From the NCBI GenBank assembly GCA_037893245.1, contig JBAIAA010000607.1:372001-436000 (forward strand): a stretch of 64,000 bases of DNA, in the 5' to 3' direction. A program made the position numbers and the translations under genes. Source of the DNA: Crossaster papposus (taxonomy: Eukaryota > Echinodermata > Asteroidea > Velatida > Solasteridae). The number at the start of each line of letters is the position of its first letter. The first letter of the stretch is position 1. The notes below the pieces were generated by a model. It saw only the letters and a program-made list of their open reading frames with translations. It was not told the origin of the DNA and made no database searches. Below, piece by piece: positions 1 through 64,000 of the stretch.

Positions 1-591
1 GAAAAGTTTGTGCAATGGTGTAAGGAAAACTTCCTGGTTTTAAACTTACACAAAACTAAGGAAGTTGTGTTTGATTTTCTAAAAAAACTTAAGGAGATCG
101 ATCGTGTCAACATAAACGGTGTCGATATTGAAATCGTCACTGATCGCAAGTACCTGGGTACGCATATTGATAATCGTTTGAACTGGGATATCAACACTAA
201 AAAAATATGCTCGAAGGCTAACCAGCGGAATTATTTGTTGAGACAACTCAAACTGTTTAACATTGACCGGGATATAATCACTGTGTTTTACCAAAGTATT
301 ATTCGGTCAGTGATCATGTCCTGTTGTTTTGCAGGGGTTAATGATCTGACAATAGAAAATGCAAACAAATTTAATAGGATCACTAAAAGTAAAACGGCCA
401 GTAAAATCATTGGTAATGTTGTTCAGGACTTGAAAGCTATCTATGAGGCAGTCCAGCCGATAAAACTAAAATCGATACTGCTTGATGATACCCATCCACT
501 TTTAGTTTTGTATCTGTCGGGCAGATTACGACAACTGAAAACTAAGACAAATCGTTATTACATGTCCTTTGTTCCAAGTGCAATTTTTTGA
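1..591 (+). mobile_element. Non-LTR retrotransposon, C-terminal part of reverse transcriptase ORF (cut by window start)
   Basis: The reading frame is open from the window edge and ends at a TGA at 589-591. It encodes about 193 visible residues of the thumb and C-terminal region of an L2/CR1/Rex-like LINE reverse transcriptase. Visible hallmarks are an N-x-x-KTKE motif near residue 15, a YLGTHID motif near residue 50 with the following LNW, a helical region, and a terminal FVPSAI motif typical of the LINE ORF2 end. The catalytic palm (YxDD) would lie upstream of base 1. The stop falls in a T-run at 585-589 directly after FVPSAIF, and the next bases would continue the usual ending, so a one-base slip there is possible. 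The family call rests on motif recognition and the clade is uncertain. Confidence 0.8.
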
Positions 592-764
592 TTCAACAAA
601 GGTTTAAGAAGATGGCAGGTTAAATGTCTCTCTTATTCATTGAGGTACAGTGGGATTTTTTAAGGCTAAATGATTTTAAGTAAATTCTCAAGTTTTAACC
701 ATCTCCGTGCATTTATTTCTATTTGTAAAGTAGAACTTTGAACAACTGTCGAGTCAAATATAGC

Positions 765-1072
765 CTAATCTGAATCACAATTATGACACACATACAATTG
801 ACCTTTTGCAATGCCTGTACATTTCTCGTGTGACCAAAACTTGCATTGGAAACACTGGACCCAGTCTTCCCCTGCTTTGCTCTCTGACCATCGGCCTATA
901 AGCATACAAGACATGGGCTGTCAATGTCGTCGTACTCCGACGTGTCTGAGGATTGATGTTTCTTCTTCTTTTGTTTCTTCCCGCCAGCTTTCACTGCGGA
1001 TTTCTTTGCATTGCCCTTGAACAGTTTCTTTGGGTTCTGTTTCTTTTTACTAGGCCCAGACTTGCGTTGCTG
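765..1072 (-). pseudogene. Degenerate C-terminus of a pogo/CENP-B-type DDE transposase
   Basis: Read on the minus strand from about 1070 down to a TAG at 765-767. The sequence encodes a lysine-rich linker (many KK and KKK), an acidic stretch (SSDTSEYDD), and then a Cys/His-rich module: CLVC, WVQC, C-K-F-W-S-H-E-K-C and YVCHNC. This tail resembles the PHD-like zinc module at the end of pogo-type (HTH-psq plus DDE_1) transposases. An in-frame TAG follows CLVCL, and a one-base shift is needed to join the two halves, so the copy is broken. No DDE catalytic core is visible upstream. It lies just downstream of the PAN exon on the same strand, but I see no splice evidence joining them. Confidence 0.6.
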
Positions 1073-1142
1073 CTCCTATTTTTAATTTTTTTTTTTAACA
1101 TAGGCCTGTAGGCTAATTTCAAGGTTTTAAACAAACACTTAC

Positions 1143-1472
1143 TTGAACAGTTTCTGTCTTGTTATCCATCGGTTGTCTTGTGCCACCAAAGTACGAGAAG
1201 CCCAACATTTGTCGTAAACTTTCCGGGTTTTCCTCTGCCCTGGCCTCGTTCATGTCACACGTGTCAGCGGTGCCACCGTAATTGAACGACAAGCAGCGAT
1301 AGTGTCGGTGACAGAGCATCATGCATTTGACCAAGGATGTAGCGCGTGCGCTGAAGAACTTGTGCCCGACCAGCCCTTGGTTCTGCCGGGCGACATAGAG
1401 GCTTCCACTCGCCCCTAAGCAAGCTCGAGGTGCAGCGAATAACATCAAGAGAATTAACGCCAAAACACCCAT
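1143..1472 (-). CDS. First coding exon of a secreted PAN/apple-domain protein
   Basis: The ATG is at 1472-1470. The exon runs 110 codons to a donor (CAA|GTAAGTG) at 1143/1142, ending in phase 0. Residues 1-21 form a signal peptide (MGVLALILLMLFAAPRACLG). Residues about 25-100 resemble an invertebrate PAN/apple domain: G-H-K-F-F, V-K-C-M-M-L-C, R-C-L-S-F-N-Y, C-D-M-N-E and a GFSYFGG end. PAN modules bind proteins or glycans outside the cell and are often followed by lectin, fibrinogen-like or TSP modules. The downstream exons should lie below 1143 on this strand. I cannot find one, and only the pogo fragment and LINE sequence are there, so the rest is probably outside the window or lost. A GTG three bases upstream is not needed as a start. 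Confidence 0.75.
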
Positions 1473-2473
1473 CACATACCAAATTTCAGGACAACGCGAG
1501 ATACAAAGTGCAGGACAAAAAAAGTTACTGTGCCAGTGATGATGAGGCTAGTTACGTGCTGTTGATACTACACGTACCTTACGACTGAACGGCATCTTTC
1601 GTTCGTCTACGTTTTTTTATACCGCGGTTTATACTATACCACCTGTACCAGTGACGAGTATTTACTCTATACTATAGCGTTAATTATGTACGTTTGATAA
1701 GTTACTTAGTTTGTCACTAATTAATGCCCTTGGCCTTGGACCTGGCGCCACTCAGCTTCGTTGAAATAAAAACTGTTAGCAAATGAAATCAATCAAATTT
1801 CAGCTCCAAAATGGCGGTCACGGGTGTGCATTATTTTAACGAGTAGCAATGCGCAGTAAACAAGAACATCAATACAACTAAACTACCAATAAACGCATTT
1901 TTAACTTGCCCCTCTTCTTGATAAATTTACACTAAAATAATATATGATAAAAAAATATCATGGCCAAACAATTCCTATAGTCTAAAACCGCCAACCCCAG
2001 CGGTTGCCGGCTACGCGGCTACGCTGTGGTGGGCAATGAAGCTTAATGTGGCTTATTTGTGTATTAAACAAATAATAAGCCGCTCAAAGGAAGGCGTGGC
2101 ACAATTTTGTATTTATGACTTTTTTTACGACTTGGATTTTATGAAAATTCACGTGTATGAAAGCCATATCGCAACTGGTTAAAAAATGTCGGTGTCACAC
2201 ATTCTGTACAGAATCTTGCAATTTATTTTACGCTTTATGTGTGCGTTTATTCCCCGGTATAGCTATCATTTATTGGAAACATTGTGCATATTGTATTCTT
2301 TTTAAAAGAGTCACAGTCACGGGTACTTATCCCATGCCCTGAAAGTATTGTTTTCATGTACATGTAGTTTGAACTCTGTTTGACCTTAACTACATCAGCG
2401 TATCTTTTCTGCTTCTTGTTGCAGGTTCACACCTTTTTCATTGACAACACGTGTTGAATAAAACACTGGAGCT

Positions 2474-3230
2474 AAAGGCCCGGTCCCACTGGCCGATGGA
2501 CACAAAACGTATGCATAAAGGACACAGCGGACGAGCAAAATTTAGGCCTTAAGGCCCAGTCCCACTGCACTTACGAATGCAAAGAGGATGTAAAACGGAA
2601 ACAAATCTTGCCATCCGTTGGAAAACGCTATGCGTCCGTTGTGTACTCATTGCATACGTGTTTCATACGCTCTATCCATCGAGCATCCGTCCACTGTGAT
2701 TTCATCCGCGCAAAAAGTTTTGAGCTGCACAAAACTTTTAGAACGGATGAACTTTCCGCCGTGTACGATGTAAATCCGCGACAAATACGAGCAACAAACG
2801 TTCTATGTCCGTTATCATCCGCTAAACGTCCGCTGTATCCTCTCTGCATCCTCTGGGCATCCTCGCAACTCACATCCGCTGCAGCTGAAAACGGAAAGAG
2901 AGAGGAAAGATAAGGTACATGGAACGTCTATACATCGTTAGTAGCACGGAAATAGAAAGGATGTAAGCGTATGTATCTCGTATATTATCCCCGGTAACCC
3001 CTTCGGAGCTGTCATCCACTTCCATCCGCTTTCATCCGCTAGGCTTCCGATGAACATCCGTTTAACATCCCCGCTACATACTACCCACGTCCGTTCTTTT
3101 CCGTTCTGTTTTCGAAATTTTTTGCAAATTTTGTCCATTTCTGGAGCGGATGAAAACGGATGGAGCGACCCCCGAAATTGTGCTCGTCCGCTGTGTCCTT
3201 TATGTATACGTTTTGTGTCCATACGCTATT
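2474..3230. mobile_element. Inverted-repeat element saturated with CATCC/GGATG words
   Basis: Long inverted arms are at about 2493-2543 and 3176-3222; both read GATGGACACAAAACGTATGC-like sequence in opposite orientation. A second terminal-type motif, AAGGCCCAGTCCCACTGC, at 2549-2566 matches the ends of the element at 27113-27770, so this is probably a nested or composite copy. The interior carries more than 20 variants of CATCCG, GTCCGT and GGATG in both orientations. It has no meaningful coding capacity; open frames here are by-products of the repetition. Confidence 0.6.
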
Positions 3231-3521
3231 TCCCGATTCTGTTCCGTTACTGATAGGAGTTTGGCTGGCTGTCTAATTTTGGTTCGAAACACTTGAAGGA
3301 GGACAGTACAAATATCGTCTTTCTGAATTTACATGGTACACAGGGTCGCGCTACACCAGTCGAGATATCGCAAGTGATCATTTTATCCGAGTTATGTGAA
3401 CTTGAAAGTACTTAAGATAAGATGATTTTTGGAGTTTGTCTAACTCTTTATCACCCTCTTGTTCAGCAGCAATTTGATCTAAATCGATGATGTTGGAAGG
3501 TTCGACGTTTAGTGCATAGTA

Positions 3522-3690
3522 CAACGTGAAAGCGCGTCTGCGACTACATTATCTTTTCCTTTTACATGACACAAATCAGTTGTAAATTGGGAAATGTAAT
3601 TGAGTAGTCTAATCTCATGTGGTGAATATTTTTCAAGATTGGCATCAAAAGCATGGGTTAGTGGTTTGTGATCTGTGGCCAATTTCATAA
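3522..3690 (-). pseudogene. Ty3/gypsy-type RNase H fragment
   Basis: On the minus strand the sequence reads ATDHKPLTHAF, then L-E-K-Y-S-P-H-E-I-R, NYISQFTTD and V-K-G-K-D-N-V-V-A-D-A-L-S-R. This is the C-terminal half of the RNase H domain of Ty3/gypsy polyproteins (TDHKPL near the catalytic Asp, and the closing GKDNVVADALSR). Only about 55 residues remain. The upstream half is replaced at 3677 by a palindromic MITE, so the open frame continuing beyond is not retroelement protein. No integrase follows below 3522. Confidence 0.8.
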
Positions 3691-3915
3691 AACATGTAAG
3701 CACAACAATTTGCTTAGCACAAAAACGTCTTGCTCGGTAAAAACAGGTTATCGGCCAAAACTCCACGTGCTTTTCATTCAAAGCAAAAACCAGCTGAATA
3801 CCAGTCACAAACAATAGACATCTACGAAAAGTTTGGTTTGTAACCTTGTTTTTTTCCAAGGAAGAATGTTCATGCTAAGCAAATTTTGGTGCTTACACGT
3901 TTTATGAAATTGGCC
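3677..3915. mobile_element. MITE with GGCCAATTTCAT inverted ends
   Basis: The left end reads GGCCAATTTCATAAAACATG and continues TAAGCACAACAATTTGCTTAGCA. The right end is its inverse: TGCTAAGCAAATTTTGGTGC, then TTACACGTTTTATGAAATTGGCC. Arms are about 42 bp with few differences. It interrupts the gypsy RNase H fragment. The ends match two other palindromic pieces, at 50634-50725 and near 54278. Confidence 0.7.
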
Positions 3916-4443
3916 CCTGTATAGATACACAAATCGCGACCTTCCAGCAGTAATGTTGAGGAGATGGTCGATGCAGCACTATGATACGGGTATGACTTGC
4001 AGTATGAACGATGTCAGTCTGTATAGACTCAAAAGAAGATGACTGATGTTAAGGCAGGCTTGGCCCGGCAGACAGCGACAATCCAGATTTGAATAAGAGG
4101 GCGACCCCACCTCAAATGCGGTCTTTCCTAGGAGAATGAACAAGTTTGTGGCCTGATGAGACAATAGGCCGTAATCATACAAATAAGCTTTTACTAGGCT
4201 TTTTATAAAACTGAGCTTTCACTCATAATCATTAGCATACAAGCTAATCCAGTAGGAGCTTGTTTCTTTGCTAGTTACAGTCACATTGACACTCGTGATG
4301 ATATCAATCCTACCACGTACCGAACTTTGTTTCGATTTAATATAAGGAGAATGTTGAATGGCTAAATGCCAGCAGAAATTGAGGATGACATCTTGCTGAT
4401 GGTCGGATTTTCATCGCCTCTTGATGATGTAGAGATCTTGCTC

Positions 4444-4713
4444 CTATAGACTTGGGACAACCTTCCGATTTCCAGTTTCATTTGCATCAGTTTTCTTCTT
4501 AACCTGTGATTTCATGTTGGCTACTTTCTTTGATATTTGTTTCTCGTCCATTGTTTTACCCATGATGTTAGCAATGGTGACTTTGGCCTTCTGAAGTGCG
4601 CTTGTCTTTATCTCCTTAATGCCAGGCAATTGGCTCTTTTCAATAAGGACTGGATAGTCCTTGATGATGGACACGGATACAACAGCGAGTGGTCTCAGTG
4701 TTGTCAGATTCAA
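4444..4713 (-). pseudogene. Possible Myb/trihelix-like DNA-binding fragment of a transposon
   Basis: An open frame of about 88 codons on the minus strand ends at 4444. It contains I-K-D-Y-P-V-L-I-E-K-S, then K-Q-I-S-K-K-V-A-N-M-K, then K-K-K-T-D-A-N-E-T-G-N. This arrangement (acidic start, helix, K-K-x-x-N-M-K, lysine run, T-G-N) recalls Myb/SANT-like DNA-binding modules of transposon ORFs in cnidarians and echinoderms. No start, partner domain or terminal repeats are visible. Recognition is weak. Confidence 0.3.
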
Positions 4714-4959
4714 AGGTAGCTATGTTTGCAAACCAAATCGTGATGTTATAACAGCATGTATAGGCCTATACAGTCACTTTCCTAGACATAAATAAGTAAA
4801 TGCTATTGTTATACTAGTAAGCATTTGCTAGAAATGGCAAGCAACAGGTGTTTGTCAAAGCAAAAAGTTATGAATAGCTTTTTTATCAATTACTTGAGCT
4901 AGACTTTTTACTTGTTGAGCAAATGCTTTTGCTTAAATCTTTCGCTACCTAGAAATTGT

Positions 4960-5220
4960 TACGTTTTGTGAATACGGGCTAATGTCTAAGATTCTTTGAT
5001 CCTGCTGCGATTGGAACCAAGTCTCCGTTAAAGCAAGTATGTCAATACCATGCTCTTTCAGATGAACCTTGATTAGGACGGCCTTATTGCATGCTGACTG
5101 GCAGTTGATTAGGCCAAGTCTTGACATGGTGTGTTCCACAGTGTGGACCACTATGTCTATAGATGGAAGATTGTTTTTTCCCGTCTCTGCAGCTCCGGTG
5201 TACACGGCGCTGATTACCAT
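4960..5220 (-). pseudogene. LINE apurinic-like endonuclease N-terminus
   Basis: The minus-strand frame contains G-L-I-N-C-Q-S-A-C-N-K-A, then H-G-I-D-I-L-A-L-T-E-T-W-F. This is the first part of the APE-type endonuclease of L2/CR1/Rex-like non-LTR elements: the N-x-x-S-x-x-N-K motif followed by the LTETW catalytic Glu. The rest of the endonuclease and the RT are absent, and the frame is lost below about 4950. It is unrelated in position and strand to the RT fragment at 1-591. Confidence 0.7.
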
Positions 5221-5289
5221 TGCCCAAATTGATGATCGTTTGATAGACCAGACAGGGCAGACTAATTAGTTGCTGTGGTGTCATCAACA

Positions 5290-6515
5290 GTGAGTTCTTT
5301 CAGATCATTGTTGCTGTATTGTAACATATTGCCGCTGTTTCACACTTGGGTGACCACTTAGTGTAGATCAACATACTGTGGGAATAGCATGGCGTCACCG
5401 GTAAGCTACAGTACAGTACAGTACAGCCCAGAATCAGCAAACTTGAACCTTCTCAATCGATGCACTATATGGTTGTTCTGGCGATCGGAGTAGATCAAAT
5501 TGTTCTATAAACATTACTTATAGGAAGAAAAAAATCAACACTTTTGCAGGAACCAAAATATTTTTTTAGCCATTTTTAAATTATAAATTGTATACTTTTC
5601 TATTACTCCCCTAAACAAGCCATTCTGAACATTTTGAGCATCTCAGAAAATATGTAGCTCTAACGGTTTAGAAGATACAGCTACGTCGGAAGTAGCACTT
5701 CCGATAAAAAAGGGCGTGGCCATTTTAAAAGGGCGTAGTCATTTTCGGGCTGTTTGCCCCGGATACAGATTTTGGCACACATCCCTTGTTCCTTGGGGTC
5801 ATATTAGATATTAGCCTAAAACAGTTGAGTTATCCTCTCCTAAATAATGTGCATACATGTCCTAGACTATATCTTTCCATTATTTACGCACTATATAGCG
5901 CGACGAGGAAAATTTGAGGTTTAACGCATGTTGCTGCTAACGGCTCGCTCCTTCGTGACGTCATGCCGACCGCGAGAATACCGAACGATCGACATGCCCA
6001 ACAAAATCTGTAGATCTCGTGATGTTCGTCATAGCGTCCCACTAGTATGTGAAACTTTCTACTCTTGGCTACAATTTCAAGCCAGTCGGATTTGACTTAT
6101 TGAGGTTTCACGGTACATGTACATTTGACATCCCTGTCAATTTTATTGAAAATTTCACTTCTTTAAACATATATACAAAAAATCATGCTTTTCTGGTCAA
6201 CTGAGGGCACTGTTGCTGTGATGTCATTTCAGGAAGACATTGTTCAAGTTTGGGGGTTTAAACAATTTCTCCAAAAAGTTTGCTCACAACACAACAAAAA
6301 GAGAAACAAACTGCTGGCAACTTTTCGTTCTGAAATATCTGTAATTTAAGCCTTTTCACTCATAAATGATAACGATATGAAAACGTGCAGTGAGGCAAGA
6401 AGCCAAATCGGCCTATTGAATTGTACAGGGGTCAAACTTTCCAGTCATTTTTTTACACAAATAAACCACAAGGGAAACTGACTAGGTATTAATTTGCATA
6501 TTCTTCTGAACAAAG
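5290..6515. other. Non-coding stretch, nothing recognised
   Basis: I see no gene, tRNA-like promoter, clear terminal repeats or tandem array here. There are short GGGCGTGGC repeats near 5710-5745 and AT-rich sequence. Confidence 0.5.
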
Positions 6516-6519
6516 AAAT

Positions 6520-6598
6520 CGGCAGGGCGGGACTTGAACCTGCGATCTCCGGAACACCGAACCGGCGCTCTACCAACTGAGCTATCTTGCCCTAAGTT
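6520..6598 (-). mobile_element. tRNA-derived SINE head (or decayed tRNA)
   Basis: On the minus strand the sequence is tRNA-like. There is an A box (TAGCTCAGTTGG), a D-arm GCTC/GAGC, an anticodon-like stem CCGG/CCGG and a B box (GGTTCAAGTCC). The acceptor stem pairs only at its first four positions, the T stem has a mismatch, and residue 33 is C, so a functional tRNA is unlikely. A related sequence with similar flanks (CTCC-A-ATTGTCA) occurs at 19515-19592, which supports a SINE family. Confidence 0.6.
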
Positions 6599-6647
6599 GC
6601 CGGTCTCCCATATTGTCAGTACATCTTTTTTCAAGAGAACTTTTTAC

Positions 6648-6712
6648 TATCCCCTAAATCCACCCATTCCTAATAATTAAAGCAATTACCAATAGTGTAT
6701 CCTACCTCTAAT
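6648..6712. mobile_element. Fragment of the TTAA-type AGGTAGTATACACC MITE family
   Basis: The piece AAATCCACCCATTCCTAATAAT through to GTGTATCCTACCT matches the right end of the full-length copy at 20506-20884. Confidence 0.6.
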
Positions 6713-7089
6713 GATTAGCATAAAACTAAAATGGCACCAAAATACATTTACAACTTAGGTTTAATATAGGACACAAATGTGTCCTGAGCAGCAGCGAGCT
6801 ATAGCGCGGTCATAGGCAACCGTAGGCAGTCTCTGTACGAGCGGCATACGAGCTACCTACGACCTAGATACGGTTGCGTATTGATCATGATATACCCCGC
6901 ATCCGCATAGCGCAGCAATCCGCAGCAACATCATGACGCCAAGGTGTGACCGAGGCAGGAGTGCTGCGTCATTAAGGTAAATTCATAAATGGACAGGGAT
7001 TGAACTGTGGTGGACCGCGGGGAACCCCAAACCGACAGTCCGTACCCCTGTAGCTGATGTGTAGTCAACATAAGCAGGCCCGAACACAG

Positions 7090-7114
7090 CCCCCCCCCCC
7101 CCCCCCCCCCCCCC
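7090..7114. repeat. Poly(C) tract of about 25
   Basis: Pure C homopolymer. Its length is likely to be uncertain in the assembly. Confidence 0.9.
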
Positions 7115-8632
7115 ACATGCCTTCCTGGATGCTATAATTTACCTTTACAGAAAGCCAACAGTACAAATTCCCATTTTGTTCAGATGTTCAAGGCTGCCAC
7201 TAGCCTCCACTTGACACTTCTGCCGACCGACTCCATCTACTAGAATCGCGTGTACATTAGATCCACTGCAATCGGATCTACACTCAACTTCGTATTGAGC
7301 TAAACACACCATTTTGGAGACTGTTGAATTCAGTTGTAGAACTTCTCTAAATATATGGGAAAATGCTTCAGTTTGCCGTTCCTACATCTCGAGTTACCAG
7401 TTTTGACTGACTTCACCCAATTTTCATAACACGATCTGCGATTGCGTGAATCTTTGAAAGTTTCTTAGCAGATTAGATTATAGATCCCTCCTATAGATAG
7501 CCACCTTCATAGAAGATAGAATGCAGGCGTATTGTAAGCAAACAAGCACGTGTTGCACAATTAATGTAGAAAATGTTCCAAACGCGCGCTTCTTGCTCAA
7601 AACGACTGTGTTCGAAGTATCGTGCAGCCGCGCGATGCGCAAATTATATGCAAGTTGGCGCTCGAAATGCCGATGCAAGTGGATGATCCTCAACAATTCG
7701 GGGATGTAAAAGGTACCTAGCTCAACTAAGCATTCTCTCAATACTTTTTAAAAGTGGCCGCAATTGCTTGTCGCTCCACATATTTCTTCAAGCAAAACTT
7801 CAGGACAAATCTGCGATTACCCTGTAGCCAAATAACTGTGCCAAATTCCACTTTGTCATTAATTGAACAAGGTTTTCACCAATCTGCTTGATACTGCCCA
7901 ATGACTAATATATTGCCCAATAATTATGACGACGATAACAAGTATCAGAGTAAAGACATTTGTGGGAAGACAGTGATGCATCAGGTTTTGTCGGGTAAAA
8001 CCAGACACGAGTTACAAAATAAACAGTTCGATTTTGTTGTGTAGTTTTTATTAATAATCACAACCAAAATGTGGTCATTATAATGTGGCTGGTGTTACCA
8101 TGAGCACATGACCGGAAATTTGATCATGTGATAGGGAACTTTTTTATTGCCAGGGGCACAAATTAGTCAGAACAAGCTTAAATTTCAAAGCATCTTGGGC
8201 AAAATATTTACGATGGAAACATTTCCTGATGAGGCTTTGTTGACAGTTGCAAAGCAAAAAGTCCAGCTTTAATTTGACGCTTCCTAAAACTACAGGGAAA
8301 CCCCAGAATGTGGCAATCCCATGTGTATCCCCTTCTAAACACTTTCTGTGAAATGCCAACAATTTGGACCACATTTTCAAATGCTGATAAAACTTTTTTC
8401 GGCAGAGTTAGATAAAACAAGCCGAATTAATCTAAGAGTTCCAACTACTGTACCAGTGTGGAAATAAAGGGACTAAATTCTGTGTAGATGTCACTTTCAG
8501 AAATTGACGTTTGTAGAAATTGACCTATTTTATTGTTGTATATTGAAGTTGATAACAGTCGTTGAAACCAGTTTCATTCGTATCATGTACTTATGCGGCT
8601 TAATTAGTTGGTACTTTATTATGATAACTATT
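7115..8632. other. Non-coding; one dispersed repeat
   Basis: No gene is seen. The block at about 7795-7905 (GACAAATCTGCGATTACCCT, later TTTTCACCAATCTG) is repeated in diverged form at 24620-24870. Confidence 0.5.
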
Positions 8633-8761
8633 CACTGCAAAAACTGCGGTGTTAAATTTAACACTTTTGGTGTTTATATTGGACCATTCGCCCAATATAA
8701 ACACCAAAGGTGTTAAATTCACACCAAAGGTGTTAAATTTAACATAGACGTTTTAGCAGTG
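8633..8761. mobile_element. Palindromic MITE built from GTGTTAAATTTAACAC
   Basis: Ends read CACTGCAAAAACTGCGG and the inverse, CGTTTTAGCAGTG. The interior repeats GTGTTAAATTTAACA and ACACCAAAGGTGTTAA, and a mirrored AATATTGG...CCAATATT core forms the loop. It is about 129 bp long. The terminal style CACT-C-AAAAAC resembles the larger element at 55191-56544. Confidence 0.65.
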
Positions 8762-9059
8762 TACATGTATGCATGTACAGTGTGTGCAAGGTTGTTCACA
8801 ATCATTTTAGGAATAAGCAAAAAACAAATGGTCCATTATTGATGTACTCGTACATTGAGAGATCTGAAATTCACAAAAAGAAGTCGCGCCCAAAATAGAG
8901 GCTAAATCCGAACCTAAGTACATGTACTACATTTTCTCATGTAGGTAAAAAATTTGAAGTGATGAAATAACCAGTTGACAGCAAAAGAAACAAGAGGTAA
9001 TGTAACTCCTTAAAAAAAAAGCAATTGCTAAAAATAAGGGGGTTGGGGAAGGGGGGAGA

Positions 9060-9205
9060 ATCGACTGCACTAGGAAGCAGGAGGTTGTGGGTTCGAGTCC
9101 AACCTGAGTGATTTATTTCTCATGATCTCTCGGGGCAACACTGAGTATACAGTGTTTATAAAAATCCCGGTGACAAAGGGCCAAAAGCTCAATATTGAAT
9201 TGACA
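9060..9205 (+). mobile_element. tRNA-derived SINE, family with GAGTATACAGTG body
   Basis: A Pol III B box (GGTTCGAGTCC, 9090-9100) follows GCACTAGGAAGCAGG. The body contains CAACACTGAGTATACAGTG and AAAGGGCCAAAA. Sister copies are at 13700-13850, 13910-14045 and 48638-48778. Confidence 0.7.
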
Positions 9206-9247
9206 TCACCCTGACTATTATGAATGGTGTATCCACTGTCACTATCA

Positions 9248-9445
9248 TAGAGAGGGAGTGTGGCCTAGCGGTCATGGTTCATGACTCATGATCAGAGGGT
9301 CATCGGTTCGAATCCAGCTGCTGGCCATATGTTGTTTCCTTGGGCAAGCCACTTCACCCCCAGTTGCCTCTCTCAACCCAGGAGTATAAAATAGGTACCG
9401 ACATTACCTGGGGAGTAGTAACCTGCGATGGGCTAGCATCCCAAT
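9248..9445 (+). mobile_element. tRNA-derived SINE, full head plus body
   Basis: An A box TGGCCTAGCGG (9261-9271) and B box GGTTCGAATCC (9305-9315) have correct tRNA-like spacing. They are followed by a body with GGGCAAGCCACTTCACCCC, a GGTACC block and GCGATGGGCTAGCATCCC. A head-less, diverged copy of the body is at about 40170-40260. Confidence 0.7.
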
Positions 9446-9704
9446 CCAGAAAGAATAGAAATATTGTCATTCATTTCATTCTGCAGAAACCGGAGTTAAA
9501 CACCGGGACAGTCTTTGCTCTGCTCACTATCGTGTTGATATAAACACAATGTACACAGGAAGAGCTCAGCCCATACGTGTATGCAACACTGTGCATTGAA
9601 ACATGGTTGTACCACCTGCTATTCTTCATCAGCATTCTGCACAAACTTTCCACACACGCTACACAAGCTTTCCGCAAATCAAAACAGGTCCTAAATTTCG
9701 TTTG

Positions 9705-9989
9705 TCATTTCGCTAGTTTCCTCTTTTTCACCATCGGGGGTTTCATACCCCCTGAGAAGAAGGTGCCTGCATTCGGGGCGCCGGTGGGCCCTGCTGCTGG
9801 CACTGAGTTGCTGTTGACTTGTTGCTGCTGTTGCTGCTGCTGTTGCTGTTGCTGCTGCTGCTGTTGGTGTGGGTGGTGTTGGTGCTGGTGTTGTTGACCT
9901 GGTTCTTCCTTGATCTCCTCTTTGATGGAAACGGTGCCATTCTGCAGCTGCTCCGCGATCACGGGGATGGGCTTCTCACCGGGTTTGGC
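9705..9989 (-). CDS. MED6: MED6 last coding exon with polyglutamine tail
   Basis: The acceptor AATACCACAG precedes 9989 and the TGA stop is at 9707-9705. The exon has 285 nt, or 94 residues. It starts [10 protein letters not shown] (human: LKPGEKPVPV). It continues with an acidic KEEIKEEPG, a His/Gln stretch, 16 glutamines, a Gly/Pro/Ala-rich part and terminal KKRKLAK. The C-terminal tail of MED6 is the least conserved part of the family, so the expansion is plausible in a working protein. Confidence 0.93.
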   Translation of the reverse strand, partial: AKPGEKPIPVIAEQLQNGTVSIKEEIKEEPGQQHQHQHHPHQQQQQQQQQQQQQQQQVNSNSVPAAGPTGAPNAGTFFSGGMKPPMVKKRKLAK

Positions 9990-11042
9990 CTGTGGTATTG
10001 AGAGGACAACATGAAAATATGCCATTTCAAACGAGAAAAAGGGCACTAATATCAATAGAGCTACCCACTGGATGTGAATTTGGAATTTAACGACTTAACC
10101 CCAACTTCCTAGTGTAATTTACTAGGAACCATACCCATCCTTGCAAATTCCAACACCATGTGGCAAACTGTACACACAAACTGTTGGACTCTGATTCTAG
10201 AGGTAACCCAGTGTGAAAGACAGTCGGTCTATGGGTCAATGTACTCATCCTAACAGATTCCAACAAAACCCGATGTTAGAGCTTGACTGGATGGGAATTG
10301 TTAGGGTTAATCCAGGATGTGAATTTGAAAGAGGATGTAAATTTGGAAGAGGATGTGAGTTAAAGCATTGGATGTGATTTTAGAAATCATTTGTCGAAAT
10401 CACATCCTGCTAATGAATGTCTGCTTTGAATGCAAAATCACATCATGCTACAAGCAACAATTTGCTGGTTACACTTCTGGCTGGATGGCTCATGATCAGT
10501 TGGTACAGCACTGGACATGTGTTGCACTTTAGAAGGTTCAGATCCTACCTTAGTATACATTGTTATGTTTGTTAAAGGGTAACTGAAATTAAAAACTTTA
10601 ATATGGCGAAATATACGCTTTAATAACGCTGAATACTTAACTGAAAAACTTTTTATTTGTTTAGGTTTGCTCATTAATCGTGACCCTAAAATGAAAAGCA
10701 ATATGCGCCGTGCCCCGCCCACAAAAGATGACGTCACGGTAAGAATATGGCGTGGCTATACCAGGCTAGGCCTAGCCTTGAATACAAGGCTGCACTGTAT
10801 CCGTAACGTGGGATCATCGTTTGTCATAACACCAAACGTGTACATAGCCCGCAATGCATTATTATACGTACAATGTACTTATCATACACGCACCCACGCC
10901 CCGCGCGCATGAGAACCAGCTGAGTATATATAATAATGCACGTGACCCACTCCAGGAAAAGGTGACATAAGTCGCAAACACTAAAAATAGAGTTATGTAC
11001 ATGATTGAAAAGTCCAAGATATAAGCTTTCATTTGGTACAGA

Positions 11043-11076
<34 letters not shown>

Positions 11077-14000
11077 ATCCCCCCCCATCCCCCATCTGTT
11101 CGGATCCGGTGATATGACGTTTTTGCATATTAATGTTTCCATGGAATTAAAAATACACTGAGAAAACAGGCTTCGAAACACAACAAAACTAAGAAAATAC
11201 ATTGGAACCATGCACTCTTAAACTTTGGATATTAAAGACAAAAAATAAGACAAAAAATGAAAATCAAATTTTGACAAAAATATTTACCCTATTAACCAGT
11301 TCGCGCCGGGATTATTTTAACATCGCCGAGCCCACGGGCGGGATTATTTTTAACGAAACTCGATCCGAAGCGTGTTCAGGCTGATAGTGCCGGGAAGCAC
11401 ACCCACGCATTTCCTGCCTTGCCCGCTGCTGACAGACATTTCCGAACTTGAACTTGGCGTGTTTATGCGTCATCCGTTTTGAATCTGGGAAAATTTTTGC
11501 GTTTATATACGTCATCCGGCGCGAACTGGTTAACTTTAACAGGCAATTACTTATAAATGCATAGCGCGACTTACGTCACCTTTTCCTGGAGCGATCACAT
11601 ATGAGGATTTTGAAGGATTGGGAATGGTTCCTAGCCAAATAGGCCTCAAGTCTGCTTATTACTAACTAATTAAAACTACTGCAAACTGCTGCAAATTACT
11701 AACCTGGACCACTTTTGGAGGAAATTTCCGGGCTAGTTCCAGGAGGAGAACATCTACTCGTTGCCTCTGGAACATTGAGCTGGCTGCCTCTTCTTTCTTC
11801 TTTTTATTCTGCAGTCTTTCCTCTGTACACGCACAGACAAGAGAATCGATTTGTTATTCAGAGTCTACTTACAAATTCAAAACAACAAGATGAAATACTC
11901 AAAGTACATTTCATATATTTGGTAGAACCTTAGCTTAGGCCTTAACGAGTTTGTGCCGGGATTTTTTTGACATCACTGAGCAGACGCGCAGGATTAAAGA
12001 AACTCGATCCGAGGCGGGTTCAGGCCGATAGTACCGAGGCAAAGCCGAGGGCACTATGCGTCCCCGAGGGTGTGCAAAACGTCCTATCCCACACCACAGC
12101 AGTCAACAATTGTTAAATGTACACAAAAACATGTTGGTAAAAAAAAAAACAGAAGATAAACAAATGTTATGACACAATAACCTACACCGAAAATCTCTCA
12201 TAAAAAAACTTGGTGATTATTGCATAAAAATACTCAAAGAAGAATTTACAGTGTGAAATTATTTGACAACAAAAATTTCATGGAAATTACCTTTTTTCAC
12301 TGTGATCATCATTGCGATGACCCAGAAAATTTTGAATTGAAATTAAAATCTTAGAATAGGTTTTTCTCGGAATATGCAGCATTCACAGAGCTAAGAAACT
12401 AAAATCAGAATTGTCAAGCACCTTTTTTATATTTTGAGCATTTTGGCTGCTTCAAACGATAAAAATGCACAATCGCCAAATGGTAATGGTAATGGTATAT
12501 TATCTCCTGACATTTGTCTGAAAGGGAGGACTCGTGTTTGTGGGCACCTGCTTGTTCTTGTTCTTTATCTTTGAACTCCCACCAGTAACCTTTGCTGGGG
12601 CTGTAACGAGAGAAGGACTGTGCCTCTTCAAACGCGGACTCAATGTGATGCAAGCCAGTCAGCTGAAAAAAAGAAAGAAATTAAACATGGGTGTGGGAAA
12701 TGAAAACAATAAGATAAGGAGAAAAGGAAAAAAATTAAATAAGAATAAATACCACTCACAGACCAGTTCAGACGGTTATCAGTACATGAATTGAATTGAT
12801 TCACTTAAAATAGATAAATATTTGGCCCAGCCATACTGTAGGCCTTGAGTGCTGAAAAATATCCCAAACAAAATACTTGTTTTTGTTATGGCTAATAAAT
12901 TCTTTAAATTTTTCAAGCGGCAAAGATGAGGTTCTGAGTATTTCACTTGTGTAATTTACTAGGAACCAGACCCATCCTGGCAAATTCCAACACCACATGG
13001 AAAATTGTACTGTATACATTGTTGGACTCTAATTCCGGAGATATGCCTAAACCATAGAACTATATTAAAATACTAGAGCACTGGCTCGATGTACAAAGTG
13101 ATGCGAGCTGGGAGCATCCATGTACGAGCACAAACCTATGGAAACCTCAACATGTTGTACGGCTTTTGTACGGCTATTTGCATATCTGCGATAATCTGCA
13201 TTTTTTATTCTATACAGTGCATTATCGAAGCCGATACACCCAAAACCGAAACGAATAATTAGCAAATGAGCGCAAACAGCGCAAATGTGTGTGCGTATCT
13301 GCGCGCTGCAGATGATTTTGCCTTGACTTTGTTTTTACTTGCATGAAGCGCGTAAATTGTTTGCGTCTCACGGTCTGTTTTACTTGCATGCGCGTTGCAT
13401 CTAGAGTACACTTTCAAAATTCATTCCATCTATTTTTATTATGTTCTACAACACGCACATGAATTAAAAATGTCTGCGCACAGAATGGATTCAAAGTATC
13501 TCCGCACGTAAGAATAAAAAGTTAGTGCTCTAGTAAGTTAATATACATGTAGCTCTATGGCCTAAACAGTTTAAAAGACTGTCCGTTTATGGGTCCAGTA
13601 CCCATCCTAACGGATTCCAACAAAACCTGGATGGGGATTGTTAGGGTTAAGGGAGATTTGTCTCCAACATTTTTCACCTGATAGTGGTCAAGTGATATTG
13701 ACATCTGCACTAGAAATCAGGAGGTTGTGGGTTCAAGTCCCACCCTAGTCAGTGATTTTGTTGTTGTTGAAAGAATCCTCCTGGCAACAATGAGTATACA
13801 GTGTAAATATATGTCAGTGAAGGGCCAAAATCTAATATTGAATTTACTTCTCCCGATGCAAATTTCATTGTATGAAACATTATTTGCTCGGGGCTCATGT
13901 GGTATTGACATTTGCACTAGAAAGCAGGATTTCGTGGGTTCGAGTTCTAACCGAGTCAGTGTTTTAGTTTTTTTGAAAAAATCCCTTTGGACAAACTGAG

Positions 14001-17000
14001 TATACAGTTTAAATACACGTCAGTAAAGGGCCAAAATCTAATTTTGAAATCCTTCCTATTTTTTTAAATCGACCCTTCCATTTTTGGGAGCATAGTACGT
14101 AGTAGTACACAAAGAAGACATAAATTAAAACAAAACAAAACTTTGTTTGTCGGCGTTGTGTAGGGGCTGGGGAATTTTGTTTACCCGTCTAGATACATGT
14201 ATCATTTTTGTTTTCGATTCCCATCTTTAAATTAGCGATGTTTGAAAAAATTATGAACAAACTTCCAAAGAATTTTTTTTTCTTTTTTTCTCTTCTTTGA
14301 ACGTCGGTTACGGTTAACTGTAACCGCAAAACATAACGTTACACAGATTATTTTTAAATCGCAAACTTGCAGACTTAGACCCTGTACACACACGCCGCTC
14401 TGTCACCCCCCACCCTCCTCCTCGCACCTCAATCTCACCATTCTAGAGTTGAGTACCGAGCAGAGGTCTGGTGCCTGGTAGACCACGCCTGCTATGATGT
14501 AGTAGTTGGCCAGCGGTGTGGTATGCTCCACGGAATGCCGGTGTTGTTTTCTGATGACGTAGAGGATTGGTTCCTGCACGTGAAGCAGCTCATACTCCAG
14601 GCCTGTCATCGTCCTGACGAGTCAAAAATATCACGTAAAAACATGATGCTAATGGTCACGAACTGGCACAGAGAAGCTAATATTCTGCATTGCCTTATCA
14701 TTAGTACATTATGGGAAAGTTTTGACATGAATTTGTGATGTGATCAAGCAAAATGAGTCGGAAGTCGGGAATACTGATTTTGAGATACATGTATGGGCCA
14801 GAATATGTGCTAGGGTGGAATTTTATTGGGTTTTGCAAAAAGTATTAAACTGAACAATCATTCATCTTTCACACAGTAAGGGAAAATATTTAAAATTCAA
14901 AGGGGAACAGGTCAAAAAGGTTCAGGGTTAATAAGTTGCTTGGCCCCAAAAGGAATCGCTAGTCACATGTACACCTCTCTTACCAATGATTCCTCTCTGA
15001 ACAAATCAGAATTTGAATTAAATAATATTTACCAAACCGTACCATCTCACTGAAGATTGAATTCCACACATGTACAAAACTGAGTAGCAACTGGGTTTCT
15101 TTGACGGATACCCTAGAACCCGTACACTATATTTTTTTTATTTTTTTTTTATATTTTTTTTTAAAGATAATCAAATTTTAAGATCGTATTTTAGACTTTA
15201 GCATCACTCTGGAAATTTGTACATGCTCTGGAAATTTTTTTTTTCTAATAGGAAGGCTAGGGTGTGACGTGTAGTCGTGTACGGTGCATACATGATCGAC
15301 CCACATGAATTTTAATTTCTAATCGTGGGTGAACCATGTTTTAATTTTAAATTGGAAGATAGGGTGTGACATGTTTACTGCATGACTCGAATTAAGATGT
15401 GTCGGGCGGCCATTTTGAGAGAAAAAAGAAAGAAAAAAGAAGGGCCTCCTCCTTCCTTTAAAAAAAAAGGCATGACGCTAAACATGTTTATTTTTGGGGG
15501 GGCCTAAATGCACTGTGCTCTAATTCTAAATGAATGGATTATATGCACGACCTCATGTACGGCATTCAAATTGTTGTATCCTTGTGGAGACATCGCTTTG
15601 TTCTCGTTTACAAAATGATTAGAAAATCAACAATCTTTTTTGAAAATGCTCTTATTTCAACCACAACTAATTTTCTGGGTTGAAATTTCAACCAAATTTA
15701 TCCTATATTATATCCTAACTCAAACCCTAACCCTAACCCACATCCTAATTTTGAGTCAATCCATGTGACCTGCTCCATCGTAATCAGGAATAAGTCGCAA
15801 AATGACTTTTTGAGATATGCACATGGTGTGAAAGGGAATTTCATAAGCTTTCTAATGATACCCATCACAAGTGTGTACATCTGTTTAGGTTAACGAGTTA
15901 TGGTCTGATGAAGATGACAGGTGTATATTTATTTGCCAAATCCACATTTTGAGAAAAACAGATTTGAAATAAACAGTTGTAAAAGTAAACGCAAATGCAG
16001 GCTTTCAAATAAACAACCATCGCAACGGCATACTTCCTGTTGTCTGATTGTCATAACAGTTTCCACATTAGTTGGTCACTACCTTGACAACAATCTCCTG
16101 TAGTTTGTATATTATATCTTTAATATTTTTGGAAATATGACACCTATAAATATCATATCAATAATGCACCCCAATCATACGGACAGTGCACACAAAACCT
16201 TTATTGATCGTTTTTACATACAAGACATTAATGGCAATAATCTGTGATAACAACACTTCCTAAAAATACAATGTTCAGAAAATCGACTTGGTCATGATTT
16301 TCAACCATGCGTTCACTTCAATGGCCGATTGCGTAAAACGGCCTCAGCGACTTATTCCTGATTACGTTGGAGCGTGTCACATATCTTGTTTTGTGAAAAG
16401 CCTTGTGGAAACCTTTACACCTAGATAGACATTACCCTGTGAAGACGTAGTGGAGACATATTTGTTCCCATTGTCCCCATTGTGTTCACGTCTCCACAGA
16501 GTACCGTATTTCCTTCCATTACATATACCACTCCCCCTTCCCCAAGGGCAGAAAGTTCACTTGTAAACCAGATCCTACATGTATGCCATGACAATGTAGG
16601 GAAATCCCCGAATGCTATATTCAGCGTACAGGCAGTTGTTTTGTTATTGATGCTGCTTTTTCAGGGGGAAATTTTTGGGGTTGTTGCCTCTTTGGAGGTT
16701 CAGAAATAGTCCGACTAGGATGTCGATTTCCGTGTACTATTCAAAGAAAAAACATGTAGCCATTTCCGGGTCTTTTTTCAAAACAGACCAATTTCCTTCA
16801 CAAAATAACAAAAGGTGTTTTTTTTCTTACTGGGAAATAGGGATGACTTAAGTACACGTGCATATTACAGACAATGTTTGTACATTACATGCCCCTATAT
16901 ACATGTATCTACCCTGGCCTCCATGCCCTCGGAGACATAAACACAACAGAGACAAAGGAAGTGAATAGGTCGCTACAGGTGAATAGGTTTCTACAAGTAC

Positions 17001-18507
17001 AAGCTTTTACAAAAAGATGTTTGTAAAAACACAGTGAAAATGCAATGGGCCTCCAGAATGGCGATGCATAAACGCAGTGAAACTGCAATAAACTAATCTT
17101 CTGCTGACCTGGCTAACTTTGCATCGTGAAAATGGGCTAAAACTGCAGTGCAAACAAGTTTCACGCTGATTTTGAGGGAAAAGTACATTTCCCACTGCTC
17201 AGAAACTCATAGTATAAATGGCCCCTGAACCAGCATTGATCAAGCATCATGTATTAAAGCCAATGATTGGTCGAATAGTACAACAGTCCTACAACAACTT
17301 ACAAAAAATACAGCAGTACTAGTGTGTGAGCGTCTAATCTTGATACTACCCGCGTTTGTAACAAGCGCGCAAAATTATGCACTTGTACAGGGGCCGGGTA
17401 CGTGTACAAGAGTATGTATGTTAAAGTCAGCACATCGCTGTAGATTAGCGGTCGTGAGCTACATGTACACACATACACAGTCTGGTGTCAAAGTATGGAT
17501 AATAATAACTGTATATTAAAGAGACAGGGTACTATGCATAAAGCTACATTGTAAAATATGGCTCCTGAACATTAACACAAAAGTCTGGAAATATCACCAA
17601 AGGAAAAGTCACAAAATTGTAAACATTTTAACTGTTTAATTTGATAAAAAGTGTGTTTATTAACCAGTTCGTGCCGGGATTATTTTAACATCACCGTGCC
17701 GAGGGGCGGGATTATTACTCTATCTGAGGCGGGTTCAGGTCGATAGTGCCGGGAAGCACACCCACACATTTTCGGCCCTGCTCGCTGCTGACAGACATTT
17801 ATGAGTCATCCGTTCTGAATCTGGGGAAAACTTTGCGTTTATATACGTCATCCGGCGCGAACTGGTTAACTCTTGCTTTTATTTACAATCATGGCCCCCC
17901 AAAACCCCCCCCCCCCCCCCAAAAAAAAAAATAAAAAAAATAGTTTTTTTACATGGCCCTCTAAGGCACTCTAGTCCAAGGAATGCCATGTCAACTGGGT
18001 CATGCCGAGTCCATGGCCACCTTGTGACATGTATTACACTGATAAGCAAAGCCATAATAACCAAAGCATTGATTAACTGCAGAAGTTCCCTTCACTGTAC
18101 ATGTAAAGAATCCTTATGCACTGCAGCTGGAGTAATTTGGCATACTTTTCTGCACCACTAGCACTGACTTGCAGTAAAGAACACTTACATGTATAGAGGA
18201 AGGGTTAATGGAAATAACAGTGTGAGTACCCGTTTCACTGACTGGGTTACAGGATTTTCGCTGCTAATGAACAGTGTCTATCCCCAAAGCTTTATCATGC
18301 AGTGAAGACCGGGTCCTTACTCTGTTATTCCCTAAATTGTGCCTTACTTGAGTTGCTCAGGGTTGACCCTCTGCATCTTAATGATCTCATTGTTGCAGGT
18401 ACGATCATAGAAGGGATTACTCCTGTCTGCAAAGTAGTCCATGATGTTGGCCCGGCTCAGATGGGGTATCCAGGCACTGTTGTGCCATGACATAAACAGA
18501 GGGTTTT
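9705..18507 (-). CDS. MED6: Mediator complex subunit 6 (gene level, five of probably six coding exons)
   Basis: MED6 is a head-module subunit of Mediator, the nuclear coactivator linking transcription factors to RNA polymerase II. Exons on the minus strand are 18507-18348, 14613-14439, 12662-12548, 11822-11704 and 9989-9705. All have GT-AG junctions and compatible phases, giving about 284 residues. Diagnostic blocks, in order, are [67 protein letters not shown] and KPGEKPIPV. All align along the vertebrate MED6 order. The initiator exon (a few codons ending in phase 1) was not found above 18508. The C-terminal tail is longer than usual (human is 246 residues) because of a His/Gln-rich segment with 16 consecutive Gln. 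It ends in basic KKRKLAK. Introns are full of transposons. Confidence 0.95.
9819..9866 (-). repeat. CAG/CAA microsatellite encoding 16 Gln in MED6
   Basis: Sixteen consecutive Gln codons mix CAG and CAA with no pure CAG run longer than four. Interruption of this kind usually stabilises length. Antisense frames read as Leu or Cys runs and are not genes. Confidence 0.9.
10066..10450. mobile_element. GGATGTGAATT-saturated element, host of a TTAA insertion
   Basis: Repeats of GGATGTGAATTTGG and variants flank a 208-bp insertion at 10099-10306. A paralogue at 23584-23842 lacks the insertion. The right end reads TGCAAAATCACATCATGCT. It lies in the MED6 intron between the last two exons. Confidence 0.6.
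10099..10306. mobile_element. TTAA-flanked MITE inserted in the GGATGTGAATT element
   Basis: TTAA sits at both 10095-10098 and 10307-10310. Ends are CCCCAAC... and ...GTTAGGG. A second copy spans about 12947-13646, with TTAA at 13647-13650, and is itself interrupted by another element. TTAA duplication suggests mobilisation by a piggyBac-like (or Kolobok-like) transposase; this is an inference. Confidence 0.7.
11044..11098. repeat. Poly(C) tract of about 33 followed by CATCCCCCC units
   Basis: C-run 11044-11076, then CATCCCCCC-like repeats. It is in the MED6 intron between exons 11822-11704 and 9989-9705. Low complexity only. Confidence 0.9.
11292..11533. mobile_element. TTAA-flanked MITE, CCAGTTCGCGCCGG ends
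   Basis: TTAA 11292-11295 is followed by CCAGTTCGCGCCGG. The inverse, CCGGCGCGAACTGG, precedes TTAA 11530-11533. A second full copy is at 17660-17869 and a partial one at 11941-12065. The interior shares GATAGTGCCGGGAAGCACAC. The TTAA target suggests a piggyBac-type source. Confidence 0.8.
11704..11822 (-). CDS. MED6: MED6 exon with the [10 protein letters not shown] motif
   Basis: The acceptor GCGTGTACAG precedes 11822 and the donor GTCCAG|GTTAGT follows 11704. The exon has 119 nt and ends in phase 0. It encodes a lysine-rich linker, then [20 protein letters not shown] and PPKVVQ. Confidence 0.93.
11941..12065. mobile_element. Partial copy of the CCAGTTCGCGCCGG MITE
   Basis: It begins TTAACGAGTTTGTGCCGGG and retains GAAACTCGATCCGAGGCGGG and GCCGATAGTACCG. 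The right terminus is missing. Confidence 0.65.
12548..12662 (-). CDS. MED6: MED6 exon with the GYWWEFKD motif
   Basis: The acceptor TTTTTTTCAG precedes 12662 and the donor CAAGCAG|GTGCCC follows 12548. The exon has 115 nt, entering at phase 0 and leaving one base. It encodes [17 protein letters not shown] and [17 protein letters not shown]. The donor was chosen because the next exon then reads on as [10 protein letters not shown]. The open frame continues past it with no homology. Confidence 0.92.
12947..13646. mobile_element. Second copy of the 208-bp TTAA MITE, split by a nested insertion
   Basis: It matches 10110-10306 (GTGTAATTTACTAGGAACCA at the left, GATTGTTAGGGTTAAGG at the right) and is split at 13045/13567 by a 507-bp element. 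Confidence 0.65.
13053..13559. mobile_element. hAT-like non-autonomous element with 8-bp target duplication GCCTAAAC
   Basis: The direct repeat GCCTAAAC is at 13045-13052 and 13560-13567. Ends are inverted: CATAGA-CTA-ATTAA and TACTAGAGCAC on both sides. The interior is rich in GCGCAAA, TTTGCG and TGCGCG words. It is nested inside an older TTAA MITE within the MED6 intron 12663-14438. The 8-bp duplication fits hAT; the superfamily is inferred. Confidence 0.7.
13700..13850 (+). mobile_element. tRNA-derived SINE copy
   Basis: GCACTAGAAATCAGGAGG, then B box GGTTCAAGTCC, then CAACAATGAGTATACAGTG and GAAGGGCCAAAATC. Same family as 9060-9205. Confidence 0.65.
13910..14045 (+). mobile_element. tRNA-derived SINE copy, tandem neighbour
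   Basis: GCACTAGAAAGCAGGA, then B box GGTTCGAGTTC, then CTGAGTATACAG and AAAGGGCCAAAATC. It follows the previous copy by about 60 bp, in the same orientation. Confidence 0.65.
14439..14613 (-). CDS. MED6: MED6 exon, central MED6 fold
   Basis: The acceptor TTGACTCGTCAG precedes 14613 and the donor ATG|GTGAGA follows 14439. The exon has 175 nt and ends in phase 0. It encodes [20 protein letters not shown] and [20 protein letters not shown], the most conserved stretch of the family. Confidence 0.95.
15120..15495. repeat. Dispersed repeat, inverted relative to 30805-31130
   Basis: Shared blocks include GCTAGGGTGTGACGTGTAGT, CACGATTA/TAATCGTG, GATAGGGTGTGACATGTTTA and GTGTCGGGCGGCCATTTT. It lies in the MED6 intron and its inverse lies in galaxin intron 2. 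Confidence 0.7.
15763..16382. mobile_element. TIR element with ATGTGACCTGCTCC ends
   Basis: The left arm is at about 15763-15800 and its inverse (AGCGACTTATTCCTGATTAC, then GTTGGAGCGTGTCACAT) at 16346-16382. It is about 620 bp in the largest MED6 intron. The terminal word is shared with 22351-22793. No coding capacity. Confidence 0.65.
16383..17659. other. MED6 intron, nothing recognised
   Basis: No coding frame of substance and no clear terminal repeats. Confidence 0.5.
17660..17869. mobile_element. TTAA-flanked MITE, second CCAGTTCG copy
   Basis: TTAA at 17660-17663 and 17866-17869. Ends CCAGTTCGTGCCGG and CCGGCGCGAACTGG. It matches 11292-11533 with internal deletions. Confidence 0.8.
18348..18507 (-). 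CDS. MED6: MED6 exon encoding the conserved N-terminal region
   Basis: The acceptor TTTTCCTGCAG precedes 18507 and the donor CTCAA|GTAAGG follows 18348. The exon has 160 nt: it enters needing one base to complete a codon and leaves with two bases. It encodes [36 protein letters not shown] and [12 protein letters not shown]. There is no ATG in frame before the acceptor (the upstream GTG frame is intronic), so the start codon lies in an earlier exon. Confidence 0.93.
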
Positions 18508-18667
18508 CTGCAGGAAAAGAAAACACCGTCTGCCAATAAATAAACCTTAATTATTCACAATAAAGCCATTTCTGGTTGTGCTCCCTGACTTTTATTTCAA
18601 CAGTTGGCAGGATTAGTACTGTTGGGTTCAGTACCAATAATTACTTAACATACGTGCAGTTGTTTAA

Positions 18668-19081
18668 CCCTAACCACCCTGAGTCCATCAAAATCCATTT
18701 CCTGTTTTGGAGGATTTTAGCTGATTCAGGATACCTCCATATTGAACAAACTGGAGGAGTGTGATGGATTGAGGATTTTAAGCCTAGCGTTACTGCAGGA
18801 GTTTGATGGATTCAGGATTCAGAAATTTAGGTGATGAACTGTGATGGACTCCATGGAGAAACACACTGCAATTTTGTGTATGCCACCTAGGTATCCTGAA
18901 TCCGCCAGAGTCCATCAACTTTTGCTGGTGGATTATTGATGGACTCAGGATATCTCCAGTACCGGTATGCATACTGGTGGAGTCTGATGGACTCAGGACA
19001 CCAGCAGTTTTTGCAAACCAAACTTGGTGGATTGTAGCGGATTCAGGATACTTTCTAGAAAAAGCAGTGAGGGGGTTAGGG
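18668..19081. mobile_element. TTAA-flanked element saturated with GATTCAGGAT/GAGTCCATCA words
   Basis: TTAA at 18664-18667 and 19082-19085. Ends CCCTAACCACC and GGGGGTTAGGG. The interior holds about ten variants of GATGGACTCAGGAT or its inverse ATCCTGAATCC...GAGTCCATCA. It lies just upstream of the first visible MED6 exon. Confidence 0.65.
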
Positions 19082-19514
19082 TTAAGGTTTGCTAGGTTTA
19101 GTATGCTTTCTAGTGAGAGAGCCTAGAGGGTTAGGGTTAAATATATTTTTGTCAGGAAAAAGCCTCTGTATGTATGCCCAATACAAATTTGCACAGTAGG
19201 GCCTATGTATGTAAATAAGATTTGTTTTCTTTGTTTGTTTTTCTTTTTTTAAAAATGGAACCGCGAGATCTTTGGTAATCAGAATCATGGAAAAATTAAT
19301 TTGTTTGCTATTCTTTCAAATGTTGAATTAACTAAAAGAGCTAAACAAAAAAAAGGGGTCAAAACTGAGGGGTCAATGACCTCAATAGGGCAACCAGATT
19401 TTTAATGATCATGTTTGGAGGTGCCGAAATAGGCCCAAAAGTTAGTGGCCTAATACACGCGACAATCAGTAGTCACGTAAATCGTAATAGAACTTTGTTC
19501 TACCCCTTTTAAGT

Positions 19515-19592
19515 GATTTAATGGTAATCGACCCAGCGACCTCCAAAATACCAGACCAGCGCTCTACCAACTAAGCTATTATGCCCTACATG
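19515..19592 (-). mobile_element. tRNA-like SINE head
   Basis: On the minus strand it shows A box TAGCTTAGTTGG and a B-box-like GGGTCGATTAC. The flank CTCCTAAATTGTCAACAT parallels the copy at 6520-6598. Decayed. Confidence 0.5.
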
Positions 19593-19599
19593 TAGATGG

Positions 19600-20500
19600 C
19601 TATGTTAACGGGCTCCTAAATTGTCAACATTTTTGTTAACCCTAACCCTACCTAATGCTACTTTTTACTACTAGTAGTAAAAAGTAGTATGCAGTACTCT
19701 CACTGACTTGTGTGCAATGCCTGTAGTAATGTTTAGTATTTGGTACTTCACCCCTAATTGCACTCATAGTACTTTTTAGCATTGGGTCCCTCTGCTTGCT
19801 AAGTGTGCATGGCCCATGTATGCTGTGTAGATGTTCTAAAATCTACAGCAAAAATTGTCACTTGGGACACAGCAATGGGTCAAGGCTGGACTACTGCATT
19901 TTTTGCCAGGTACATGTGGGTATTACTGACCTGTGTTGCCACTATTAGTATTTTGTAGTTGGCAGTATCTGTACTCTGTCAGTGCACACCCAATCATCAG
20001 TCACAGAGAGACTCATTACAGTGCTACAAAATACTAAGTAGTATTCTGTAGTAAGCAGTTCTTTAGCCCAAAGTAATAAGGCCTAGCCCCAAAACCCACG
20101 GCTCACAAGGCTAATAATACCACTACGGTACATTACTTAGCTATTGGTGTTTCAGAAAATTATATCTTCTGTAATCCTGTCGCGTCATCATACTGTAGCG
20201 CCCTATTTTGTTTTCCAGCACTTGGTGTCTAAGGAATAATTTAGATTTATTCATTTATTCCTTGCCAACTGAATTGGCTGGTGGGGGAGTGAGAAATGGT
20301 TGAGTTTATTAAAGAAGGATGTGTGAAATTTGTCATTCTTCGTGCACATATTAAACCACATTTCTCAAAGCTTACCGCTGGTAATGTTTAACACAAAGGG
20401 TGGTTTCTATAACTATCAAGGGTTTATTGTTTGGTTTTTTTGCATTAAAAAAGACATCTGTGAACTCTCAAAGTCCGTATTTTATCGATTATGTTTGTGC
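19600..20500. other. Intergenic, repetitive TAGTA words, no gene
   Basis: Many TAGTA/TACTA words (for example 19660-19760 and 20025-20050) suggest another motif-rich repeat, but I cannot define its ends. Confidence 0.4.
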
Positions 20501-20505
20501 TTTAA

Positions 20506-20884
20506 AGGTAGTATACACCATTTGCAGATATCGAAAAAATTTACTACCGAATTATTAAGAAATATCTTACTTATTTAAAAGTAAATAATGATTGTAGGCA
20601 TCCAGAAAAATAAGGGCCCTAGATATCCTGTAATTGTTCCAAAAAATTGAATTGTATAAACCAAAATTCATTCTCGCCGTCCGGCGAGCGCGAAAAAACA
20701 AAGATAACATAAGAATAACTGCTCGACGCCGGTGGAAAACAAACGCTGTTTTTCATGCTTTTCTAGGCATCCATGAATGTAAAAATTCGGACAGGTCAGT
20801 TAAACGATATTTACTATAAAATACAACCCCACAAATCCACCCATTCCTGATAATTCAACAAATTACCAATGGTGTATACTACCT
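20506..20884. mobile_element. Full-length TTAA MITE, AGGTAGTATACACC ends
   Basis: TTAA at 20502-20505 and 20885-20888. Terminal AGGTAGTATACACCATT pairs with AATGGTGTATACTACCT. 379 bp. Other copies or pieces are at 6648-6712, 26108-26358, 27046-27110, 41065-41420, 46345-46455 and 53670-53815. It is the most abundant family in the window. Confidence 0.8.
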
Positions 20885-21374
20885 TTAAAGATTGCACGCA
20901 CATGGTGAAGTCGGATGGGTATTGTGCTCATTCCTCAACTGTTAAGGTCTTGGAAGTACAGTTGCAGTACTCCTGCACTCAAGCCCCTTATCCCAATTTT
21001 TTATCACAACTTCTGCGTTCAAAAGAGCCTCCACGAGCGCGACACCAACGTCAACGACCACTGCCGTGATCCTGCCCAGATTTGGAACTAGTATTAGTAA
21101 TTGTCCGATTAATAATGTTCTTCATGATGTCTCACATCATTTATTTGTAATTTTTGACTTGTTTCACCTAAACAAAATATATTATTGAAAATTTGATTTT
21201 GGGAAATGCCATGCACATACATACATGTACATGTACATGTACTGTACTTCGTCATTTTGTGCGCTGTGCACACGCGTGGCTGGGCATCACTACAAAATAT
21301 TTAAAACTAAAAAAAGGTTCCTGCAACTTCACAATTAATGTACAGATACTGCTAGTCCGAGTAACTACATGTAT

Positions 21375-21900
21375 AGGACCCAAATATCGCTTTTTAAAAT
21401 TTTTAACATCTGGACATGATCTTGCGATAGTAGGGTCCTAGGGAGTCCAATTGGTTTTTCTACATTTAAATCAAAATGTCACTTTTCCCAAATGTTTGCC
21501 CAAAGAAACATCAGATTTCACCCTCAAAACGGCCACAGAAGTAGTCGATAAGCCATATGAGATACAAATACACATCGACGATTAAGATTGTGGTACTAAG
21601 GTTTACTTACGATTCGGATAACAATTTCCAGATTAATTCCGCAAGCGCTGCCCTGGCACTTTGCTGCCATGTCGGTATGTGATGCGTGTTGGTCCCACGC
21701 GCGTCCCATGCGATGCGTTTTAGTCGCGCGGGGTACCAACACGCATCGCATACCGACACGGCAGCAAAGTGCCGAGGCAGCTTGCGGAAATAAGCTGGAA
21801 ATTCTGATTTAAATGTAAAAAAAAACAATGGGACTCCCTAGGACCCTACTATCGCAAGATCATGTCCAGATGTTAAAAAAGCGATATTTGGGTCTAGTCC
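21375..21900. mobile_element. Nested palindrome (fold-back element within fold-back element)
   Basis: Outer arms of about 90 bp at 21378-21468 and 21806-21897 share GATCTTGCGATAGTAGGGTC. Inner arms of about 75-80 bp at 21627-21705 and 21725-21800 share GGCACTTTGCTGCC and GATGCGTGTTGGT. No coding. Confidence 0.7.
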
Positions 21901-21904
21901 GAAT

Positions 21905-22290
21905 TACTGGACTCTAGTCTAGTTATTGCTTTTTAAACATTTGGACATCATCTGGCGCTACTACTAGAGTCCGAGGAAGTACAACATGTATGCATCAGGC
22001 CAAATGTCTTAAATGTGGTTCCAAATGTCGCCAAAATCCACAAAAATACTTAACAAAATACCTCAAAATCCCCTAAATCGCCATGTTGTATGTGTCCATG
22101 GAGGAATAAGAGCAGATGTGTCCAAGATCAACTTTTGGGGCTTCGGTGATATTCGCGAACAATTTCTGACCTGGAACCACATTTAAGACATTTGGCCTGT
22201 TGCATGTTGTACTTCCTCGGACTCTAGTAGCGCCATGATGTCCAAATGTTAAAAAAGCGATAACTACATGTACAGTCCAGTAACTCGGAC
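21905..22290. mobile_element. Second fold-back element abutting the first
   Basis: Arms of about 110 bp at 21915-22025 and 22165-22275 share CTACTAGAGTCCGAGGAAGT and CAAATGTCTTAAATGTGGTT in inverse. The end word GCTTTTTAA-CAT-TGGACAT is shared with the preceding palindrome. Confidence 0.7.
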
Positions 22291-22350
22291 TAATTTGGGT
22301 CCTAGTTACTCAAACTAAGATAGGCCTACTGCCTGGTTGTAAAGTTCAAA

Positions 22351-22683
22351 TATGTGACCCGCTCTACATAAATGAGTCTGATGTAGCAAAAAAAAATTTC
22401 GGAGTTATTTATAGGGCTTGAAAGAGCATCTGATAAGCTTCAATTTGATGTATGTCGGAGCGCTATAGAGTACTGCATTAATTTTTTATGATTTTTTGAA
22501 ATAATATATTTTTCAAGTGTGAAACAGCCACTTTTAAGAGAAAATTAACGTATCCCAACGATCAAAATAACTGAACTTGAAACAAAACAGTCAACAAAAT
22601 CCTGTATTAAAACACTTTAAGATTCGAAATTAAGTTTTATTTCGTTTTTTTCTGAAAATATGGATACAAACGAAGCAGAATAC

Positions 22684-22727
<44 letters not shown>

Positions 22728-22793
22728 CAATCGCCCTGTACGTGTCAACGGTAATTGCGACATCCGACTCATTTATGTAGAGCGGGTCACATA
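22351..22793. mobile_element. TIR element, TATGTGACCCGCTC ends, with internal A37
   Basis: The left end TATGTGACCCGCTCTACATA (then AATGAGTC) is mirrored by GACTCATTTATGTAGAGCGG (then GTCACATA) at 22766-22793. It contains a run of about 37 A at 22689-22725. Same terminal word as 15763-16382. Confidence 0.7.
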
Positions 22794-22799
22794 TATCTT

Positions 22800-23404
22800 C
22801 AATGCACTCTTGGTTCATTCAGGGTCTTGCACAAAACCAATAACGTTATTAGTTACAAAAATACAATGTACAAAGCCCTTCTCAATTCTCATGTTTTATA
22901 ATACGCCCGTGGTTTTTTTCACGAATTAAATGCAGTAACAACAACCATACACATCTCCAATGCAACAACACAGAGAAGAAATGAGCGGTCAAATTTAGCA
23001 CCAGGCAACGCACCTAAGATCAAAGAAGATGGCCAGTAGTACTAATTTATCACGACCGTAGATTTAAAGAAGATTGCATTTTTCATATTTAAAAAGTAAA
23101 GTTACCTTTCTCAAGAGTATTGTTTGCCATAGCGTTCACAGGAAAAACCGATGTTGTTTCCGGAAATGTGTCCTTGTATACAATAAAAGAGGGCGCTGTC
23201 CGACGACCGGCATTAAGCTGCCGTTCGCGTTGTGTGTCCGGGGCGCGCCGGAAATCCCCGGGGAAACCCCCATTTACAAAATAGCGCTTCCGCGTTGGGA
23301 TTCCCCCGCGGGATTCCCCCCTCTGACTTATAACAATAAGTGAACTTTTACATTTATTTTTATAATTCGTTACAAAAGCTTTTTCTCTTCTTTTACTCCT
23401 ATTT

Positions 23405-23435
<31 letters not shown>

Positions 23436-25471
23436 GGGGCGGCCGAGTATGTCACTGTGCACTCTGTTGAGTAAATTTGTTGGAAAAACTGTAGCTATGA
23501 TCACAACTTTTAACCGACTTCCGAAACAAGTAAAAAGAACAGGGCATATGTGATGTTTGCATTTGAAGCGGACACGGTCCTTAGCAGGATGTGATTTCAA
23601 CCAAAGATTTCAAAAATTACACCCAAATTCTCCAAATTCACATCCTTAGTCAAAATTCAAAACCCAGGATAAAGTGGATGTGAATTCAGTGGATGTTAAC
23701 TTTAGTTTTAATCTTAACGACTTAACCCAGGATGTGAATTTGAACTGGGGATGTGAATTTGGAGCATTTAGATGTGATTTTGGAAATATCTTTGGAAATA
23801 TGCTGAGGACCATGTCCGATTTGAATGCAAAATCACACCATGCTTTTTCCTAGTGTGAACTAAAGAGAGAAAACAAACAATAAAAGCTTATCCTAATTGA
23901 TTATGAATATAGTAAATATTTTACTTTTTACGTTTAAGATCTGCAATTCATGCAGTTTGTTTTCTGAAATTTATTCCGTGGTCTGCTAGGATAATAACGC
24001 TTTACTCTAAACAAAAAAACCAGAAGGTCACGCCACTGAATAGACCACAGGCTTCAATGATTTGCATTTGGGTTTTCCCCAAGATTTCATCTCTTGGATT
24101 TCCCCAACCTGTCTAAAATAGAAGTACATTGTTGTTATTATTATGGCACAATAACCAAAATGAATAACAATTTAAAACCCTGGCATATTATTACCAGGGA
24201 CCACAAACTAAGTCTGAAAAACAAATTCAAACCACGATGGGCAATATTCAGTTTTAACAAAGGATGTCAAGCAGATTTCCCCCCGAAAAAAAAATAGAGA
24301 GAGAGACAACAAAAAGTACAGATTTTTTTTTCTGATGCATATTTTAAGAGATTTTGCTACCAAAACATTTGGAGGGGTTGTGGGTAGTGCTACAGCATTC
24401 ATTTGGTATCAAAGTCGAATTCCAAACTCGTCAACCCATTTCGGTGCTTGCGGCGACACATGCATGCCGTGTATAAATACTGCTAAAATGTTCAACAAAA
24501 TTCGGTTCGTGCATGCAGAACTAACTCATGGCAGTGGCTTGCGGAATATTATAGTCAGGCAGAATGGGGCCAAATAATTGTTCACTATAAAAGCATAAAA
24601 TCTGGCACACAGTCAGAGTTTGTCACGGGAAAGATATTTGGCTGCAGAGCCATCGCAGATTTGTCTTTGGAAGAAAAACATAGTAGGTAGAATCACATGC
24701 AATGGCTTGTAATACTCTACCTATATTCTACCTATATTTTTTTCAAAGGACAAATCTGCGATGACCCTATAGCTACATATCTAACTCATGACATACTTTG
24801 ACTGCGTGCCCAAAACCATGCCTGTATCGTTTGATTGAAATGTTGTTCACCAATCTGTCTGACTAATTGGAATATTTCATCAATTCGGTTTGATCGCATG
24901 CCAACCCCATGTATATTTATGGCAGCTACTAACGGGAATATAAGAGGATCGGCATTTAATAATCTCCGACTAGGATTAGGATTCAAGTTCTGCACAGCCT
25001 CTGCTCTCTAGTGCAGTGTTGTTTTGGAGGATGGAACATGGACTTTTTAGTGGATGTGATGTTGAAGAAAGGGTAAGTGCGCGACAAGAATGTATTACTT
25101 GGCGGGATTTTTGTTCGATGCTTAAACTGATGTTTTATTATACAGGGAAATTATAAAGGTGATTCTATAGACATGCAAGTAACTATAGAACCTACCTTGC
25201 CAAAACAAATACGATTTTACTTTCACATAACAACTTAAACAAATTATACATTGGCTTCCCATATGATCGACTGATGGGCTTGGTTGTGATAGGCTATTCT
25301 CTGTCTATTTTTGGAAATGGCGTCATAGAGTTCTTCGTTTAAAAAGGATTTCCCAACTTTTTGTCAGAAATACAACTCAATTCTACCATCTGGTGCCCAC
25401 CTCGTCCATACAGTTCTCTCCTTTGTTTTTTACCCGTCAAAGATAGAATTTTGTTTGATCACGTAGTTGAT
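22800..25471. other. Intergenic region between MED6 and the galaxin-like gene
   Basis: It should contain the MED6 first exon or promoter and the galaxin promoter, but I cannot place either. It holds a T/G homopolymer (G-run about 23417-23439), the element at 23584-23842, and an inverted repeat at about 24635-24765 (GCAGAGCCATCGCAGATTTG and its inverse). A donor-like GAAGAAAG|GTAAGTG at 25072/25073 may end a 5' untranslated exon of the galaxin gene. This is speculative. Confidence 0.4.
23584..23842. mobile_element. GGATGTGAATT-saturated element, uninterrupted copy
   Basis: Ends AGCAGGATGTGATTTCAACC and the inverse-type TGCAAAATCACACCATGCT. The interior repeats GATGTGAATTTG. It contains the intact site GACTTAACCCAGG (23719-23731) that corresponds to the TTAA insertion point in the 10-kb paralogue. 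Confidence 0.65.
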
Positions 25472-25535
25472 ATGGCTTTATTTTTGGATCGTTTCACCTT
25501 TGTTCTGATTATAATGACGTTGGACAAAACGCAAG
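25472..25535 (+). CDS. Galaxin-like exon 1, signal peptide
   Basis: The ATG is at 25472 in a GTTGATATGG context. The exon encodes MALFLDR, then a hydrophobic FTFVLIIMTL, then DKTQ, and leaves one base (G) before GTAAGT. Exon 2 supplies GT to make Gly, so the join reads Q-G-I-A-P-L-C. No stop-free alternative upstream is needed. Confidence 0.8.
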
Positions 25536-28500
25536 GTAAGTGACTTGCAGCGAGGGTCTCTGTGACATGTTTTGTTTATACACGCTATACTCCGAAGCTT
25601 GTATGTATTTTTGTTTACAATGAGGGTGTTTCTGAGATAATCAATCGATTTGTTTAAATAGATAAAGACACATTTTGAATCGTGCAAAAACACGTTGCAT
25701 TTTGTTATGATGCTATGGGATTCGATTGTGTCATATGAAAGTCAGATTCCTGTGAAAATCGGAATCCTTTTCTAAACCCCATTATTGGTTAAACCCTCTG
25801 ACGTGACCGGTCACTCTCCTATAACTATCTTCATTTAGGCGTGTGCAATACTACAAAATGAGTCCGTATGGAATTCATGCTACACATGTCGTTATTAATG
25901 TGTGCGCATAGCCGGCATAACCATATTGGCTTGTAAAGACCCACATTCTCGATTTAATTTTCGGATCATTTTCTGTCTGATGCTCCGTTTTCGCGTGTTT
26001 GCCAAACAAATTATTGTTGCCATTTTGGTTTTATTCAGCCATTCGCCTTCATTTAACTGGAGACTTTTGTTCTGTTGTTTCGTGACATTGCTAACCGATT
26101 AAAAAAAAAGGTAGTATACACCACCAGTGGTAATTATCAGAATTATCAGAATTATCAGGAATGAGTGGATTTGCAATTGGAGGGTTGTATTTTATAGTAA
26201 ATGTCGTTTACCTGACCTGTTCAAAGTTTTACAATCATGGATGCTAAGAAAAGCAAGAAAAACGGCGTTCGTTTTCAACCGGCGTCAGGCAGTGGTTCTT
26301 ATGTTGTTCTTATGTTGTCCAACGAACAGAACTAACCAGAATGCCTGGTACATTTAATTAATTAATTAATAAAAGTAATTAATTAACTATTAAATTATCG
26401 ACAAGTCACTCCCTCTGTAGTTTTGTTTTCGTGTACGCGACGTCACACCATGGCTCGCGATTTCCAAAGACGAAATTGATTTCATTCAACTTTTTGTTGT
26501 GCATGACTAACAATATCGTGTACAATAATTATTATTATGTAAATTATTTTAGGAAGTGCTTTTTTGAAATCGGAAGTTATCACACCATTACCGTGAACAA
26601 TACCTCTTTTTAATCATTTCCCTGGAAAAGCGGAAATTGTGAAATATTCTGACGGATATAAAAAGATAATTTTTGTATTTGTATCTGATAACTATTTCGA
26701 AATTTCCATCTGCGTTCTTGTAATAACATTGTCACGAGTACATTAATAATGGGGTTGTGTCAAGTGTCCTTATCATGTAAATGACTTTAGGTTTACTTTC
26801 TGTTTCCATTCAAATAGTGCTGCAACACGTTTGATTCCCCCCGGCTATTAAAAACCGGAAACTACCTCCTTCCCCCCCCCCCCCTCACCCCGTGTGAACG
26901 AGCCCCAAAGTACGCACGCACGCGCACATGCACACAGGCGTAAATTTAAACATGAAGCGCGTTATGTGGCAGGGGAACACCCCCTCGCCCCTCTTTTGCG
27001 TTGGTCATTGTGTTCCCGGAATCTCAGGAATTCTTTTTAGGTTTTTAAGGTAGGATACACAATTTGCAGATATCAAAAAGTTTAGTATATGAAGCATTTC
27101 AAACTTATTATCTAAAGGCCCAGTCCCACTGCACTTGCGCACGATTTACTCATGAATTGCGCATAAAATTTTCTTTGTGCGTGATTCGTCAGTGATGTGC
27201 GTAAATCCCACGTGATTCACACGTGGAGCATCAGTTTTTGTAAGTGATTGTACGCGGAGACGGGTTTGTGCGCGATCGCCGGTTTTGAACGGTTCAAAAT
27301 TTTTTCCACGCACAACGTGCGCGATTATACGCAGTTTATGCGCAGTTTATGCGCAATGTACGTAGTTTGGACGTGGAAGGTGCGTGATATGTGCGTGATA
27401 TGTGCGTGTTCTGTCAGTGCGCCCTTCATCAGTGATACATGCGTGCTCCATGCGCGGACCGTACGTGATTCATCAGTGCTCGTGCGCTGTTCATGCGTGA
27501 TCCATACGTGTTACATTCGCTATACATGCGTCGATTGAACGTCAGAAATTGTATCGGGTTTGGGCTTGTGCGCTGTTGTGCGTGGAATGTTCGTTCTTTG
27601 TCAGTGATTGTAAGTGATACATGCGCAGTTTATACGCGATTCATCGGTGATTCTGACCACGCACAACCCCAGAAAATGACCAATTTCTCCACGAACAATC
27701 ACGCACAAACCAATTTTATGCGCGATTTATGCGTGATTTATGCGTCATTGGCAATGGGACTGGGCCTTAACAGAAACTGGAAGATTTTCATTACGAAAGT
27801 GGATGACAAAAACATTTAGAGCCAGTAAAACTAACCTTAAAATGTTTTTTTTTTATGACTTCAATGTAATTGTCTTGATGTGTTTGTATGTACTGAGGGC
27901 CCCAAATGATGAATATCTGCTGGATGGGCTACCCTCATTAAAGATGGTTCACGGTAAATACACAAATTGGAATGATTAGGGCTTTGAGTAAACTGTATTT
28001 TTTTTTTTTTTAATAGGTATTGCACCACTTTGCGTGAATCCGTTCACGGCTGAACCGGTGGCCTACGACCCGTCACGAGAGATGTGTTGCGGTGGCACGC
28101 TCCACGATGTACGTACCAGCACCGGACAAAACTGTTGTAAGTATACGCAATAATCAACTCGGATATCCCAATAATTTTGCTCTACCCGTCAAAATAATGC
28201 TACCCAACAACTGACGAGTTTTTTTTCCTACGGCACGAGCGGCGAGAACACGTACTATAGTGTTACGTCTGATTTTGAGTGTAATTCCACAATCCGTAAA
28301 TAGTAACCACCAGTTATTTCAAACAAGGCAGGGTTACTAAAATAAAGGGTAGGGTTAAACATGAATGCTATATTTTGTAATGGTGCCAGTGTTTTCGATG
28401 GGATGGGCTGAGTAAAGGTAACGGTAGACAAGCAGGAAGTAGTATACGAGAAAACTACACCGACTTCTAAAAACAGCAGAAGGTGAAAGATTGATGCAGG

Positions 28501-31500
28501 GAGGGGAGGAGGTGGCACGGTGATGAAGCGTGTGTGTGATACTTAAATTTTCAATCCCGTCTAGTCTTGGTTGCAAGGCGTCCTAATCGCGTAGTAGGCC
28601 GCCGATGCCGGCGCCCTCTAACGTATAGACCTCGCCATGACCTTCGTCTTGGCTAACTCACATAATCGCTCGGAAAATTCCGAGCAGAATTGTGTTGCGT
28701 GCATAATTCCGTGACGTAACAGAAACTTGACTAATGAGTCAGCGAGTATGCATCATTACGTCAAGCGACTATACACACAACATCACACGCGCAATTCTGC
28801 TCGGAATCTTTACGAGCGATTATGTCAGTTTATAGCCAAGGCGTCCTAAAGTCATGGCGTGGTCTACGGCTACGACGTGCACCCGCATATGCGGCCTACG
28901 CGCGCTACCTGTCTTTCATTAACATTTATTCCCAATTCCAACAATATACAACGAGAAATGAAAAGGAAGATGACGTCACCCAATGTGTATTGAATGACAC
29001 TGCAGTTTTTTTTGTAGCGGGGTCACCGCTCCGAGTTGACGCACGCTATCCGGCTCTTTTGTGTGACGTCATTTGAACGCGATACTGTGTATTATTATTA
29101 GTCAATGAGCGCTATATTACTCAGTGGTGCATGCCACTTCGAACCGGATACGGAATGCCGACATATAGGGTGTTATTTTTTTACTAATACACTCGGAACT
29201 ACCAATTGACCCAGAATCCGGGTCACGTGGGGCCTGGCTTTTTTTTTTCGGGTCAAAATGACAATTGCATGGGTCAGAATTACATTTTCCGGGCAAGAAG
29301 CCAAATAAGTGTCGTTTTTAACCGGAAACTTATTCCGACCTGGAAAAGAGGTCAGGCCCTGCGCGGGCCACTGGACCTGGATTACGGGTCAGTCTGACCC
29401 GGGGTCTTTCTAGAGTGTACAGGGAAAGGCTCAGTTTTACCCCTGTCCCTCGTGGAAGGTAACACGTCAAACTGGGAACGATGGTTACTAAACAGGGGCT
29501 TTCCTAAGGAGCACCGAGTCGGAGAATGAGCGTGGAAAGTGCGTGTATAGATGATGTGCCTCTGTTTACATCTGTATTCAAATGTGCTCGTCAGTATGCG
29601 CACGAATCATGTTTTACATAAATTTGGTTAAGAGATGACATCAGAGGTCACATAATTCAAAGGCGATCTGACCTGCGACGTCAGTCTTTAAGCAAATTGT
29701 ATGTAAAACATGATGGGTGCGCATCACTGCCGGGCACATTTGAATACAGATGTAAACACGTGACGTCAGAGGGCACATCGTCTATACGATCAAATTTTAC
29801 GATTCTGTGGTCCAGGTTTATTAATTTTTTTGTATCGTTTAATTTACCGCGTAATTCGGTTTTGCGCGGATTTATAATGCTCAGTGCTTCAAATCATCAT
29901 TCAATATTTCGTTCTGAGTACGGAAAAATACTCTTGGTTCGTTCGATTTAAACAAATTTTACTATCCAACTTCACAAGTGATGCTCTGCGGTAAACAGTG
30001 CGTTGTCGTCATCAATACATAATATGAGCCAAGTTCAAAAGAGGATGACGCCCCCGCCAGGAAATCTCTGTCTCAAAATGCTTAAAAATGAAAGAACTTA
30101 AGGCCGAGTTCGGGCGGTCTGTTCTTGACACGCGAACTCTTTTCTCGCGCTCGAACGGCGGGAACGCAACCCGTGAATTTTGCACTCGGAACAAGAACAC
30201 ACACCACCTATCCATCAGGGTTTTGCAAGAACAAGTTACGCGTGTCAAGAACAGACCGCCCGAACTCGGCCATAATGTCGCCACCGGCCACAGTGATGTA
30301 TTATGTTTGAAGAATGGTGGAGTTATAGAATGTAAAGACGTATCACTGGGGCTTCGACATTGACCTTTTTCTTCCAATTTTTTACAGAAATGTCGAGTAG
30401 TATATTCCATTCAGAAACGTTTATCCTTTAAACTCTATGAATGTGAACAGATAACAACAAAGGTAATAACAAAGGTGTGCAAAGTATTTGTGCTTTGACA
30501 TTGACATACAGTGTGTCCCATAGAATGTTGAGGGCTTCACAATGTTCGCGTCAACCACCCTGTGCCGTTGACATCATCGCTATATATAGTGCATTTTTCG
30601 CTATTTTAATGTACCGTAAAATTGTTTCACAGTGAGAGGCCATGACAATTTTCCGCCGTGGTATGGAAACCAACACAAAAGTTGAGGAGGGTGTATGTTC
30701 TTTGTTTAAATATAAATAGCTTATTTCGGAGAGCGTTTCTATTGACAATTCTACTTAACTGGAACTGTATAGCCCTATATATTGATGACGTTAGGCAAAA
30801 AAAACAAACCAAGTTTAGCGTCATGCCTTTTTTTTTAAAGGAAGGAGGAGGCCCTTTTTTCCCCCTTTTTTTTCTTCAAAATGGCCGCCCGACACATCTT
30901 AATTAGAGTCATGCAGTAAACATGTCACACCCTATCTTCCAATTTAAAATTAAAACATGGTTCACCCACGATTAAAACAAAAAAATTTGTGGGTCGATCA
31001 AGTATGCACCGTACACGACTACACGTCACACCCTAGCCTTCTTATTAGAACAAAATATATTTCCAGAGCATGTACACAGTTATGCTAAAGTCTAAAATAC
31101 GATCATAAAATTGTATTATCTTTAAAAAAAATTATATTTTTTTTGTTTTTTTGTTGTTGCCAAAATGGTCAAATTTATCATTTTTTCAAAAAGAAAAGAA
31201 AAAGAAAAAAGGAGGCGGCCCCCAAAAAGGAAGCGGGCGGTGACGCTAAACATTTCCACGCTCATGTTTGCCTCTGTGAGTGGCTCCCGATCCCCTGCAC
31301 GATCACCGTTTCCAGTCACGGTGACGTGTTAACTTTTACGAGTGACAGGGCTAAAAACTTATTTTCTATGTTTTTTTCGGTCGACATTCTTTACGTAAAA
31401 CGCGTCGAGCGGCGACCCTTACTGAAAAGTGCAATGTCATGCGGCAAACATTGGATTACGTCATCAATACATTATGGCTATTCCTTTTTTTGGTCTTTTT

Positions 31501-34500
31501 TCTTTTCCATTTTTTCTGTTGGTTATAAACACCTAATGAACTTTACATTGTCTTCACAATGATCTAATTTTACACTGAAGGACGATTCCCTAAAAAAGAA
31601 GTAATTTGAAGTAAGCGGGAGAGGCAAAGCCTCGTAATATACAAGTACAAAATGATGGCAAATACACGTTCATACTTCTTGCGATTGGGATCTGCGATGC
31701 GAATTTGACATCACGATTCACGAATTCGCCAGAGTCGAAATGTGTTCAACGTTTAACGTTTCCTGACGTCACCAGTAATACGCGCACTTTGTGTGGATGT
31801 GTGTGGATTGCAGGGTTGTAGTCGAGTCCCTGCAAGTCCTTTCACAAGTCCTTTCGTGAAGCCAGTCACAAGTCCCTTCATAAAGGCAGTCACAAGTAAC
31901 TAGATGAACAATGACAAAGGAATGCTTTTGTCAAAGCTGATTTGAATAGCTTGTGATTTGAATTGGAACTGAAGGACTTGTGATGGACTTGCAGGGACTT
32001 ACAGGGACTTGCAGGGACTTGTGATGGACTCGACTACATCCCTGGTGGATTGTGGAAGTTTGTTGAAATAAAAACAAATCTTTTGCATTTCTAAACAAAG
32101 TTTATAATACTCTTTCATAGACTTCCAAACACTATTACGCCGTCTTTTAAATATACTTTTCATTTCAAATACACCGCAAGGAAAACTTACATGATGTAGT
32201 TAATGCTATCAAGCCCTGTGTTGGTAGAGCACCGGAACGGCAATCCAAAGATCGCAGGTTTAAACCCCGCTCCAGTCAAATGTTTTGTTTAATTAATTTT
32301 GTTTAAATCGTTTAATTTGTTGTTTTGTTTAAAGGCGGAAATCAGATTTTTGACAATTTGTCTCACGTGTGTTGTGGCCAAGAGGCCATTCCCATCTACG
32401 ATCAAAAGCGATGCTGCCACAGAACCATCGTTTATAACTCCGAAACGCAAATGTGCTGCGGAAACAATGTGTACGCCAAATCCGATGGTAAGTGCTTATA
32501 CCCAAAACCCTGTTCCAAATTTACCTTTTAGTATTAGGCATTGCCCACTTTAAATTCTTCCCAATAAACACGCGTAGTCAGTTATAATATCCACCAACCG
32601 CGCTGCTACATCATTTTAAACAATTTGGTTGAACTTATCAACTGATTGGTAGATGTGTGTACAACCAATGATTTCAATTTTAACCAAAATAGTGGTCAAA
32701 ATAACCAATGATATTGGTCATTTAAACAAAAATATTAGTCAAAATAACAAATATTTTGGTTAAAATTGACAAATACATTTGTTGGACACAATCATATCTC
32801 AATCAATTGGTTATTTCCAACCATCCTGTTTTTAGGGTGTAGCCCATTAAGAAACTCATTGACGCAAATGTTACAGTCCCAGCACCGGATTATACGCATG
32901 ACTGCACAGCAGTAGCTGCATTGTATAGCTACACAGCGGGGAGCTGCACTGCACAGTGGACTCAGCGAGCAGCTGCCACACAGACCGTGTTTTACGGCAT
33001 AGCACGGCTAATGAGCCGCGGCAAGTTTTTGTTAACACATTTTCCGGCCTTGGTCTAAAGAGATATGGGGCTTATCATAATTATCCCCCAAACAGATTAC
33101 AACTCGTGCTGTGGCAACTACCCAATAAATGCCTTCCAGGACACGTGCTGCCGTGTGATTGGTCCTTTAGGGGTGACGTCTCTGCCAAGTAAGGGCAGAG
33201 GTCAGTGTTGTGGCCTGGACCTGACCTATGACCCCGAGACTCAGATGTGCTGCCAGGGTCAGACAGAAGATGGAATGTTGAGTGAGGTAAATTTTAAACC
33301 CATTATTGTACCATATAGGTGACCTGTCACCACAAAATGGGAGTAAAGTCGCACAATGTGATTTGGAGATATGGTCATCCAAAGTCAAAATATGAAGGAG
33401 TGGTCAATTTTAAGATTTTGCGTAATTTAGAAAGTCTAAGTCCTCCTCTACATATTCCCATTTTTGGGGTGAGATCAGATGAACGAAAACCATTTAAATT
33501 AGGCGATTTTACGTAGTGTTTGCGTAGTAAGTGTTTGGATTAAAGTCCATTAGTGGTCTAATTAACACGGTGATTAAATATGCAAATAAAATCATCGTAT
33601 TAGTATCCCACGTTTTTGAAATTTTGATATTTTGTTGTTTATACAATAGTTTGTGATAGATCTTTGCAGGAACATTTCATGCATTTAATAGTGATTGTTC
33701 ATTCATTTTAACATCGCTGAAAATCTTATTCTTCACTTCCATCACACTGAAACAATAACATTTAACTTCGTGGACATTTCTCATCAACCTTTCTTGTAAA
33801 CACTGAAACATGGTAGACTTCGCATTAAACGATTCGCAAAAAAGTATGAACGTCATTTTCGCAACGAATTAATTCGTCACATCGCGCTGCGAATGATTCG
33901 CGCCCAGTGTTCGAATTCGCACGATTACAATTCACATCGCATTCACGCCAACACGCAATGTTCAACAACTTCCATTTGCAAATATTTTTGTGCATATCCG
34001 ATGGGAAATAATTGTTCGTGTAGTCTATAGTTTGCAAACGTTGGCAGCGTTGGCAATGATCAATGTCGCCCTCTGTACATTATTGGAAATAATCCAGCAC
34101 TTCTGGAATATTGAAAGGCTCGACATAGAGTTGAATACCGCCCTCGGTGTTTGTATACAACAACTTACACTTTCTGTTTTGTGTTAAAAGAGCGGGAAAA
34201 CCCCTGACAAACCTGCTCTAGAGTCCAGTAAGAGGAAAGATGACTGTTCTTTCCACTTCAGTAATTTAGACCTCCCGAATCAACCAATACTATAGTTTGA
34301 GTCAGTGTTCTTTCGTTTTAAATCCACAAATTGTTGGTGGTTTGGATTAAGAAGGTTCTTAACAAAGACGGGCCAATCAAAAGCTTTACATTCGTAACCC
34401 AACTTTCTGCGACTCGAACCCCATTTAAATCATGCCATTCAACCAGTCATACTGCTTTCTATGGCGTGCATAGTTGACATTTAATCAAAAATAGAGATAT

Positions 34501-37500
34501 CTCTAGATATCTCTATTAATAATATGAATAAGATTAAAACTGCTGCAAACTGCTTACTGGCTTAAATGACCTGAAATATACAAATCAAATAAGTTAAGAG
34601 GGCCTAATATTTCGATCTTAACAAGATCTTCTTCAGAGACATAATGACTGTGTACACAAAACAAACATATATAGGCCCTATATTATGTCTCTGAAGAAGA
34701 TCTTGTTAAGATCGAAATATTAGGCCCTCTTAACTTATTTGATTTCTATTAATAATAGAGATATCTCTATTTTTTATTAAATGTCAACCATGCACGCCAT
34801 ACGGGACAATGTAAAGCTAATATTAGCAGACTAGTCTTTGCCAAAGACCACTAGTGAGGTGGATTAAGGACAAAAAACACGAAGATTGTGACACGGTGGA
34901 CAAAAGCACCAATTTTTTTTTAAAGACTCCTATGGGTATGTAGATTAATAAAATCCCATGCTCCAAAAAAATTGCAATGACCTTGACCTAATTATGACGT
35001 AATATATTCAAAATGGCCGCCATTTCCTTAAAACGGCATGTTTTTAGTTATATAATGCCGAGGCAAGTGACTTTAGTAGCGAATTATATGTATCAAAGGC
35101 CAAGGAATCGCATGGCAACGTTTGTGTTGCGCTGAAACAAACAGTTTCATCATTTTTGTATTAAATTTGTCTATATTAGCATATGATGGTATAAAATACA
35201 TCATCATCACCGTGGGAAAATCAGTGGTTTGTATTAAAATATTTTAACATGTTTCAATTTCAGCTCATGGTTGTGATGGCTAGCAGACCAATGTTAGTAA
35301 CATTTGTAATTATAACTCGGTTTTGGATTGAAATGGTTTTGTTTCAGTTTCAGACAATGCAATTGCCATATATAACTTTGTGTTTATTGTGAAGCAGCGT
35401 AATCATACATGTCACTCAATTCTCGGTCACCTGGGAAGGACATTAACGTGAAGGACGTGTAATACTGGGTTTTGTGGAATTTTCTTTTCTTTTTCTGTGA
35501 GGCTATTAGGTTTTTAAATTCTAATGGAGTGCTTTTGCAAGAAGGTATAGCACAGAGAGACCGGTTTATGCAGGCATACTTCAAGGAATGATCAGTTCAT
35601 TTTTTTTATTTTTTTTTGACCAATTCTAGAGTTAGCTGCAGTGAATCAGAACTCATTCTATGTGGGAAGGGGAGGGTGTTTTATGGGAGTTTTCACTAAG
35701 TCAGAACTTTTTCTCATCGTTTTCGTTATTTATTTGGAGATGCTGAAGCAGTTCTGCTGCGTAAGGTATCATTGGATTTTAGGTAGTGGCTGGTCTACAG
35801 AGATAAATCTGCATGATTTATTGTGTGCTGGTATGCCAGCAGTGTGGTTGCGTAACTATCCCGCCCAGAGCGTAATTCCTAATTTAAGTTTTTTTTCTAG
35901 TGATATACGCTTCATGGGAGGTCAGTTCAGGCCACTTTTTTTCTGCGAGATTGCAGTCTGTAGGAATGGGGGGGGGGGGGGGGGGGGGGGGGTGTTTCTG
36001 TGTACAAGTTTCAACAGAACCCCTCCGTTCTTTTCGTTATTTTTTTGAGACGCGGAAAAGGTTCTGCTGACAAGTATCATATGGATTGTATTTGTGACTG
36101 TTCTGCCGAAGATAAATCTGTAATTGTACGTTAACTAGTGGGTATGCTAGAAAGTGGCTGTTTGACTGGTCTCTCCAGAGCGTGATTTTTAACTCTTTTT
36201 TTCCTTTTTTTTCCGTAAGACACGCATCTGGGGGTCAGTTTTAGCCACCTTATCTCTGCTAGATGACAGTCCGTGGTTGGAGTTCGTGGACGGGCAAATA
36301 CATCAAACGTCTGCAGGCCAATTGGGTTAGACATTCCCTAAAAGCGGGAGTTTCAAACCCTGTCTCTGGTTTTGGCGACGCGATGACTGGTTTGTGTATT
36401 GCCACAGTGGTCCCTTTGTTTTTGGTTCACACAGTGATTGATTTTTACCGGTGATAATATGCCGTCCCCTCTTTTTTCTCCTTTTTTGGAAGGGGAGCAG
36501 GGCATATTTTCTGTGCTATATCATGCACGTCATCAGCCACCTTCTTATAGTTCATTTTACTTTCCTTTTTTTTGTGTGTGTCGGTTTATTATGACGCGTG
36601 GCAAGGACAAGGGGGGGGGGGGGGGGTTGACTTATTTATTTTGTTTTAGTCTTGAGATCCATTTCTTTGATCATTGTTTTGTTCTTTCAATAGTTCCAAT
36701 AGAATTTGCAGATTCTCCTCATCAAGATTTTGTTCCTCTTGGTTGGATTGTGGAGACGCTTTAGTCCTAGATCGAACAAGTTCATCTTTTATGTTTTTGT
36801 GCCGTTTGTATGCCCGGATGGGTTGGGTATCAAATAGCCTATTCAGATATTCGTTTTCGCTAATCAAGGGCCAGTGTTTGAGGATAGCCCGTTTCAGGGC
36901 TGGGTGGTGCGCGACATGTGGGTAGTATGGTAGGACGAACACCAGTGGGATATTGTTTTTGTTTTTTTCACGCTTAGGGTCCGCGGGAGTCTTTCCCCTT
37001 TGAGAAAGGAGAGCTAGGTCTTCGTTTGTGTATCCGCGCTTTTGAAGTTTGTCTTTGAAAAATTCAACCCTCTCCTCAAAGTCTTTTGAATGGGTACATA
37101 TACGTTTGTATCTGGTCACTTCGCCCTTGATTAATCCGCCAAATACCGACTTAGGGTGTGCTGAATCTCGAGCTAGGTACTGAAATGTATCAGTTTTTTT
37201 GGTAGCGACTCGAGTATCCAATATTCCTTCATGTATGAATCGTTCGCCTTTGTAGATAATAAGGTCGAGAAAAGTGACTTGAGGGAGCGAGATCTCAGAC
37301 GTGAACTTCAGCGTGGGATGAATTTTATTAAGTGATTGCACTAGGTCAGCAGCCTGCTTTTCATTTCCGTTAAAGATTATAAGAACATCGTCTCTATATC
37401 TCATGTAGCTCACAATTGAGGGATTGTGAGGGAGGATTTTGTCTTGTTCGTATTTGAATAGAGTTATGTCACAAATCCCCGGACTGCATTCGCTGCCCAT

Positions 37501-40500
37501 GGCCACGCCAATTTTTTGTCTGAAAAACTTGCCATTAAATTCAAACGTGTTTCGACGCATAATGAGTTCAAGGAGACGTCGCGCGTGGTCTGTCGTGGGC
37601 TTGGGTATTGCTTATAGTCTGTCATCGGCCATTGCAAGTGCGTCGCAAACTGATTTAATTGCCTCATCTTGTGGGCAGTTAGTGTACATGGATACTATAT
37701 CCAGTGTTATCAATAAGTTATCTTGCTCCAATGTCAGGTTATTTAGTTTTTCAAGCACATGCCCAGAATCGCGTGTGTATGTGCTTTGCTGTTTGACAAT
37801 TGGGAGCAAGAAATAGTCTATGTATTTGGATATGGATTGAGTCGGTCCTCCGCAACCACTAATGATTGGCCTCCCCACGAACCGTGTTCCTTCTGGTACT
37901 TTTTTGTGAACTTTCGGTAGGAGGTAAAGGCAAGGTGTTTTTTTAATGTCGTGGTTGCGGGGGTTAAGAAACTCAGATATGTCTTTCGATATGAGTCCGT
38001 CCACGTAGAGTTGGCGTATGGCTTGAGAGACTAATTCCGCGGTTTCATCGGTCAAGTCCCTGTTAATTTCTTCATAGTGGGGGCCTGTTAATTGTCGTGT
38101 CCCTTCACGTATGTAGTCTTGTTTGTTAAGGACGCACACACTGCGGCCTTTATCGAATTGTTTGATGATAATATCCTGTCTTTTCTTAAGGCCAGATAGC
38201 GCAACACGTTCTGCTTAAATTGTTATATTTAGTTTGACATTTTGAATTTTCAGTCTGGACAGTTCCTCCAGAGTGCCTTCAATATATGACTCTAGGTTTA
38301 GATTGAAGGTAGGTTGGGGAGTCCAAGTTGAAGGTAGTTTGAACGGGTGTGAGCTTATAGGTCTGACTCTCCCTGCCATTCTTAACCGTAATCTCATCTT
38401 TCTGAAGAAGGATCGGGAATGGCGAAGGATGGTCGACCTTTTTGGTTTTTTAGGGGTCGGGATGAAGTTAAGGCCCCTGCCCAATGCTACCAGTTCAATG
38501 TTGGAGAGTTGAGCGTCTGATAGATTTTTCACATAAGGCATACTTTTCTTGGCCCTCATTTCGAGAGTGATCGTTCTCGTCTGTTTGTTTTGCTTTTTAC
38601 TTATTTTGCGAGACTCGAACGATCTTTCTCTTGCTTTTTTAGTTTTGTGATTTTTTTGGCTTTTGTTGATTCTCCTTGCCATTCTCAAGCACACTCAATG
38701 TTTTCTTTCGGTCAGGTTTTTGTTCAGTGAGGTGTGCAGGAGAACGGGGAAAATCTTTAGACTATAATATTAGACTTAAACAGTTGTGACGTCAAACAAA
38801 TGGACCAGCATTGATTGACTTGGGTACAGGTTTCCCGAGAACGCCAATTTTTTGAGCGACGATCCTGCCCCTTTAAGTAGGTGGTTAATAGTAATAAACT
38901 GTAAAAAACAACTAATAACTGTAACTGTAAGATGCAGTTAAATAAATGGTAACACACTATAATCCCTCGTCTACACAAACTAACTGTTATATGCGCTATT
39001 CAATATAATAAATATCCTGTCATAACCTATATCCGGTCAGAATCATTGTGTTTCATTGTGTTAATGTGATTTTGTTTTGGTTGATAGTTATTGTTTATTA
39101 TATCATAATGACATCATGGTATCTTGTAGATCAGTGCCACGGTAATTATACTGTTACCATTTTGAACACACAAAAAATAGCATTTTGGTGAAAAAACGGG
39201 AATAAAATCGGGTTTTTTCAAATTTTGTGTTATTTGTGTAGTATTGACGATGATGACGTCATATTTACATCAATATACATGTAGTCACCATAAAGGATAT
39301 TAATTTTTTACAAACTAATAATACCACCCTCATTGAATTCCTTGACCTCAGAAACATAATTTTGGCATGTACATGTAGAAATCCCACCATGGCATTTGCG
39401 TTTGCTTTATTACATAACAAGAGGTTATGACGTCATAATGACGTAATTCAAGGTTAACAATTCTCAGATTTTTTGGAGCATGACTTTTTTGAAATCTATG
39501 GGTCAAACTGATACTTTGGTGAAAAAATGGTGCTTTTGTCCACCGTGTAACGATTTTTTCCTTAATCCACCTCACTACACTGTATATTCGACAGTGCGCC
39601 CGCTAACGCATTGACTAAACTATTGGGAAACAATAATTTTGCCCAGGATTGTATTATTTTAATCAACTTGTTTACAGTGTACATGTTATACCCAAATGAG
39701 GGTAATTTTTTTTGAGGAGATTCTTACAAGATTTCTGTCACCTGTATGATGACAGAAGTGATTTGTTTCCTCATTTAACTCGTTGATTATCGCCTTTTTT
39801 TAACCAGGTTGTGCTCAAGAACGCTGGGTTTGCGTGCTGCGACGGTAGGGCATACAGCACATCTCAACAACTATGCTGCGGGGATATGGTGCTAAACAAA
39901 ACATCGGGCCGAACCGAGTGTTGCGGAAACACACCGTACAATCCTGACAACGAACACTGCTGCGCCGATACAGTGTTCCCTATTGGTAGTGAAATGCTTT
40001 TTTTCCCCTGGTTTTACTATAGGTCCTAGGCCTAATTTCAATTTTTGGAAATGTTAGGTTCAGAAGTGGGTTTTCTGAGCCAGCTGTACATTTAGCTAAA
40101 GGACTAATTGTGTATATACGATACATGGGGCGCCGTGTACTCCAATAGTTATGGTGTTTGACTCGTGAATCCTGACGAATATGATGGTTGTGTTCTTTGG
40201 CAAGACACTTTACTACAATTACCTCTCTTCATCGTGTATAAATGGGTACCTATAGCTGTATTATAAAGGTAGACCCTACATGCGCTGATCTCGAGCTGCT
40301 GAAGATAACCTTTTTTGTTTTTTAGAAACATGGGTATTATTGTAAGCAAAAATCGATCAATTCTTGGCTGTACTCCCTGCACGACACGGGTCGTGTGGCG
40401 GCTGTCTATACGTGCCATCGACTCGACCAAACCAGAGTTGGCAAAGTGTGCCAACCACTGGTGGCGTGTATAGAAAGTTGCATAGTGCTTTTAAGAACAT

Positions 40501-43500
40501 GTGCGACAAATGCTTAGAGTAGTATGTTAGCGAGGGCTATAGGGTGATTTCCCCAAATAAAATGTCCCCCTCCTAAATAAATAAAACCATTGTCCTGGAT
40601 CTAGGGCACGGCAGATGTTGTGGCACCCGAGCCTACCATCCCAGCACTGCCTCCTGTTGCCAAGGAGTGTTGCACGACGGGATACCCGAGGTCACCGGGG
40701 TCCAGGGATGTTGCGGCCCACTGTCCTATCTGGAAGGCGAGTCCATCTGTTGTGCCGGGGAGATTCGTGGGAAGGCACCTGGTCTAGAGTGCTGTGGCAA
40801 AGGTGAGGCGACGATAGGAGCAAGCCATCATACCGTTTATTTTGAACATTGCAACGTGAAAATAGCGCACGGCACTGTGGTCAAAACTAATTTGAATAGA
40901 CGGGAATCTTTCAAGATGATAATTATGATACCAAGATCACCCGATTTGGTCCGGTAGTTTTCATTCTAGTGGAACAAAATGGGGGGGGGGGGGGTCAATT
41001 GGACCAAGGCTGGACAGGTGATTAATAGAAGCGCGACAGCAATGAAAAAGCCTGTCCAATTGACCGCCGTATACACCATTTGCAGATATCGAAAATATTT
41101 ACTACCGAATTATTAAGAAATCATCTTACTCATGTGAAAGTAAATAATGATTCTAGGCATCTAGCAAAATAATTGCGCTAGATATCCTATAATTATTCCG
41201 AAAAATTTAATTTTATAAAGATCGCGAAAAAAACAAAGATAACATAAGAATAACTGCTCGACGCTGGTTGAAAACAATCGCTGTTTTTCGTGCTTTTCTC
41301 GGCATCCATGGTTGTAAAACTTCGGACAGGTCAGTTAAACGATATTTACTATAAAATACAACCCCCAAATCTACCCATTCATGATAATTCAAGCAATAAC
41401 CAATGGTGTATCCTATCATTGGGTATCGCATTTAAAATACCAATTAACATTATCTGACGAATTGACCCACATACTCAAACAAGCATCCTTCCACTATAGG
41501 CCTACACCGAGGCCAAAACTACATATCAATGAATCGCATAGTATTAAACTTCAGGTTCACTCCTCGTGAATATTTTTTTCGAAGCTATTGTCAAATTCGG
41601 TGCCAAATGACATTCTTATAATTTCCCCTAGATACCTTCAACAGCAACACTCACCTCTGTTGTGCCGGCAACATCCTGCCCAAATCGACGCCTGCCAATG
41701 ACGCCTGCTGCGGTCCGGCCCCCTACGACCCGAACACGGAGACCTGCTGCAACGAACGGGCATCCCCTCTCGCGGCCGGTCGGTGCTGCCACACCAAGCA
41801 CGGTAACGTGATAGCCTACGACCCCAGCAAGGCGACCTGTTGCACAGCAGGCAACAGAAAAGGTGAGAATATATTTTGTTGGGACGATATATATTTTTTT
41901 TGTTTCTCAGTGGAACAAGAAGAGGGAAATGTCTGTCTTCATTATTGACCAGTATTACATTTTGTTTCTCGATTAAGCTGTGGCAAAAAATAATCTCCCT
42001 ATTCCATGTTTTTACAAGTAACCTCATTTTTACTCTATAGTAATCCTCTAATTCCAAAGTGTTAAAGCTATTTTTTAACCTGAATCCTGCAAAATCCTCC
42101 AATATTTGTTACTGGGGACCACTGCCCGAATCCTGCAATTTCCTCCAAAATCATCTTTTTGATAAACACCTAAGTAACCTCAATCCGATGATTCAGCATC
42201 AGATCGGGCCTGATGACCTGGATCTTCCATTTCCTCCCAGAGGTAAACAATACACTAGTGCCCTCAATCCTGCAAATTCATCCGAACGTACGGATGCTTC
42301 AACTTTTAAAAACCGTCAAGCACTCCAAATTACCGTACTCCATGATGATTTTGGAGGACAGTCACATGCACCTAAAAATAAGAAGCTACAATTTTTTTTT
42401 CAATATCTTATTATACCGGGAGTTTTCCTGTCATTTTCTCCATCTCGACTTTGATCTCTTCTCATTACCACTGTTCGATTTGTAACACCTATCAACAGGA
42501 GTCTTGTATACGGAGGTATCGGCGAACGCCAGCGTGTGTTGTGGCCATTATCTCCTGGACGAGACCACGCACCTGTGCGACACCATCGCCGGGCACCCGG
42601 TCAGGAAGACTACCCCGGCTGACAACCGAGTCTGCAGCAGCACAAACTGGCGTCGATCCCGGACATATAATGTCATGACTCAGGTAATGTTACAGCCTCA
42701 GCAACCAAAATGAACCGAGCACCCAAGTTTCTCAAGAGACAGTACAGAAAAAAATTGGCAACGGTTGTGGCATGATTAAGTGACTGTTCCAACCCTTTTT
42801 GAACCGACGATCGGGGTTGGTTGCCACATGAAATTGAAGTAAACATGTTGCAAAACTTTCCGAAAATATATTGTTTTCTTTGATTGTTTAGTGGTTGGTG
42901 TAGGTAATATGAAAAATATGCAATTTAAAATACAATCGTGCGGGAGCAAATAGTAAAAATATGTCACTGTATCACAACTAAACTCGCTCAATCAGTAAAG
43001 AGAATTCTGTCGTCTGTAACTCAAGTTGGTTGTAACCGTGGAGACCAACGGTCGTAACGTTTACGTGAACGACAAACATCTCGTGGTCGTGTGTTTTCGT
43101 GCATTTAGGGTGGGTTTTCACGGGGCACGCGAACGATTTGCGAAGGATGCAAATGCCGAAAAAATGGCAAAGTCCAACATTCGTATTTTAGGCTCCAAAA
43201 GTTCGCCAAACATGCGGGGGGGGGGGGGTTCGGAAGCGCCGTCAATTGTTCGCAGGAGTCGGCGGGAATTTAGTTCGGCGGGAATTTCAAAAAAGTTTGA
43301 AATTTCTTGCGAACGTTTCCAGCACTCCGGGTCGTGATTTGCTCGTGATTTGCCCTCAAAAATGTCTTAAAAGCTTTGTCATATGCGCACGACCTACACA
43401 CGACGTGCGTGATGTTTCGCAAAATCTTCGTGAAACCCGAAACAGATTCCGACAGTTTGATGAATGTATCGCGCATGTCTCGCGAAAGCAGCGAAGTTCG

Positions 43501-46500
43501 TCCGATCATTTCTCGAGCTATTCAAGAACTGTTCGCGTACTTCTTGAGAACAGGTGACTTCGCCAAAGAACCAAACGCGAGCCTTTCGCATGGTAATCGC
43601 GCAACATATGTACAAATGTCGCATGAATGTCGCACGACGTTCATTATTCGCGAAATATGCGCGAAAAGTTCGCATGTGTCGCGAAATGTCCGCACGAATT
43701 CGTGCAACATTCGTGTTGTTCGTATTTTTGTCGCATGTTCTTCGTGTATGTGGACTGGCCATATTTCGGCAAATCTACACACGACATTCGCACATACGTT
43801 GTGAGAAACCACATTGTTGCGACACATTCGGAGAAAAACTTCTCCGAATGGTGGACTTTGCCCTTTTTTGGCATTCGCATCCTGCGCGAATCGTTCGCGT
43901 GCCCCGTGAAATCCCACCCTTAACAATGTTCCGGTCAGAAACAGCTCTTGGTTCAGAAGCGCCAAAACACGACCTAGAGCTGGCTTATTAACACCAAACA
44001 AAAATCCAAAATTAGTTACAGATTTCTCTCCGTTTGTAGGTTTGCAACCGAGGGAGAATCAGGTCCAAGAATCGCGTGGTGAACCAAAATGGCTGCGGTC
44101 CGTTCACCTTTGACCCCGACACGCAGATCTGCTGCATGGGCACGATCCATCCCAACGCGGATCCACTCGGCAATCCTCGGTTCTGTTGTCGCCACAGCGT
44201 ACGATCCTATGTGCCGGAGCACCAGACTTGCTGTAGCGGTCGGGTTGACAACATTCCATCACAGACTTCAAAGTGCGTAGAATACTGAGTCCATGTTACT
44301 TGTGTTATTATATACAGGCAGGGATGTAGTCGAGTCCATCACAAGTCCCTGCAAGTCCCTGCAAGTCCATCACAAGTCCTTCAGTTTCAATTTAAATCAC
44401 AAGCTATTCAAATCAGCTTTGACAAAGGCATTCCTTTGTCATTGTTCATCCAGTTACTTGTGACTGCCTTTATGAAGGGAATTGTGACTGGCTTCACGAA
44501 AGGACTTGTGAACGGACTTGCAGGGACTCGACTACAACCCTGTATACAGGCTTTTTTATTTATGCTTCAATGTTTTATTTCATTCTTTAAACCAAAGAAA
44601 AACCTGTTGGTATCCATAGACTGACTTCAAAGCACCGACACCAAAGTTTCTGCAAAAACAGAACCTCAAAGTTTTGAAAAAAAAGAAACCATAAAGTCTG
44701 AAAATAAAACCAAGACAGAAAACCGTCTTATTTTAACACCACAATGTTATTACTGTTTGTTGCATTTATTACTGCCACGGTGCCGCATTCAGAAGAAAAA
44801 AACATCGCAATTGCGCAGTTTTAGTGATATAATAAACTTTCTTTTTTTACACGAAACCAAATAATATCAAAAACATTTTACACAAAATAAAGTTCAGCAG
44901 CGAGCTTTAACAATAGACCTAAGCCGTAATGACGTCACGCTTCGTTTACATGTGTTCTTCCATATAGGGGCCGGGTAGTGACGAAACCCACCATGCTCTC
45001 ATGGGAAAGCGCACGTTTACACAGTAGGACGTCTAGTTTTATGACGTTTGAAACACCATTATGGTTACTTTCAGATCATTTCTAAAATATTATAGATGTT
45101 TATAAAACACAGGTTTGGCTAATATTTCCACAGAAGCATTATAATCTCACGGTTGACTATATTAAACTAACTTCCTCTTCATTTCAAGATGCTGTCGAAA
45201 CAAAGCATACAACACCGCGACGCACTCCTGTGACCGCAATGGAATGATCCGGCAAACTTTGGAGATGGGCCTTTTCCCGTTGCTGTGTGGCAGTAAGCCA
45301 TACCATCCCTCGGAACACGAGTGTTGCAGGGGTGTTCTCATCGGGCCCGGCCAGACGTGCTGCCAAGGGGCCGTTTACGAGACAAGTGACAGCCTCCTGG
45401 GTGAAGGGCGGTGTTGTGGTGGGGTCAAAGGTTACAACCCAAGTCGTGACCTCTGCTGTGAGGACTTCATACACGAAAATGTTAAACAAGGTATAGAACT
45501 TTATGAGATATCTTATTTGGCTATAATATAAACCTGCTATCTTCTGAATTTCCAAAAAACAGCTGATAAGTTTTACACAGTTTGGTTAATACCTTTTGCA
45601 ATAAACCGTTTGTTCGAACGCTCAAGTGAGTTGTTTCTACGATATTTTGAGCGAATTCGGAGATAATTCAAGTATGTTTACACATCCCTACAGCTCCTTA
45701 GTTTTTAGATAGTGGCTATTATTTTCGTGATTTTGCTGTATAGTTGGTTTACCCAGATAGCGTGTACAATCTAGGGCGCCCTCAATAAGCTCGTTTTCGG
45801 AGTATTGATGATTGATGAACTAGACTGTGCATAATGTAGACGGACGGCGCGCCCCGGAACAAATGAAAAGCACAGTCTTGGAGAAAGACTACTTGGTATA
45901 GGGAATTTTGTGTACACAGCTGAAGAGTTCCAGTCAAATATGTATATGAAAGCATTTTCGATTAAAAAAATAAAATACATATGTTATAACACAGGTCATA
46001 TACTGTAGATTAAAAATATACAGTGTCAACCTTGATACTTCCAAACGAAGTATTTTATATGGCCCCTTTACAACGCGCTTAACCCCCTACGCGACGCACG
46101 AAATTCTTTCACGAAATTCTTTCACGAAACAGCGCTAATTAGATATGCAACGCAGACCCATGCTATGAATGGGTAGTTTACTGCGCGATGCCGCTGTAGG
46201 CAATTCCTTAAGATGGTGTTCATGGCCCTAAAATATAAAATTTGATTTTGAATTCATTCACCCATTTTATTTTGTTGCATATACTGATCCCAGGTATATG
46301 GAACGGATCTTTTTAAAGAAGATTTGTTTGTATTTGGGGGAGAAATGACTGTATAGGATACACCATTGGTAATTGCTTGAATTGTCAAGAATGGGTGGAT
46401 TTGGGGGGTTGTATTTTATAGTACATAGTTTAACTGACCCGTCCAAACTGCCTTCACCTACACTTGTACTTGAGTTATTTCTTTGGTTGCTTCTCAGATT

Positions 46501-49292
46501 GTATCGTAAAATTGCACAACAGCTAACGTCTTTGTATATTGTGCAGCCGACGTCAGTCTTTGTACATGTACATTGTTAATAATACATTTGTGTATACACC
46601 GTGACTTATACATGCAATTTGATACATTTCCCATTCATAAAAACGGCACGTGTGGGTTGTGCGTTGATGTATACATATTGTTTGTACATGTACATGTACA
46701 TGTACATGTACATGTACATGTACATGTACATGTACATGTACATGTACATGTACATGTACATGTACATGTACATGTACATGTACATGTACATGTACATGTA
46801 CATGTACATGTACATGTACATGTACATGTACATGTACATGTACATGTACATGTACATGTACATGTACATGTACATGTACATGTACATGTACATGTACATG
46901 TACATGTACATTGTACACGTACAAACTATGTTCATGTACGGTACGTACATGTACATGTCAGCTATTTAGTTGGTACATTACTGCTAGGTTTATTCGCTGC
47001 ATTAAAATTGTCTCGTGTTTGGTTGTGAGTACCGTTAACTACCAAAGTGGCAGCGTCAGAAACGTTTCCCGAGCACGCATTCTTGGCTCAAAAAGTCAGG
47101 GGAAAGTGGCCAGGAAATGCAGATTGCACCACAAAATATTCAGGGGCCAGGAAATCCACGCCGTATGGGCTTCGCGCTCCGCGCTCGCAGTGTCTGCCCC
47201 CTCAATAGTTTCCAGTATTTATGTGGACCCCCCCCCCCCCCCCCTTACACAAACCCTGCATCCGCCCCTGATCTCTCTGATAAACAATGGTGGGTGATAT
47301 AATTATAATTGTGTGTACAATTAGGTCTGGGTCTTGTACAACTACTGTAAACAAAAGGCTGACACAAACATGCCACTTTAAGAAATATGGTAATTACAAG
47401 ATCGAAAGGTGCCTAAAATTGTAACGTGAGTAACGTGAAATTGCATATTCAAAGTCCATTCATGGTAAAATTTGCATTAAAAGGTCACGCTCCATTTTAG
47501 CAGGCTATAGTTGGCGCCGAGAAAATGGTGCGTTCCAAAGCAAACAGCTCCCTCGTGCGTTCAGAAAAACGGCCTAAATTAGTTTGGTCTTTAGGTCTTA
47601 AAACACTGTGATTTTCAATCATTATAAAGTAACAAGGGCAATAACAATGTATTGTTGAATTTAGACCATTTTATTAGGTCATGATATGTGTGAAAATATC
47701 CATTTGTTTCTGTGCAAAGGAACAATTTGCTGCGGCTTCGAATCTTGGGATCCACAAGACCCCGACCACATTTGCTGTGACGGAAGGCTCCAATCCTCAC
47801 CCGGGGGTGTGCGGAGGAGCTGCAGTGGAGACACAGCATACAACATCATGGCGGAGACAGTGTGCGACGGGGTTATTCACCCTCAGCCAAATGGTGTCTG
47901 CTGCGGGAAGTTGGTCTATAACGACAGCAGGGAAATTTGCTGTCGAGAAAATGTGTAAGTCTGTAGGGATGATTTCATCATCAATAGTTTATTTTCGTAG
48001 CTATAGTCGATTGTTGTGAGTTTTTGTGACGCATTTCATTTGCTATTGAGGGTGGGATCAACAACTTGCAGAAAGAACTTTCATCTTTAGTTTAGTTTGG
48101 GCTCGTTTTGTTTGCAGGGCAACTATATTGTTAGCACAAAGTATTGATATCTGGTGGGGTGGAAAACGAAAGTATTACTGTGTTTTGTTTAGGGATCATC
48201 TTTTGTGACGTTTATCAAAAGCGTGGAAGTGCTTTTACTTTGGAGCCTTTTCAAGTTTCGCTGGGAACTTTAATATTGTGACAAAGAAATAAAGAAATAT
48301 TGTCGGGTTGGGAAAATGACATCGCCACTTTTCTTAACAACTTCCTGATTTGAGCAAGGAGGAGAATTTGGAATATTTGGAAGCATTCACACAGTCGTTT
48401 ACGTTTTCGTTTTGCTTTGCATTGCATAATTTCTCCTTGTTTTATATTAGATGGAATTAGCGTTGAGTTGATGTAAATTCAATATTGGGTTTTGCCCTTT
48501 ACCGGCTTATGGACCTTAACTTCATTTCAATCCGCAAGTTTCAAAAATACAGATTTTACCTCACTTTCAATACAATATGGCTGACTTGTGAATGAAGCTA
48601 ATTGTATAACACTGTGTACTCAATTGTTGTCTGCAAGACTTCTACACTAGAAATAAGAAGGTCGTGGGTTCGAGTCTCACCCAAGTTATTTTTTTTGGGG
48701 GGCCCAGTAATCTCTCAAGACAACACTGAGTACGCAGTGTTTTATACACTACGTCGGTTAAGGGTAAAACCCAATTATGCATGGTTTCTTCTCCTTTGAG
48801 CGGATTTTAATTTGCCATATTCTCGATCATTCCAGATATCCCAAAGAGACGCCACACACCATGTGCTGCGGCGCACTGCCCTACGACCCGACGGCTTCCC
48901 AGGAAAGATGTTGCGAAAGCAGTCTCCACAGAGACGCCGGCGACTCCCGTTGCTGCGGCAACCAACTCTTCAACCCCAGCAGCCAGCATTGCTGTTTTCA
49001 CGCGGCGCGCGTTCCGTCGTACATACTTGTTGCCGCATCTGTCGGGAACCGGAACCGGAACTGCAACAGCTTGATGCTTGACAGTGACACCCGCGGCACG
49101 ATGCAAGTTAACTGCGGCGGTACGATGCATGTTATTACGGACACAGGGCCAGGGGAGTGTTGCCGGGACGCGTACGTATCAGACGCCCGGACTCGGATGT
49201 GTTGCAACGGCAACGTTGTGCCGAAACTCTTCGGGGCAAACTCTATATGCTGTGGTAGTGCTGTTGTTGATTCCGCAGTGACACAGTGTTAA
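25472..49292 (+). CDS. Galaxin-like secreted di-cysteine repeat protein (gene level, 12 exons)
   Basis: Exons: 25472-25535, 28017-28136, 32335-32487, 33096-33286, 39808-39985, 40605-40802, 41632-41862, 42499-42683, 44040-44272, 45189-45490, 47720-47954 and 48836-49292. All have GT-AG ends. All phases match, and the sum is 2547 nt with one terminal TAA, giving 848 residues. Residues 1-22 form a signal peptide. The rest is a continuous series of about 43 Cys-Cys pairs in units of the form CCG-(10-15)-Y-(N/D)-P-(4-6)-CC, the signature of galaxin. Galaxin was first described as a coral skeletal matrix protein, and galaxin-like proteins occur in many animals. There is no transmembrane helix or other domain. 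The likely role is an extracellular, disulfide-rich matrix or secreted protein; biomineralisation is not shown by the sequence. Introns of 0.6-6.5 kb are filled with transposons. Confidence 0.92.
25536..28016. other. Galaxin-like intron 1
   Basis: It contains an inverted TTAA MITE copy (26108-26358), a fragment of the same family (27046-27110), a C-run near 26873-26884 and the GCGTGAT element at 27113-27770. No other coding signal. Confidence 0.6.
27113..27770. mobile_element. Inverted-repeat element saturated with GCGTGAT/ATGCGC words
   Basis: It begins AAAGGCCCAGTCCCACTGCA and ends with the inverse, CAATGGGACTGGGCCTTAA. The interior is an almost continuous chain of variants of TGCGTGATTCAT, GCGCAGTTTAT and CAGTGAT. 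Open frames across it are side effects. Confidence 0.7.
28017..28136 (+). CDS. Galaxin-like exon 2
   Basis: A poly-T acceptor ending TAATAG precedes 28017; donor TGTT|GTAAGT. It encodes residues about 22-61 with AYDPSREMCCGG. The intron cuts inside the second Cys codon of the NCC pair (T|GC). Confidence 0.9.
28649..28840. mobile_element. Fold-back MITE, TTGGCTA...TAGCCAA ends
   Basis: Arms CATAATCGCTCGGAAAATTC and CGAGCAGAATTG at the left pair with CAATTCTGCTCGGAATC and CGAGCGATTATG at the right. About 190 bp. Confidence 0.65.
29190..29417. mobile_element. TA-flanked element saturated with GGGTCA words
   Basis: TA at 29188-29189 and 29418-29419. Ends CACTCGGAA and TTCTAGAGTG. Multiple GACCC, GGGTCA and CCGGGTC words lie inside. 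228 bp. Confidence 0.55.
29545..29790. repeat. Inverted repeat
   Basis: TGTTTACATCTGTATTCAAA (about 29567) mirrors TTTGAATACAGATGTAAACA (about 29738). ATCATGTTTTACATA mirrors TATGTAAAACATGAT around an 80-bp loop. Confidence 0.65.
30102..30271. mobile_element. Short MITE with long TIRs (GGCCGAGTTCGGGCGG)
   Basis: Left GGCCGAGTTCGGGCGGTCTG, then TTCTTGACACGCG; right end is its exact inverse. TTAA at the left flank and ATAA at the right. 170 bp. Confidence 0.75.
30805..31130. repeat. Inverse copy of the repeat at 15120-15495
   Basis: GTGACATGTTTAC-, GACCCAC- and CTAGCCTTC-type blocks run opposite to the MED6 intron copy. Confidence 0.7.
31811..32044. mobile_element. hAT-like MITE, 8-bp target duplication GTGGATTG
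   Basis: GTGGATTG at 31803-31810 and 32045-32052. Ends CAGGGTTGTAGTCGAGTCC and GGACTCGACTACATCCCTG. The interior is filled with ACAAGTCC and GGACTTG variants. 8-bp duplications and a CAGGG terminus are typical of hAT. Confidence 0.85.
32222..32280 (+). mobile_element. tRNA-like fragment
   Basis: TTGGTAGAGCACCGG followed by ATCGCAGGTTTAAACCCC, a decayed D-arm and B box of the SINE head seen at 6520-6598. Confidence 0.45.
32335..32487 (+). CDS. Galaxin-like exon 3
   Basis: Acceptor TTTAAAG, donor GATG|GTAAGT, phases 1 to 1. Residues about 62-112. Cys pairs: HVCCG, RCCH and MCCG, with VYNSETQ. Confidence 0.9.
32600..32842. mobile_element. Remnant of ATTGGTT-saturated element
   Basis: Repeats of ATTGGT, AACCAAT and TTTGGTT end in CCTGTTTTTAGGGTG, matching the right terminus style of 55191-56544. 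The left end is not defined. Confidence 0.5.
33096..33286 (+). CDS. Galaxin-like exon 4
   Basis: Acceptor CCAAACAG, donor GTGAG|GTAAAT, ending phase 0. Residues about 113-176. Cys pairs: SCCG, TCCR, QCCG and MCCQ, with TYDPETQ. Confidence 0.9.
34459..34802. mobile_element. Large palindrome with hammerhead-like motifs
   Basis: Outer arms TATGGCGTGCATAGTTGACA and inverse, then ATAGAGATATCTCT on both sides, then inner arms 34587-34645 and 34683-34742. The inner arms hold CTGAAGA, a GATCTT/AAGATC hairpin, then CGAAAT. A third, single copy of the inner arm is at 54580-54712. Confidence 0.65.
35745..36280. repeat. Diverged tandem duplication, about 310-bp period
   Basis: Unit 1 (about 35750-35965) and unit 2 (about 36065-36275) share in order CTGCTG, GTATCAT-GGATT, GATAAATCTG, GGTATGC, CCAGAGCGT, CAGTT-AGCCAC and CAGTC-GT. 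A G25 run lies between them. It is on the 3' side of the minus-strand RT, where Penelope-like elements often carry LTR-like tandem segments. The link is an inference. Confidence 0.5.
36646..38682 (-). pseudogene. Penelope-like element reverse transcriptase, two in-frame TAA stops
   Basis: A single frame runs from ATG 38682 to TAA 36648-36646, interrupted only by TAA at 38217-38215 and 37614-37612. Order: lysine-rich N-terminus; LSNIELVALGRGLNFIPTPK; DIIIKQFDKGRSVCVLN; LYLLPKVHK; GRPIISGCGGPTQSISKYID; LLITLDIVSMYTNCPQDEAI; GVAMGSECSP; YMRYRDDVLIIF with the catalytic Asp pair; VTFLDLIIYKGE; FQYLARDSAHPKS; and a C-terminal HHPALKRAILKHWP and Y-K-R-H-K-N-I-K-D. This is the Penelope-like RT plan. 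No GIY-YIG endonuclease is seen at either end, so it is an EN-minus or truncated type. Confidence 0.82.
39808..39985 (+). CDS. Galaxin-like exon 5
   Basis: Acceptor TTTAACCAG, donor ATTG|GTAGTG (weak but in phase). Residues 177-235. Cys pairs: ACCD, LCCG, ECCG and HCCA, with PYNPDNEHCC. It lies after a 6.5-kb intron holding the Penelope-like element. Confidence 0.9.
40605..40802 (+). CDS. Galaxin-like exon 6
   Basis: Acceptor GGATCTAG, donor CAAAG|GTGAGG. Residues about 236-301. Five Cys pairs: RCCG, SCCQ, GCCG, ICCA and ECCG. Confidence 0.9.
40979..40994. repeat. Poly(G) run
   Basis: G homopolymer in galaxin intron 6. Confidence 0.9.
41065..41420. mobile_element. AGGTAGTATACACC MITE copy in galaxin intron 6
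   Basis: It matches 20520-20884 almost end to end (GCAGATATCGAAAATATTTA; AACTGCTCGACGC; GGACAGGTCAGTTAAACGAT). The left terminus is altered. Confidence 0.75.
41632..41862 (+). CDS. Galaxin-like exon 7
   Basis: Acceptor TTTCCCCTAG, donor AAAAG|GTGAGA. Residues about 302-378. Five Cys pairs: LCCA, ACCG, TCCN, RCCH and TCCT, with two Y-D-P motifs. Confidence 0.92.
42499..42683 (+). CDS. Galaxin-like exon 8, cysteine-poor unit
   Basis: Acceptor ATCAACAG, donor ACTCAG|GTAATG, ending phase 0. Residues about 379-440. It has only one Cys pair (VCCG); two later positions have single Cys (LCD, VCS). This is a degenerate or specialised repeat. Its frame is required to join exons 7 and 9. Confidence 0.88.
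43105..43922. mobile_element. Inverted-repeat element saturated with TTCGC/GCGAA words
   Basis: Left TTAGGGTGGGTTTTCACGGG, then GCACGCGAACGATT; the inverse ends at 43922. Arms of about 70 bp include ATGCCGAAAAAATGGCAAAG and its inverse. The interior is packed with TTCGCGAAA, ATGCGC, GTCGCA and ATTCGT words. Overlapping frames of 100-160 codons on both strands are composition effects. It is in galaxin intron 8. Confidence 0.7.
44040..44272 (+). CDS. Galaxin-like exon 9
   Basis: Acceptor CCGTTTGTAG, donor TCAAA|GTGCGT. Residues 441-517. Cys pairs ICCM, FCCR and TCCS, with TFDPDTQ. Without splicing the frame would stop 9 bases past the donor at TGA. Splicing to exon 10 gives K-C-C-R, restoring a Cys pair at the junction. 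Confidence 0.9.
44329..44542. mobile_element. hAT-like MITE, 8-bp target duplication TATACAGG, inverse of 31811-32044
   Basis: TATACAGG at 44321-44328 and 44543-44550. Ends CAGGGATGTAGTCGAGTCC and GGACTCGACTACAACCCTG-like. It is the reverse complement of the intron 2 copy across its length, including TTGACAAAGGCATTCCTTTG. Confidence 0.85.
45189..45490 (+). CDS. Galaxin-like exon 10
   Basis: Acceptor TTCATTTCAAG, donor AACAAG|GTATAG. Residues about 518-618. Cys pairs KCCR, ECCR, TCCQ, RCCG and LCCE, with PYHPSEHECC and GYNPSRDLCC. Confidence 0.92.
46345..46455. mobile_element. AGGTAGTATACACC MITE fragment, inverse
   Basis: GTATAGGATACACCATTGGT and GGTGGATTTGGGGGGTTGTA match the right arm of 20506-20884 in inverse. 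Confidence 0.6.
46682..46915. repeat. (TACATG)n microsatellite, about 38 units
   Basis: Near-perfect hexamer repeat. The unit is self-complementary as a phase-shifted palindrome (TGTACA and CATG centres), so both strands read alike. Open frames (His-Val)n and (Met-Tyr)n on both strands are not genes. It is in galaxin intron 10. Confidence 0.95.
47720..47954 (+). CDS. Galaxin-like exon 11
   Basis: Acceptor TGTGCAAAG, donor AATGT|GTAAGT. Residues about 619-696. Cys pairs ICCG, ICCD, VCCG and ICCR, plus single Cys at two expected pair positions (SCS, VCD). Confidence 0.9.
48638..48778 (+). mobile_element. tRNA-derived SINE copy in galaxin intron 11
   Basis: ACACTAGAAATAAGAAGG, B box GGTTCGAGTCT, then CAACACTGAGTACGCAGTG. 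It ends about 60 bp before exon 12. Confidence 0.65.
48836..49292 (+). CDS. Galaxin-like exon 12 with stop
   Basis: Acceptor ATCATTCCAG, TAA at 49290-49292. Residues about 697-848. Seven Cys pairs. A Cys-pair-free insert with an R-V-P-S-Y-I-L-V-A-A run and G-N-R-N-R-N-C-N breaks the periodicity in the middle. The protein ends SAVTQC. Confidence 0.92.
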
Positions 49293-51728
49293 GTGTGAAT
49301 ATTTAGAGGCAGCCTATATCAGGGTTGATTGAATGCCAAGTGTGGGATAGTCTTGAAGAAAACGATAATTTCTTACACATTCGTCATATTCGTTTTTACC
49401 AAACTGCTATTTCTTGCTCACATCAGCTAGTCACTCAAGCTGTCAAAAACCTCAAGAAAACATACTTTGTCATTTGTTTTGTTTACCCCCAAACACACAC
49501 AAATCCAAACCAGAGATTAATTTCGGTATCTCATATTGACAACTGTGCATAATATACATTGTTGAATCTGTGACAAAAAAAACCCGAAAATAATTTGAAC
49601 ATGGCACACACAGTCGTGTACCCAAAATAAGTACAAGTGAATTTTCAGTATTTTATTGAAAACATTGTAAATAATTTAAAAAAAAAATGTTGCATCCTGA
49701 CACCACTCCTATAATATTATTATCTCCATTACGAGAAACATTAATGTATGTCTATTTGTCTATTTAGCAGCATTATTATGTTCAACTATTATATACTAAT
49801 ATTATACATGTTTGGTTATTAGTATTAAGCATGTATAGTCGTCAGCGCTTTTTGCTTCGAAATGACAATTATTTTTCGTAAGTATAAAACTAATGTGGAA
49901 TTTTCTAAGTGTTGCATTGTTTTAGCTTAAACTTATTTCTGCTTGTAATGCACTGTTTCTGCTACCTGACGTTGTCAATTGTAAATAGACCAGGGCATCA
50001 ATTTCGGAATTAAAAATACTATTGGCAAATAGCGGCTGTGTATATACTGCAGTCTTTAAATTCTGTTTATCGTGTGTTTTGTGTATTATACTTACAGGGA
50101 GCCTGATAAAACCAAAACTTATATTAAAAAACCAACCCCATGCACATAAAACTGATATCGACGTCCTGAAACATCCTGGAAGCGCTTTTTGAACGAAATG
50201 ATGTCAACCAGAAAGAGCGTTTAAAAGTAGGATATAAACATCTCTACAGCCATCTTTTAAAAACTGGGCGTTTTTGTGTTATTCTTGTGTAAAACGAGTT
50301 TTGAGGTTCACTTTTGTGACCCCCAAAACACGTCGAGCTGTATGGGTATAGTCGTGATTCCAGCAAACCTTTTGCGGACGTGTAAGAAACAACATTTGTA
50401 ATCTGCCATAACAAAATGGGGAACCTTAAAAATCAGGCTGTAAAATGCGTTTCGCTCCAGCAACACTGCATGGGACAATTTTGTAATGCATATGAGAGGT
50501 TTATTACATCACAAACATTATGTTAAAAGTTCTCCAATGAAAATGCTGCAGGTTTTTTCCTCTCACTCTATCAAAGTGCCGGCGCTGGCCGTCGCCATTT
50601 CTGTTGTGCTGCATGACCCACAACCTACGACCGGGGCCCAATTTCACGGCGCTGCTTAACAGTTAGCGGAACAGTTGTGCTAACGCAGACATTCGTGTGC
50701 TTAGCAGCGCCGTGAAATTGGGCCCGTGTGTTGGATTGAATAATTCGAATTACGTGATACGATTGCGTCATTTGCAAACGATTTCTTTGAGCGTAGCGCG
50801 TAGCGGTACATGTCTGAACTTCCCTTAATTGTGACAAAATATTTCGCTCTTTCCAGTAGAATTATTTTAAAAAATTGCATGATGAAATGTGGAGAAACTT
50901 CGTCATATCAACATTGAGTTGTTTATATAGTCGGAACTGTTCAGAAACTCTACACCCGTTGTTGCTGGAACAAAATGAACGAATACCAGCACTCAGCTGA
51001 CGCCTTCAAGGACCCCTCAGCGGAAATAAAAGAAAAGACAGGGAGTCCATATTGACGACATCTCTGGGCTGCGTTCCACTCACTGGAACTGCAGATGTTC
51101 GCCAAAATGTTCGCCAATTTTCTGTACACGTCCATCTTTATTGTTCGCGATCGAACGTTAAATGGAAACGTTCGCGTGAGTGAGTGAAACGCACCCCTGA
51201 CTTCAATTTAATTGTTTCGGATTCCTGCTATAATATTCTTAGTTAAAACAGATATAAGAGAGTCGGCGAACAGACAGAGCAGTCCACGAGTATGTAATCA
51301 TGGAGATATCAGCCTATCAAAACATTAAGCTTCATGATCAAATGAACGAAGAGCTATAGCTCCATAATACCAGCCAAGTACTGCCCATAGGCTGGGCGGT
51401 GATATTTTTTCCCCGTACCGCCAACTAGCTGGGTTTGTATACTTAAGCACATGCGAGTTGCAAGTCAGGTTTTCTGACTTTATTTTACTTTGAAAAAAGT
51501 TCTCCAAACCACAAATTAGTGAAAAGAAAATGTTGCAAATTACTCACAAAAAAACAACAATTAAAAACCTTTTTTTATAGGATTTGATCTCGCGCATGCA
51601 GAATTAATAACTATGTGCATTATCCACTACAGTACAGCGATGTTTCGACCAGTTGGGTGGTTTTGTATACATAATTGTTTTTGTTATGTATAAAATATGT
51701 AATAGCTCGTTAGTGTACTTTAAACAAA
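49293..51728. other. Downstream flank of the galaxin-like gene
   Basis: No gene seen. I found no AATAAA within the first several hundred bases, so the polyadenylation site is unplaced. Contains the MITE at 50634-50725. Confidence 0.45.
50634..50725. mobile_element. Short MITE, GGGCCCAATTTCACGG ends
   Basis: GGGCCCAATTTCACGGCGCT, then GCTTA, is mirrored exactly by AGCAGCGCCGTGAAATTGGG, then CCC. It has the same terminal style as 3677-3915. Confidence 0.7.
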
Positions 51729-52120
51729 GCCGCGAATATTTTTTTCCCAAACGTAACTGGCAGATTTCATGAATTATTTAGTAGTTTGGATGTGAAGTTA
51801 TGTTTATTCATCGGAATAAAACATGACGTCTCAGCATTGTTTTTATTTATGAATTAGTTACATTAAATCACTTTAAAGAACAGCTGTTGTCGAGCTGCTA
51901 TACGTAGTGTATTGGATAGCTGGGTGGGCTATGAATCAAAGATCCCTGGTTCGAATCCTGCTGTAGGTCACCATTTTTTCTAGTCAAATTTATATCTTTG
52001 GAATATGTTTAATTAAGGGAAAAAAGAGACCTAGAACCTAAGTGTTGTACAGTGATCAACGCAACTACTGAATAATTTTTGAAATCTGCCAGTTACGTTT
52101 GTGAAAAAAATATTCGCGGC
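51729..52120. mobile_element. TIR element containing a tRNA-like Pol III promoter
   Basis: Left arm GCCGCGAATATTTTTTTCCC, then AAACGTAACTGGCAGATTTC and AATTATTTAGTAGTT. Its inverse (about 65 bp, few differences) ends at 52120. In the middle are an A box TAGTGTATTGG (51905-51915) and B box GGTTCGAATCC (51948-51958) with tRNA-like spacing. 392 bp. Confidence 0.7.
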
Positions 52121-54560
52121 CGGGCCTGGGAAGTACCGCGCACGGAGCCAATAGTTAAAACCTTATTTGGTTTTTTTACCAATTTTTGATAATGTAATTT
52201 CCTAAGTTGAGTGTTTCTCTTCATTTTGCTACAGATCCTAACCACAAAACGTCTCTGTAAAACCTTTTTTCAAAGAGGGAAAACCCTACATACAACATAC
52301 TTTCTTCCTCCATCCACCTGGACATAAACAATTATGGTCCGCACAGTTAATGCATAATGTACATGTTTGACAAGCGGTTGGACCGTACGGTCATCCACGC
52401 GCACATGACGAACCCCTGTCACGTCAGCCCGACACAAAGCAGCATACAAAAGTAATTGAAAAAAAGGGAAAATCTATACAAGAAATATCTGCCCATTTAA
52501 AAAGAAATCAACAGCCTCTGGAAAAGTTTCAGGATTTTTCCATCATACCCTGGTCGTCATCAACTACACGCCCAATAGGAAAAAAAATCACCAGTATTTT
52601 TCCATGCAAGTAACTATAGTTATTAATGTTAAAGACTACCGTTTATAATAATGTCTAAATATCGCATGAGATTTTAACGATTTAGTTTAATTGTAATACA
52701 TAAATAAATGCATTTTTTACTTGAAGATTAAACCAACCCGACCTGATTTTATATATAGGCCTATTCATCGATTCCTTTTGATCGCGAATTACGTATTACT
52801 GGCCCCGTTCTAATCGGGGTACTATGAAAGGCATTCCACACAAACACAAGGTGAGTCACCCATCATATCAAACTGAGGATGAGCAAAGTTCGTTTCATCA
52901 TCATAGTGGGGAAGTCCCTATAATTCCCGCGCGATGTCGCAATGCGTTTACTGTACGTCACATATACATGTATACGTACATTGTGTACCTTCTGTGTGAT
53001 GTCAGTGTCATCAATACATAGACTAAATTAGATTTGATACGCGTATATACAGGACACGTATGCGACTGTTTGCGGTGTTTTATCTGGTACACTCATGATC
53101 GGCAATTTAATACTTCTCATATTAAAATGTTGAAATGTATAATGTAAATAAGACTGACAAAATATTAATGACTCTATATTAATACTCCCTGTGAAATTAT
53201 TCTTTCTGACATGCTGTCATTGAAGATAAACAAAAATGTCTTAAAATGAGTCGTGCGGTCAATACACACGTACATCCATAGCCTACATGTACGTTTGTTT
53301 ATGGTTTAAATCGAGGAGTTTCCCTTGTTCCTCTCGAAAATTTCCTTTGCTTTTTCCGACGGCTCTCATTGGTTTTGTACACGAATCTCAATCGAGGTCG
53401 TCCTCGATTCTAACCCTAACCCCAATTCACCTTCGTGTCGCCAGGTATGTGTCCTCCATTTACACAATAAACAAACGCATGCCGTCATTTTAAAGAAAGG
53501 AATACAAGGAGTCCCAAAATGAGTCTCAGAAACGCATTTTTGAAAAATGTAACGATCTGCCCGATCTGCCATAATTACTGTCTCATTGGTGTCTGTCTTC
53601 GTGACGTTATTTGAAATTCCCCTTCTCCACTTCGCACGAAGTATTCTCGCACGTCTTGGCCGTACTCTGAAGAGCTAATGTTTTATAGAACAGTTACAAG
53701 ACACCTAGCGCATTCATTTTGATGGATGCCTAAAATCATTATTTACTTTCAATTAAGTAAGATATTTTGTAATAATTCGGTAGTATTGTTTTTCTCGATA
53801 TCTGCAAAATAAAACGATAAAAATGCACAACTGACAAACAGATTTAAACGGGTTTAATCCGAGATTTGTATTATATGATATGGTTTTAACCCTCAAGTGG
53901 TTAAGTGATACATGTATTCCTTATGTTCGTTTGGATGTCAAAGCTTTTTATGTATCGGGGTCCATTTGAGTACCCCGTTAATCAATTTATTAACACTATA
54001 AACACTGGGTGAAATTTCTGATTGGTCCTAGGCACAAACTTACTTCTAGATCCTATATTGTTAGAGCTAGAAGTCAATTTTATAACATTAAAATAGTTAC
54101 AATATTAATAAATGACCTAATTAAATAATTATTCCACGTGCATATTATTATAGTAGGCCTATATTCAGAACCCAATACTCTTGATTTTATTCCAATGGCC
54201 ACATCCATTAACAATTATCCCCAGCAGAGCTCAACACGTTCACATTGATACGATTTCTAGCCCAAATTTGACACCAGGGGCCAATTTCATGCCGTAGAGC
54301 AGCTAAGCATGATTGCTTAGCATGACAATTCTCCCGTGGCAAGAACAGGGTGAGGGCCTAGAAACGAACTTTTAAGGTGATGTATATTGCTGGTATTCAG
54401 TTTTGTTCTCATAAAAATCACATTGAGTTTTGGCTGGTAACCTATTTTTACTGAGCAAGAATTTGAATGATCCACGGAAACACCGCCCCCCCCCCCCCCC
54501 CCCCTATTGTTGTTCTGTGAGAAAAATAATGCCGATTTTAAGATAATCTTGTAACTTTCC
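52121..54560. other. Non-coding, one MITE fragment
   Basis: No gene. AGGTAGTATACACC-family sequence in inverse at 53670-53815. GGGGCCAATTTCATG with AGCTAAGCATGATTGCTTAG at 54278-54330 is a partial copy of the 3677-3915 family. C19 at 54486-54504. Confidence 0.5.
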
Positions 54561-55190
54561 AACCGTCAATTGTATAACAAATTGAATAAGATTAATACTG
54601 CTGCAAACTGCTTACTGGCTGGAATGACCTGAAATATACAAATAAAATAAGTTAAGAGGGCCTAATATTTCGATCTTAACAAGATCTTCTTCAGAGACTA
54701 AATGACTGTGTACAAGAAACATATATAGGGCAAAATAACAAATTGAAAAGATTGAAAACTTTAAATGTACATAGGCCTACCACTATTACAAGACGTAATA
54801 AAGTGAGAAGTTTGTATTTTAGTAGATACATATTTTGTACATTTGATTGTCCACGGCCGGGAAATTTGTGGTCAATCCCATAGAGCTATATTTAATATAG
54901 CTTTATGATCATTCCCGTCCACCACCCGCCGACACAAAGTATTTACGCCACTGTTTAAATGTCATATTGAAATGAAACATGAAACCGGATGGACTGCTTT
55001 CGAATATCGTTATTACTGCAATAAAGGAAATGGAAAGTTTACTTGTCCTCGATCCAATTTATACGTTACTTTGTTTTGTTTTACCGCCCCAATTATAACT
55101 CGGCAATAGTGAAAGGTTACATCAAAAATAAACAAGATGGTACGTATATAGCAGTCAAAAATATCACCTGTTAATCTTTTCATCACCGTG

Positions 55191-56544
55191 CACTCTAAAA
55201 ACAGATTGGTTAAAAGACCAACCAATCTAATTGGTTGACCCCCATATTGGTTGTTTTTAACCAATGTGTTGGTTAAAGCGTAACCAATGCGTTGGTTGTC
55301 CGTCAACCAGTCATATTGGTTGAGCTTGTAACCAAGGTATTAACCAATATATTGGTTATTCATAACCAATATGTTGGTTGTCCTTCAACCAGTCATATTG
55401 GTTGAGCTTGTAACCAAGGTATTAACCAATCTATTGGTTATTCATAACCAATATGTTGGTTGTCCTTCAACCAGTCATATTGGTTGAGCTTGTAACCAAT
55501 TGTATTAACCAATCTATTGGTTATTCATAACCAATATATTGGTTGTCCTTCAACCAGTTATATTGGTTGAGCTTGCAACTAAGGTATCAACCAATCTATT
55601 GGTCCTATTGGTCATTAATAACCAATATGTTGGTTGTCCTTCAACCAGTCATATTGGTTGAGCTTGAAACCAAGGTATTAACCAATCTATTGGTTATTCA
55701 TAACCAATAGATTGGTTGGCCTTCAACCAGTCATATTGGTTGAGCTTGTATACAGCAACTGACCAATCAGAAGTGAGAACATTTGTTTTGACAATAGTCG
55801 ATGTTAAATTGTAGTATTTAGTCCAAAATGCACTTTTTTGGCCTTAATATGTAATTATTCAAACGATTCCATGATTGAATTTAGATTTTTGTACAAACAT
55901 AGTGAAAAATTCACATTACATTTCCTTTGTATTCAAATTTTGACATTATTCATAAAAAACTAGCTGTGACTTCGTCGTGGACAAAAAAAGCGAACTATAA
56001 AACTAACAACGGCAGTAGCTAAGTTTGTAGTAAGTGTTCAGTAGGTAATAGGTTATTATTGTATTTATGTGTATTTGCAGTGTGTAATAAGTTAATTCCA
56101 TTGGTATTATTTAATTACGTAATTTGTCCACGTAGGAACCAATACATAAAAACAACCAATAGTATTGGTTGTAGCCTAACCATTATAAATTGGTTGAATT
56201 AACCAATAATGTATTTTTGCATTTGTTATAACCAATGCAATTGGTTGCGTGTTAACCAATATGAATTGGTTGCAGCCCTACCATTATGTATGGTTAGTGC
56301 TATAACCAATATGGATTGGTTACGTGGTAACCAATACAAATTGGTTGGAGTCCTACCATTGTGGATTGGTTAAATTAACCAACATTGCATTGGTTGGTTT
56401 TATAACCAATATGGATTGGTTAAATAGGTAACCAATGTCATATTGGTTATTTTAACCAATATTTTGGTTATCCACATATCTACAACAGGATTGGTTGAAA
56501 TCGACCAATATATTGGTTATTTTCAACCAATCTGTTTTAGAGTG
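55191..56544. mobile_element. 1354-bp inverted-repeat element saturated with ATTGGTT/AACCAAT
   Basis: Left CACTCTAAAAACAGATTGGT; right ACCAATCTGTTTTAGAGTG. Between 55260 and 55750 an about 90-bp unit (AACCAATATGTTGGTTGTCC, TTCAACCAGTCATATTGGTT, GAGCTTGTAACCAAGG) is repeated about six times. Between 56125 and 56530 a different ATTGGTT-rich array runs. The central 55750-56120 is ordinary AT-rich DNA. It is absent from the other copies of the surrounding duplication. Confidence 0.8.
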
Positions 56545-57240
56545 TGGCCACGTGTTTTTCAGTGTTATTTCGTAAACGAAGCGGATTATCATTCGCCAGT
56601 GAAATAGTCTAAACATTCCTGTAGAAAATAAATCAGTAAAGGATATTTCATGTTTTGAAATTATCATTAATGACGTCTTGACAACATGTTAGAAGTGAAT
56701 CCAAACTAAAACACACACAAAAAACAGAATTTACAAATTTGTACTCAAAATAATCGAATTATCAACTGCCTACATCATTGGGACTGTATTGCCCAACGGC
56801 ATTAGGAAATGTTTACAACTGTTGGGGAATTGGACAAGTGCGTTATGGACTGCTCTTGAATAATGTGACGTGGTCATCGTTATTACAGCAATAAAGGAAA
56901 TGGAAAGTTTATGTTTTCGATCCAATTTATACGTTACTTTGTTTTGTTTTACCGCCCCAATTATAACTCGGCATTAATAGTGAAAGTACGTGGGTAACCG
57001 TATAATAGCAGTCCAAAATATCACCTGTAATCTTGTCATCACCGTGGGCCACGTGTTTTTCAGTATCATTTCGTAAACGAAGCGATTATCATTCGCCAGT
57101 GAAATCGTCTAACATTCCTGTAGAAAATAAATCAGTAAAGGATATTTCATGTTTTGAAATTATCATTAATGACGTCTTATTAACAATGTTAGAAGTGAAT
57201 CCACACTGAATAAAATAAATACATAAATATATAAAAAAAT

Positions 57241-58085
57241 ATTGCCACTTCATCATGTTTGCATAACATTAACGTTGGGGGAATTGTCAGGTCAGAGAAC
57301 TAGAGAGTATATTTGGAACCCATTCACGGACGTATTTGTTATTATAGGCATTTTGGTTATTTGGTAAATTAAAAGAAGTATTAAAAAAACGAAATGCGAA
57401 ATTCCACTTTTCTTGAAAATGATTGACAGCACACCAGGTGCTTATCGGCCAGGATGCTCGAGATTATTATTATATTATAGCCAAGTAAGATAATTCAAAA
57501 TAATTGGGTAGTTTTGTTCTTTGATGTTTTGCAAATGTTGAAAATGAGGTAAAATCTTCATATTTGGAACTAGCAGGTAGAAATAACCTAATGTTAATCG
57601 CAAATTAATACCAGTCTTTTTTAAAGAATAATTTAATATAGGCCTATGTGATTAAACATACCTTAATGTTTTAAGCCACATTAAAAAACAAATGGAAGTG
57701 AGACTAGACGCAAACAAATAGTCTGGCAACATATCATCAACAGTTCACAATTGATAAAATGTATTTAGGGAACACGACCAAAATGACTTCCTCGTGAATA
57801 AGGCCCATTACCTTTACATTTATTGTCAGGCTTCCTTCCGTCACAAATGCAGGTGTGCACTAAACAAATTCTTGACTAGAACAAAGAATTAGAGTTTCAC
57901 AACCTTTTTTGTGAACTTCCGTGTTAAGTTTTGTTTCCGATGCTTTTACGTCAGTGTCTCGTGTTGCAATTGTGTTATGATTGGTGTTTTCTTGTCTGTT
58001 CAGAGACGTTGTTGTTGGCCTTTTAAATATTTGATTTTTCACATGTCATAGTTGTAATGCAGTATGGGGATTAAAAGTTAGTTTA
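57241..58085. other. Non-coding, nothing recognised
   Basis: AT-rich, no repeats with clear ends, no coding frame of interest. Confidence 0.45.
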
Positions 58086-58164
58086 AAGGGTTGCTATCCT
58101 GTTGCACGTGTTACGATCAACACAATGAGATCACTCATGTACAGCGGGCGCAAACCGGGTGCAT

Positions 58165-58275
58165 TGGGAGAGGGGAGGGGGGGGGGTGGGGTGGGGGGGG
58201 GGGGGGGGGGGGGGGGTGGGGGGGGGGGGGGGGTGGGGGGGGGGGGGGGGTGGGGGGGGGGGGGGTCGGGGGGGA
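58165..58275. repeat. G-rich low-complexity tract, about 110 bp
   Basis: Almost pure G with scattered T. Glycine- or proline-rich open frames across it are artefacts. Its length is unlikely to be reliable. Confidence 0.9.
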
Positions 58276-59483
58276 CTAAATGGGCCCAGGTACAGTACAG
58301 CGGGAACAAGTCAGTATACATTGGAAATAACAAAAATGAGTAGTACAGCGCGCACACGGGTGCCAGGCATACTCGCAGCTATAGTGCATGCCCGGTCTAT
58401 ACCCATCACGATACGAGAACAATCACCTCCCACCCCCCCTCCCTGAAAATAAATCAGTAAAAGATATTTCATGTTTTGAAATTATCATTTATGACGTCCT
58501 TGACAACAATGTTAGAAGTGAATCCAAACTAAAAACTCACACAAAAAACAGAATTTACAAATGTTGTACTCAAAATAATCGAATTATCAACTGCCTACAT
58601 CATTGGGACTGTATTGCCCAACGGCATCAGGAAATGTTACAACTGTTGGGGAATTGGACAAGTGCGTTTAGCTTATAAACATGTTTACAAACTGATAGCA
58701 AGAAAAGTGTTTCCTCGCTAAACACAGTTTTTGAGTTGTAACGCCCCACCCCCCACCCCCCCCCTTTAAATAATCAGGGTTTTAATAGAACTTGAAACCG
58801 GATAAACTGCTCTTGAATAATGTGACGTGGTCATCGTTATTACAGCAATAAAGGAAATGGAAAGTTTACTTGTCCTCGATCCAATTTATACGTTACTTTG
58901 TTTTGTTTTACCGCCCCAATTATAACTCGGCATTAATAGTGAAAGTTTACATCGAAAGTACACAAGTACGTGCAGGGTATAATAGCAGTCAATAATATCA
59001 CCTGGTCATCTTTCATCACCGTGGCCAGGTGTTTTTCAGTATCATTTTGTAAAAGAAGCGATTATCATTCGCCAGTGAAATAGTCTAAACATTCCCGTAG
59101 AAATTAAATTAGTAAGGGATATTTCATGTTTTGAAATTATCATTAATGACGTCTTTACAACAATGTTAGAAGTAAATCCACACCGCCACCCCCCCCACCC
59201 CCCCAAAAAAAAAATATAAAATAAAATAAATAAATTTAAAAAAAAAAAAAAAACAACCCCCAGACTTTACAAATTTTGTACTCAAAGATAATCGAATTAT
59301 CAACTGCCTACATCATTGGAACTGTATTGCCCAACGGCATTAGGAAACAATGTTTACTACTTTTGAAGAAATATTTTACTCAACCATTATGTTGCGTTAC
59401 CCATCTGTTGGTCAAAGATATTTACCACTTATTGGACAATATTTTTACTCACATTTGATTATTTTTCCATTATGGGAAAACCA

Positions 59484-59712
59484 GGTTGGCGCAGAGGTTC
59501 TTTCCTCGCCTTCGCCTTCCACCGCTATGACACGGGTTCGAATCCCGCCTGGGCCAATTGTGTGGATTGGGGTGATCAGTCCCTGCCTGACTCCGTGGGT
59601 TTTCTCCCAGGTATATTCTTCTGGGGTTTTCCTACCACCTCTAAAAACATTATCTTCTCTCATTTGTAATTGGCGCTATAGCGCTGTTGGGTGTTAAATT
59701 AAATAAATAGAT
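59484..59712 (+). mobile_element. tRNA-derived SINE with AAATAAATA tail
   Basis: A box TGGCGCAGAGG (59487-59497), B box GGTTCGAATCC (59535-59545), body with GGGTTTTCTCCCAGG and GGGGTTTTCCTACCACCTC. It ends GTGTTAAATTAAATAAATAG. Inserted in copy 4 of the tandem duplication. Confidence 0.75.
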
Positions 59713-59758
59713 CAATATTTACAAAATATTGCCACTTCGTCATTTTTGCATAAATATA

Positions 59759-61829
59759 TGTCACCCCCCAAAAAATCCACTTTTTTGGGTTGGACAAGGT
59801 TTTGGTTGTTTAGGCCACTGAACCCCTTTAATTGTGTTCTTAATGGTGCCCAACTGTTATTTACGACTGTCTCGGACATGAACTAGCTGCTTGACAAGTC
59901 AGGTTCGGGGCGAGGCCTCATGTATGTGGTTTGGGTCATTCTGACTTTCAGCCTGCGACCAGTCAGGATCAATGCCACCTTGCCTCCTACATGAGCCTTG
60001 TTTCCACTATTTCTACTGAAATAGGTGAGTCCCCGAATTCACTTTTGTTCTTATGATGTACTTAATAATAGTGTTATTGATGTTTTATTAATTTGCCCTC
60101 ATGGTAAATTAATATCTGATATTGGCATGTATCTTAGCACATGTACTTTCAGTGATTTGGAAGGATTTGCATTTCCTTTTTGAAGTTGTGTATTTGTATT
60201 ATCGCTTAGATACAAAGTAGTTATTTTCCATTTTGTTTGACAATTCGTTATAGTTATTCGTTGATTACTTTTGATTTTCTTATTGATTTTAGTTATTATT
60301 CTACACTTGAGAGTTGTAGTTGTAGGGTGTTTATTTAGGTTTTCGCTTCCGAAGAGTCACCATTAATTATATGAGACTGGTTTATTACTCGAGGACTTTT
60401 CGTTGTGTTTAGGTTTTCACAATGTTGTTAGAAATTCTTCAGTACAATTATTCCATTTGAGTGATAATATTCCGTACATGAGACAATTATCAACACAAGT
60501 CTATGGTTTGGTTTGCGACCATGCTGTACAGTACAAATATGCTTTCCCTTAGTAAATTGCTATTTAGTAAAACAAAGGACTAGTTGTGAGTGACCTCTAA
60601 GCCACTGGGCCTGGCCTGTGGTCATCAGGGACCATCAATTTCGCCTAAAAGCTATTAACCACTTCAAGAGGGTTGAAACCATTCAAGGTTTATGTGAAAT
60701 TACCTTCACTTTAGTTTTCTGACTTTGGCCTTATTCTGAAGTTATGGTTTAATGATTGATTCGATTTACTTTATTTTGTTGAATACACTTGTGGTTAAGG
60801 AGTTCTTCAGAATTTCTTTGAGTTGTTGGTCTTTCAAGTTTTGGCTTTGAGATATCTGAACCACCTGTGAATTGCTTTTGGTTTATAGATCCTATTAACT
60901 TCAGTTGACTTTTTATTGATTTAGCTTGGAGTGACTTTTATTTGAACCCTAGATCAAGGGCTATAGTGTTTACTTTTATATTATTTTCCTCTGAAAATAA
61001 TATAATTCTGTAAGGTTTTAGTTTTTTCTTAAGACTTAGTGAATATTTTAGCTTTTTGTTTATAACCTTTAGTGTTTGATTATTGTTCTGGTTTAGTTTA
61101 TTCTTATTGATTTACACATGTAGGTTTTAGTTATAATTAGTGTGCATTCTGACTTCAGCCTGCGACAGTCAGGATCAATGCCACCTTGCCTCCTACATGA
61201 GCCTTGTTTCCACTATTTCTACTGAAATAGGTGTGACCCCATATGCAGTTGACAAGACTCAAGACTCGAGACTCACGAGAGGACGAATTCCAAGCACGGC
61301 ATCCCGTAGTGATTGGATTCCCTCATCACCGTGCGTGCTGTAGGAGTGTCGCTTTCCACTATTTCACCATCCCGTTCCAGTATTTTGCAGTACATCAGTT
61401 TCCCCATGTTCATCTCTTCGACATCTTTTCCCAGTTCACCTGTGCCAGTCCAACCCCCACTTCAGTCTACATTTCGTGTCTTCTTCTTCATCCAGATCCT
61501 GTGTCTTCTTCTCCATTTGTCGTCATTCTGAACTGAACTATTCGTTCGCGTGTCGCGTTTTATATGTGAACTATTCGCTCGCGTGTCGGATAAATTCATC
61601 TATATCCTTTTATTTTGCTGTTTTATAATAAGTGTTGATCTGTATTTCATCTGTGATATTGTCAATTCTTGTTAATCCAACTGTTATATTTTGTTGTCCA
61701 ATATTAATATTTTGTTCTTGTGCGATTGTCCCATCGACCTGTAATTCTTTATAACTTTAAATTTAATTTTGTCTACCGCGGACCGGTATAATAAACATAA
61801 GGGCTTCCGATCAGGAAGGACCTGTGACA
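59759..61829. repeat. 5' LTR of an LTR retrotransposon (about 2.07 kb)
   Basis: It begins TGTCACCCCCC and ends CCTGTGACA. AATAAA at 61790-61795 lies about 35 bp from the end, fitting an R-region poly(A) signal. A direct repeat of about 93 bp inside the LTR (59939-60031 and 61145-61232; CAGCCTGCGAC, CCACCTTGCCTCCTACATGA, CTATTTCTACTGAAATAGGT) separates about 1.1 kb. The first copy is followed by GTGAGT, a possible splice donor. Confidence 0.85.
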
Positions 61830-61834
61830 AAATT

Positions 61835-61856
61835 TGGAGGCACCACCCGGATTTGG
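61835..61856 (+). other. Candidate primer-binding site
   Basis: It starts five bases after the LTR with TGGAGG, then three unmatched bases, then CACCCGGATTTG-like sequence. It is largely complementary to the 3' end of animal tRNA-Cys including CCA (18 of 22 by my alignment from known tRNA sequence). Confidence 0.55.
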
Positions 61857-63417
61857 TCGAATCGCTAATACAGAATATTTATTAGCGACCCACAGTCAAA
61901 CTATAAAGCACAAGATCCAATATTAATACTTGCTTGGATAATTTTGATATTCCATTGTTCCCTGGTATTTAATATGTTATAGATTTTGTGTATTGTTGTT
62001 ATATACTTGTGAAGTCATGTCCGAGACAGAGGGTAAAGTTGAGCTCAGTAGTGATTTAAGGGGGCATTAGGTGAATTCTTACGACAACATGGCAAGTCCC
62101 TTGAAGACAAACAGTCACCCCCCAGACCAGCTCCACGTCATATAGGATTAGGAGCCCCACGTCCTATGGGAGCCCCACGACGGAGACCTATGGTGTGCTT
62201 CAACTGTGGCCAGATAGGGCACAGGATGGAGGCTGCACCAATCCCCGAAATGCAGAACACGGTCCAGCGGCAATTGATGGCCCATTGCCAACCTCCAACT
62301 AACTCGGGAAACGACGATGGCCGCCAGTAGAGGACGACCAGCGGCCCAAGCAACAGAAGAGTCCCCTTAAGGCAAAATAGCAACCCAGGAAATCGTGTCG
62401 CCTGCAACAGCGTGAAAAGTACACCCCTCCAAGGAGTACCTGGTGGGCAACCGTCCATCGTCAGCGCTGTTGTAGACGGGCACGATGTCTCATGCCTTTT
62501 TGGACACCGGCTTATAATACAAGCGACATGCATATTCAAGGCTTTCTATTGTCAGAATCTGTGCAAACTGCCCACTAGAAACCCCTCACTTAATTTGATG
62601 GTGATAGGAGCTAGTGGGCAAATCGTGCCATACATCGGGATAGAGATGTCAGTGAGCTTCACTTAGGAGAAGGCAGGGCGTAGATATGACAAGAGAGACC
62701 TTATAGGTTACTTCCCTTGTGGGTTTCTTCCCGAAGCCCCGGCAAAGCCGTTAACTACTGTCCGTCCAAAGCCAGCCCCAAGAATCTCACTACGTCCAAT
62801 CAAGAAGTAAATGTAACCAGCCAGGGAAATTAATAATTCACACTTCACCTCCTAGACATCCAAGTACCGAGAGTGAGTCTGGCGGGACGCTGCTTCGATT
62901 CCCCACCAGTGATGAAGATCCACCAGCAAATCCTCCTTGATCCCGAAGCACCAGAGTTTGTTCCAGCTGAAGTAGCCCCACGGGACATCGAACCCAGTGG
63001 ATGAGGCTGGCAGTGCCCCCTCTACGTCGGAACCTGTCTCCCTCCAAGAGACAACAAGTTCCTCAAAGCCGAACAGAGCAGTGCCCCCTCTGGATCTTCC
63101 TCTACGTCGGAACCTGATCCTCCAAGAGACAACAAGTTCCTCAGAGCCAGAATACTTCTTCGTCAGACGAGTCAACTCCAGATTAGTCCCACGGCCCTAG
63201 CCAGACGTAGATATCCAGCCCGCAACAGGATGAGCACCTGAGCGACTTGGGTATAAGCCGATTGAGACCTTCTGAGACTAAACTTATTGAAGAACACTTA
63301 GCAATCCAGAAGCAAAGTCTCACACTGCTTCAATCTTGCCTTTGTGGTCCAAATACATGTAGAAGCATTAGTTTCTGTCAAGTTATATTATAGCCATGTC
63401 GGGACGCCATGATTTTA

Positions 63418-63428
63418 GAAGGGGAGAG
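63418..63428 (+). other. Polypurine tract
   Basis: GAAGGGGAGAG immediately before the TGTCAC start of the 3' LTR, the expected plus-strand primer position. Confidence 0.7.
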
Positions 63429-64000
63429 TGTCACACCCCCCCAAAAATCCACTTTTTGGGTTGGACAAGGTTTTGTTGTTTAGGCCACTGAACCCTTTAA
63501 TTGTGTTCTTAATGGTGCCCAACTGTTATTTACGACCTGTCTCGAGACATGAACTAGCTGCTTGACAAGTCAGGTTCGGGGCGAGGCCCTCATGTATGTG
63601 GTTTGGGTCATTATGACTTCAGCCTGCGACCAGTCAGGATCAATGCCACCTTGCCTCCTACATAGAGCCTTGTTTCCACTATTTCTACTGAAATAGGTGA
63701 GTCCCGAATTCACTTTTGTTCTTTATGATGTACTTAATAATAGTGTTATTGATGTTTTATTAATTTGCCCTCATGTAAATTAATATCTGATATTGGCATG
63801 TATCTTAGCACATGTACTTTCAGTGATTTGGAAGGATTTGCATTTCCTTTTTGAAGTTGTGTATTAGTATTATCGCTTAGATACAAAGTAGTTATTTTCC
63901 ATTTTGTTTGACAATTCGTTATAGTTATTCGTGTGATTACTTTTGATTTTCTTATTGATTTTTAGTTATTATTCTACACTTGAGAGTTGTAGTTGTAGGG
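63429..64000. repeat. 3' LTR (truncated by window end)
   Basis: TGTCACACCCCCCCAAAAAT onward matches 59759-60330 nearly base for base. Most differences are one-base insertions or deletions. Confidence 0.85.

Follow-up and report, generated by a model that had tools for sequence, protein, structure and literature searches.

Word-rich inverted-repeat elements in the window

The window, by which we mean the whole 64,000-nucleotide stretch analysed, is part of contig C607 in a 1.02-Gb assembly, which was also the genome used for copy searches. Judged by eye from its gene content, the DNA is eukaryotic and animal-like. It holds the following elements; no strand is assigned unless an orientation is given.

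E1, 55191..56544: non-autonomous CACTA-like element with tip CACTCTAAAAACAG and word ATTGGTT.
E1 target duplication, 55189-55190 and 56545-56546: 2 bp, reading TG, then CACTC..GAGTG, then TG.
E1 left arm, 55191..55750: 82-bp units of seven words each, 11.7 bp per word, strand mostly alternating.
E1 core, 55751..56136: almost word-free.
E1 right arm, 56137..56544: 23 exact words, 28 with one mismatch allowed (counted on 56130-56544), with variable spacers.
E1b, 32609..32839: short degenerate relative of E1 with TA on both sides; its left end is tentative.
E2a, 31811..32044: hAT-like MITE with tip CAGGGTTGTAGTCGAGTCC, word CAAGTCC and a perfect 8-bp duplication, GTGGATTG.
E2b, 44319..44542, opposite orientation to E2a: second E2 copy with a perfect 8-bp duplication, TATACAGG.
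E3, 27116..27767: tip AGGCCCAGTCCCA, word GCGTGAT, TAA on both sides; PIF/Harbinger-like by its duplication only.
E4, 43108..43919: tip GGGTGGG, word TTCGC (a 5-mer only), TTA on both sides.
E5, 2476..3225: tip AGGCCCGGTCCCAC on the left only, word CATCCGC; right limit approximate.
E6a, 10307..10450: the part matching E6b; 10109-10310 matches another repeat.
E6b, 23544..23844: word GGATGTGA, inverted ends.
E7, 29190..29417: tip CACTC, 2-bp duplication TA.
E8, 18668..19081: tip CCCTAACC, TTAA on both sides, words TGATGGACTC and GATTCAGGAT; piggyBac-like by target only.
E9, 8633..8761: tip CACTGC, short palindromic MITE with GTGTTAAATT, flanked by TT and TA.

The limits drawn in the sequence-only reading need some correction: E2b starts at 44319, E6b spans about 23544-23844, E5 is missing its right tip and has a second tip nested at 2553, and E6a is split by another repeat. 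The same reading had proposed one design, with different words and target sites and hence different transposases. Words and sites do vary (duplications of 2 bp, 8 bp, TTAA and TAA/TTA), and the differing duplications suggest that the transposases probably differ as well. E8 is flanked by TTAA on both sides, and TTAA is the target of piggyBac. The duplication of PIF/Harbinger elements is a 3-bp TWA (PMC4482050), as found at E3 (TAA) and E4 (TTA), one copy each; two sampled loci with similar tips showed no clean duplication. We found no target duplication at the ends of E5, E6 or E9.

Word density was compared with 300 dinucleotide shuffles per element and, as background, with unmasked window stretches of equal length. 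In E1, AACCAAT/ATTGGTT occurs 52 times exactly (shuffle mean 4.7, maximum 7; background maximum 7), a count reached by none of 98 stretches. The best words of E2a (CAAGTCC, seven times; shuffle maximum 3), E2b (CAAGTCC, six; 3), E3 (ACGCACA, eight; 5), E5 (CATCCG, 11; 6), E6b (GATGTGA, six; 4) and E8 (TCCATCA, seven; 3) are likewise matched by 0 of 902, 940, 265, 225, 678 and 471 background stretches, respectively, so that all of these elements exceed every shuffle and every background stretch. Enrichment is weak in E6a (best word six times, shuffle maximum 5), E7 (GGGTCA, six; 4) and E9 (best word five; 4); dinucleotide shuffling breaks inverted tips, and small counts (4-6) in short elements are inflated because intact tips double every word. 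E4 is enriched only at the 5-mer level (GCGAA, 19 versus a shuffle maximum of 13), its best 6-mer merely equalling the shuffle maximum and its best 7-mer being ordinary (68 of 203 background stretches reach its count), and the word count of E1b is at background level. When the terminal 45 bp were removed, the top interior 7-mer occurred only twice in E7 and once in E9; with interiors free of repeated words, these two are therefore short palindromic MITEs and not word chains. Word enrichment is overwhelming in E1, clear in E2a, E2b, E3, E5, E6b and E8, weak in E6a and marginal in E4; E7 and E9 are poor examples of the proposed design.

A scan blind to this list (240-bp stretches, 20-bp steps, a peak being any 7-mer present at least five times) returned nine peaks in the window, eight of them within E9, E6a, E8, E6b, E2a, E2b and the two E1 arms. 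The ninth is a (TGTACA)n microsatellite at 46683-46958, with 46.5 copies and open in several frames. E3 was detected only by an 800-bp scan, and E4, E5 and E7 were missed by both. The interior word is also present at both tips of E1, E2a, E2b and E6b, but this does not hold for the 7-mer of E3, E4, E7, E8 or E9. Word spacings cluster at 9-15 bp in E1, 10-12 bp in E2 and 11 or 22 bp in the left arm of the coding C131 element described below; strict 10.5-bp phasing was dropped because mean-cosine scores, calculated without a null, were low in E1, E4, E6a, E6b and E8, and we retain a spacing of roughly one turn.

In a 200-kb genome sample, the same scan gave 32 peaks (18 and 14), including at least six tandem arrays with all or nearly all of their words on one strand, four E2 copies and one element with the word AGCACTT. 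Six peak regions were inspected, two having recognisable tips and the other four not being tied to ends. The notion that every word-rich stretch is a transposon was therefore not borne out, given the one-strand tandem arrays and the peaks without tips. The word-rich inverted-repeat pattern itself is real and recurrent in the genome. The sample also contains a long GCGGAGC array, C1:189301-190920 (L037-L038), mostly alternating in strand and with 77 words allowing one mismatch.

Two other repeats were seen in the window. A reverse transcriptase remnant on the minus strand at 36646-38694 consists of three same-frame open stretches split by stops, and relatives of the first open stretch carry RVT_1 (PF00078). 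The other is a directly repeated stretch of some 570 bp at 59762-60327 and 63434-64000, with 97% identity between its two copies.

Anatomy and insertion site of E1

Allowing one mismatch, E1 contains 77 words, and the strand switches at 65 of the 76 neighbouring pairs; the mean word step, gaps included, is 12.4 bp and 14.4 bp for its arms. Both arms carry the same word with different spacers, and little beyond the word is common to them. Self-match offsets in the right arm (100, 125, 150, 175, 223, 250 and 326) lie near multiples of 25 bp, a periodicity that corresponds to one inverted word pair. The core holds no exact word, and only four one-mismatch words fall in 55751-56136, three within 55771-56129. 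This core is shared with a sister element with the word AGCACTT and with a third inverted-repeat element, both described below.

E1 inserted into a local repeat that is present in several partial copies (window 54954-59370), with further copies at 56876-57227 and 58765-59370. The empty paralogue at 58765-59370 reads ACCGTGGCC and the filled site reads ACCGTG, E1, TGGCC, which gives a 2-bp TG duplication; compared with this paralogue, the one at 56876-57227 has one extra G at the insertion point. Target duplications of CMC elements measure 2-4 bp (PMC4482050), and here they are 2 bp in 25 of 28 E1 copies and TA for the coding element. Subterminal arrays occupy both arms of E1, the AGCACTT element and the coding element. 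Tips of CACTA/EnSpm elements start with CACTA, whereas E1, its sister element and E7 start with CACTC, E9 with CACTG and the coding element with CCCTTAC; we therefore call E1 CACTA-like and do not count it as a member by tip. The 21-nt tip of E1 had no match among viral contigs, in a search that may exclude records of this genome, and none of the nine papers containing CACTCTAAAAA concerns transposons, judged by title.

Copies of E1 in the genome

Of 2815 first-look candidates, 40 were scored, and most near-full copies listed among these 40 are 96-98% identical to the window copy. The set analysed comprised 28 copies from L001-L028, where two loci hold two copies each and L020 and L027 were dropped with their left ends out of reach. 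A perfect 2-bp duplication flanks 25 of the 28 (TA 12, TG 6, TT 3, CA 2, CG 1, AT 1), the exceptions being two adjoining copies in L011 and the copy in L021 (AT versus TA). The L011 pair (C441:1483700-1486800) stands head to tail, the second copy starting directly at the end of the first. Mean identity over the 28 copies is 99.2% and the lowest pair is at 94.6%, in a sample that leans young because it was drawn from the closest matches to the query. The E1 family is young.

The number of units varies among these near-identical copies. A marker of the 82-bp unit occurs five times in two copies, six times in nine, seven times in 16 and eight times in one; L024, scored with six units, probably has seven because one of its steps is double. 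Steps are mostly 82-83 bp, and the first is 71 bp in every copy but the window copy (82 bp). Private to the window copy among the 28 is a 91-bp step arising from a 9-bp duplication of one word. Single-word gains in the elements measure 9-12 bp.

We then compared words with spacers. In the right arm of E1, 23 of 28 words are exact and spacers are 62% identical in self-alignments. Simulated neutral decay with spacers 64-72% identical left at most 11 exact words (20 runs per setting), and up to 23 remained at settings of little decay (spacers 79-87%); the simulation assumes a single 25-bp ancestor and star-like decay. Across the 28 copies, non-CpG differences from the majority numbered 18 of 10607 positions in words versus 67 of 16584 in spacers (p 0.0007), weakening to 11 of 9927 versus 36 of 15534 (p 0.035) without two divergent copies. 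By arm, with CpG included, the difference between words and spacers had p 0.003 in the left arm and p 0.09 in the right. Higher word conservation inside the units of the window copy was not significant (13 of 289 versus 15 of 194, p 0.16). These comparisons indicate, but do not prove, constraint on the words.

E2 copies gain and lose single words

E2b has exactly one 10-bp word unit fewer than E2a. The words run head to tail inside an arm and the two arms oppose each other, giving one direction change. Seven copies with both ends were found in the 200-kb genome sample and the window together, with word numbers of 5, 5, 6, 7, 8, 8 and 9 in one arm and four in the other arm of every copy. As the one-unit difference between E2a and E2b and the range of five to nine words show, words are gained or lost singly, in one arm. 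Three copies on C87 (1092695, 1094190 and 1094598; 8, 8 and 7 words, respectively) have almost identical flanks and probably descend from a single insertion by local duplication. Two of the seven 8-bp duplications are perfect, three have one mismatch, one has two and one has seven; the 8-bp duplication characteristic of hAT elements is thus seen in E2, with three of the seven copies probably being one insertion.

The sequence-only reading had proposed amplification inside the element, and this is what we see: five to eight units among E1 copies and five to nine words in one E2 arm. Tandem duplication creates words.

The same tip or core with different words

The sister element of E1 (L029:5902-7300) shares the tip CACTCTAAAAAC with E1, is flanked by TA at either end and has a core that matches the E1 core at 82-85% identity. 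Its word, AGCACTT, lies in both arms, with eight exact occurrences and 23 allowing one mismatch (shuffle maximum 10). The alignment between the two elements is confined to the core, and the arms are unalignable; exact AACCAAT is absent from the AGCACTT element and exact AGCACTT is absent from E1. In the search for its copies, 40 places were scored of 2226 first-look candidates, itself included, and all were about 100% identical, giving 39 further copies. Matches at these 40 places stop within some bases of the element ends; given this and the near-complete identity, the AGCACTT family moved very recently. An AACGTT-rich inverted chain is nested in the element (L029 ~6890-7040), and the full-length copy matches suggest that it has been copied along with it.

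Other tips also occur with more than one word. In the 8-bp class, CAGGGTTGTA goes with CAAGTCC in E2, and CAGGGTTGTA/CAGAGTTGTA with GACTCGA in an element at C1:145745-146295, whose 8-bp flanks agree at seven of eight positions. Tips of the GGCCC-GTC-CAC type accompany three words: GCGTGAT (E3), CATCCGC (E5) and ACGCTGG (C1:109473-110581); no clean target duplication was seen at the last of these.

The E1 core is also present, 88% identical, at C87:1024068-1024420 (L041, minus strand), where it lies within a third element whose inverted ends, GTTGCTATTCTTACGTGACC, are unrelated. By eye, this element has a 9-bp direct repeat, TAGTTGAGC. The core thus appears to pass from one type of transposon to another.

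We met no description of sister families with a common tip and core yet unrelated words in the open-licence literature; our searches were aimed elsewhere, and we do not claim that the pattern is unpublished.

A coding element with its own word array

CACTA/EnSpm elements are mobilised by a Transposase_21 (tnp2) protein. A genome search for this domain (PF02992) gave 27 matches, 26 of them over the cut-off, compared with none in 14 control genomes. Three of the 27 places were read in part. At the first, on C131, a 930-aa open frame carries a Transposase_21 domain of CACTA type (E 6.3e-13). The word of this element, GCAAGCTTGC, is itself a palindrome and, allowing one mismatch, occurs 33 times in the left arm and 18 times in the right (27 and 13 exactly; shuffle maxima 4 and 4), with left-arm steps often of 11 or 22 bp; none was found in the 10.3 kb tested between the arms. 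One short motif thus lies near both ends of a transposase-coding element, as in transposons with subterminal repeats. Its ends are CCCTTACAGAAA and CCCTTACGGAAA, and its tip, CCCTTACRGAAA, is unlike that of E1. C106 carries the C131 flanks without the element, the left match ending at base 380 of L052 and the right beginning at base 5285 of L050; this empty site reads AACTCAGCATAAAACCG, from which the target duplication is TA and the element measures 11904 bp. Matches bounded by the same ends were found on C278 and C474 (left) and on C267 and C603 (right). A small inverted-repeat MITE, TTAACCCTAACTCCCT, sits inside the coding element (L050:4212-4301), and similar tips bound E8 and a MITE at C1:134804-134893.

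A second Transposase_21 family (L049) encodes 846 aa and has three further copies at 98-100%; a few copies of GCAAGCTTGC lie near its right end, under the array-density threshold. At the third place (L051), no array of this kind was evident in the 5.5 kb that were read. Dense word arrays therefore belong to at least one transposon encoding a CACTA-type transposase. The sequence-only reading had suggested asking whether the word is the binding site used by an autonomous relative; this is answered in part, by another element of the type with its own word but not by a relative of E1 itself, since no paired E1-type tips were found and no dense ATTGGTT array was flagged at the three partly read places of 27, and the transposase of E1 was not found there.

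Comparison with known subterminal repeats

The sequence-only reading knew of no named class defined in this way. An unnamed class is not supported, and the idea of a unique class without precedent is rejected, since family-specific subterminal arrays are described for CACTA, hAT, MULE and foldback elements (PMC2613891, PMC10368747, PMC4763223, PMC5225508, PMC4079207); the class is therefore known in kind. What we describe looks like this architecture in an unusually extreme form, with a different word per family.

Plant CACTA elements have conserved tips and subterminal motifs that vary by family and form palindromes, recognised by TNPA in Spm/En (PMC2613891), and complex subterminal repeat arrays are frequent in CACTA elements (PMC4423477). 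Soybean Tgmt* resembles E1 in its conserved tip and in a palindromic, variable and family-specific motif in both arms (four left and 24 right in Tgmt*), and differs in its 3-bp duplication, compared with the CACTC tip and 2-bp duplication of E1 (PMC2613891). Unlike these plant elements, E1 is a MITE whose arms are taken up mostly by words, and sister families have a common core with unrelated words.

E2 is like the hAT elements Hermes and Kat1 in its CAGGG tip, 8-bp duplication and short motifs at both ends. Hermes has 17 and 14 copies of a 4-bp motif, the BED-domain site, in its two ends (PMC10368747), and the Kat1 locus contains a repeated hexamer (PMC4763223); the E2 motif is longer (CAAGTCC), is spaced mostly at 10-12 bp and shifts in copy number in one arm. 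Muta1 has nine 12-bp units whose number varies among derivatives (PMC5225508), tandem repeats occur in the ends of Tetris, and Galileo ends contain additional transposase binding sites (PMC4079207), so that all three are like the present elements in having repeated end units, variable in number among copies. The Muta1 units are tandem within 145-bp inverted repeats, whereas E1 words alternate in strand and its arms share little beyond the word. Satellites born inside MITEs, such as miDNA4 and Xstir, have been reviewed (PMC9659126) and show tandem growth inside a MITE, as here; unlike in those, the E1 unit contains several copies of one word, which recurs both in the tip and in the opposite arm. 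ATon elements were rejected as a match, their target being AT and word arrays not being described for them in the text available.

A model of bipartite ends and its alternatives

We consider it likely that these elements have bipartite ends, comprising a cutting tip and an array of putative docking sites that expands through tandem duplication and is maintained because it is used; binding, selection and co-evolution are here inferred. Each element would be a non-autonomous DNA transposon in which the short outer tip, common to related families, serves as the transposase cutting site. The inner one-word array, on either strand and about one helical turn apart, would provide docking sites for the DNA-binding part of the family's transposase or for a helper, and multiple sites may raise avidity and aid assembly of the two-ended complex. 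Tandem duplication, either of a single word (9-12 bp) or of a block of words (~82 bp in E1), would lengthen the arrays, and as long as the element is mobile its words would stay intact better than its spacers. Families would diverge as the word and its binding protein change and the tip is kept. The anatomy, the target duplications, the gain and loss of words among copies, the sister family with another word and the coding element with its own word in both arms are shown directly, and published cases in which subterminal repeats are bound by protein lend support. Counting against the model are the 7-mers of E3, E4, E7, E8 and E9, which are not at both tips, the conservation tests that were weak or not significant, the differing tip and word of the coding element, and the many word-rich peaks of the genome sample that are tandem arrays or were not tied to tips. 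The sequence-only reading had offered slippage and selection for binding sites as alternatives; these are not exclusive, as tandem gains are visible and constraint on the words is indicated. Selection for protein binding probably maintains the words.

A purely mutational origin, in which a palindromic word near MITE ends seeds slippage or unequal exchange without any binding role, is a less probable account, to which we give a small but real chance. Such chains would explain why the unit number ranges from five to eight among near-identical E1 copies and why single-word duplications are seen in E1 and E2; tandem arrays are common in the genome sample, satellites derived from MITEs are on record (PMC9659126), and the conservation test inside the window copy was not significant. 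It is harder to reconcile with the same word in both E1 arms despite differing spacers, with right-arm words that outlast their spacers, with a coding relative whose single word occupies both arms and is absent from the tested stretch between, and with tips that are kept while words differ.

Two further accounts appear very improbable. One is that the words are binding sites for host factors, giving an advantage in expression, chromatin or replication; some words look like known host sites, AACCAAT presumably resembling the CCAAT box. However, the bases immediately outside CCAAT in the E1 words carry little information, the word differs per family though the tip is common, and the arrays are subterminal on both sides. 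Equally improbable is that the inverted chains act through DNA structure, as cruciforms or foldback hairpins in excision or amplification; the strand alternation of E1 and the palindromic word of the coding element fit this, but the E2 arms are head to tail with one direction change, so within-arm hairpins are not common to the class.

Returning to bipartite ends, we tentatively suggest an extension that we rate as possible at somewhat less than even chances, namely that transposons of several superfamilies here share a modular end, in which a fixed cutting tip is combined with an interchangeable word array acting as a family-specific address. The arrays would be made by tandem duplication, and both arms could exchange theirs wholesale without loss of tip or core, as in the comparison of E1 with the AGCACTT family; new families that do not cross-react might arise through a switch of word and binding protein.

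Significance

Only a limited number of the transposons studied so far are known to carry subterminal repeats, and here a single genome presents the same design across differing target duplications. The arrays are of interest for how extreme they are, for their visible growth word by word, and for the different word of two young families with a common tip and core. Because whole words distinguish one copy from another, it is possible to trace how arrays of putative binding sites grow. In addition, the two young and abundant families have tip and core in common but not the word. The question of how end recognition changes between families thus becomes directly testable.
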